Origin: Syntrophorhabdaceae bacterium
GTDB taxonomy: Bacteria; Desulfobacterota; Syntrophorhabdia; Syntrophorhabdales; Syntrophorhabdaceae
Length of the DNA: 35,787 bases
Assembly (NCBI GenBank): GCA_028713955.1
Contig: JAQTNJ010000010.1
Location: 1-35,787, forward strand
Direction of reading: 5' to 3'
Shown piece by piece: positions 1 through 35,787 of this stretch. Below the pieces are notes generated by a model. The model was not told the origin of the DNA, did no database searches, and saw only the letters and a program-made list of their open reading frames with translations. A program made the translations under genes and the position numbers. Each line of letters starts with the position of its first letter. The first letter of the stretch is position 1.

Positions 1-61
1 TGTAATACAGGTCCTGCTTTCTCAGAAAGATTTCATTAAACCGATTAGAGTGAGGATTCAT
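1..61 (-). CDS. 5' end of an unidentified protein (runs off the window)
   Basis: An ATG on the minus strand at 61-59 is preceded by a strong Shine-Dalgarno (AAGGAAG, about 7 bases upstream), and the frame stays open for 20 codons to the window edge (MNPHSNRFNEIF...). It lies 61 bases downstream of the dCache-HD-GYP gene in the same direction, so it is probably the next gene of that operon. Nothing in 20 residues identifies it. Confidence 0.5.
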   Translation of the reverse strand, partial: MNPHSNRFNEIFLRKQDLYY

Positions 62-122
62 TTTAATACTTCCTTTTATAAAAAGTCACATTTATACATC
101 CGGGTTTTTTCACTCGGTCCTC

Positions 123-2018
123 CTATTCAAAACTGAATCCTTTTTCCTTGAATACCTTTATACAGGCGCCCACTGCCGCATTGTCATAGAGCACGCCCCT
201 GTTTTTTCTGATCTCATCAAGGGCGGCGTCTATGCCCCGTGCAGGACGGTAAGGACGGTTGGAGGCAATAGCTTCAACAACATCGGCTACCGCGATGATC
301 CGCGCCTCCAGTATGATCTCTTCTCCCTTCAATCCCTGGGGATATCCTGAGCCGTCAAGCCTTTCATGGTGCTGGAGCACTATTTTGGCTATGGGAGAGG
401 GCAACTCAACGTCTTTCAATATATCGTATCCTGTCTGAGGGTGAACCTTGATAAGACTGTATTCTATATCTGTGAGTTTAGTGGGCTTGCTTAATATCTC
501 AGCGGGTACCGACAACTTCCCGATATCGTGGATGGTGCCTGCCATCCTGATGTTTCCAATCGTATCATTTGAAAGATCCATCTCCTGTGCAATACTGCGG
601 GCAAGGCTTGACACCCTTTTCTGGTGGCCTGCGGTATAAGGATCCCTGGTTTCCAACATCAGTGATATGACCTGAATGGTACCGACTAAGCTCTTTCTCA
701 GCCTCTCTTCTACCTGTTTGCGCTCGGTGATCTCCTCAACAGTCCCCTCGAAGTGGAGCACCTTGCCTGTCGCATCCTTCACGACATGGGAGTTGGTTGA
801 TGTCCATATGATGCTCCCGTCTTTCCGGTATACCTGCGCCTCAAAGCCATTGACCCTTCCCTTTCCTTCAAGGATTTCCCGATACCTCTTCCTGTCTTCA
901 GGGTTTAAGTAGAGTTGTTCACCAACATTGGTAATGCTCGCCACCATCTCTTCCGGAGATGAGAATCCGTGGATATGTGCCATCGCAGGGTTTACACTGA
1001 TAAAATGTCCTTCAGGTGTTGTCTGGAAGATACCCTCGGTAATATTTTCAAAGATGGAGCGGTATTTCTCTTCGCTTTCCATCAACTTCTCCTCAGAGGC
1101 AAGGAGCGCAAAGGCTTGCTGCAACACGACACGCTTCCGCATAAACACCATTGCGAAACCCATGAGCAGATAGAGGATGAAAGCGGTAATAGCCGTATGA
1201 ATAAAATTGGAGGAAAGCGAAACGAGTGTCGCGCCCTTCTCTTTTTCAACCACAACAATCCACATAAATGCCTTCACAAGGGCACTCGCGGTGATCACGT
1301 CGCCTGAAAATGAAAAGGGATATTTTACTACATCTTTTTCATGAGACAACCTGTTGCTGCAGATAATATTCCCCATCTGGTCTATGATGGTAATCTTTGT
1401 CGCTTCATCAGGTATAAGCGGCTGTATATCATTCACAAGAACATCCGTGCGGAGAGCAACGGACAGTATACCAACTGTGTTCTCTTTCTCATCAAAAACA
1501 GGGACTGAAAAGACAATGGCAGTGCCTTTTTTGCCGGCAGTTAATTGAAAAACACCCGACACGTAGGGTTGCCATCTGTTACTTACGCCCTTGTACCAGT
1601 CACGATACGAAAGGTCTTTATTGATCGTCCCGGGGAAATAGGGATAATTGACCCAGAGGACACCGTTAAGATCTGTTATGAAGATCAAGTCGATTTTAGG
1701 GTTGTTCTTTTTTATGTCGGCAAGATGTGTTGTTGCGGCCTCGAAACCCTTCTTTCTCACTGCATCAATGAATGAATGTCTTGTTGCGTATGACTGGAGT
1801 ACCCCGATCATCGATTTGTCATACTCCTCCATCATATGCGCAATATGATTCGCAATAGTGTTGTTTAATTTGCCCGTATCCCTTATTGCATCCATAACGT
1901 GGACATATTCAATATTAAAAGCCATGGCGAATATGGTGACAAAAAGCAGTAACTGGATCAAGAAAAACAGCCTTGGTTTTTTGATCCAGTTCATCAAGTG
2001 TCTGGAGAGATCGATCAT
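123..2018 (-). CDS. Membrane sensor c-di-GMP phosphodiesterase: dCache-PAS-HD-GYP
   Basis: This 631-residue protein has an N-terminal membrane segment (about 17-36) and a periplasmic dCache-type sensor (about 40-270, with a YRDWYKG motif typical of small-ligand Cache pockets). A second membrane segment (about 272-292), a PAS domain (about 315-437) and a C-terminal HD-GYP domain (439-631) follow. The HD dyad is at 497-498 and GYP at 558-560, inside DGSGYPQGL, so it should be an active enzyme hydrolysing cyclic di-GMP; catalysis is inferred from these motifs. The start overlaps the stop of the upstream receiver gene by 4 bases, implying translational coupling. Its HD-GYP is strikingly similar to that of the gene at 2471-4738, including shared VPAEILSKP and NRPYRP/HRPYRP stretches, so the two are paralogues. 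The extracellular ligand cannot be told from the sequence. Confidence 0.9.
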   Translation of the reverse strand: MIDLSRHLMNWIKKPRLFFLIQLLLFVTIFAMAFNIEYVHVMDAIRDTGKLNNTIANHIAHMMEEYDKSMIGVLQSYATRHSFIDAVRKKGFEAATTHLADIKKNNPKIDLIFITDLNGVLWVNYPYFPGTINKDLSYRDWYKGVSNRWQPYVSGVFQLTAGKKGTAIVFSVPVFDEKENTVGILSVALRTDVLVNDIQPLIPDEATKITIIDQMGNIICSNRLSHEKDVVKYPFSFSGDVITASALVKAFMWIVVVEKEKGATLVSLSSNFIHTAITAFILYLLMGFAMVFMRKRVVLQQAFALLASEEKLMESEEKYRSIFENITEGIFQTTPEGHFISVNPAMAHIHGFSSPEEMVASITNVGEQLYLNPEDRKRYREILEGKGRVNGFEAQVYRKDGSIIWTSTNSHVVKDATGKVLHFEGTVEEITERKQVEERLRKSLVGTIQVISLMLETRDPYTAGHQKRVSSLARSIAQEMDLSNDTIGNIRMAGTIHDIGKLSVPAEILSKPTKLTDIEYSLIKVHPQTGYDILKDVELPSPIAKIVLQHHERLDGSGYPQGLKGEEIILEARIIAVADVVEAIASNRPYRPARGIDAALDEIRKNRGVLYDNAAVGACIKVFKEKGFSFE

Positions 2019-2395
2019 ATTGCTAAGTCCTCATTTTTAAGTAATCTTTTCAATAAGGGCTTTAGTTCTTTATGGATTAACTGCTTTAAAAGATAGTACG
2101 AGGCCCCTGCCGATTCCGCATCTCTGCGCAGTTTTATATCGTCAAACCCGGTCAGCATGACAACCCTGGCAGATGGCAAAAAACTCTTAATATGTTTTGT
2201 TGCCTCAATACCGTCCATCCCGGGCATGCTGATATCCATAAAGATTACATCCGGCTCAGTTGCCCGTGCGAGAGCGATACTCTCTTCACCGTTTGACGCC
2301 TGCAGCACCTCACAATCAGGGAACAGTATGTCTAATAATGCCATGAGTAACGACCGTATTGGTTCATTGTCATCGACGATCATAATTTTTGCCAT
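2015..2395 (-). CDS. Single-domain response regulator (CheY-like receiver)
   Basis: A 126-residue stand-alone receiver. The acidic pair is D8-D9, the phosphoacceptor D54 (FMDISMPGMDG), the switch threonine T82 and the conserved lysine K104. There is no output domain. A good ribosome site (AAGGGG) precedes ATG 2395. It sits between two HD-GYP genes and overlaps the downstream one by 4 bases. It probably receives phosphate from the CheA or the hybrid kinase of this cluster and acts by protein contact, perhaps on the neighbouring phosphodiesterases; that role is inferred from position only. Confidence 0.9.
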   Translation of the reverse strand: MAKIMIVDDNEPIRSLLMALLDILFPDCEVLQASNGEESIALARATEPDVIFMDISMPGMDGIEATKHIKSFLPSARVVMLTGFDDIKLRRDAESAGASYYLLKQLIHKELKPLLKRLLKNEDLAI

Positions 2396-2470
2396 TCATA
2401 TCCCCTTTATGCGATAGTCCGCAATACCGATCTAAAAGAAATCCTGGTGCTGTGCCTTATGTACAACGAT

Positions 2471-4738
2471 CTATTCAAACTTAAATCCCTTCTCCCTGAA
2501 TAGCCGTACACAAGCATCAACGGCACCGGGATCATAGAGAATACCCTTGTTCTTTACTATTTCTTCAAGGGCAAGATCTATCCCAAGGCTCGGACGGTAG
2601 GGACGGTGGGAGGCCATGGCTTCAACAACATCAGCAACAGTTAATATCTTTGCCTCAAGGAAGATCTGCCCATTCCTGAGGCCCTGGGGATAGCCGGAGC
2701 CATCGATCTTTTCATGATGCTGACGCACAAAGGCAGCAACAGGCCAGGGGAACTCTACATCCTTAAGTATGTCATATCCCGCCTCTACGTGCGTCTTGAC
2801 AAGCTCGAACTCTATTTCAGAGAGCTTACCCGGTTTACTCAGGATCTCTGCCGGGACATATAATTTGCCGATGTCATGAATGAGACCTGCCATCCTTAAA
2901 CCCTCAATCTCGTGTTCAGTGAGGTTCAATGCTTTGCCTATCGCAAATGCAAGATCGGTGACCCTCCTCTGATGGCCTGCCGTATAGGGGTCACGAACCT
3001 CGACGGCATGCGCCATAACGCTTATCGTTCCCCCCATCGCCCTTTCCAGTTTACCCATACTCTGCTTGAGAGCATCTTCTGCCTTTATCAGTCCCGTGAT
3101 GTCGTTGCACGCCACAAGACACTGACCTGATGCCATTTGTACAGGTCTGAACTTGACAACCTTTCTTGACCCATCTTTGCACGTTACTTCAAAAGTTTCC
3201 GAGATTTGCTCCCCTGCCTTTAATTTCTCTATATCTGCTTTCCATGCAGAAGCCACGGAGTGCCTGTATGCAGGATCAGGATACACCTTCTGAGACCAGG
3301 TTTTGCCGTTGGGAACATCATAGGGTGTATAACCGAACATCTCTTCAAATGCAGCGTTGAAGTACTGAAAGTCTCCATCCTGACCGATCATAATCATTCC
3401 GAAGGGTGCGTTGTCAACGAGGGATAGGAATTTCTGCCTTTCCGTAATGATCCTTTCTTCGGCCTTTTTCCGTTCTGTTATATCTTCGATGGTACCTTCG
3501 TAGTATAGGATCTCCCCATCTTTGTTACTGATTTTCCGTGCATTCATTGAAACCCAGAAGGTGGCTTCGTCCTTCCGACGCAGTTCCGCCTCAAAATTGT
3601 TTACCACGTTTTTTTCATGCAAGAGGCTCCTGAATAGATCTCTCTCTTCCGGCCTGACGTAGAGTTCTTCTTTTATAGATTTAACTGTGGCAATCAACTC
3701 TTCCGGTGTGTCATATCCATACATCCGGGCAAGGGCGGGGTTGGCTGTGATGAAAAGGCCCTCAGGCGTGGTCTGGAAGATACCTTCTACGGAGTTCTCG
3801 AAGATGCTGCGATACTTCTCCTCTGCCTGACGTATCTTGTCGTATAACCAGGAGCTCTCCAACACGGGCGCAACAATACTTATCAGGATGCTCAAGCCCT
3901 TTATCTGGCCCAGCGTGAAGGCACGCCGGCTCTGCGTGGTGTTCACATTTAATACTCCGAGCAGATTGCCACCCGCGATGATGGGCATTGATACGGCGCT
4001 GTTTATGTCTTTCCTTGGGTTAACCGGCTTGAAACGGGCATCCTCAACCTTGCCGTTGAGTGTAACCAACTGGTGATTTCGTGCAACCCAGCCTGCGATG
4101 CTATCGTCCATGGGTACCCGTGTCCCTATGAATTGCTCCAGATGTTTCCCCTTGGCTATAGCAATGTAGAGCTCGCTTTTGTCGTCTTCTGCGGTAAGCA
4201 TGATGGATGCCTCATCGGCCTGGCACTGCTGGAGCGCAGCATCTAAAAGCTTATTAAGGATCGTCCGGATATCGAAGGGGAAGGCAACCAATGTTGCCAG
4301 TTCGTGAACCGCTACTGTTTCCTGCAACTGGATATTTTCAAGCTTAAGCCGCCGCACCTCCATTGCCCGTGTAATAAGCGGCAGCAGGAGATTTATCCTG
4401 AAAGGTTTAAGTATATAATCAAAGGCGCCCGATTGCATAGCTTCCACGGCGGTCTGCACAGTACCCTGGCCTGTCATGATAATACTTATTATGTTGCGGT
4501 CTATCCCGAGGGCAGACTTAAAAAGGGTTATTCCATCCATTCCCGGCATCATAAGGTCGGTGAGTAATACGTCAAAATCCTTGTGCTTCAGGACTTCGAG
4601 GGCCTTTTCGCCTGATGTAAAGCCTGTTGTCTCGTATCCCTTTCCTGTCAGGGTTTCGCAGAGAACGGTCATCAACTCCTGCTCGTCGTCTACTATCAGG
4701 ATACTGCCTAAATTGAATTTTGATGTCTTTTCCGCCAT
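2471..4738 (-). CDS. Response-regulator phosphodiesterase: REC-GAF-PAS-PAS-HD-GYP
   Basis: This 755-residue cytoplasmic protein has no membrane segment. Order of domains: receiver (about 10-130; D61 phosphoacceptor, K111), GAF (about 140-300), two PAS domains (about 307-430 and 435-555) and HD-GYP (563-755; HD at 621-622, GYP at 682-684). The motifs needed for c-di-GMP hydrolysis are intact. It starts 12 bases after the stop of the REC-histidine kinase gene, which follows cheB. It therefore occupies the place that the diguanylate cyclase WspR takes in the Pseudomonas wsp operon, but with the opposite predicted activity. Phosphorylation of D61 by the local CheA or kinase is the likely control; GAF and PAS ligands are unknown. 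Confidence 0.9.
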   Translation of the reverse strand: MAEKTSKFNLGSILIVDDEQELMTVLCETLTGKGYETTGFTSGEKALEVLKHKDFDVLLTDLMMPGMDGITLFKSALGIDRNIISIIMTGQGTVQTAVEAMQSGAFDYILKPFRINLLLPLITRAMEVRRLKLENIQLQETVAVHELATLVAFPFDIRTILNKLLDAALQQCQADEASIMLTAEDDKSELYIAIAKGKHLEQFIGTRVPMDDSIAGWVARNHQLVTLNGKVEDARFKPVNPRKDINSAVSMPIIAGGNLLGVLNVNTTQSRRAFTLGQIKGLSILISIVAPVLESSWLYDKIRQAEEKYRSIFENSVEGIFQTTPEGLFITANPALARMYGYDTPEELIATVKSIKEELYVRPEERDLFRSLLHEKNVVNNFEAELRRKDEATFWVSMNARKISNKDGEILYYEGTIEDITERKKAEERIITERQKFLSLVDNAPFGMIMIGQDGDFQYFNAAFEEMFGYTPYDVPNGKTWSQKVYPDPAYRHSVASAWKADIEKLKAGEQISETFEVTCKDGSRKVVKFRPVQMASGQCLVACNDITGLIKAEDALKQSMGKLERAMGGTISVMAHAVEVRDPYTAGHQRRVTDLAFAIGKALNLTEHEIEGLRMAGLIHDIGKLYVPAEILSKPGKLSEIEFELVKTHVEAGYDILKDVEFPWPVAAFVRQHHEKIDGSGYPQGLRNGQIFLEAKILTVADVVEAMASHRPYRPSLGIDLALEEIVKNKGILYDPGAVDACVRLFREKGFKFE

Positions 4739-4750
4739 GATTTCTGCTCC

Positions 4751-6313
4751 TTATTCATCTAATTTCTCCTCACGAAGACTGCCAGAGGTGGCTGAGTTCA
4801 ATGAGGACGGGAAGACAACACGAACTGTTGTGCCCCTTGGAATTTCGCAACTGCTTTTAATCTCGAACGTTCCTTTGTGGCCCCGAACAACACGTCTGCA
4901 GATTGCCAGTCCCAGGCCCGTGCCCTTCCCCTCCGGTTTCGTGGTAAAAAATGTTTCCATCATCCTGAGCAGAATCTCAGGCGGTATGCCCATACCCGTA
5001 TCGGCAATCTCAATAACGACAAAGGCTCTGCCTTTGGGATCGGGGCTGACAATTTCAGATTTCAGATTTGAGATTTGAGATTTTTCAATTCTGTTCTCTG
5101 ATCCCTGGTCCCTGACCTCTGACCCCTGACCCCTGACCCCTGTTTCCTGATCCCTGCCCTCTGACCCCTGTGTATACGTGCGGATCGTAAGCGTCCCACC
5201 CTCGGGCATGGCGTCGCTCGCATTCGTGAACAGGTTCAGGAACAACTGTCTCAATTGCTGACGGTCTGCATGGATTTTCGGCACGTCGGGCGCAAACTCC
5301 CGTATGATCTTTACATTGTATTTGCGTAAGTGGTAATGAACAAGTTCGAGGGTATTTTCTATCTCTTCACAGATATCCACCGTAGAGGTCTGCGGCTGCC
5401 CCCGGCGGCTGAACAGCAGGAGGTTGGCAACGAGCTTGCCCATTCGTTCAACTTCCTGTCCAATGATCTCCAGTTCCCGCAGGTACGGGGCATCCCCGGA
5501 TATTTGGGCCGTCAAGGATTCGAGCCGAAGGCTGACAATGGCAAGCGGATTGTTCAGCTCATGGGCAATGCTCGCCGCCAGTTCCCCCATTGTCGCCAGC
5601 TTCTCCACCTGCAAAAGCTGCTGGGATATAATCTTTATTTCTTCGCTTTTTCTCTCTATTTCCACTGTTCGCTCGGTAACCCGGTGATCCAGCTCCAAAT
5701 TCAATTGAAGCAATTCTGCATTCGTCTTTTGCAGTGTATCACGTAAGGCAAAAAGTTCTTTATTGACTTCATCAAGTTCACAATTTTTTTCAATAGCGTT
5801 CTCGTAAGTTGAGAGAAGCAGGTTTATAGCCTGGACACGGTCCGATTTAATGTAGTGTCTGTCTCCGGCAAAATAAACCTCTATTCCTTGCTCAGAGTCA
5901 GCCGATTGGAGGAATTCCCGGTTGGCAAGTACATGCTCTACACGCGATAGGATGAATTTATCCTTGTATGGCTTCGTTATAAAGTTGTCGGCGCCGCATT
6001 TAAGACCGTTGACGACCTCTTCCGGATTGGAAAGACTCGTGAGGAGTATGACCGGTATTGTGCTGAGGGTAATGTCATCCTTGATGATGCGGCACAATTC
6101 GTATCCGTCCATGACCGGCATAATGATATCGCTGATGATGAGATCCGGCTTCTCGTTCTTAAGCAACTCAAGGGCTTCCTTACCGTCTTTTGCTATTGAC
6201 ACATCATACCCGTGTCCAGAGAGCAGGTGCTCGAGCCTTGCTGCCTGCGTCAGGCTGTCTTCAACGACAATAATGTGCACTTTTTCTTTCTCTGTATGTT
6301 CTGCTACTTTCAT
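4751..6313 (-). CDS. Hybrid histidine kinase: N-terminal REC, HisKA, HATPase
   Basis: 520 residues. An N-terminal receiver (D62, K114) is followed by a coiled-coil linker (about 160-235), a HisKA helix with H251 in IAHELNNPLA, and a HATPase domain. The ATPase has an N box at about 360-373 (N364), G1 box DTGMGIP at 438-444 and G2 box GTGLGLA at 464-470. No membrane segment is present. Between the N and G1 boxes, residues about 382-427 form a hydrophilic insert rich in G, S, E, R, D and Q. It is encoded by a degenerate short-period DNA tract and is not normal for the fold. The start overlaps the stop of cheB by 4 bases. The receiver may take phosphate from CheA, making this kinase a relay to the downstream HD-GYP genes (inference). 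Confidence 0.9.
   Translation of the reverse strand: MKVAEHTEKEKVHIIVVEDSLTQAARLEHLLSGHGYDVSIAKDGKEALELLKNEKPDLIISDIIMPVMDGYELCRIIKDDITLSTIPVILLTSLSNPEEVVNGLKCGADNFITKPYKDKFILSRVEHVLANREFLQSADSEQGIEVYFAGDRHYIKSDRVQAINLLLSTYENAIEKNCELDEVNKELFALRDTLQKTNAELLQLNLELDHRVTERTVEIERKSEEIKIISQQLLQVEKLATMGELAASIAHELNNPLAIVSLRLESLTAQISGDAPYLRELEIIGQEVERMGKLVANLLLFSRRGQPQTSTVDICEEIENTLELVHYHLRKYNVKIIREFAPDVPKIHADRQQLRQLFLNLFTNASDAMPEGGTLTIRTYTQGSEGRDQETGVRGQGSEVRDQGSENRIEKSQISNLKSEIVSPDPKGRAFVVIEIADTGMGIPPEILLRMMETFFTTKPEGKGTGLGLAICRRVVRGHKGTFEIKSSCEIPRGTTVRVVFPSSLNSATSGSLREEKLDE
5050..5170 (-). repeat. Degenerate short-period repeat tract inside the hybrid kinase gene
   Basis: On the plus strand the tract is a run of variants of CCCTGAC/CCTGATCC followed by variants of ATTTCAG/ATTTGAG. 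It stays open in the kinase frame and encodes the insert near residues 382-427. Similar CCCTGA-type tracts occur in cheA (9233-9290) and after the first MCP gene (9690-9730). Confidence 0.8.
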
Positions 6314-7359
6314 TTGCCACCTACCAGTCTTTTCAGCAAGATTGCAATTGCCTCCGGAGAAAGGACATGCATGGCCGCGCCGAGGGCAACCGCCTCTCCG
6401 GGCATACCATAGATCACACTCGTCTGCTCATCCTGGACAATGGTCACAGCCCCTTTCTCTCTCATGATCTTAAGTTCCCTCGCGCCGTCCTTCCCCATGC
6501 CTGTGAGCAGCATGCCGATCGCGTGTTCCCCGAAGACCCTTGCTACAGAACGAAAGAGGTGTGAGACGGAAGGGCGCAGACCATTTTCGGGTTCCCCATT
6601 GTTCAGAATAATCCTCTTGTCAGCATCTACCTCCATATGAAATCCATCCGGTGCAACGTAGGCATGCCCGGGTAAAGGTGATTCACCTTGCTCGGCAACT
6701 TTTACATGGAAGCTGCAAGAATTCGACAACCAATCCGCAAAACCCTGAACAAATCCCGGTGCAATATGCTGGACAATAAAAAGGGGAGCGCGAAAGTCTT
6801 TCGGCAATCGAGACAAAATCGCTTCTACCACTGGCGGTCCGCCTGTTGAGGCTCCTATGGCAACGGCTTTTATATCTGTTATCGTGTGCGCCGGTTCACT
6901 GACCGGTGAAATGACGGGGATGTATTTTTTTAATGTTACTTGCGGCCGCCGTCTGACCACCTTAACTTCCGACATAAGTTTTACCATCTGGATGAGTTCT
7001 TTCACCTGGTCTTTATGGTCCGGATGCATAACACCAACAGGCTTTCTAACGGCTGCAAGGGCACCGGCCTCCATTGTCATGAAGGTCTTTTTCACCTCAT
7101 TGGGGTCCCAACTCGCGCTTACAACCACGATTGGTGTGGGTGTAGTTTCCATGATGATTCTCGTTGCCTCGTATCCGTCCATCTTTGGCATGTTTATGTC
7201 CATCGTCACGATGTCAGGTCTTTTATCTCCGACCCCCTTAACGGCTTCTTCGCCGTTGCTTGCCGTTCCTACAACCTGAATATCGGGATCAGAAGAAAGG
7301 ATGTAAGTCAAAAAGTCCCGAACGACCTGTGAATCTTCAACGATGAGAACCTTTATCAT
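6310..7359 (-). CDS. cheB: CheB protein-glutamate methylesterase
   Basis: 349 residues, the usual length. The N-terminal receiver has D54 in MDINMPKMDG and K106. The C-terminal methylesterase domain (about 160-349) has all three catalytic residues: S171 in GASTGG, H198 in VQHIAPGF and D291 in TGMGKDGA. It should remove methyl groups from (and deamidate) the two MCPs encoded upstream, setting adaptation against CheR. In a Wsp-type pathway it is the WspF equivalent and restrains signalling. It lies 28 bases after cheA and overlaps the hybrid-kinase start by 4 bases. Confidence 0.96.
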   Translation of the reverse strand: MIKVLIVEDSQVVRDFLTYILSSDPDIQVVGTASNGEEAVKGVGDKRPDIVTMDINMPKMDGYEATRIIMETTPTPIVVVSASWDPNEVKKTFMTMEAGALAAVRKPVGVMHPDHKDQVKELIQMVKLMSEVKVVRRRPQVTLKKYIPVISPVSEPAHTITDIKAVAIGASTGGPPVVEAILSRLPKDFRAPLFIVQHIAPGFVQGFADWLSNSCSFHVKVAEQGESPLPGHAYVAPDGFHMEVDADKRIILNNGEPENGLRPSVSHLFRSVARVFGEHAIGMLLTGMGKDGARELKIMREKGAVTIVQDEQTSVIYGMPGEAVALGAAMHVLSPEAIAILLKRLVGGK

Positions 7360-7387
7360 TTATAACTCCTGCTTCAACTTTCAACTC

Positions 7388-9685
7388 TTATATCAGTCTT
7401 TTAATCACTTCCAACAGATTGCTTTGATCAAAACTGCTCTTTACAATATAGGCGTTTGCGCCAACATCGATGCCACGTTCCCTGTCCTCACGCGATTGAA
7501 GCGCGGTCACCAGTACAACCGGCAGTTCCGAAAGTTTCTTATCGGAGCGGATTTTAGCGGTGAGATCGAATCCATTCATCCTCGGCATATCCACGTCCGA
7601 AACCACCAGATCAAATGCACCCTCCTTCAAGGTGGTAAATCCGTCGATGCCATCCACAGCCGTCCTGACATTGTATCCGGCTGATTCCAGAATATTTTTC
7701 AACAAGGTCCGGGCGGTAATGGAATCCTCAACCACCAGAATAGTTTTTTCTTCCAGTTCAACCTCTTCCGTCACCCCAGTAACCATGGCAGGAACAGCTC
7801 CAACTTTGATTGCAGTTTCCAATAAATCAGGGATGTTTAGAATGAGCACCGTTTTACCAGACCCCAGGATCGTAGCACCAGCGATGTTGCGCACGCGGGA
7901 AAGTTGTTTGCAGAGGCTTTTCACCAATACTTCCTGCTCGTTAACCACTTCATCCACCGTAAAAGCAATTCGCTTCTCCGCAGAAGCCAGGATTACCGCG
8001 GTCAAGACATGTCCGCTGTGCGCGCCGGCGGCATCGCCTGCAGCAATCTTCCGGGGCATCCCCAAAACATTACTGAGCTTTACCAGCAAAATAGTCTGCC
8101 CGTTAAACAGAATCGTCTCCCGGTTTTCCACTGTTTTGATCTCTTCACGGTTCATCTTGATTACCATGTCCACACTTGTCGTAGGTATTATGAACAGGTG
8201 ATCATTTTCCCGAACCAGAACCCCGCGAAATGTGGCCAGGGTCATTGGCAGCGTTATCCGAAACGTGGCACCCGCATCAGAACGTGTATCCAGAGAAATG
8301 GCGCCCCCCAATCTTTCCGCACGCTCGCGGACAATGGCAAGACCAAGACCTCTCCCGGAGATGTCGGTGACAATAGGACTGGTGGATATTCCCGAGCAGT
8401 AGATCAGCGACATTGTCTGCGGTTCGCTTAACTTCCCTGCTTCCTCAATGGAAATAACACCGTGTTTAAGCGCAGCCTCCCGAACTCTGGCAACATCGAC
8501 ACCCGCGCCATCATCAGAAATGGCCATCTCAATGTTGCTGCTATCCTTCGGTGAAATGGCGATGACAATGGTTCCGTGAGCCGGCTTTTTTTTCCCGATC
8601 CGTTCGTCCGGCTTCTCTATCCCATGGTCGATGCAATTTCTCACCATATGAATAAGAGGATCCTTCATCTCTTCCAGAATGCGTCTGTCTATTTCGACCT
8701 CTCTCCCTCGAATAACCAGTTCAATATTTTTCCCTTGCTCCCGCGAAAGATCGCGCACCAGCTTCGGAAAGATCTCGAGCAGTGATGAAAAAGGGAGCAT
8801 CGATGCACGCTTCATACCATCAAGTAGATCGTCCACCATTCGTCCATGAGAACGATTGTCATACTCAATTGACTTTGCCAGGGTGCCGAGCTTACCTTCC
8901 AGGGATTTGATATAGCTATCATTCCATTCAAGGAATCCCAGTAATCTTTTAAGCTGCCCGTTGTTTTTCCCTTGTTTTTGTTCACCATTCTTCTCAAGTA
9001 ATCTACGGACCATTCGCATGTCCGGGTAGATTTTCGTCCATTCTTTTTTCCATAGATCCAAAGTGGCGTTTATATCTGCGAGGTCGGCGGTACGCTGACT
9101 CGTTGCCAGTTTCACCAAAAGTAACTCTTCAGCCTGAAGCAACAGGGTATCCAGCTTTGTCGTGGATATCCGTACCGTCTCCGTTGCAACCGGCTTCGTG
9201 TAACCAACCTCCTGTCTTGCCTCTTGTTTCCCACCTACCACTCCTTGGTCCTTGATCCCTGCCCCCCAATCCCCGATCCCCGTCCCCTTGGCTGCCTCTT
9301 CAAGTTTCCCGATCAACTCTGCTTCCTTTGATTTCTCGTCGGCCGTGCGTTCCGCCTCACCGGCGGAAAGAAACCGACGCAGACCGTCAACCGTCTCATG
9401 GAGCAGGTCAAACAATTCCGCAGACAATGTAATTTCGTTACGCTTCATGGCAGCAAAGACGCTCTCCAGGGACTGGCAGATCATCTCGATCTCCGTAACG
9501 TTGACAGATCGGGCTGCGCCCTTCAGGCTGTGCGCCTCGCGGAAGATATTCTCGATGGCCTTCGCCCGCCTTTGTGCATCAGACGTTTTCTCCACCTCAA
9601 CGAGAAGGGAAGACATGGCACTTATGTGTTCATCGGCCTCGATTTTAAAGGTTGCCAGCAATTTTTTCAGAAAGTCATCTTTCAT
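7388..9685 (-). CDS. cheA: CheA-type histidine kinase with C-terminal receiver (WspE/FrzE-like)
   Basis: 765 residues. The Hpt domain carries phospho-His H52 in REAHSLKGAARS. No clear CheY-binding P2 domain is visible. A low-complexity linker (about 134-152) is encoded by a repeat tract. Next come a long helical dimerisation region (about 170-300) and the ATPase domain (N box HMVRNCIDHGIE 346-357, DDGAGVD 391-397, GRGLGL 444-449). A CheW-like P5 domain (about 483-630) and a C-terminal receiver (about 645-765; D697, K749) complete it. The CheA-REC layout and length match WspE of the Wsp (ACF) class of chemosensory pathways. It should couple to the two CheW proteins and the MCPs encoded upstream and phosphorylate its own receiver, CheB and the receiver proteins downstream. 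Confidence 0.95.
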   Translation of the reverse strand: MKDDFLKKLLATFKIEADEHISAMSSLLVEVEKTSDAQRRAKAIENIFREAHSLKGAARSVNVTEIEMICQSLESVFAAMKRNEITLSAELFDLLHETVDGLRRFLSAGEAERTADEKSKEAELIGKLEEAAKGTGIGDWGAGIKDQGVVGGKQEARQEVGYTKPVATETVRISTTKLDTLLLQAEELLLVKLATSQRTADLADINATLDLWKKEWTKIYPDMRMVRRLLEKNGEQKQGKNNGQLKRLLGFLEWNDSYIKSLEGKLGTLAKSIEYDNRSHGRMVDDLLDGMKRASMLPFSSLLEIFPKLVRDLSREQGKNIELVIRGREVEIDRRILEEMKDPLIHMVRNCIDHGIEKPDERIGKKKPAHGTIVIAISPKDSSNIEMAISDDGAGVDVARVREAALKHGVISIEEAGKLSEPQTMSLIYCSGISTSPIVTDISGRGLGLAIVRERAERLGGAISLDTRSDAGATFRITLPMTLATFRGVLVRENDHLFIIPTTSVDMVIKMNREEIKTVENRETILFNGQTILLVKLSNVLGMPRKIAAGDAAGAHSGHVLTAVILASAEKRIAFTVDEVVNEQEVLVKSLCKQLSRVRNIAGATILGSGKTVLILNIPDLLETAIKVGAVPAMVTGVTEEVELEEKTILVVEDSITARTLLKNILESAGYNVRTAVDGIDGFTTLKEGAFDLVVSDVDMPRMNGFDLTAKIRSDKKLSELPVVLVTALQSREDRERGIDVGANAYIVKSSFDQSNLLEVIKRLI
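9233..9290 (-). repeat. Degenerate CCCTGA/ATCCC tract in the CheA linker
   Basis: Repeated variants of TTGATCCCTG and AATCCCCGATCCCCG on the plus strand encode the Gly-rich linker near residues 134-152 of CheA, between the Hpt and dimerisation regions. It belongs to the same family as the tract in the hybrid kinase gene. Confidence 0.7.
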
Positions 9686-9714
9686 TGTCCAGCCCTCTCG
9701 TTACCTGACCCCTG

Positions 9715-10545
9715 ATCTCCGGTCCCTGTTCTACGTCTCATGCCTTTCCAGGAGTTGTTTGAGTTTCTGCCCCAGTTCCTGCAGGTTCTGCGCTGCCGCC
9801 TCAACCTGCCGGGTGCCGGCCACATTCTGCACGCTCGCCTGGTTGATGCTTTCCATCGCCAGGACCACCTGATCCATCCCCGCCAGCTGTTGCTGGCTCG
9901 ATGCTGCAATTTGAGTTGATGCCTTCACCGCCTCGGTAATACTGTCCGCCAGCATCATGATGGCTTCTCCGGATGTGGCCGCCTGTTTCACACCTGCTTC
10001 TACAGCCTTGCTTCCCTGTTCCGTTACAATGACCGTAGAATTTATACCTTTTTGCACGTCGCTCAATATGGTTCTGACCTGTGCCGTAGCCCGCTTGGAT
10101 TGCTCTGCCAGGCTCTTTATTTCCTGTGCCACCACAACAAAACCTTTACCCTGCTCGCCGGCTTTAGCCGCCTCGATGGCGGCGTTGACTGCAAGGAGAT
10201 TTGACTGTTCGGCAATATCGTTGACAGTGGCCACCGTTTCGCCGATCGCATGGCTCTGCTCGCTCAGCCTGACAACCGTTTCGGCAATGGATTCCATCTG
10301 CCCCCGAATATAGTTCATGCTTTCGACGGTCTGTTCCAGGGATTTTTTTCCATCCTGCGATACCTGAAACGTTTTCTGGGCACTGTCGGAAACAGACCTG
10401 GCCTTTTGGCTTGAAAGCACTGCCGTCTGCTTCACCTCCTCCACAGTCGTTGTTGTCTCGTTCACTGCTGTAGCCGCCTGGGCAGCGGTAGATGCGAGTT
10501 CTGCGACCGTTGCCGTAATTTCGCTGGAAGAGGTAGCCAGGACGC
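9715..10545 (-). repeat. 831-base direct repeat, copy 1 (3' part of the first MCP gene)
   Basis: This block reappears at 11392-12222 at a constant offset of 1677 bases with no indel and no mismatch that I found on reading. It covers the whole MCP signalling domain, the stop codon and 16 bases beyond it. Similarity stops abruptly at both ends. Confidence 0.95.
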
Positions 10546-11353
10546 TAACCGCATCTTTCACCTCCCGTAATAAATTGCTCAGTTCATCAGCAATCCGCTG
10601 ACGTTCGGTCAAATCTCTGAAAACAGAAAAGATGTATCCGAGCACAACAAAGTAAGCGATCAGACGCAACAGATGCCAGAGCCACCATTCAGAACCCCAC
10701 GGATGCCCGAATGGGAATAACAGCCCTGCCGAAGCATTCAAAAAACAAAAGAAGGCAAACAGGATTTCTTCCGCTTCCCCGTTGGTCCAATAACGGACAA
10801 GAAAGAATATCGCCGCCACTATAAAAAAGATCCCCCCAAGAACGTTGACGACTGAGGCGGTCAGGGTAAAATTTCCCTCCACAATCATCGGGGGCAGCTT
10901 CTCCACAAGGACAAGCGATAGTATCCCGATGATAATAGTCACCGTAGCCGTAAAAGCAGGAATACCTCTTGCGATCCTCGATTTTGCGCTTCTTAGAGGT
11001 ATCCAGGCCATGCTGAACAAAAAACCACCAATCAGTATTGCCATGCTGTGCAGCCAGACAAAGTTATTGCCTGATCTGACGGACGCATGGAAGCCATCCA
11101 GAATGCCCAGACCAACCAACGCTGATGATATCCAGATATAATGAGAGATGTCTTTCTGCCGTTCTTCTTGAAACATGAGAAGGATCGCGAGAGACAGGCC
11201 GGCAAATAATCCTAAGGCCTCGAGGGCTGAATGAAAAGGCTCATTAAGCCATTTCCAATCAGGTATCAAGTACCTCAAAATAAAGGCTAAAATGAGGGGG
11301 AGAACCCCTCCCAGGAGTATGCTCCATAACACACCCAATTTAGACTTTTTCAT
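9731..11353 (-). CDS. Methyl-accepting chemotaxis protein with a multi-pass membrane sensor
   Basis: 540 residues. The N-terminal half (about 8-250) is hydrophobic, with seven or eight predicted membrane segments. It contains motifs such as [18 protein letters not shown] and WLHSMA, which resemble MASE-type integral membrane sensors; I cannot name the family with certainty. The C-terminal MCP domain (about 265-540) has the conserved hairpin tip [16 protein letters not shown], which contacts CheW and CheA. There is no HAMP domain and no CheR-docking NWETF pentapeptide; the protein ends in RHET. A strong ribosome site (GGAGGG) precedes ATG 11353. From about residue 270 to the end it appears identical to the MCP encoded just upstream. 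It plays the WspA role (signal input). Confidence 0.93.
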
Positions 11354-11391
11354 CCGTACCCTCCTTTTTAGTTTGGTTTGCTTATGTGTTC

Positions 11392-12222
11392 ATCTCCGGT
11401 CCCTGTTCTACGTCTCATGCCTTTCCAGGAGTTGTTTGAGTTTCTGCCCCAGTTCCTGCAGGTTCTGCGCTGCCGCCTCAACCTGCCGGGTGCCGGCCAC
11501 ATTCTGCACGCTCGCCTGGTTGATGCTTTCCATCGCCAGGACCACCTGATCCATCCCCGCCAGCTGTTGCTGGCTCGATGCTGCAATTTGAGTTGATGCC
11601 TTCACCGCCTCGGTAATACTGTCCGCCAGCATCATGATGGCTTCTCCGGATGTGGCCGCCTGTTTCACACCTGCTTCTACAGCCTTGCTTCCCTGTTCCG
11701 TTACAATGACCGTAGAATTTATACCTTTTTGCACGTCGCTCAATATGGTTCTGACCTGTGCCGTAGCCCGCTTGGATTGCTCTGCCAGGCTCTTTATTTC
11801 CTGTGCCACCACAACAAAACCTTTACCCTGCTCGCCGGCTTTAGCCGCCTCGATGGCGGCGTTGACTGCAAGGAGATTTGACTGTTCGGCAATATCGTTG
11901 ACAGTGGCCACCGTTTCGCCGATCGCATGGCTCTGCTCGCTCAGCCTGACAACCGTTTCGGCAATGGATTCCATCTGCCCCCGAATATAGTTCATGCTTT
12001 CGACGGTCTGTTCCAGGGATTTTTTTCCATCCTGCGATACCTGAAACGTTTTCTGGGCACTGTCGGAAACAGACCTGGCCTTTTGGCTTGAAAGCACTGC
12101 CGTCTGCTTCACCTCCTCCACAGTCGTTGTTGTCTCGTTCACTGCTGTAGCCGCCTGGGCAGCGGTAGATGCGAGTTCTGCGACCGTTGCCGTAATTTCG
12201 CTGGAAGAGGTAGCCAGGACGC
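11392..12222 (-). repeat. 831-base direct repeat, copy 2 (3' part of the second MCP gene)
   Basis: Partner of 9715-10545. At the low-coordinate edge, 11381-11394 additionally matches 14 bases inside cheA (9621-9634). Copy 2 thus looks like copy 1 plus a piece of the start of cheA, with the 80 bases between them (9635-9714) deleted. Confidence 0.95.
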
Positions 12223-13405
12223 GGACTGTTTCTTTTATTTCTTGTAACAGATTGGCCAACTTGGTGATGTCACGGGCGGCAGCAAATACACCCTGCACCT
12301 CTCCAGCCTCGTTCTTGTATATGCTGGCATTGTAGAGCACATCTATGGTGCGGCCCGAGCTGTGGCGGATAGTAAGGAGATAGTCTTTGACGATACCCTG
12401 TGAAAAAACCTGCTTATACACCTCTCTCGCCTTTTCCGGTTCCGTAAAGTAGTCAGAGAAATCACTGCCGATCAGGCCCTCGCGTGAAACACCGGTTACC
12501 TCCTCGGTAGTCTTATTCACATCTGTTATCTTTCCATCAGGGCTGATTGTAATCAAAGGGTCAAGGCTTGCTTCGATCAGGTTTCGGGTATAGAGCGATG
12601 CATCCCGTATCTCTTGCTCCATCTTCATCCGTTCGGAAATATCTTTGCTGAAGGAGTTTATCATAAGGCCTAATTCCCCTTCCCCCTTTTTATAAGCAGA
12701 AATATCTGCGGTCAGATCTCTTGAAAGAACCATATTCGTCGCAACCTTTAAAGGTCTGGTGATACTTAAGGTCAGAATGATGGCTACTGCCACAGACAGC
12801 GCTACGCCTACTACCCCAAAGATGAGCAGAGTCATGCGCGCAATGGCTTGGTCTTTTTCCGTCTGATCGTAACGCATGCTGTTGCGCTCTTCATTACGTC
12901 TTATAAGATTGTCTGCATGTTCTATCCATTGCCCCACTGCGGGGCCGGCCTTCTTAATCATCAAATCCAGGGCTTCAGCATGCTTGCCTGCCATGGCCAG
13001 ATCAAGCACCTTATTGTTTAGTTGTCTTGATGCATCCTGAGAAGCCTTGATTTTGGAGATTATATCCCATGTCTCTGTATCGTCCTTTGCGGTTAATTCC
13101 TGGAGTTTTTCAAAATCGGTATCATATTTTTTCCTGGATTTATCAATCTTGTTTTTTATTTCCCGTGCCTTTCCGGTTTCTTTCAGTAACAGGACTGTGC
13201 GGAGGGCGATAGACACTTCTCTCACATCGTCAACCATATTGTTTGCCATAAGAAGACGGATATTATTAACCCTCACAATACGATTAAGATTTTCATGGCT
13301 GATATTTATGCTGTTCAAACTGGCCGCGATTACGGCAATCATAAGAACAAGTATAAGACCGAAGCCCAATCCAAGACGCTGCCCAATTTTCATGCTTTGT
13401 AACAT
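11408..13405 (-). CDS. Methyl-accepting chemotaxis protein: 4-helix-bundle sensor, HAMP, PAS
   Basis: About 665 residues from ATG 13405, chosen because GGAGGA lies 7 bases upstream; a GTG one codon earlier is less likely. A membrane segment (about 8-30) and a periplasmic four-helix-bundle sensor (about 35-185, 4HB_MCP type) come first. A second membrane segment (about 190-213), a HAMP-like stretch beginning [10 protein letters not shown], a PAS domain (about 270-385) and the MCP signalling domain (about 395-665) follow. The signalling domain appears identical to that of the downstream MCP. It joins periplasmic sensing with a cytoplasmic PAS input, so the two MCPs feed different signals into the same CheA. 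Confidence 0.93.
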
Positions 13406-13437
13406 CACAGATTCCTCCTTTGAAAAGATGAAATCTT

Positions 13438-14067
13438 TTAACCGGCATCTTCATGCACGATAATATTTTTGTCGGACAACAGTTTTCCTGCGTCCAGAAC
13501 GGCCGCTCGCCCTCTCGTAACTCCCTTGAGATATTGTGCGCGAATGCCGGTAAAACCCGGAAGCGACTGTTGAATTTCGCTGAGCATGATATGGCGCGTG
13601 CCTAGCACGACATCGGCAAGGATGCCAAATTCCATTGAATCATCACGAATGATGATAACCTTATTGAGATCCGTCAAACCTTTTTCCGGAAGGTCGAAAA
13701 ACTTCTTGATGTCGATGACCGACAGAATCTGACCGCGCACGTTGATGATGCCCAAGACAAACGGAGGCGTGCCAGGTACCGGTGTTAATTCTTTCATCGG
13801 GTAGACTTCACGGACATAGAACGATTCAATGGCGTATTCTTCATATGCCAGGCTAAATGCCACAACATCGATATATCCGGTATCGGTTTCCTTCTCTTCC
13901 CGTTCTTGTGACAGAGTCCTGGCTCTCTCTTTAAGGATCTTAATCTTCTCCTCTTGGGTCTTTGCACAACCTTGTTCCATGGCAAGCCGAGCGGTTTCAA
14001 CGCGGCTATGTACCTGCCGCCAGTCTATACTACGCGCTGCTTTGTCTGTTTCTGCTATTTCAGGCAT
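13438..14067 (-). CDS. cheW: CheW-type coupling protein with N-terminal extension (WspD-like)
   Basis: 209 residues. The CheW fold spans about 65-200 ([14 protein letters not shown], then [19 protein letters not shown]). About 60 extra residues, charged and helical, precede it. A larger second CheW directly after CheR-TPR is the arrangement of WspD in the wsp operon. It bridges MCPs to CheA. The start (GGGA 6 bases upstream of ATG 14067) overlaps the end of cheR by 13 bases, so the two are translationally coupled. Confidence 0.93.
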
Positions 14068-15584
14068 GTCAATCCCTTTTCCCGGCTGATTAATCCTACA
14101 ATCTCTCCAAGTCTCCCGGCAGTAATCCCGTCTGATTCAGGTAATGTTTCATCTTGCCGACATTTCTGAAGCAGCATAAGCACATTCTTAAAATGTTTTT
14201 CCACCTCTTTTGGTTTCTCCAGCCTGCCCTTGAGGATACCCATTGCAAAGTGGGCCAGTATAAAATCCGGATCGAGATAGAGCGCCCGTTTCAAAGATGC
14301 GACCGCTTCTCCCGTAGCCCCCTGTTCCTGGAGGATTGTGGCACGCAGATAATGCAACCCGGAAACGAGCTTATCCGAGGCGATGGCTTTTTCACACCAT
14401 CTGCGCGCCTCCATGAGTTCGCCCTGGTTGGCATAAGCGCGTGCGAGCAACGACAGGACCATCGCCATATCCTCATGATCCGAAACCAGTTCCAGAAGTT
14501 CCGGTATTGCTTCTCCATAGCGACCTTGTTCATAAAGCGCTTGTGCCTTTACATACGGCGGCGGTGCCTTTTCCGCTTCCTTTTCTTCAGCTTTCGACCG
14601 CTTCACTATCTTCGTTTCGCGCATCGGAACCATATCTCGTTTCATTGCAGAATCAACGCATAGCTTAACAGGCGCCTGGGCCTCTTCATGTGCAAGGGAA
14701 GGAATTGCGTGGTGAATATCTTTTGCCTCCCGGTGGCTTCCGTCTTTCTTGTAGAGAATAGCGTCTGAAAAACGCACGGCTGTAAATGGCGGCGATGGGA
14801 TATAGGAACTTTCAACCGGATTGATAACCATCCAACCTTCATCCACAAGGGAACGGGACAAATTGTGAACTACTTTCTTCGCCGACGTTTCGGCAAAATA
14901 CATAAGCACATTACGACAGAAGATGACATCCATGGCATTGGTCTGATTCGAAAGTGAGGGATATGAATCTTCAACCAGATTGAGATAGGAAAAGGTCACC
15001 ATATCCCTGATCTCAGGCAAAATCTCAAACTGGTCTTTCCTCGACCTTTGGAAATATTTTTCCTGCACCCATTGGGGGCAGTCTCGAAATGACCACTTGC
15101 CGTACAACCCCTCCGACGCTTTATGAAGAAAACAGGGGTTGATGTCCGTAGCCAGGATCGAAATATTCCAGGCCTTCAGATCAGGGAACATTTTGTGGAG
15201 TAATATGGCAATGGAATATGGTTCCTCGCCGGTGCAACACCCGGCGCTCCAGAATCTGAGACTCTTTCCTGTCCTTCGACGGGCGTTAATCAGTTCCGGA
15301 ATAACTCGCTCCTCAAGAACCTCAAATACGCGTTTCTCTCTGAAAAAATAGGTTTCTCCGATAGTGAGATAACTGGCCAGTATTTCAATCTGGTTCTTTG
15401 TGGGCGGCGACGAAGAAAGAAGCCAGTCTGCAAATGCGTCGTTATCGTTGAAATTTAAATCGGCGAGGGATTTCATTATTTTTCTTTCCAAGTCGGCCCA
15501 CTTCTGCCTGGGGTAGGAAAGTCCCATGTAATGCTCCAAATAGTCGGCGAGCTGAAAAAGCGTGTCGTTGGAAAGGGTGCTCAT
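14055..15584 (-). CDS. cheR: CheR methyltransferase with C-terminal TPR repeats (WspC-like)
   Basis: 509 residues. The N-terminal CheR helical domain is followed by the SAM-dependent methyltransferase domain. Conserved segments are TIGETYFFR (74-82), the SAM-binding SAGCCTGEEPYS (113-124) and FCRNVLMYF (222-230). A charged linker (about 290-340) leads to TPR repeats (about 342-470). It methylates glutamates on the MCPs. Neither MCP carries a CheR-docking pentapeptide, so the TPRs may provide receptor binding instead, as proposed for WspC-type enzymes. It overlaps the upstream cheW by 4 bases. Confidence 0.95.
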   Translation of the reverse strand: MSTLSNDTLFQLADYLEHYMGLSYPRQKWADLERKIMKSLADLNFNDNDAFADWLLSSSPPTKNQIEILASYLTIGETYFFREKRVFEVLEERVIPELINARRRTGKSLRFWSAGCCTGEEPYSIAILLHKMFPDLKAWNISILATDINPCFLHKASEGLYGKWSFRDCPQWVQEKYFQRSRKDQFEILPEIRDMVTFSYLNLVEDSYPSLSNQTNAMDVIFCRNVLMYFAETSAKKVVHNLSRSLVDEGWMVINPVESSYIPSPPFTAVRFSDAILYKKDGSHREAKDIHHAIPSLAHEEAQAPVKLCVDSAMKRDMVPMRETKIVKRSKAEEKEAEKAPPPYVKAQALYEQGRYGEAIPELLELVSDHEDMAMVLSLLARAYANQGELMEARRWCEKAIASDKLVSGLHYLRATILQEQGATGEAVASLKRALYLDPDFILAHFAMGILKGRLEKPKEVEKHFKNVLMLLQKCRQDETLPESDGITAGRLGEIVGLISREKGLTCLK

Positions 15585-16090
15585 TGGGTCTGCCCCTCTT
15601 TGATCGCTTCATCGAGTGTGTGTTCTTCTTCGAGCGAAAGGAATGTATCGGGGTCATGGATAAGGATCATCCCGTCTTCGAGTTTGACCACTCCCTTCAC
15701 ATATTCCATGCCGGGGAGCACCGATCCTCCATCCGTGCATTGATCCTGCGGCACATCGATGACGTCATCCACATTATCCACGGTAAACGCGATAGTCCTG
15801 CGTACGGTTTTGATAATGAGAAGCTGGTCGCTGAGTTCCGATTGACGCGCAGTCATAAGGAAGCGGCCCCTGATATCAACTACGGGGATCACCTGACCAT
15901 GGACATTGATGATGCCCGCGACGATATCCGGCACCTTCGGAAGGGGCGTTATGGCAACGATCCTCTCAACCCGCATCACGGTTGAGAGTGGGACAGCAAA
16001 CCGCCGGTCATCAAGGGAAAACGAAACGAGCTCGGACATCTCGCTTTCGACTCCGCCTGGTGTGACATTTTTTTCTTCTATCTCGATCAT
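15581..16090 (-). CDS. cheW: CheW coupling protein (WspB-like), first gene of the chemosensory cluster
   Basis: 169 residues forming one CheW domain (LVSFSLDDRRFAVPLSTVMRVERI, then DIVAGIINVHGQVIPVVDIRG, read as separate segments). It links MCPs to CheA-REC. The ribosome site is weak. The leader upstream consists of degenerate GTATCTCG repeats, so the start is somewhat uncertain; a methionine at residue 19 is an alternative. I could not identify a convincing promoter for the chemosensory cluster. Confidence 0.92.
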   Translation of the reverse strand: MIEIEEKNVTPGGVESEMSELVSFSLDDRRFAVPLSTVMRVERIVAITPLPKVPDIVAGIINVHGQVIPVVDIRGRFLMTARQSELSDQLLIIKTVRRTIAFTVDNVDDVIDVPQDQCTDGGSVLPGMEYVKGVVKLEDGMILIHDPDTFLSLEEEHTLDEAIKEGQTQ

Positions 16091-16091
16091 A

Positions 16092-16200
16092 GCGTATCTC
16101 GTATCTCGTGAAGCGTATCTTAAAGCCCGTATCTCGTGAAGCGTATCTCGTCATTCGTGAATAGTCATTAGTTAAAAGCCTATTCACCATTCACTGTCTT
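16092..16200. repeat. Intergenic degenerate repeat tract (GTATCTCGTGAAGC / TTCACCATTCAC types)
   Basis: Four to five variants of GTATCTCG(TGAAGC) run into CATTCGTGAATAGTCATTAG and CACCATTCACTG-like units. It lies between the antitoxin promoter and cheW; no gene is visible in it. Confidence 0.75.
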
Positions 16201-16225
16201 CATCACATTTCACCTTTTAAAATCA

Positions 16226-16254
16226 TTGACACCATGCAATGTATCCGTTATTAT
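16226..16254 (+). promoter_or_regulatory. Near-consensus sigma70 promoter of the toxin-antitoxin pair, with overlapping operator-like palindrome
   Basis: TTGACA (16226-16231), a 17-base spacer and TATTAT (16249-16254). The expected transcription start, about 16260-16262, coincides with the antitoxin ATG. An inverted repeat CATTG-N8-CAATG (16224-16241) overlaps the -35 box and could be an autoregulatory operator. Confidence 0.7.
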
Positions 16255-16261
16255 TATAATT

Positions 16262-16480
16262 ATGAAGACTGCTGTAATATCCGATATCCATGAAATGCTT
16301 CCTAAACTTCCTGCAAAGCGGATTCAAGAGGTAAGAGACTATATAAGTTTTCTTATCGCGAAAGAAAAAAAACATAAAATGTTTGTTAAGAGAGTTCTTG
16401 AAATCGAAAAAAGCTCCGATACCCTTGAGTTTGAATCCGCAGAAAAAGCAATGGAAGCAATCAGAAATTGGGAAGAATAG
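16262..16480 (+). CDS. Small antitoxin-like protein of a RelE/YafQ-type pair
   Basis: 72 residues from ATG 16262 (MKTAVISDIHEML, then LPAKRIQEVRDYISFLIAKEKK), ending in EKAMEAIRNWEE. The helix pattern and size resemble antitoxins that precede RelE-superfamily toxins. I base the assignment mainly on the toxin remnant that starts 1 base after its stop. There is no Shine-Dalgarno, but the promoter places transcription start at or within about 2 bases of the ATG, so the mRNA is probably leaderless. It is one of very few plus-strand genes here. Confidence 0.65.
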   Translation: MKTAVISDIHEMLPKLPAKRIQEVRDYISFLIAKEKKHKMFVKRVLEIEKSSDTLEFESAEKAMEAIRNWEE

Positions 16481-16481
16481 C

Positions 16482-16748
16482 TTGCCGAAACTTGTTTTCG
16501 AGAAACATTTCCTAAGGCTGTCAAAAAAGCTTGTTAAAAATTCATCAATCATTGATGCAAGATTAACAAAGGTATTGAAACAGTTACAGAATAATCCCTT
16601 TAACCCATCATTAGAGACACACAAACTTAAAGGAGAGTAGCAAGAGAAATATGCCTGTTTATTAACACCCGATTTATGTATCATCTTTAAATTAACCTCT
16701 GACACTGTTCACCTCATAGACATCGGTACCCACGATGAAGTCTATTAA
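16482..16748 (+). pseudogene. RelE/YafQ-family toxin, broken by an in-frame TAG
   Basis: From a TTG at 16482 (GGGAAG upstream) the frame reads LPKLVFEKHFLRLSKK... to KLKGE, then TAG at 16638-16640. It continues in the same frame with QEKYACLLTPDLCIIFKL and ends LIDIGTHDEVY before TAA at 16746-16748. The terminal IGTHDEVY and the CIIFKL strand are hallmarks of RelE/YafQ-type mRNA interferases, so the post-stop part is genuine toxin sequence. The TAG probably replaced a sense codon such as TTG. Total length of 88 codons fits the family. With catalytic C-terminal residues after the stop, the truncated product should be inactive unless the stop is read through. Confidence 0.75.
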
Positions 16749-16754
16749 AAACCT

Positions 16755-16905
16755 CGTGACTCGTAATTGGTAATTCGTAATTGTTTTAACTAATCACGAT
16801 TCACGAATCACGGTCTTACCCGCTTCGCCGTTTACTGCCTTTTTTACTATTCACCATTCACTATTCACGGCCTTGCCCGCTTCACGTCTTCACGAATAAT
16901 GGCCT
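16755..16905. repeat. Intergenic degenerate repeat tract (TTCGTAATTGG / TTCACTATTCACGG types)
   Basis: Variants of GACTCGTAATTGGTAATTCG, then ATTCACGAATCACGG, then CACCATTCACTATTCACGG. Period is about 7-9 bases with frequent changes. No gene is visible in the 194 bases between the toxin remnant and the next gene. Confidence 0.75.
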
Positions 16906-16942
16906 TCACTTCATGTAAAATACGTTATGCGCAAGCATCAGA

Positions 16943-17650
16943 TCACCTTTCTTGCAGTCTAACGTGGTCGAAACACCTGTCCGTCAGATACGCCCTCAGC
17001 TTTTCAACCTTTTCCTTATTGCTGCGGTAAAACGGCAGGAGTGTCTGATACTCCTTAACCTTGCTTATGTCCTTAATCTCCTCAACGGTAATGTCTTTTT
17101 GAAACCACTTCCTGACATTATGAAATGCACCGATAAACAGGATGCCGTTTTCCCCTTCCTGAAGCGTATCGTTTATCTGTTTCGCAATAAACTTATCCCT
17201 TTTATCTAAAAGATTGTTTTTAGCGAGCTTATACTTCATGGCTGCATCAAGCTTTTGCGCCCTGTTCTTCGCATGTGTTATCCTGAGAATCCAATCACGT
17301 TCCTCCTTGACAAGGTTAATATCTTCTGTCATTACAAGGATAGCGCCTTTCCGGATAAGTTCCGAGACAATCTGATAATTCCGGCTGCCTGTTTTAACGG
17401 CCTCCCGTACTATTGTCATCCCTAATTCTCCATCAGCCGCCATGCCGTCCTGGAATATTTTGAATCCTGACACCTCAATGGAATCAAAATAGCCGGCTAT
17501 AGCATCCCAGAAGCCAAGGACAGTTTCCTGGTGCCTTTTCCAGAGTGTTTCCCCGAATTCCCTGAGCCCTCTTTTTGCAATATCCTCGCCCACGGAACCG
17601 AGATCCGCCTCTGTATGGATAACAGGAACGTATAGTAGTGTTCGTATCAT
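16943..17650 (-). CDS. Unrecognised 235-residue cytoplasmic protein downstream of the gas vesicle genes
   Basis: No family is recognised with confidence. It begins MIRTLLYVPVIHTEADLGS and is soluble, mixed alpha/beta and rich in Lys, Glu and Arg in the second half, with no signal peptide. A histidine in the first strand (H12, VPVIHTEADLGS) and a later hydrophobic strand ending in a histidine (about 169-177, ILFIGAFH) faintly recall the paired motifs of the TraB/Tiki-like superfamily; this is only a suggestion. It is co-directional with the gvp genes and starts 91 bases after gvpJ, across a repeat tract. The ribosome site is weak. Confidence 0.8.
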   Translation of the reverse strand: MIRTLLYVPVIHTEADLGSVGEDIAKRGLREFGETLWKRHQETVLGFWDAIAGYFDSIEVSGFKIFQDGMAADGELGMTIVREAVKTGSRNYQIVSELIRKGAILVMTEDINLVKEERDWILRITHAKNRAQKLDAAMKYKLAKNNLLDKRDKFIAKQINDTLQEGENGILFIGAFHNVRKWFQKDITVEEIKDISKVKEYQTLLPFYRSNKEKVEKLRAYLTDRCFDHVRLQER

Positions 17651-17670
17651 AATAATTCAAGCTCACAGCC

Positions 17671-17752
17671 TTAATTCGAATGTCGGACATCGAATATCGC
17701 TTTAAATTCGAAATTCTATATTCGAAATTCTATATTCAGCTTCACTTTACCT
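17671..17752. repeat. Intergenic degenerate repeat tract (ATTCGAAATTCTAT type)
   Basis: Includes two tandem copies of AATTCTATATTCGA-like units and ends in a TTCAC-type unit (CAGCTTCACTTTACC) that runs into the end of gvpJ. Confidence 0.65.
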
Positions 17753-18041
17753 TCTCTTCCAATCGCTTAATCCTCTTTTTCAATTCTTTTGCCTCGTCCT
17801 CAATAGCCTTTGCCTTTTTGCCATCGGATAGATATGAGTCCTGCTGCCACCAGTTGATCCCCATCTCCATCGCCTTATCAACGGATGCGATGAGCAGTCT
17901 TATCTTAATGGTTAAAAGTTCAATGTCGGCAATCCGTATCTGGATATCTCCCGCAATAACAATCCCTTTGTCCAGTACCCTCTCCAGTATATCGGCAAGG
18001 TTGGTAGCCTGTGTTGCATGCATCATCTGCTGTTCTGCCAT
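17742..18041 (-). CDS. gvpJ: Gas vesicle protein GvpJ (GvpA-family minor shell protein)
   Basis: 99 residues. The GvpA/J family domain spans about 13-70 (LADILERVLDKGIVIAGDIQ, then RIADIELLTIKIRLLIASVD). A charged helical tail (about 73-99) of Lys and Glu follows, which shell-forming GvpA lacks. Such GvpA-like proteins with tails (GvpJ, M, S) are needed in small amounts to start or cap vesicles. A strong ribosome site (AAGGAG) lies upstream, and the gene starts 11 bases after the GvpJ-GvpK fusion. Confidence 0.92.
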   Translation of the reverse strand: MAEQQMMHATQATNLADILERVLDKGIVIAGDIQIRIADIELLTIKIRLLIASVDKAMEMGINWWQQDSYLSDGKKAKAIEDEAKELKKRIKRLEEKVK

Positions 18042-18052
18042 AATGCTCTCCT

Positions 18053-18586
18053 TTATAGTAAATCTCCCAACGGGCCGAGATTCAGGTTCATATCTTTATC
18101 TTCAATGCCAAAGATCGCCTGGATTTCCTGCATCTTCTTCTTTACCGCCTTCAGGCTTAATCCGAGCTTTTGAATCTCTACCGGAGAAAGCGTTCCCTTC
18201 TTTACCCGCCTGAATGCCTCCTTCTCCATAAGCTTTCTTATCAACTCGACAATGGATAAAATGAGCTTCGCCAGACCCTGTTCCGTTTCCCTCGGGCTGT
18301 CCGCATTAATAAGCCTGGGGATATTTTCTTCAGCCTTTTTTATCTCTTTCTGCAATTTTTCGATATAAGCCCTGTCTTCTTCGGTCAATTCCCTTTCAGG
18401 GTTGCCGGGGCTTCTCCCGGATAGCTCTTCAGCCCTGGAAACCGAGGTGAGGATAAGCCTCAACCCCAGAAACACAAGGTCTACATCGGCTACCCTTATC
18501 ATCATATCGCCATTGATCACCGCCCCCTTTTCCAGGACTTTGTCCAGCACATCAACCAGCGTCACCTTGTCACGTTTGTTCAACAT
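18053..18586 (-). CDS. gvpK: GvpJ-GvpK fusion protein
   Basis: 177 residues. Residues about 6-60 are a GvpA/J-type domain (TLVDVLDKVLEKGAVINGD, then VADVDLVFLGLRLILTSV). After a charged linker, residues about 75-177 are GvpK: KLILSIVELIRKLMEKEAF RRV (about 107-128), PVEIQKLGLSLKAVKKKM, and the typical ending NLNLGPLGDLL. In most gas vesicle clusters these are separate genes. The frame is continuous with one ribosome site (GGAGGAG before ATG 18586), so the fusion is real at sequence level. It overlaps the upstream gvpF by 7 bases. Confidence 0.93.
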   Translation of the reverse strand: MLNKRDKVTLVDVLDKVLEKGAVINGDMMIRVADVDLVFLGLRLILTSVSRAEELSGRSPGNPERELTEEDRAYIEKLQKEIKKAEENIPRLINADSPRETEQGLAKLILSIVELIRKLMEKEAFRRVKKGTLSPVEIQKLGLSLKAVKKKMQEIQAIFGIEDKDMNLNLGPLGDLL

Positions 18587-19404
18587 GCCTTTTCTCCTCC
18601 GTTTGTAAAATTAAAAGGAGGCCAGGGGCCGCTGTATTCAAGGTTGATTCCTTTTGCTTTAAGGTCCTCGTCTATGTTCACAAGGGTCTTCTTAAATGAA
18701 TCAACCTTATCTGTGTTGATTAAAAAGGCTGCATTGAGGACCATTCTTTCTGTTTTACCCGTCATCTCCCTGTCAAGAATTCTTGTTTTTACTGATTCTG
18801 CTGCCTCTTCCCCCAGTTTTCCGAAGAGTTTATCTAACATGGTGTCCAGTTCTTTGTTTACTTCATTGCAAACAGTCTCTTTCAATTCTTCTTCCATAAA
18901 ATAGGCCATTCCGTCAGGCATAGAGATCATTTCTTTCTCTTTCAATTGAATTTTTTCACTTTTTTCTTTAACCGCTAACTCAAATCTTTCGCTATCCGTG
19001 AGGTATATCTTTACACTCCATTCCTGTTTTCCCCGAATCTTATTCAGCACCCTCTTCATCTTTTCATAGTCCCTGTTCAAGATTTCTTCCAGTCCTGTCT
19101 TGTTCTTAAAAATGATGCCGAATCTCATGGGGATCACATCCACAAGTCCGTCAGTCCCTCTCATGGCTTCTTCGATAACGTCTTCATGAATTACAACCTT
19201 TTCCTTGATCCAGTTAAGGTCCTCAAGAGCCTTCTTCTGTATTTCTTCGGATGTAAATCTTAATAAAGAAACTCTGCTGACAACGGCCTCCAGTTCGCGG
19301 TGAATGATGGTAAATACATCTCTTTTTCCATCAATGCTCCTTGTGCTGAATCCCGAAGCATCTTCGGTTTTTTCTCTTATGCAGTAAAGGTATAACCCAT
19401 TCAT
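18580..19404 (-). CDS. gvpF: Gas vesicle protein GvpF/L (paralogue 4)
   Basis: 274 residues from ATG 19404 (AGGA 8 bases upstream; an ATG at 19431 lies inside gvpO and is less likely). GvpF/L signatures are present: GLYLYCI at the start, IHEDVIEEAMRG and VIPMRFG in the middle, and a C-terminal YSGPWPPFNF. GvpF/L proteins bind GvpA and the other accessory Gvps during assembly. The final motif differs from the GPLPPYNF of the two paralogues at 20815 and 21582 (the one at 19938 has GTLPPFNF), and the protein is the most divergent of the four. It lies 4 bases after gvpO. Confidence 0.93.
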   Translation of the reverse strand: MNGLYLYCIREKTEDASGFSTRSIDGKRDVFTIIHRELEAVVSRVSLLRFTSEEIQKKALEDLNWIKEKVVIHEDVIEEAMRGTDGLVDVIPMRFGIIFKNKTGLEEILNRDYEKMKRVLNKIRGKQEWSVKIYLTDSERFELAVKEKSEKIQLKEKEMISMPDGMAYFMEEELKETVCNEVNKELDTMLDKLFGKLGEEAAESVKTRILDREMTGKTERMVLNAAFLINTDKVDSFKKTLVNIDEDLKAKGINLEYSGPWPPFNFTNGGEKAC

Positions 19405-19408
19405 TTTT

Positions 19409-19672
19409 TCATTCCTGTGATTGTTTTGCATTCATCCTTTCGTATGACTGAACATCCAGATTTTCATCAACCTTAATCTTATAGATATTGCGATCCTTCA
19501 CCTTTGTCGGCAGTCCGATAGATTTAATGAATGAACTTTCTTCATAGACCTCGACCTCTCCTTCCCATCCTTCAGGTATCTTTGTTATTTTTATAACCTT
19601 AGCGTCTTCCACCGAAAGTGTTCTTTTCAAAAACCCGCTCATCGCCAGGGTAGCCTCATCAATATTTGCCAT
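19409..19672 (-). CDS. gvpO: Gas vesicle protein GvpO
   Basis: 87 residues matching the GvpO family: an N-terminal helix (ATLAMSGFLKRTLS), then strands GWEGEVEVYEES and RNIYKIKVDENLDVQSYER. GvpO is a small accessory or regulatory protein required for vesicle formation in haloarchaea; its biochemical role is not settled. It lies between gvpG and a gvpF, 12 bases after gvpG. Confidence 0.9.
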   Translation of the reverse strand: MANIDEATLAMSGFLKRTLSVEDAKVIKITKIPEGWEGEVEVYEESSFIKSIGLPTKVKDRNIYKIKVDENLDVQSYERMNAKQSQE

Positions 19673-19684
19673 GCGTCATACCTC

Positions 19685-19921
19685 CTATTTTTCCTCTTCC
19701 TCTCCGTGGATTGCATTTAACCGTTTGAGAAGTTCCCTTTCCTGTCTTGTATATGTCTCTTCATCTATCTCATCCAGTTCAAAGCGTAACTGTAGTTCCA
19801 TGAGCTGCTCTTTTACAAGCCCCTCATCCGACGTCTCTCTCTGAACCACATCGTTAATCCTCTCGCTCAGCCAGATGAGACCTTTTAATGGCGAAAGGAC
19901 TATGTCATCTATAATAAACAT
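19685..19921 (-). CDS. gvpG: Gas vesicle protein GvpG
   Basis: 78 residues of typical GvpG composition: MFIIDDIVLSPLKGLIWL at the N-terminus, then a charged helix (KEQLMELQLRFELDEIDEE) and EERELLKRL-like coiled coil. GvpG is an accessory assembly protein that interacts with GvpF/L and GvpA. It sits between two gvpF/L genes, the usual neighbourhood. Confidence 0.93.
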   Translation of the reverse strand: MFIIDDIVLSPLKGLIWLSERINDVVQRETSDEGLVKEQLMELQLRFELDEIDEETYTRQERELLKRLNAIHGEEEEK

Positions 19922-19937
19922 CTTCGATCCTTGACGA

Positions 19938-20696
19938 TTACATGGCCTCCATACTGATCACCAGATTAACAAAATTAAACGGCGGCAGGGTTCCCACATA
20001 TTTAAACCTTACTTTGCTGCCAAACCTGTCTGCAAGCCCCTGAACTTCCATGTCAAATTTTTTCTCCTTTTCTTTTGTCACCAGAAAAGCGGCGTTAACG
20101 ATCATCAGGTCACCATACGTATTGTTCGTTTTAACCTGTTCTGAAAGGGGCGATAGCCTGCTTAATGCATCCTCCTTGTGCGATTCTTTCTCCTTCCGGA
20201 GAGCAGCTTCAACCATCCTGCCGATCTCCATCCGCTGATAATAAGACTTTTCGGGTGACAGCAGTGCGATCTTCTCTTTCAGAGCCTTTATATCATCGTA
20301 TTTTTCAAGAATTTCCTTATACACAAGGTCTTCCTTGAACATTATTTTCAAGCCGAGCTCCTTCTTGCCCTCCATATTTTTTAACAGCTCGACGAATCTG
20401 TGATGTTCTCTTTCCAATATCAGTCTTACCTTTTCCTCATCTTCAGCGATGGTCGCAAACCTGACCGGCAAAACCGTATGGGTTTTCATTACCTCTTCGA
20501 TGACCTGTTCATGGGGAATCAGATGCTCACGGGCAACAGGATATTTCCTGACGGGCGATCTGCTCACTACAGCCCCGAGATCCTTAAAGGATAGGGTGTA
20601 TACATCGTCGCCCCTTCCACCGATGCCTATGGCGCCAAAATGATGGGGCTCCTTTGACTCGATTATGCAGTATATGTATATTCCTTCTTCCGCCAC
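19938..20696 (-). CDS. gvpF: Gas vesicle protein GvpF/L (paralogue 3)
   Basis: 252 residues. Start is GTG 20696, with GGAGGG 9 bases upstream. GvpF/L signatures: GIYIYCII, HEQVIEEVMK, TVLPVRFATIA, VNAAFLV and the C-terminal GTLPPFNFVNL. It is closest in pattern to the paralogue at 20815-21582; the shared IGIGGR segment (residues about 23-28) is present in both. The 118 bases before it are a degenerate repeat tract. Confidence 0.94.
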   Translation of the reverse strand: MAEEGIYIYCIIESKEPHHFGAIGIGGRGDDVYTLSFKDLGAVVSRSPVRKYPVAREHLIPHEQVIEEVMKTHTVLPVRFATIAEDEEKVRLILEREHHRFVELLKNMEGKKELGLKIMFKEDLVYKEILEKYDDIKALKEKIALLSPEKSYYQRMEIGRMVEAALRKEKESHKEDALSRLSPLSEQVKTNNTYGDLMIVNAAFLVTKEKEKKFDMEVQGLADRFGSKVRFKYVGTLPPFNFVNLVISMEAM

Positions 20697-20734
20697 TTTA
20701 TCTTACCCTCCGCTCTCCGCAAAGAAGCCATTCT

Positions 20735-20818
20735 ATGTTCAACGTTGAACTTTAAACCTCAAACTGCCTTTCACCTTCCACCTTTCACATTTTACCTTTC
20801 ACTGTTCACTGCCTTCAC
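20735..20818. repeat. Intergenic degenerate repeat tract (TTTCACC / TTGAAC types)
   Basis: Units such as GTTCAACGTTGAACTTTAAACC followed by repeated CTTTCACCTTCCACC and TTTCACTGTTCACTGCC. It fills most of the gap between two gvpF/L genes and reaches the end of the upstream one. No gene is visible. Confidence 0.75.
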
Positions 20819-21582
20819 TTCTCCCACTCTTCCTGATAGATGGTGATGTTGACAAAATTATACGGAGGCAGTGGTCCTACATACAGAAACTTTATCCTGT
20901 CTTTTTGCGTTTCGCTTAGCTCCTCCATAATGTTGTCAAATTCCTTTTCCCTTCCCTTGCTCACTAAAAATGAGGCATTCATGAACATCTCGTCGCCAAG
21001 GGTATTATTCAGCTTGCAATCAAAGGCTGGGACCTTGAAGGCGTCAACAATCTTTTCGGTTTCTCCATTCTTTTTGTTCTTCAAAGCAGCCTCAACGAGC
21101 TTGCCAAGCCGTACCCTTGCCTGTATATCCTTTTGTTCTGCTCCCCCTTTCAGTCTTCTCTTTATTTTTATGATCTCTTTGTTCTCCTCTGCGATCTCCT
21201 TAAAGATACTGTCCATATCTTTCCACAACCCCTTAACGCCAAGCTCAACCTTGTGATCCACGTCCCTCAGAAGATTCTTGAATTCCCTGTACCTTTTGAA
21301 CAGAAGGCTCCGTATCTCATCAGTACTCGATGCAATCGTACAGAACCTCACCGGCAAAACAGTATATTCTTTCATCACCTCTTCAATAACCTTTTCATGG
21401 GCCAGGATATTTTCCCGGTTGACCACGAGTTTCATTAACGGGTGACTGCTGATTACCATTGCGAGGTCATCGGCCCCGATAGTGCCCACCTTGTCATCTC
21501 TGCCCCCGATGCCGATAGGACCAAAATCTCTGTCCTGCTGTGTGCTGATGATGCAGTATATATACTTACCCTCATGCTCCAT
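20815..21582 (-). CDS. gvpF: Gas vesicle protein GvpF/L (paralogue 2)
   Basis: 255 residues with the GvpF/L landmarks KYIYCII, IGIGGRDDK, HEKVIEEVMK, YTVLPVRFCTIA, MNASFLVSK and [13 protein letters not shown]. The ATG overlaps the stop of the upstream J-domain gvpF by one base (TAATG), indicating translational coupling. It probably contributes to the multi-protein complex that delivers GvpA. Confidence 0.94.
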   Translation of the reverse strand: MEHEGKYIYCIISTQQDRDFGPIGIGGRDDKVGTIGADDLAMVISSHPLMKLVVNRENILAHEKVIEEVMKEYTVLPVRFCTIASSTDEIRSLLFKRYREFKNLLRDVDHKVELGVKGLWKDMDSIFKEIAEENKEIIKIKRRLKGGAEQKDIQARVRLGKLVEAALKNKKNGETEKIVDAFKVPAFDCKLNNTLGDEMFMNASFLVSKGREKEFDNIMEELSETQKDRIKFLYVGPLPPYNFVNITIYQEEWEK

Positions 21583-22622
21583 TATTGTTCCTTTATCCTT
21601 ACGATTATTGAATTCCCGGCAAAGTCTTCCTCTTCGAAAGAACAGCTTTCATGTTGGCAATACTCAGAGAGCAGCCCGTATGCCTTTGTGATTTCGCCAT
21701 ATTCCATTTCTGCTTCTGCCCTTTGCGTATCGTCGGATTGTGCATTAAATTGTTTGTCAGGATGATATACGGATGCGTAACTTCTATAGGCCCTTTTGAT
21801 GTCATCTTTCGATGCACATACGTTGAGGCCGAGCTTTTTTCTTGCTCGGTCGATCTCTTCGTATTGCAGCTTTTTTATTTCAAGGACATAAAAGTTGTAA
21901 GGAGGAAGGGGCCCGATATACTTGAAATGGACCTTTCCGCTGAAACCGTTGTTTAGCTCATCCAGCCTTTCTTCAAAAGGAATACGGATACCGTTATCGA
22001 TAAAAAAGGCAGCATTCATGATTGTCACATCGTCCGTCATTGTATATTCTTTCATGTCCCGGCAGAGGCCTTTTAATGAATCCTTTATGGTATGGGTGTA
22101 TTCATCTTTTTTCTTATTCAAATAACCTTTAATGAGCACACCCATTTTTATCTGGTCATCGACTGTTACGCCTTCTTTCTTATTGAGAAGGGATTGTTTC
22201 AATGCCCTTACCTCTTCATTCCCGGATACCTCTTTGATGACCGTATTCAGATCAACCCAGGAAGCTATAACATCAATCTCCATCCTGCCTTCAACCTCTT
22301 TAAAAATCTCTTTAAACATCCGGTATCCCTTAGTCAGGACCTGCATAATCTCGTCTTCATTGAGAACATACGTCCCCAGTCTCATAGGGATGATGGTACA
22401 TTCCTGCATTACCTTCTCAATCACCAGTTGATGCTGAATAAGGTGCCGTGCTGCCACATCGCCTGGCAGGTTTGTATAATCGATTATTCCGTTGTCGCTC
22501 ACTACCGCAGAGACATCCCTATAGGGTACGGTGTAAATGCCGTTTGAGGTCAACAGGCCGGAACCCGCTGCATGGGATCCGGTATTCATTACGCCGTATA
22601 TGTATTTACCTGTATTGTTCAT
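21582..22622 (-). CDS. gvpF: GvpF/L fused to a C-terminal J domain
   Basis: 346 residues. Residues 1-250 are GvpF/L ([50 protein letters not shown]). Residues about 257-322 form a J domain: helix I ([12 protein letters not shown]), helix II ([14 protein letters not shown]), the invariant HPD at 287-289, and helix III ([16 protein letters not shown]). A short tail with Cys pair CQHESC follows. An intact HPD means it should stimulate DnaK/Hsp70 ATPase, so this GvpF may recruit Hsp70 to GvpA or to the nascent vesicle. The frame is continuous with no internal start needed. It overlaps the CDC48 gene by 4 bases. Confidence 0.93.
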
Positions 22623-24817
22623 ATGTCATCCTGCCCCGTATATATGGATGCCTTCTGTTTTTGTACCAGTTGTAACGCCTCTCCGAAATGCCTCTTTGTT
22701 ATAGTAAGTTTCGCCCTTGGAGTCTGGTTTATAAATTCCCTGATAGCCAGCATAGAGGCTTTCCGGCATAAAAACTCTATATCCGATCCAGCCAGATTGT
22801 CGGATTCCCTTGCTAATGCATGCAAGTCCACATCATTGCCGAGAGGTTTGTTTTGGGTGTGGATTTCAAATATGGAAAAACGTGCATCTTCGTCAGGGAA
22901 AGGGAGCTCAATGACAAGATCGAACCTTCCACCCCTCAGGAGCGCAGGGTCAATCATGTCGAGCCGGTTGGTGGCAGCCAGCACTACCACTCCCTTAAGT
23001 TCTTCAATGCCGTCCATTTCGGCCAGAAATTGGCTCACCACCCGTTCCGTTACGCCGGATTCCCCGATTCCCGAACCCCTTCTCGGGAGGATGGCGTCAA
23101 TTTCATCAAAAAATATGATTGCCGGTGAGGCCTGTTTTGCCGTTTTGAATACCTCACGAACACCCTTCTCGCTTTCACCGACAAACTTTGACATGAGACT
23201 CGGCCCCTTTATGGAGATAAAGTTGACTTTTGTCTCACTCGCAACCGCCTTTGCAAGCAGGGTCTTCCCTGTACCGGGTGGTCCATGAAGGAGAATACCT
23301 TTTGGTGGTTGGGTACTGGCAGTTCTGAAGACATCGGCATATTTTATGGGCCATTCTACCGCCTCCTTTAATTCCTGTTTAATGTCCTCGAGACCGCCTA
23401 CGTCATCCCATCGTACATCAGGCACCTCTACGAACACCTCCCGTATTGCAGAAGGCTCAACCTCTTTCATGGCGTCGAAGAAGTCGTCCATCGTTACTTC
23501 CAGTTTCAGGAGTGTTTCATAAGGGATTTCATCCACTTCAAAATCAATCTTAGGTAAAATCTTCCGGAGCGCAGACATGGCTGCTTCCCTTGCCAATGCC
23601 TCCAGATCTGCACCCACAAAACCGTGGCTGATCTCGGCCAACTTTTCCAGATCGACCCCGTTGGATGTTGCACCACTTCCCTGATGAGTTTCCCCTGATA
23701 AAGGCATGCCCCTCGTATGAATCTGCAGTATATGCAATCTCCCGTTTTTGTCCGGGATGGGGATTGAAATCTCCCTGTCAAACCTTCCCGGTCTTCTTAG
23801 GGCCGGGTCAAGGGTATTGGGAATATTTGTCGCTCCGATGACAATCACCTGTCCCCGCGACTGCAATCCGTCCAGAAGCGATAAGAGTTGGGCGACAACA
23901 CGCCGTTCAACCTGTTTCTCACCGCCCATGTCTTCCCTCTTCGGTGCAATGGCATCGATCTCGTCAATAAAGATTATTGAAGGGGCATGCTTCTGGGCAT
24001 CATCAAATATGCCCCTTAGACGCGCTTCGCTTTCCCCGTAAAACTTACCCATGATTTCAGGCCCGCTGATACTTGTAAAGTAGGCCTCGGTCTCGTTCGC
24101 CACAGACCGGGCGATCAACGTCTTTCCTGTTCCGGGAGGCCCATAGAGCAGTACGCCCTTGGGCGGGTCAATCCCGAGTCTCTCAAATATCTGCGGGTAT
24201 TTCAGGGGCAGTTCAATCATCTCCCTGATTCTTTGAATCTGATGCCCCAGTCCCCCGATGTCTTCATAGGAAATCTTTGTAGTCTTCTGCTCTCCTGCCT
24301 CTCTCGATTCTATTTGTATCTGTGTTCCCGGGTTTATTACTACCACGCCATCGGGGTTCGTGCTCAAAACCTTGAAATCGCTTGACCGGGAACCGAAAAG
24401 AGTAACCCTTACCCTGTCCCCTGTGATTACCGGCAACCCTTCGATAAGCGTACCGATATACCTGACATCCCTGTCTTTTTGAGACAGGCTCGAAAGCGTC
24501 AAGGGGGAGACTGTGACTCTCGCTGCCGGTTTGTGGTTTACCTTCCGAATCTTCACCTTCTCGTCTATGCCAACCTTTGCATTTTCTCTCGTTATGCCGT
24601 CCATCTGTATGAGTTTCTTCCCCCTCTCTTCAACATAACAGGGCATGAGCTTTACGGGTGTTTTTCTTTTCCCTTCAATCTCGATAATATCGCCGACGTC
24701 TAATCCGAGCGCTTTCATATCTTCAGGGTCAATCCGGACAATGGCCCTCCCAACGTCCCTTGGTAATGCCTCTTTCACCTTAAGGGCCATAATTGCCTCT
24801 TTATTTTTCTCTTTCAT
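22619..24817 (-). CDS. CDC48/VAT-type AAA ATPase with two AAA domains
   Basis: 732 residues (ATG 24790 is a possible alternative start). An N-terminal double-psi barrel-type substrate domain (about 12-185) precedes D1 (Walker A GPPGTGKT 226-233, Walker B DEID 285-288) and D2 (Walker A 512-519, Walker B 571-574). Arginine-finger regions ([13 protein letters not shown]) are present in both. A small hydrophilic insert lies in D1 at about 371-388. The layout is that of archaeal VAT and eukaryotic p97, which unfold or extract proteins; in bacteria it is sporadic. Being embedded in the gvp operon with 4-base coupling to the J-domain GvpF, it probably remodels or clears gas vesicle proteins. Confidence 0.95.
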
Positions 24818-24860
24818 TGTCTCTCCGATGTTTTTTTAAATGTTTTGAAGGGCTGTTTTC

Positions 24861-24902
24861 CCTCGCCTGGAGGCCTCCCCGATTTTGGGGAGACCGGCGA
24901 GG
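24861..24902 (-). other. Long stem-loop between the ArsA-like and CDC48 genes
   Basis: Outer arms CCTCGCC / GGCGAGG and inner arms CTCCCC / GGGGAG around a 6-base loop. No U-tract follows on the transcribed minus strand, so it is not a typical intrinsic terminator. It may slow polymerase, protect mRNA ends or be a processing site in the 137-base gap. Confidence 0.6.
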
Positions 24903-24954
24903 ATTTGAAGTGGGTTGTGTTGAGGGGGCCTTGAGACATCTTTATTTCTCCATT

Positions 24955-25896
24955 TTATTGAAACAACGACTCCTTAAAGTTACCCAGCGCATCAATGCCC
25001 TTCACTTCTCTCGGACACAGGGGGGTAACTGTAATCCGGATATTGTCCATATGTTTTCTCAGGTAATCGATATATGTTTCCTGTCCCTTCCTTTTCTCTC
25101 TGCAGAATTTACAATGGTCGTTCTGCGGCACCACATTATTAATCACTAATTGTTTCACCTTTATCCCGTATGCATTCAGGTAGCCTATCATTCTCTCCGT
25201 TTCCCGAACAGCCATGTCCTCCGGGATTGTAACAACAACGAATTCGCATCGCTTACTGTCTTTGAAGAGACTGTGTATCCTGGTGACGGTCTTTTTCATT
25301 TCCACAAGAAAATCATCACCTTCATCGGGCCTGTATTTCCCGCCGAAGGTCGTTGCCACATAGCGGTATTTCCATCGCATCTTTGCCATGACCTTGATCC
25401 AGTCATCCAGCATGTCCGGCAGTGTTAAAAGCCTTAATGCATGGCCTGTGGGCGCTGTATCGACAATAAACTTATCGAATCTCCCTTCTTCTATCAGGTC
25501 CGTTATTATTTTTAGCCCCATGACTTCATCTATGCCGGGGATTGGAAGGGCAAATGCCGATTCGACATCTTCGGGATCTAAATAGGTAGAGGTATCGATA
25601 ATTTTTTTAATTTCTTTTTCATATTTTGCCTTGAAGGCTGAGAAGGCTTTTTTTGCGCTTATTTCGATCGCACTGAGGTTTTTTACGCTTTTAATATCTT
25701 CAACTCCATCGCCAATCTTTTGTCCCAGGCTGTCAGAAAGAGAATGGGCCGGGTCAGTAGAGATAATTAATGTTTTGAATATTTCTGATAAATACAGACC
25801 GGCACTTGCAGCGCAGGTTGTTTTTCCAACACCTCCCTTGCCGCCAAAGAGAATCAGTTTCAAAGGGGCATCGCTTAGTCCGGTCAATCCCATCAA
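24955..25896 (-). CDS. ArsA/Get3-family ATPase
   Basis: 313 residues with a single ATPase unit. The deviant Walker A GGKGGVGKTT is at 18-27, the family signature VDTAPTGHALRLL at about 164-176, and a CxxC pair at 262 and 265 (HCKFCREKR), as in Get3 and related dimeric ATPases that bind zinc. There is no arsenic-resistance gene nearby. Get3 proteins shield hydrophobic tail-anchor helices. In this operon a plausible client is hydrophobic GvpA, but that is inference. It starts 9 bases after gvpH and is separated from the CDC48 gene by the stem-loop gap. Confidence 0.93.
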   Translation of the reverse strand: MMGLTGLSDAPLKLILFGGKGGVGKTTCAASAGLYLSEIFKTLIISTDPAHSLSDSLGQKIGDGVEDIKSVKNLSAIEISAKKAFSAFKAKYEKEIKKIIDTSTYLDPEDVESAFALPIPGIDEVMGLKIITDLIEEGRFDKFIVDTAPTGHALRLLTLPDMLDDWIKVMAKMRWKYRYVATTFGGKYRPDEGDDFLVEMKKTVTRIHSLFKDSKRCEFVVVTIPEDMAVRETERMIGYLNAYGIKVKQLVINNVVPQNDHCKFCREKRKGQETYIDYLRKHMDNIRITVTPLCPREVKGIDALGNFKESLFQ

Positions 25897-25905
25897 GAAT
25901 CCCCA

Positions 25906-26445
25906 TCATTTCTTTATCTTAATCTCCAGGATGCCATTTTTAAAAGAAGAGGTGAACGCCTTGTCCTTTCCCTTAGCCGGCAGCAGAACCTCCTTAAGGT
26001 ATTTCCTGTCTCCGCTTTTTGCAGAAATGTTGAGTATATCCCCCTTAAGGTCAATCTTTATATCGTTCTCATTCACGCCCGGCATTTCCGCATATATCCG
26101 GATCTCATCTTTTTCATCAAAGATATCGGTTATCGGTTCCCTTTCTTCCTCGACTTTTGCGCCACGAGGCGTTTTTTTGATGTTGCCGAAATGTTCAACA
26201 ACAGGTCTTCCCCCCACTGCCGTTTTCACAGAGAAACCGAATACGCCCTTCATACCGTCTTTCAGGTTACTGAAATCTATCTCGCCTTCTTTCTTTATCT
26301 CGCCGCCTGCCTTTTCCAGTTCAGATGCAAGGTCCACCAGTTTTTCAATGCCCTTGAATAGTCCTCCCAGTCCCAGGTCTCCAATCCCGAAATCGATGTT
26401 GATTGTATCACCACTTTTTTTACTGCCCTTCTTTTCCCCTGCCAT
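25906..26445 (-). CDS. gvpH: GvpH, Hsp20-type small heat-shock protein
   Basis: 179 residues. The N-terminal part contains IGDLGLGGLFKGIEKLVDLA and VFGFSVKTAVGG followed by VEHFGN, features shared with haloarchaeal GvpH. The C-terminal alpha-crystallin domain (about 100-179) includes IFDEKDEIRIYAEMPGV, KGDILNISA and FKNGILEIKI. It is a holdase-type chaperone probably acting on aggregation-prone Gvp proteins. ATG 26445 is followed 9 bases after its stop by the Get3-like gene, so the two are likely made together. Confidence 0.92.
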   Translation of the reverse strand: MAGEKKGSKKSGDTINIDFGIGDLGLGGLFKGIEKLVDLASELEKAGGEIKKEGEIDFSNLKDGMKGVFGFSVKTAVGGRPVVEHFGNIKKTPRGAKVEEEREPITDIFDEKDEIRIYAEMPGVNENDIKIDLKGDILNISAKSGDRKYLKEVLLPAKGKDKAFTSSFKNGILEIKIKK

Positions 26446-26461
26446 AATTTTTACTCCTTCC

Positions 26462-26555
26462 TATCTTCGTAATTGGTAACTCGTATCACGGTATTTTCCC
26501 GCTTCACGATTTCCTTCCACCTTTTACTTTTCGCCTTTCACATTTCCCCTTTATT
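26462..26555. repeat. Intergenic degenerate repeat tract (TTCGTAATTGG / TTTCACATTTC types)
   Basis: Variants of TTCGTAATTGGTAACTCG, CGCTTCACGATTTCC and CACCTTTTACTTTTCGCC. It occupies the 108-base gap between gvpH and the preceding small gene. The first units are nearly the same as those at 16755-16790. Confidence 0.75.
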
Positions 26556-26859
26556 AATACCTGATCGGCATTGTCTTTAAAGGGTCTGCCTTTGTATGCT
26601 TAATGGTCTTTATCTCTCTTTCTCTCCGTACCTCTTCCTGTAATCCCACAATCAACTTATTTACATCACTCAATAAGCGACCTGTTATTTTCCTTTTCTT
26701 TTCCAGCAGGGAAGTTTCTTTCTCCAGCCTGTCTTTCTCTTTCTTCAGAGTATACAGGTCAAGATAGGGAGACCTTTGAGCCTTCGGGATAGACCGTGCA
26801 CCAATGGAATGCATGCTTCTTAAGTTCCTGATTGTTGCAATCTCTTGTAGCGCTTTCAT
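26554..26859 (-). CDS. Small coiled-coil protein of the gas vesicle operon, family unknown
   Basis: 101 residues, basic. A short N-terminal segment (IATIRNLRSMHSIGARSIPK) precedes a strongly predicted coiled coil (about 33-85, many Lys/Glu/Leu heptads), and the tail ends in PLKTMPIRY. I do not recognise the family. It lies between gvpN (37 bases upstream) and gvpH, in the operon direction, so it is probably an accessory assembly or structural factor. Confidence 0.78.
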   Translation of the reverse strand: MKALQEIATIRNLRSMHSIGARSIPKAQRSPYLDLYTLKKEKDRLEKETSLLEKKRKITGRLLSDVNKLIVGLQEEVRREREIKTIKHTKADPLKTMPIRY

Positions 26860-26896
26860 GTATATAACCTCCCGCTTAACACAATATTCTGCATTG

Positions 26897-27814
26897 TCAG
26901 TTACTGTGTGTTGTTACTAAACCTTCCACTATCTCCTTCACCCTGTTTTGATTTGTTTTTGAGCCTACCCTGCTTGTAACAGACGACAATACGTCCTGAC
27001 ACATCCGGCTGAACATCCCGTTCGAACGGGAAGGTGATAAATTCTGGATCTTTGCGGCCCTTGCAATCATAATGCAGGCGCGAATGGTCGGCGCAAATTC
27101 GCACTTGCCCGATTCTCTTAAGCCCCGGACGATCCTTACTATCATTTCTACATCTTTTTTAGGAAGTCTCGATTTTGCATGGGTAATGGCAACTTCTGTT
27201 TCATGGTCAAAGTGGTCTAAATCCATCGTTACCATTCTGTCTCTCAGGGCGTCCTGACTTCTGTGCACTCCGGCATACTCCTCGGGATTGCTGGTAAACA
27301 GTGCGGTAAAATCGGGGTGTACCTTCAGATATGGCCCTTCCACCCCTCTTCCTGCCGGCAAATCCATAATCCGTTCCTGCAGAATAGACAGGAGGATGTT
27401 ATTTGCCTCCGGACGTGATCGCGTAAACTCGTCATAGATAAGGGTAAACCCGTACTTGCATGCCACAGTGAGGCGGTTATCAACCCATCTCTTGACCATG
27501 TCTTCCTCTGTCTTGAGGACCCTTGAGACAAAACGGTCAACCACCTTTCTCATCCTGTATCCATATTCACCACCCACAAGATTGGATGTGGTAAACTCTT
27601 CATCTCCATGAATTAAAACAACCGGTCTCCCTATCTTGCTTGCAACATGCATGGCAAGAGTAGTTTTGCCGGTGCCTGAAACCCCTCTGAAATGAACCGG
27701 AAAACCCGCCTTTATATAGAAGACTGCCCTGTCACTCACATCCTTTATGTATTTTGTTTCCACAAAGTCAGGTAAAGCAGCCGGCTCCAATATTGTTGTG
27801 TTTTCTTCAATCAT
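26897..27814 (-). CDS. gvpN: GvpN, AAA+ ATPase of gas vesicle assembly
   Basis: 305 residues of MoxR-type AAA+ ATPase. The Walker A GVSGTGKT is at 44-51, Walker B is LIYDEFTRSRPEANN, and sensor residues fall in TSNPEEYAGVHRSQDALRDRM (split here as two motifs: TSNPEEY and ALRDRM). GvpN enhances vesicle growth; family members interact with GvpA and, in cyanobacteria, GvpC. The start overlaps the upstream coiled-coil gene by 4 bases. Confidence 0.96.
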   Translation of the reverse strand: MIEENTTILEPAALPDFVETKYIKDVSDRAVFYIKAGFPVHFRGVSGTGKTTLAMHVASKIGRPVVLIHGDEEFTTSNLVGGEYGYRMRKVVDRFVSRVLKTEEDMVKRWVDNRLTVACKYGFTLIYDEFTRSRPEANNILLSILQERIMDLPAGRGVEGPYLKVHPDFTALFTSNPEEYAGVHRSQDALRDRMVTMDLDHFDHETEVAITHAKSRLPKKDVEMIVRIVRGLRESGKCEFAPTIRACIMIARAAKIQNLSPSRSNGMFSRMCQDVLSSVTSRVGSKTNQNRVKEIVEGLVTTHSN

Positions 27815-28143
27815 TTCGGTTTTCCTCCCAAAATGTTCTTAATATCATTCCAGATTATTTTCGCCTCAGCCAAATCCGCCCTTACTTCTTTTTCTCTTTT
27901 CTTGAAGTCATCTCTCATGGCATTGACATCTTTCAAAAGGTTGTCCCTGTTTTCCTTTAAATCCTTTTTCAGGTCTTTGCCCATTTCCGTATGAAGCCTT
28001 CTGGTTTCATCAAGAAATTCTGCCGTATCCTTTTTAATGGCATCGGTCCGGTCTTTCAATCCCCGTATCCTGTCTTTTCTATCCTTATGGCCTGTCAGAA
28101 TATCTTCAGAGAGATTTCTCATACCACCCGAAAAATCATCCAT
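27811..28143 (-). CDS. Short GvpC-like helical protein
   Basis: 110 residues, almost entirely charged helix (Lys, Asp, Glu, Arg). Its first 45 residues (GMRNLSEDILTGHKDRKDRI..., then DETRRLHTEM) follow the pattern of the start of the next protein upstream (SMRDLTEHILTSYNVRTKAL..., then EERKNM). It therefore looks like a shortened paralogue of that GvpC-like protein without the 33-residue repeats. GvpT-like proteins are an alternative label. It is coupled to gvpN by a 4-base overlap. Confidence 0.82.
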   Translation of the reverse strand: MDDFSGGMRNLSEDILTGHKDRKDRIRGLKDRTDAIKKDTAEFLDETRRLHTEMGKDLKKDLKENRDNLLKDVNAMRDDFKKREKEVRADLAEAKIIWNDIKNILGGKPK

Positions 28144-28195
28144 ATGGAGCCTCCTGATAAAATTCGTTTCTTGTTTAAAATCTCAGGTTTCCAGT

Positions 28196-29209
28196 TCAAT
28201 GCTTTTCTTTTGAAAACCTTGAACCGTGAACCCTGAGCCTTGAGCTTTGAAATGCCTCCAGCGGATAGTATAGATTTGCTTCTTTCCTTACCCTGCCTCT
28301 TTCCAGCAGCTTCTTGGCTTTCATTCCCAGTTTCATTCTGGGAAGACCAAACGCCATCTCCATGTTTCCCACTTTTACCCCTTCGGGATGCTTGTTGATA
28401 TATTCCAGCACCCTGCCTTCGATCTCCACCTCCGGCATTGCTTTCTTTTGTTTGAGCCCTTTTTTCTCAATCGCTTCCTGGACCGTGGAAGTCTTCTCCA
28501 CAATTTCTACCGATGGAGCTGTGGTCTTCATTCTCGAGCCGGATAATTTTGAAGACATCCTGTCCCATGATTTTCCAGCTTCCTTCATATCAGTATCGTA
28601 ACCATGCAAGAGGCGTGAGACATCTTTTGCCAGATCGTTCACGTACCTGGTTAAGCCCTTTTTCAGCGAATCACTCATCCGGCCGTGTGATTTTTCAAAT
28701 TCTTTCAGCTTATCCCTCGTGTATATACGGATGCTTTTCAGATTAGCTGCAAGTGTATCCTTGAGTCCAGCCGACATCTCGCCGTGCGTCTTCTTAAAGC
28801 CGTTCATCATTGCACTTGTATCCCTGGTCAGGCTGTTTACAAAATCCCCGAGATTTTTCACCTGTTTATCGCTCATCTGCCGGCGGCCTTTCAATAACCG
28901 GTTAAGCATACCTGAAGTATTTTTGGTAAGATCATTCGCAAAACCTTCCAGATAGTTTGTCTGTTCATCACCCATGGTTTTACGGTTTTTACGAAAACCA
29001 TTCAGCATGTCATCAACACTTGCCGCTAAACCATTTTTAAAATCTGACAGGTGTTTGTTCTGTTCCTGCCCCATATTTTTCCGTTCTTCAGTAAAATCAC
29101 TCAGCGTTTTCCGGGTATCGCTTACAAGATCACCCAGCGCTTTCGTCCTCACATTATACGAAGTAAGGATATGTTCCGTTAAATCTCTCATACTGCTTGC
29201 GACTTCCAT
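28196..29209 (-). CDS. gvpC: GvpC-like protein with 33-residue repeats and a C-terminal winged helix
   Basis: 337 residues. After an N-terminal segment, about four to five amphipathic repeats occupy about 31-200. Two are exactly 33 residues (65-97 and 98-130), each with the pattern (V/T)S.MLN.....R..M...Q...L..F...LT. The 33-residue period is that of cyanobacterial GvpC, which wraps and stiffens the GvpA shell. Unlike GvpC it continues into a linker (about 205-260) and a winged-helix-like domain (263-318: LEYINKHPEGVKVGNMEMA, KAKKLLERGRVRKE). The last 19 residues (SSRLRVHGSRF) are encoded by a degenerate repeat tract. The assignment as GvpC rests on repeat length and operon position. Confidence 0.85.
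   Translation of the reverse strand: MEVASSMRDLTEHILTSYNVRTKALGDLVSDTRKTLSDFTEERKNMGQEQNKHLSDFKNGLAASVDDMLNGFRKNRKTMGDEQTNYLEGFANDLTKNTSGMLNRLLKGRRQMSDKQVKNLGDFVNSLTRDTSAMMNGFKKTHGEMSAGLKDTLAANLKSIRIYTRDKLKEFEKSHGRMSDSLKKGLTRYVNDLAKDVSRLLHGYDTDMKEAGKSWDRMSSKLSGSRMKTTAPSVEIVEKTSTVQEAIEKKGLKQKKAMPEVEIEGRVLEYINKHPEGVKVGNMEMAFGLPRMKLGMKAKKLLERGRVRKEANLYYPLEAFQSSRLRVHGSRFSKEKH
28213..28250. repeat. Degenerate TTGAACC-type tract at the 3' end of the gvpC-like gene
   Basis: Units ACCTTGAACCGTGAACCC and TGAGCCTTGAGCTTTGAA on the plus strand, about 7-base period. It encodes part of the C-terminal tail, so the original stop may have lain upstream, near residue 318. Confidence 0.65.
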
Positions 29210-29237
29210 AATTTCCTCCTTGTTATTTCAAATATAT

Positions 29238-29987
29238 TTACGCATATACTCTTTCAAGCCTTTCTTTCCTGAATGAATTGAGCATCATTTGTACATTCTC
29301 TTTCCTGTCCAGGTGTTGTACGGCCCGTTCTTTCGATTGAGTCTTAAATTGCTTGAGCATCAACTTTAAATCCTTAATTCTGAGTTCCCTTCCTTTAGAG
29401 AGAAGCTCCACCAGGGTAGAAGATAGTTCACTCTGTTCTTTCTGAAATGCCCTTAGCTTGGTGGTGACTTCCGCCTTTCTTTCTTCTTGTTTTTTGAGAA
29501 TGTCTTGAAGCATCTGATGAAATTCCTTAATCCTATCGATGTTATCCCTGTTCAGGGAACCTCTGAAACTTCCAAGGTTCTCTCTTATTGTCTTTGCCAT
29601 ATCTCTTTGTTCCGTAAGGTAACCGTTAAGAAGACCCCTCACTTCTCTTTCCCTGTCATCCTGGGATAAGAGAATAGTATTCATCATGGTATCAAAATCC
29701 TTTTTCCTGAGAGACTCATTTCTCGCAAGGATATCCCGTAACTCGATTTTTAATCTCTCTCTTTCCTGCTTTGTATTTGACATAGAGTCCTGGTATTCAC
29801 CAAGAACCGTCTGTGTATTATCAATAATTGTGCTGAGACTTTGCAGCCTATCTTCATATGAAGAAGTAATTTCCTCAAATTCACCAAGAACCGTCTGTGT
29901 ATTATCAATAATGGTACAGAGTAATTTTTCTTCGTATGAAGCAACAATTTCCTCAACAACATGTTTTAAGTTTACAGTATCCACCAT
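29238..29987 (-). CDS. Long helical GvpC-like protein, first after gvpA
   Basis: About 249 residues from ATG 29987, preceded by GAGAAGG 9 bases upstream (a TTG at 30005 and an ATG at 29996 are also in frame). It is nearly all helix and coiled coil, rich in Lys, Glu, Arg, Gln and Leu, with no membrane segment. Two copies of TIIDNTQTVLGE (28 residues apart) reflect an internal DNA duplication. Later segments (RGLLNGYLTEQRDMAKTI; MMLNSFRKER) echo the repeats of the adjacent gvpC-like protein. Its place directly after gvpA suggests a shell-binding protein, but the family is not certain. Confidence 0.83.
   Translation of the reverse strand: MVDTVNLKHVVEEIVASYEEKLLCTIIDNTQTVLGEFEEITSSYEDRLQSLSTIIDNTQTVLGEYQDSMSNTKQERERLKIELRDILARNESLRKKDFDTMMNTILLSQDDREREVRGLLNGYLTEQRDMAKTIRENLGSFRGSLNRDNIDRIKEFHQMLQDILKKQEERKAEVTTKLRAFQKEQSELSSTLVELLSKGRELRIKDLKLMLKQFKTQSKERAVQHLDRKENVQMMLNSFRKERLERVYA
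29795..29912 (-). repeat. Intragenic 34-base direct repeat, 84 bases apart
   Basis: 29795-29828 and 29879-29912 are identical (starting ATTCACCAAGAACCGTCTG on the plus strand). The 84-base spacing equals 28 codons, so the duplication keeps the frame and the helical phase (four heptads). Confidence 0.9.
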
Positions 29988-30069
29988 ATTGTCCATCCTT
30001 CTCAAATGAAAGAAAGTTCCTGGCGTGTCATGCTTTTTGATCCCTTACTCTTACAGCGTAAAGGCTTGA

Positions 30070-30107
30070 GGATGACGCGGCAAGAACCTTCATCCGCCAT
30101 CTTTGGC
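30070..30107 (-). other. Two adjacent inverted repeats after gvpA
   Basis: GGATGA (30070-30075) pairs with TCATCC (30090-30095), and GCCA-N4-TGGC (30096-30107) follows directly. They lie in the 136-base gap between gvpA and the next gene. No U-run follows on the minus strand. Such a structure could stabilise gvpA mRNA or partly terminate transcription so that gvpA is made in excess (inference). Confidence 0.45.
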
Positions 30108-30123
30108 AAAGTTTGAGAAACCC

Positions 30124-30330
30124 TTACGCTGCCGTTGCGGTAAGGCCTATTGCCTCAGCATACTTCAGGTACGTTTCTACCGATGCCACAACAACCCTGG
30201 CTTCAATAGCAAGTATTTCAATACCTACCAGAGAAACCCTCACCCATGCATCGACAACTACTCCCTTGTCGAGAATTCTGTCGATTACCTCAACCAAACT
30301 GGATGAACCTATTGCTTTTTCTACTGCCAT
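30124..30330 (-). CDS. gvpA: GvpA, major gas vesicle shell protein
   Basis: 68 residues, the normal length, and highly conserved: [40 protein letters not shown], then [15 protein letters not shown]. It is the small hydrophobic protein that polymerises into the ribbed, gas-permeable wall. ATG 30330 is preferred over a GTG at 30342 because family members begin near MAVEK and GGGTGGTG lies just upstream. It is the first structural gene of the operon, 111 bases after a receiver-only regulator. I found no convincing promoter in that gap, so transcription probably reads through from the sigma54 promoter. Confidence 0.97.
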
Positions 30331-30419
30331 AATTAACACCACCCTTCTTTTTAGATTCCGCTTTTATAAAGGGAGCGGTGAACCCAACACTTTCAATATT
30401 CCTGTGTATGCAGAAGCCT

Positions 30420-30434
30420 GCGGCTACCTGCCGC
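30420..30434 (-). other. Small stem-loop between the receiver gene and gvpA
   Basis: GCGGC-TACCT-GCCGC lies just after the receiver-gene stop. It lacks a U-tract, so it is not a clear terminator; it could be an mRNA processing or pausing site upstream of gvpA. Confidence 0.35.
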
Positions 30435-30441
30435 TTATTGT

Positions 30442-30819
30442 CTACTGTATTAAGCTTTTCTTTTCGCTTAATGCCTTCTTGACGGTTTTCATCAGGACGT
30501 TCACATCAAAAGGTTTGTCGAAGAAACTATAAGCTCCTAATTCATGTGCCCTCGCCTTTACCGATTCACTCCCGTAAGCCGAGATCATTATCGTGTAAAG
30601 GGAAGATGTGATTCCAATCAGTTTTTCCAGTACTTCCAACCCGTTCATATCAAAAAGTTTATAATCCAGAACCATAAGGTCATAGGTTTTCTTTTTGAGC
30701 TCATTCAGCGCTGATTCACCATCGCAAGCTATCCTTACCACATACCCTTCGGCCCTCAGAACATCCGATATTACCTGGCACATATCCTCATTATCATCTA
30801 CAACCAAGATATTTTCCAT
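30442..30819 (-). CDS. Single-domain response regulator directly upstream of gvpA
   Basis: 125-residue receiver with D9/E11 acidic region, D52 phosphoacceptor, S80 at the switch position and K102. The usual proline after the phosphoacceptor (xMPxxxG) is replaced by phenylalanine (DYKLFDMNG). There is no output domain. It is the first gene after the sigma54 promoter and leads the gas vesicle operon, so it may feed back on the kinase/NtrC pair encoded upstream, or act on vesicle assembly by protein contact (inference). Confidence 0.9.
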   Translation of the reverse strand: MENILVVDDNEDMCQVISDVLRAEGYVVRIACDGESALNELKKKTYDLMVLDYKLFDMNGLEVLEKLIGITSSLYTIMISAYGSESVKARAHELGAYSFFDKPFDVNVLMKTVKKALSEKKSLIQ

Positions 30820-30840
30820 TCGCCTTTTCTGCCTCTTTTG

Positions 30841-30889
30841 AAATAACCAACCTATAAATAACCAATCTATATATAAATAACCAATCTAT
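30841..30889 (-). repeat. Three 15-base direct repeats in the operon leader
   Basis: AAATAACCAACCTAT (30841-30855), then AAATAACCAATCTAT twice (30856-30870 and 30875-30889), plus-strand reading. They lie between the sigma54 promoter and the first gene, i.e. in the predicted 5' untranslated leader. Spacing is 15 and 19 bases. They could be operator or RNA-binding sites. Confidence 0.8.
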
Positions 30890-30913
30890 CGTTCTTGACG
30901 TATGTCTTTCGTA

Positions 30914-30932
30914 TTTGCATAGACCATGCCAG
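30914..30932 (-). promoter_or_regulatory. Sigma54 (-24/-12) promoter of the gas vesicle operon
   Basis: On the minus strand the site reads CTGGCATGGTCTATGCAAA. GG (30930-30929) and GC (30918-30917) are separated by exactly 10 bases, and it matches the TGGCAC-N5-TTGCA consensus with two changes. Start of transcription would be near 30905, leaving a leader of about 86 bases. The sigma54 activator gene ends only about 180 bases upstream. Confidence 0.72.
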
Positions 30933-31063
30933 GACATCAATCATGCGTTAACATTCCCTTAGATGCTCTGTATCTCATTGATTTATAATGATACTTTTCC
31001 TGAAATGGTTTTTGATAGAATTGTCACAAAACAAATACGAGCGGTATTATTCCGGGGATTTGT

Positions 31064-31091
31064 AGAAATTTCTCTGCATTGTTGTAGAGAA
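31064..31091 (-). promoter_or_regulatory. Inverted repeats placed like an NtrC-type enhancer site
   Basis: A perfect palindrome AGAAATTTCT (31064-31073) overlaps TTCTCT-N10-AGAGAA (31070-31091). The centre is about 150 bases upstream of the -24/-12 element, the usual enhancer distance. It also lies 20 bases after the activator gene, so a weak transcript-end hairpin is the alternative. Confidence 0.45.
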
Positions 31092-31111
31092 TGGCTTACA
31101 CTTCTTTGTTA

Positions 31112-32530
31112 TTATTTTATTCCATGCTTGTTGAGTCTGGCATAGAGCGTCATGCGGTCTATCCCGAGCATCTTTGCTGCCTTTGATTTATTGCCGCCCG
31201 TAAGGTATAATGCCTGCGTGATAATGTTCCGTTCGATATTGTCAATTTCCTTTTTGGCAATCTCATGAAGTGAAAAGCCCTTCTTCAATTCCGCCATAAT
31301 GTCGACCTGTTCCGATAGATTGTTCGGATCTGAATATGGTTCTGAAACGGTATCCTGGAAAAGGCATGGCTGGACAATATTCTCCGATTCTGCCAGAAGG
31401 GCTGCCCTCATCACCGTATTTTTCAGTTCCCTTACATTTCCTGGCCAGTGATAATCGAGAAGGGTTTTCATCGCTTCAGGAGAAAATCCCTTTACGTCTT
31501 TATTAAATTCTTTCCTGGCCCCTTCGAGAAAACGGTTTACAAGGTATGGAATATCTTCCTTTCTTTCCCTTAACGGGGGCAAGATAATGGGAAATTCGTT
31601 TAATCTATGAAACAAATCGTTTCTGAACCTTCCCGCCTTCAGCGCTTCGGGGAGATCTACATTTGAGGCCGCAACAATCCGGACATCAACCTTTATATCT
31701 TTTTTTCCACCGAGGTGCTCCAGCCTTTTCTCCTGCAAGACCCTTAATAATTTCGCCTGGGCTGGGTCCGGCAGGTTTGTTATCTCATCCAAAAAGAGCG
31801 TACCCCCATTTGCCTGTTCAAATTTACCCTCTTTGATGGTATCTGCGCCTGTAAAAGCGCCTTTTTCATAGCCGAAGAGTTCGCTCTCAACAAGGGATTC
31901 CGGTATGGAACCACAATCAACGGCAACAAAGGCTTTGTCGCTCCTCTGGCTTTTTTTATGTATCAGGTGCGCGACCAATTCTTTCCCGGTTCCGCTTTCT
32001 CCCTGCAGCACTATTGTTAAATTCGTAGGAGAAACAATATCAATCTGCTTAAAAACCTGCTTCATCCTTTGACTTTCTCCGGTAAGCTCTACTATCAGGT
32101 CTGAGGCGGTTTTTTCCCCCAATTGTTTCCGCAGGCTCTGAACCTCCTTACTCAGGTATTGTGTCTGCAAGACCCTCTTTATGGCAATGAGCAATTCATC
32201 ATTATCAAAGGGCTTGGTAATATACTCAAAGGCCCCCAGTTTCATTGCCTGCACAGCCCCCTTTATATCTCCATACGCTGTAAGCATGATAATGGCAAGA
32301 TCCTGATTGATTCTCTTCATTTCTTCTAAAACCTTTATGCCATCCATATCGGGCAAATGTATATCCAGCAAAACAAGGTTTGCAGACATACCTTTTACCT
32401 CTTTCAGCGCCTTCCTGCCGTCTCCGGCAACCGATATCTCATACCCCTTGCTCTTCAATATATTTGAAAGGAGAAACTGCATATCCTTGTTATCGTCAAC
32501 TATTAGTATTTTTTCCATCTGCGTAAACAT
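31112..32530 (-). CDS. NtrC-family sigma54-dependent response regulator
   Basis: 472 residues. The receiver (about 5-122) has D56 and K106. The central AAA+ activator domain has Walker A GESGTGKE (177-184), the sigma54-contacting GAFTGA loop (224-229) and Walker B GTLFLDEI (243-250). A Fis-type helix-turn-helix lies at about 440-470 (GGNKSKAAKMLGIDRMTLYARL, in two parts: GGNKSKAAKML and RMTLYARL). It starts 2 bases after the kinase gene stop, so kinase and regulator form a pair. With GAFTGA intact it should open sigma54 promoters; the nearest candidate is the one in front of the gas vesicle operon. Confidence 0.96.
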   Translation of the reverse strand: MFTQMEKILIVDDNKDMQFLLSNILKSKGYEISVAGDGRKALKEVKGMSANLVLLDIHLPDMDGIKVLEEMKRINQDLAIIMLTAYGDIKGAVQAMKLGAFEYITKPFDNDELLIAIKRVLQTQYLSKEVQSLRKQLGEKTASDLIVELTGESQRMKQVFKQIDIVSPTNLTIVLQGESGTGKELVAHLIHKKSQRSDKAFVAVDCGSIPESLVESELFGYEKGAFTGADTIKEGKFEQANGGTLFLDEITNLPDPAQAKLLRVLQEKRLEHLGGKKDIKVDVRIVAASNVDLPEALKAGRFRNDLFHRLNEFPIILPPLRERKEDIPYLVNRFLEGARKEFNKDVKGFSPEAMKTLLDYHWPGNVRELKNTVMRAALLAESENIVQPCLFQDTVSEPYSDPNNLSEQVDIMAELKKGFSLHEIAKKEIDNIERNIITQALYLTGGNKSKAAKMLGIDRMTLYARLNKHGIK

Positions 32531-32532
32531 TT

Positions 32533-34194
32533 TTAATTTTCCCGTGCAATCGGCAGATCTATTGTGATCGTTGTGCCTTCCCCCACCCCGCTGGTAACGG
32601 AAAGCTTTCCCTTGTGAGAGCTTATTACCTCATCTGCAAGGCATAATCCTAATCCTATGCCGGTACGTTTCGTAGTAAAAAAGGGGTGAAAAATATTTTC
32701 GAGATCTTCCTGCGGGATACCCTTTCCTGTATCCTGGATAGTAATGATTATTTTGTTTTCGTCAAAGTATGGGTAAGCATTCACGATAAGTTTTCCGCCT
32801 TTCGGCATAGCATCCAGGGCATTATCAACGAAATTGAGGAGGGCCTTTCTCATACGTTCTTCGTCCATTAAGATAGGGGACAATTTACCGGATATCTTCT
32901 TATGCAAAAGTATGTGCTGTTTTTCGCACCGTGTCTTTACAAGATTACATACCATGTTTATCGCATCATTTATGCTGCCTGATTTCAGAGAAACATCGCT
33001 CGGTTTTGCAAGGTCCAAAAGGTCTTTTATGATCTTGTTTGCATGATCAGAATTCCTCAACATGATTTTCAGGTGTTTCTTGATCTCTTTATCGCGTTCG
33101 TATTGAGCAAGACAAAACTGGGCAGAGGCACGGATATTTGCAAGAGGGTTTCTGATCTCATGGGCTATACCCGATGAAAATTTTCCCAGAAGGGCCAATT
33201 TCTCGATGCGAATCAATTCCTGTTGGGCCTCTTTCAGTTCTTCATATGCCTCCGAAAGTGACTCCTTCGTCTGCCTGCGCTCCGTTATGTCATGCAGGAC
33301 AAGGACAGTAAAACCCCTGTTCATCCGGTTTGCTTCATTATTTTTTGTGACAGGCTTTGACATGGATGTTTTATTCTGCTGGGTACGGATAGGCCTCATC
33401 CGTATATCGAAATACCGCTTCAATACCTCGTCCTTCACCTCCAATTCCACGGGTTTACCGATCGCTGAATCCTTTAAACCGTTTGATATAAAATCCTTGA
33501 GGTAACAGTCAGACTTTGTGCAATATGGATGGAGAACATCGTGCGGTGTCTGTCTTTCCATATCGCCGGGATGTGCGAAACCCCAACTTTCAGCTCCCCG
33601 GTTGGAACGGATAATATATCCCCTTTCATCAAGGACGATGACAAGCTCACTGAGGGAATCTACCAGTGATTCCCATTCCTGTTTTGCCTGTGTAATCTTT
33701 TCTACACTCTCTGCAAGCTCCTTTTCCCTTTGTTTGCGGCTGGTGACATCTCTTAAGTAAGCAAGAGAAGCGGGTTCTCCATTCAACGATATGTTTGTCG
33801 CCGAAACCTCAATATGAACCGTCTCGCCATTTTTCCTGATACCTTTCATTTCATATATGGACGGTACGGATTCGTTTTTCTGCCTTCCCCGGTTATTCCG
33901 CAGGACGCGTTCACAATCATCGGGGTGTACTGTAAGCGATATGGGTTTCCCTATGATCTCTTCTACCTGCTCGTAGCCGAAAATTTCCAGAAATCTCTTA
34001 TTTACAAAAACATGGTTATCGCCACGCACCATGGCAACACCATCATTGGAATGTTCTATTGCTATCCTGTAACGGTCTTCACTCTCAATAAGCGCCTTTT
34101 CCATCTGCTTACGGAGCGTGACGTCGCGGTGAACATCGAGCTTGTCTGGCGGTCTTTCTTTCTGTTCTTCTTTTTTTCTTGTCTTTGCTTTCAT
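32533..34194 (-). CDS. Soluble PAS-PAS histidine kinase (NtrB-like)
   Basis: 553 residues without membrane segments. PAS1 is at about 35-155 and PAS2 at about 175-305. PAS2 contains a Cys pair (C225, C230) in HPYCTKSDCYL. HisKA has H345 in GIAHEIRNPLANI. The HATPase has N box NFVDNALDAMPKGG (about 454-467), G1 DTGKGIP (488-494) and G2 GIGLGL (512-517). A strong ribosome site (AAGGGAG) precedes ATG 34194. It should phosphorylate the NtrC-type protein encoded 2 bases downstream. An intracellular signal sensed by PAS, perhaps redox or metal through the Cys pair, would then control vesicle synthesis (inference). Confidence 0.95.
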   Translation of the reverse strand: MKAKTRKKEEQKERPPDKLDVHRDVTLRKQMEKALIESEDRYRIAIEHSNDGVAMVRGDNHVFVNKRFLEIFGYEQVEEIIGKPISLTVHPDDCERVLRNNRGRQKNESVPSIYEMKGIRKNGETVHIEVSATNISLNGEPASLAYLRDVTSRKQREKELAESVEKITQAKQEWESLVDSLSELVIVLDERGYIIRSNRGAESWGFAHPGDMERQTPHDVLHPYCTKSDCYLKDFISNGLKDSAIGKPVELEVKDEVLKRYFDIRMRPIRTQQNKTSMSKPVTKNNEANRMNRGFTVLVLHDITERRQTKESLSEAYEELKEAQQELIRIEKLALLGKFSSGIAHEIRNPLANIRASAQFCLAQYERDKEIKKHLKIMLRNSDHANKIIKDLLDLAKPSDVSLKSGSINDAINMVCNLVKTRCEKQHILLHKKISGKLSPILMDEERMRKALLNFVDNALDAMPKGGKLIVNAYPYFDENKIIITIQDTGKGIPQEDLENIFHPFFTTKRTGIGLGLCLADEVISSHKGKLSVTSGVGEGTTITIDLPIAREN

Positions 34195-34330
34195 GACAAC
34201 TCCCTTATTTGTCAGGACAGCAATGTGTGCCCGTGTCTTTCCTTGCGGGAATGGGTCTTGACGCTAATATGGCCCCTCATAGATAAGAGTGGTACTGTGC
34301 CCCTTTTTATGTGCTCCTCGCTGTTATCCC

Positions 34331-34726
34331 TCACTGGCCATTGTCTGACTTCTCCTTGACTTTTTTGTCCTGCAGCATTCTTTCCAGAGCTCTTTGTACC
34401 TCATCGAATTCTGTAGCCTTATCAAAGAAATGGTTTGCCCCCAATTTAATTGCTATCTCCTTGTATTCCGGGAAGGGATAATTGGTAAGTACAATGATTA
34501 AAGGAGTCTTTAGATGCCGTTTCATTTCCCGGAGGACATCGAGACCGCTGCCTCCCGGCATACGTATATCAAGGATCACTACGTCCGGTTTCAGGTCCAG
34601 GATACCCTTGATAGACGCCCGGACATCTCCCGCCTCCCCTACCAGTTCAATCCCTTCTACTGCTAAAGCCAACTCTCTTATCCGTTCCCGCATCATCTCT
34701 GAATCATCAGCAATGAACAGTTTCAT
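34331..34726 (-). CDS. Receiver-only response regulator
   Basis: 131 residues from ATG 34726 (AGAAGG 6 bases upstream; a start at 34753 would overlap the predicted promoter). D7-D8, D53 phosphoacceptor (LDIRMPGGSG), T81 and K103 are present; the final 15 residues are charged and no output domain follows. It is the first of a likely transcription unit with the PAS-PAS kinase and the NtrC-type activator, after a 136-base gap without recognisable genes. Confidence 0.88.
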   Translation of the reverse strand: MKLFIADDSEMMRERIRELALAVEGIELVGEAGDVRASIKGILDLKPDVVILDIRMPGGSGLDVLREMKRHLKTPLIIVLTNYPFPEYKEIAIKLGANHFFDKATEFDEVQRALERMLQDKKVKEKSDNGQ

Positions 34727-34756
34727 GGCAATCCTTCTTTTTAACTTTTTCAAAGT

Positions 34757-34786
34757 ATTACATAATTGAGTTTCGGAATCTGTCAG
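34757..34786 (-). promoter_or_regulatory. Possible sigma70 promoter for the receiver-kinase-NtrC unit
   Basis: On the minus strand, CTGACA (34786-34781), an 18-base spacer and TGTAAT (34762-34757). Each box is one change from consensus. The predicted start of transcription is about 24 bases before ATG 34726. Confidence 0.5.
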
Positions 34787-34804
34787 TGGATAACTAATTT
34801 TTTT

Positions 34805-34820
34805 GTAGTAGAAGTACTAC
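34805..34820. promoter_or_regulatory. Perfect 16-base inverted repeat upstream of the receiver-kinase unit
   Basis: GTAGTA-GAAG-TACTAC, six-base arms. It lies about 20 bases upstream of the predicted -35 box. No U-run follows on either transcribed strand, so an operator (dimeric regulator, possibly the neighbouring NarL-type protein) fits better than a terminator. Confidence 0.5.
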
Positions 34821-34827
34821 AGAGTGT

Positions 34828-35040
34828 TTCAGATTGCCAATTTCCAATTGCCGAATGCCAATATTTTATTTCCAATTGCCAATTGCCGATTTGCAATTGT
34901 TAATTCATAAAATCAAAAATCACCATAGGCAAATAGCAAATCTATTCTCGTATTTGCCTTTGCAATCGGCGATTGGCAATTGGCAATCGCAAATCCCTTC
35001 TTGTATTTCAATCGCAAATTGGCAATCGGAAATCGCAAAT
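34828..35040. repeat. Long degenerate CAATTGC-type repeat tract
   Basis: About 210 bases of variants of CCAATTGC, GATTTGC, GGCAATCGC and AAATCGC with a near 7-base period. It changes orientation in the middle: CCAATTGCC forms on the left, GGCAATTGG forms on the right. It fills nearly all the 294-base gap before the NarL-type gene; no gene is visible. Confidence 0.85.
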
Positions 35041-35047
35041 CGGATGT

Positions 35048-35671
35048 CTACTCCAGCTTGTGGTCAATGACGTAACGAATGAGCTCGGCGTTGTTCTTAA
35101 AACCCATCTTTTCAAAGATGCGCGAACGATATGTACTGATACTCTGTACGCTGAGACAGAAGGTATCGGCGATCTCGGTAATTGACTTGCCTGAAGCAAT
35201 CATGAGCATCACCTGGTACTCCCGGTCTGAGAGCATTTTGTGCGCATCCTCTCCTTTCTCCAGTTCAAAAACCAGTTTTTCTCCCAGAGAGGGACTCACG
35301 TATCTACCGCCGCCGAGTATCTTTCTCACTGCCTTCACCAGTTCTTCAGGGGCGCTATCCTTTGACAGGTACCCTGAGGCACCTGCCTTCAGCACCCGGA
35401 CTGCATACTCTTCTTCCTTGTGAACGCTCAAAACAAAGATTGAAAGACCGGGATGGGCCGACTTCAACTGTTTCAACACATCCAGCCCGCTTTTGTCAGG
35501 GAGGTTGATGTCGAGGACGACAAGGTCCCACTCTTGCTCCTGTACCTTCTCAAAAATCTGGTGGGCATTCCATGCTTCACCGAACAGAGAATCGGGAAAA
35601 TCCTCGCTGAGGAGTTGTATCAAACCCCGGCGCATCAAAGCATGGTCATCAGCGATGAGGAACCTTGTCAT
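35048..35671 (-). CDS. NarL/FixJ-family response regulator
   Basis: 207 residues. The receiver (1-120) has D8-D9, D54 (LDINLPDKSG), S82 and K104. The C-terminal LuxR-type helix-turn-helix is at about 143-202 (LSDREYQVMLMIASGKS, then ITEIADTFCLSVQSISTYRS, FEKMGFKNNAELIRY). It is a DNA-binding regulator whose kinase is not obvious. It is separated from the downstream receiver gene by the CAATTGC tract and diverges from a gene that starts at the right edge. Confidence 0.95.
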   Translation of the reverse strand: MTRFLIADDHALMRRGLIQLLSEDFPDSLFGEAWNAHQIFEKVQEQEWDLVVLDINLPDKSGLDVLKQLKSAHPGLSIFVLSVHKEEEYAVRVLKAGASGYLSKDSAPEELVKAVRKILGGGRYVSPSLGEKLVFELEKGEDAHKMLSDREYQVMLMIASGKSITEIADTFCLSVQSISTYRSRIFEKMGFKNNAELIRYVIDHKLE

Positions 35672-35729
35672 TTGCGATTTCCGATAGCTGATTTTTCAAA
35701 TCCTTTTTCATGTATAAAAACCTTTTCCA

Positions 35730-35758
35730 TTGACACTTGATAATATATTGATTATTCT
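35730..35758 (+). promoter_or_regulatory. Sigma70 promoter of the gene at the right edge
   Basis: TTGACA (35730-35735), a 17-base spacer and TATTCT (35753-35758). The expected start of transcription is about 35765, 16 bases before ATG 35781. Confidence 0.7.
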
Positions 35759-35780
35759 TAAAAAAGAAAGGGAATTCATT

Positions 35781-35787
35781 ATGGCAC
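35781..35787 (+). CDS. Start of a plus-strand gene cut by the window edge
   Basis: ATGGCAC with AAAGGGA 8 bases upstream and a good sigma70 promoter in front. Only two codons are visible, so the product is unknown. It is divergent from the NarL-type regulator, which may control it. Confidence 0.5.

Follow-up and report, generated by a model that had tools for sequence, protein, structure and literature searches.

The window, by which we mean the whole analysed stretch of 35,787 nucleotides, carries a gas-vesicle (gvp) gene cluster that lies entirely on the minus strand and runs from gvpA (30342) through gvpJ (17742). Between these two genes, the cluster encodes GvpN, an Hsp20, an ArsA ATPase, a CDC48-type ATPase, four GvpF/L proteins, GvpG and a weak GvpO match. 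Directly before gvpJ, a single minus-strand reading frame (18586 to 18053; the plus strand at the same place is full of stops) joins a GvpA-family shell domain to GvpK. In order of transcription, the features of the cluster are:

30124-30342, minus strand: gvpA, the major shell protein (NF006874, 131 bits, cut-off 100)
26897-27814, minus strand: gvpN (TIGR02640, 335 bits)
25906-26445, minus strand: Hsp20, GvpH-like (NCBIfam Hsp20, 138 bits, cut-off 140)
24955-25896, minus strand: single-domain ArsA ATPase of the gvp cluster (PF02374, 263 bits)
22619-24817, minus strand: CDC48-type AAA ATPase of the gvp cluster (PF02359 and PF00004)
21582-22622, minus strand: gvpF/L with a C-terminal DnaJ (J) domain (PF06386, 168.5 bits; PF00226, 38.6 bits)
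20815-21582, minus strand: gvpF/L (PF06386, 208.9 bits)
19938-20696, minus strand: gvpF/L (PF06386, 232 bits)
19685-19921, minus strand: gvpG (PF05120, 68.4 bits)
19409-19672, minus strand: GvpO-like small protein, below the Pfam cut-off (PF05800, 19.3 bits, cut-off 25)
18580-19431, minus strand: gvpL/F, directly upstream of the fusion and overlapping it by 7 nt (PF06386, 179.7 bits)
18594-18600, minus strand: strong Shine-Dalgarno sequence of the fusion gene, GGAGGAG, before its ATG
18053-18586, minus strand: gvpS/M–gvpK fusion gene, 177 aa (open reading frame with PF00741 and PF05121)
18446-18562, minus strand: residues 9-47 of the fusion, Gas_vesicle (GvpA-family) domain of GvpS/GvpM type (PF00741, class HMM, NCBIfam)
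18299-18445, minus strand: residues 48-96, linker with a predicted helix at 69-88 and a conserved EIKxAEENIPxLI motif (alignment, low-confidence AF2, dN/dS)
18056-18298, minus strand: residues 97-177, GvpK domain, a predicted two-helix hairpin with the conserved tail LNLDLGPLGxLx (PF05121; AF2 pLDDT about 73)
17742-18041, minus strand: separate gvpJ, 99 aa, directly downstream of the fusion after a gap of 11 nt (PF00741, 62.9 bits; NCBIfam GvpJ best, 53.7 bits)

Several further features of the cluster and its flanks deserve mention in their own right. The GvpL/GvpF–DnaJ protein retains an intact HPD motif, which is kept by all its homologues in 15 other gvp clusters of both fused-K and unfused-K types; as far as the sequence can tell, this suggests that the J domain may recruit Hsp70 to the vesicle assembly complex. 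Gas vesicles, GvpK and DnaJ come together in one paper of the open literature, a Streptomyces stress study. The combination of CDC48-type ATPase, ArsA and Hsp20 was found again in several related gvp clusters, with ArsA a tandem two-domain protein in clusters L043 and L044. Between gvpA and gvpN (27811-30005, minus strand) lie three open reading frames (110, 337 and 255 aa) whose sequence is repetitive and looks helical; none of them matches Pfam, and they are candidates for GvpC-like outer-surface proteins. The gvp cluster lies between two stretches (123-16090 and 30442-35671) that contain CheW, CheR, CheB-like, CheA-like, MCP, HD-GYP-like and sigma-54/two-component genes, several of these names coming from a reading of the sequence alone; given such chemotaxis-type flanks, buoyancy may be under chemosensory control. 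Two adjacent chemoreceptor genes in the flank share an 831-bp exact direct repeat (9715-10545 and 11392-12222), such that their signalling halves are identical and their sensor halves differ, pointing to a recent duplication or gene conversion.

The first-pass annotation of this gene had its coordinates and its length of 177 residues exactly right, omitting only the strand, and had described a shell-type GvpA-family domain and GvpK in one chain. Pfam searches bear this out, with both domains recovered in the same protein above the gathering score of 25 bits: Gas_vesicle (PF00741) at residues 9-47 with 51.6 bits (E 1e-13; profile positions 1-39 of 39), and GvpK (PF05121) at residues 97-177 with 96.6 bits (E 9.5e-28, or 2.0e-27 in the genome search; profile positions 5-85 of 85). 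Separate translation of GvpK from an internal start was rejected: the linker of the window gene contains two TTG codons only and no in-frame start with a Shine-Dalgarno sequence, and no conserved start of this kind was found in the linkers of its relatives. An AF2 model built from an alignment of 20 fused sequences, with two plasmid-borne rows left out, places an alpha-beta-beta-alpha (helix–strand–strand–helix) unit, a linker helix and a helical hairpin in that order at low confidence (mean pLDDT 56.8, pTM 0.45). With pLDDT poor across the S domain (33-50) and about 73 across the GvpK domain, we take the model to support secondary structure only. In a PDB sequence search, the N-terminal domain gave only weak matches, to the GvpA structures 8GBS and 7R1C, and the GvpK part gave no convincing match.

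Surveying 395 genomes of the window's phylum for GvpK, we recovered 30 genomes over the family cut-off, four of which carry it in fused form: the window's genome, two further members of its family and one genome from a different family. Within the window's family, GvpK is present in 5/39 genomes and is fused in all five, with frames listed as 178-191 aa (the window gene itself encodes 177). A scan of the GTDB species collection extended the fusion to metagenome-assembled genomes (MAGs) whose assignments span about seven phyla, with labels that include Syntrophus/Syntrophaceae, Nitrospira/Nitrospirae, Omnitrophica, Elusimicrobia, Phycisphaerales, Atribacteria, Desantisbacteria and Falkowbacteria; such labels and the binning behind them may err, but the independent contigs bearing the fusion are numerous. 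Among sampled genomes with GvpK, the fused form accounts for 6/12 in Nitrospirota, 1/2 in Elusimicrobiota and, counting those over the cut-off, 0/13 in Actinomycetota. Divergent S–K fusions also occur on sequenced plasmids of the cultured Methylosinus sp. C49 and Methylocella tundrae, where they are annotated as ‘GvpJ’. None of the viral contigs behind 420 pattern hits encodes a relative.

Comparisons among near relatives place both domains and the linker under protein-level constraint. The dN/dS values are 0.015-0.14 for the linker, 0.02-0.10 for the GvpK part and 0.05-0.16 for the shell domain, except in three comparisons with a single relative, L019 (0.40-0.80), which has an unrelated N-terminal leader that accounts for them. 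The linker is thus under purifying selection, and strongly so within the main clade. The source of the window is a draft genome of 371 contigs, which lends some ground to the view that an assembly or sequencing error, or a pseudogene, joined two genes; the first-pass annotation had named a sequencing error of this kind as one of two outcomes that would undo its claim. Such an error, like a chance read-through, is excluded because the fusion recurs in other genomes and the linker dN/dS is as low as given above. Since five genomes of the family, MAGs of about seven phyla and plasmids of cultured bacteria all carry the same architecture, and since dN/dS is low, we regard the entire class of artefactual explanations as having a negligible chance of being correct.

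We then asked which shell paralogue is joined to GvpK. Three class HMMs were trained by gene position, with S defined as the gene directly upstream of unfused gvpK, J as the gene directly downstream of it and A as the close relatives of the window's GvpA. The fused domain scored 77.6 bits with S, 49.9 with J and 21.9 with A, whereas the separate 99-aa gene scored 107.6 bits with J against 51.5 with S; these assignments are to be read with the position-based training and the short domain of only about 45 aa in mind. Across 22/22 distinct fused domains, S gave the best score. Outside the training set, a haloarchaeal GvpM (L053; 121.7 bits to NCBIfam GvpM, over its cut-off) scored best with S and haloarchaeal GvpJ with J. 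The NCBIfam models, whose training is independent of ours, rank the window's fused domain as haloarchaeal GvpM (37.5 bits) over GvpJ (29.5) and GvpA (19.4), with every score under the cut-off of its model, these cut-offs being set for haloarchaea. In the divergent Methylosinus and Nostoc fusions, it is a GvpA model that takes the top NCBIfam score, so that their assignment to S depends on operon context and the position-trained models.

Operon position and sequence signatures agree with these scores. The fused domain occupies the slot directly before gvpK, with A and J present as separate genes, and the C-terminal signature of J (GxxWWxxDxYL; EMGINWWxxDxYL after the domain) occurs in the separate 99-aa gene only. 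The fused shell domain is therefore of GvpS/GvpM type. The first-pass annotation had called it GvpJ and had envisaged GvpK joined to a J domain by which the vesicle tip is nucleated; this identity is contradicted by both NCBIfam and the class HMMs. The domain does belong to the GvpA family, and haloarchaeal and cyanobacterial clusters do have J next to K, but every classifier used types it as S, J comes second at 28 bits under S, the signature is missing and an intact, full-length GvpJ is the next gene 11 nt downstream, leaving this version very improbable. Pfeifer's 2022 review equates both Bacillus GvpS and Serratia GvpA2 with GvpM (PMC9501494). In RefSeq, two S–K fusions (L048:5872-6531 and L107:2533-3168) are named ‘GvpJ’, and their GvpK domain is thereby hidden.

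The genome of the window contains exactly three Gas_vesicle domains, namely A, J and the fused one. In 13 further genomes with the fusion, each other Gas_vesicle gene that we recovered and classified is A-type or J-type, and no standalone S-type gene was found in any of these 14 genomes. Around unfused bacterial gvpK, an S-type gene lies no more than 250 bp upstream of the GvpK domain in 35/55 loci; 15/55, all short loci, lack an S-type gene nearby, and 5/55, mostly with a haloarchaeal-like K, have a J- or A-like gene. Because an S-type gene adjoins unfused gvpK in most clusters and none besides the fusion was found in the fused genomes, we conclude that the fusion replaces standalone S rather than adding to it. 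In two plasmid clusters, those of Spartinivicinus and Nonomuraea, the S-type gene is in frame with gvpK and a single stop codon apart. We also noted a second, haloarchaeal-like GvpK group (L021-L030, L101 and L102), scoring about 62-79 bits with the Pfam model, in some genomes both of the window's phylum and of another; this group usually lacks an adjoining S-type gene and was never fused in the sample examined.

A phylogenetic tree of GvpK, limited in resolution by its 76 rows and 88 columns, recovered the 15 fused rows of the window's group as a 100/100 clade across many phyla, a spread for which cluster transfer is the best explanation. The alphaproteobacterial fusions grouped instead with the unfused gammaproteobacterial Spartinivicinus (99/83), and mapping the S–K label onto the tree forces at least two changes on its starred branches. 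An AU test rejected a single clade of all S–K rows (p-AU 0.009) and with it one origin for all of them, although the long branches of the alphaproteobacterial rows call for caution. With that caution, the N-terminal S–K fusion arose at least twice. A reverse order is seen in Nostoc sphaeroides, where GvpK (residues 18-99) is followed by a Gas_vesicle domain (115-153; 51.1 bits) that scores 40.4 with S against 30.0 with J; this K–S order is known from Nostoc in our analysis and from a review (PMC10903477).

To our knowledge, none of the major gas-vesicle systems studied can do without GvpK. Purified vesicles usually lack it (PMC11445434, PMC7688916), and the interaction of GvpA2 with GvpL needs each of GvpS, GvpK and GvpJ, all three of which have been proposed as seeding factors (PMC11445434). 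In B. megaterium, urea removes the weakly vesicle-bound GvpK-eGFP and mCitrine-GvpS, whereas GvpJ binds tightly and is retained (PMC11223475). The distinction between S and J matters for this reason, and because the gvpS and gvpK frames overlap there. Haloarchaeal GvpK binds the C-terminal half of GvpL (PMC8716928), and split-GFP signals for K–M and K–J in H. salinarum are weak (rf 1-5; PMC9501494).

Considering these data together, the reading that we favour, and consider reasonably likely, is that the covalent GvpS/M–GvpK protein replaces the separate gvpS (gvpM) and gvpK products and works as one subunit of the seeding or early bicone complex. Under this model, the alpha-beta-beta-alpha S domain would make shell-type contacts, either with GvpA/GvpJ or with the chaperone GvpL, and the GvpK domain, helical and held on a tether of about 45 residues, would stay on the cytosolic side and recruit GvpL and its cargo. 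The tether would set a 1:1 stoichiometry and a common location for S and K, bringing both to the same place at the same time. By analogy, GvpK probably acts beside GvpS/M also where the two are separate proteins. That the link bears on a tip or seed role for GvpK, as the first-pass annotation suggested, is reasonable; the partner, however, is not GvpJ, and the role is one that we infer. The idea of a seed role is itself already in the literature in other forms (PMC11445434, PMC10903477).

The main competitor to this functional reading is translational convenience, in which a stop codon was lost between adjacent gvpS and gvpK, leaving two domains that work independently, joined by a flexible tether, without direct S–K partnership. 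Adjacency and co-translation alone can yield a gene fusion, and the genomic record offers the raw material: S and K are adjacent or overlapping in most unfused bacterial clusters (by 47 bp in B. megaterium; PMC11223475), the single stop codon of the two plasmid clusters is all that parts their in-frame genes, and linker lengths vary among fusions from 44 to 97 residues. In H. salinarum, moreover, the gene directly before gvpK is gvpJ and not gvpM, which, with the weak K–M and K–J signals, keeps direct S–K contact tentative. On the other hand, fusion took place repeatedly, in one case with the order reversed, and simple loss of an S–K stop codon does not give this; the linker is also under strong purifying selection in the main clade, with its EIKxAEENIPxLI motif conserved. 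We therefore consider mere convenience unlikely, although it keeps a real share of the probability.

A bolder extension of the favoured subunit reading is that GvpS/M and GvpK together make up a single functional unit, universal to the gas-vesicle seed. Most bacteria would keep its two parts as separate neighbours, with S–K fusion having occurred at least twice and K–S fusion in cyanobacteria. GvpK would then serve the S/M shell paralogue as its dedicated adaptor, and GvpM/S would be carried inside GvpK in cyanobacteria, for which GvpJ has been named as the only minor shell protein; we offer this tentatively, judging its chances to fall slightly short of even. More generally, a covalent link to a minor shell paralogue ties GvpK to a definite partner and makes its early vesicle-building role easier to test, and recurrent fusion in both orders argues that this partner is GvpS/GvpM, not GvpJ. 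Structural work on the seed also gains a tractable construct in one chain, and engineered acoustic reporters gain a simpler list of parts; recognition of the fusion corrects database names, NCBI calling such proteins ‘GvpJ’.

We found no published description of an N-terminal S–K fusion in the open-licence PMC literature. Our analysis adds the assignment of the shell paralogue and shows the fusion to be widely distributed, complementary to standalone gvpS and formed repeatedly, in both orders. A close published precedent is the A. flos-aquae GvpK with a GvpA-like domain, which a 2024 review considered a possible GvpJMS–GvpK fusion and an interesting nucleation target (PMC10903477). This protein and its counterpart on Nostoc sphaeroides plasmid p4 (L052) resemble the window fusion in combining GvpK and an S-like-scoring GvpA-family domain in one chain. 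The Nostoc cluster likewise has a separate GvpJ, with no separate GvpS/M in the stretch examined. In the cyanobacterial fusions, the shell domain is C-terminal to GvpK, whereas in the window it is N-terminal, and the Nostoc and window GvpK domains fall in different parts of the tree, so that the fusions look independent, the Nostoc branch being long. The Methylosinus sp. C49 and Methylocella tundrae proteins (WP_142864684.1, WP_197732044.1) share with the window an S-type domain N-terminal to GvpK in one protein, here of 211-219 aa, and a separate J after it. They differ in their 31-35% identity to the window fusion, in a degenerate GvpK tail and in forming their own branch beside unfused gammaproteobacterial GvpK, apart from that of the window. 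Finally, the unfused gvpS and gvpK of B. megaterium, of Kitasatospora/Streptomyces-type and Spartinivicinus clusters and of many clusters in the window's phylum encode as two proteins what the window encodes as one, and agree with it in domain types, in their order and in their place in the operon, after gvpL/G and before gvpJ if there is one—that is, L–S–K–J in B. megaterium and L–[S–K]–J in the window.
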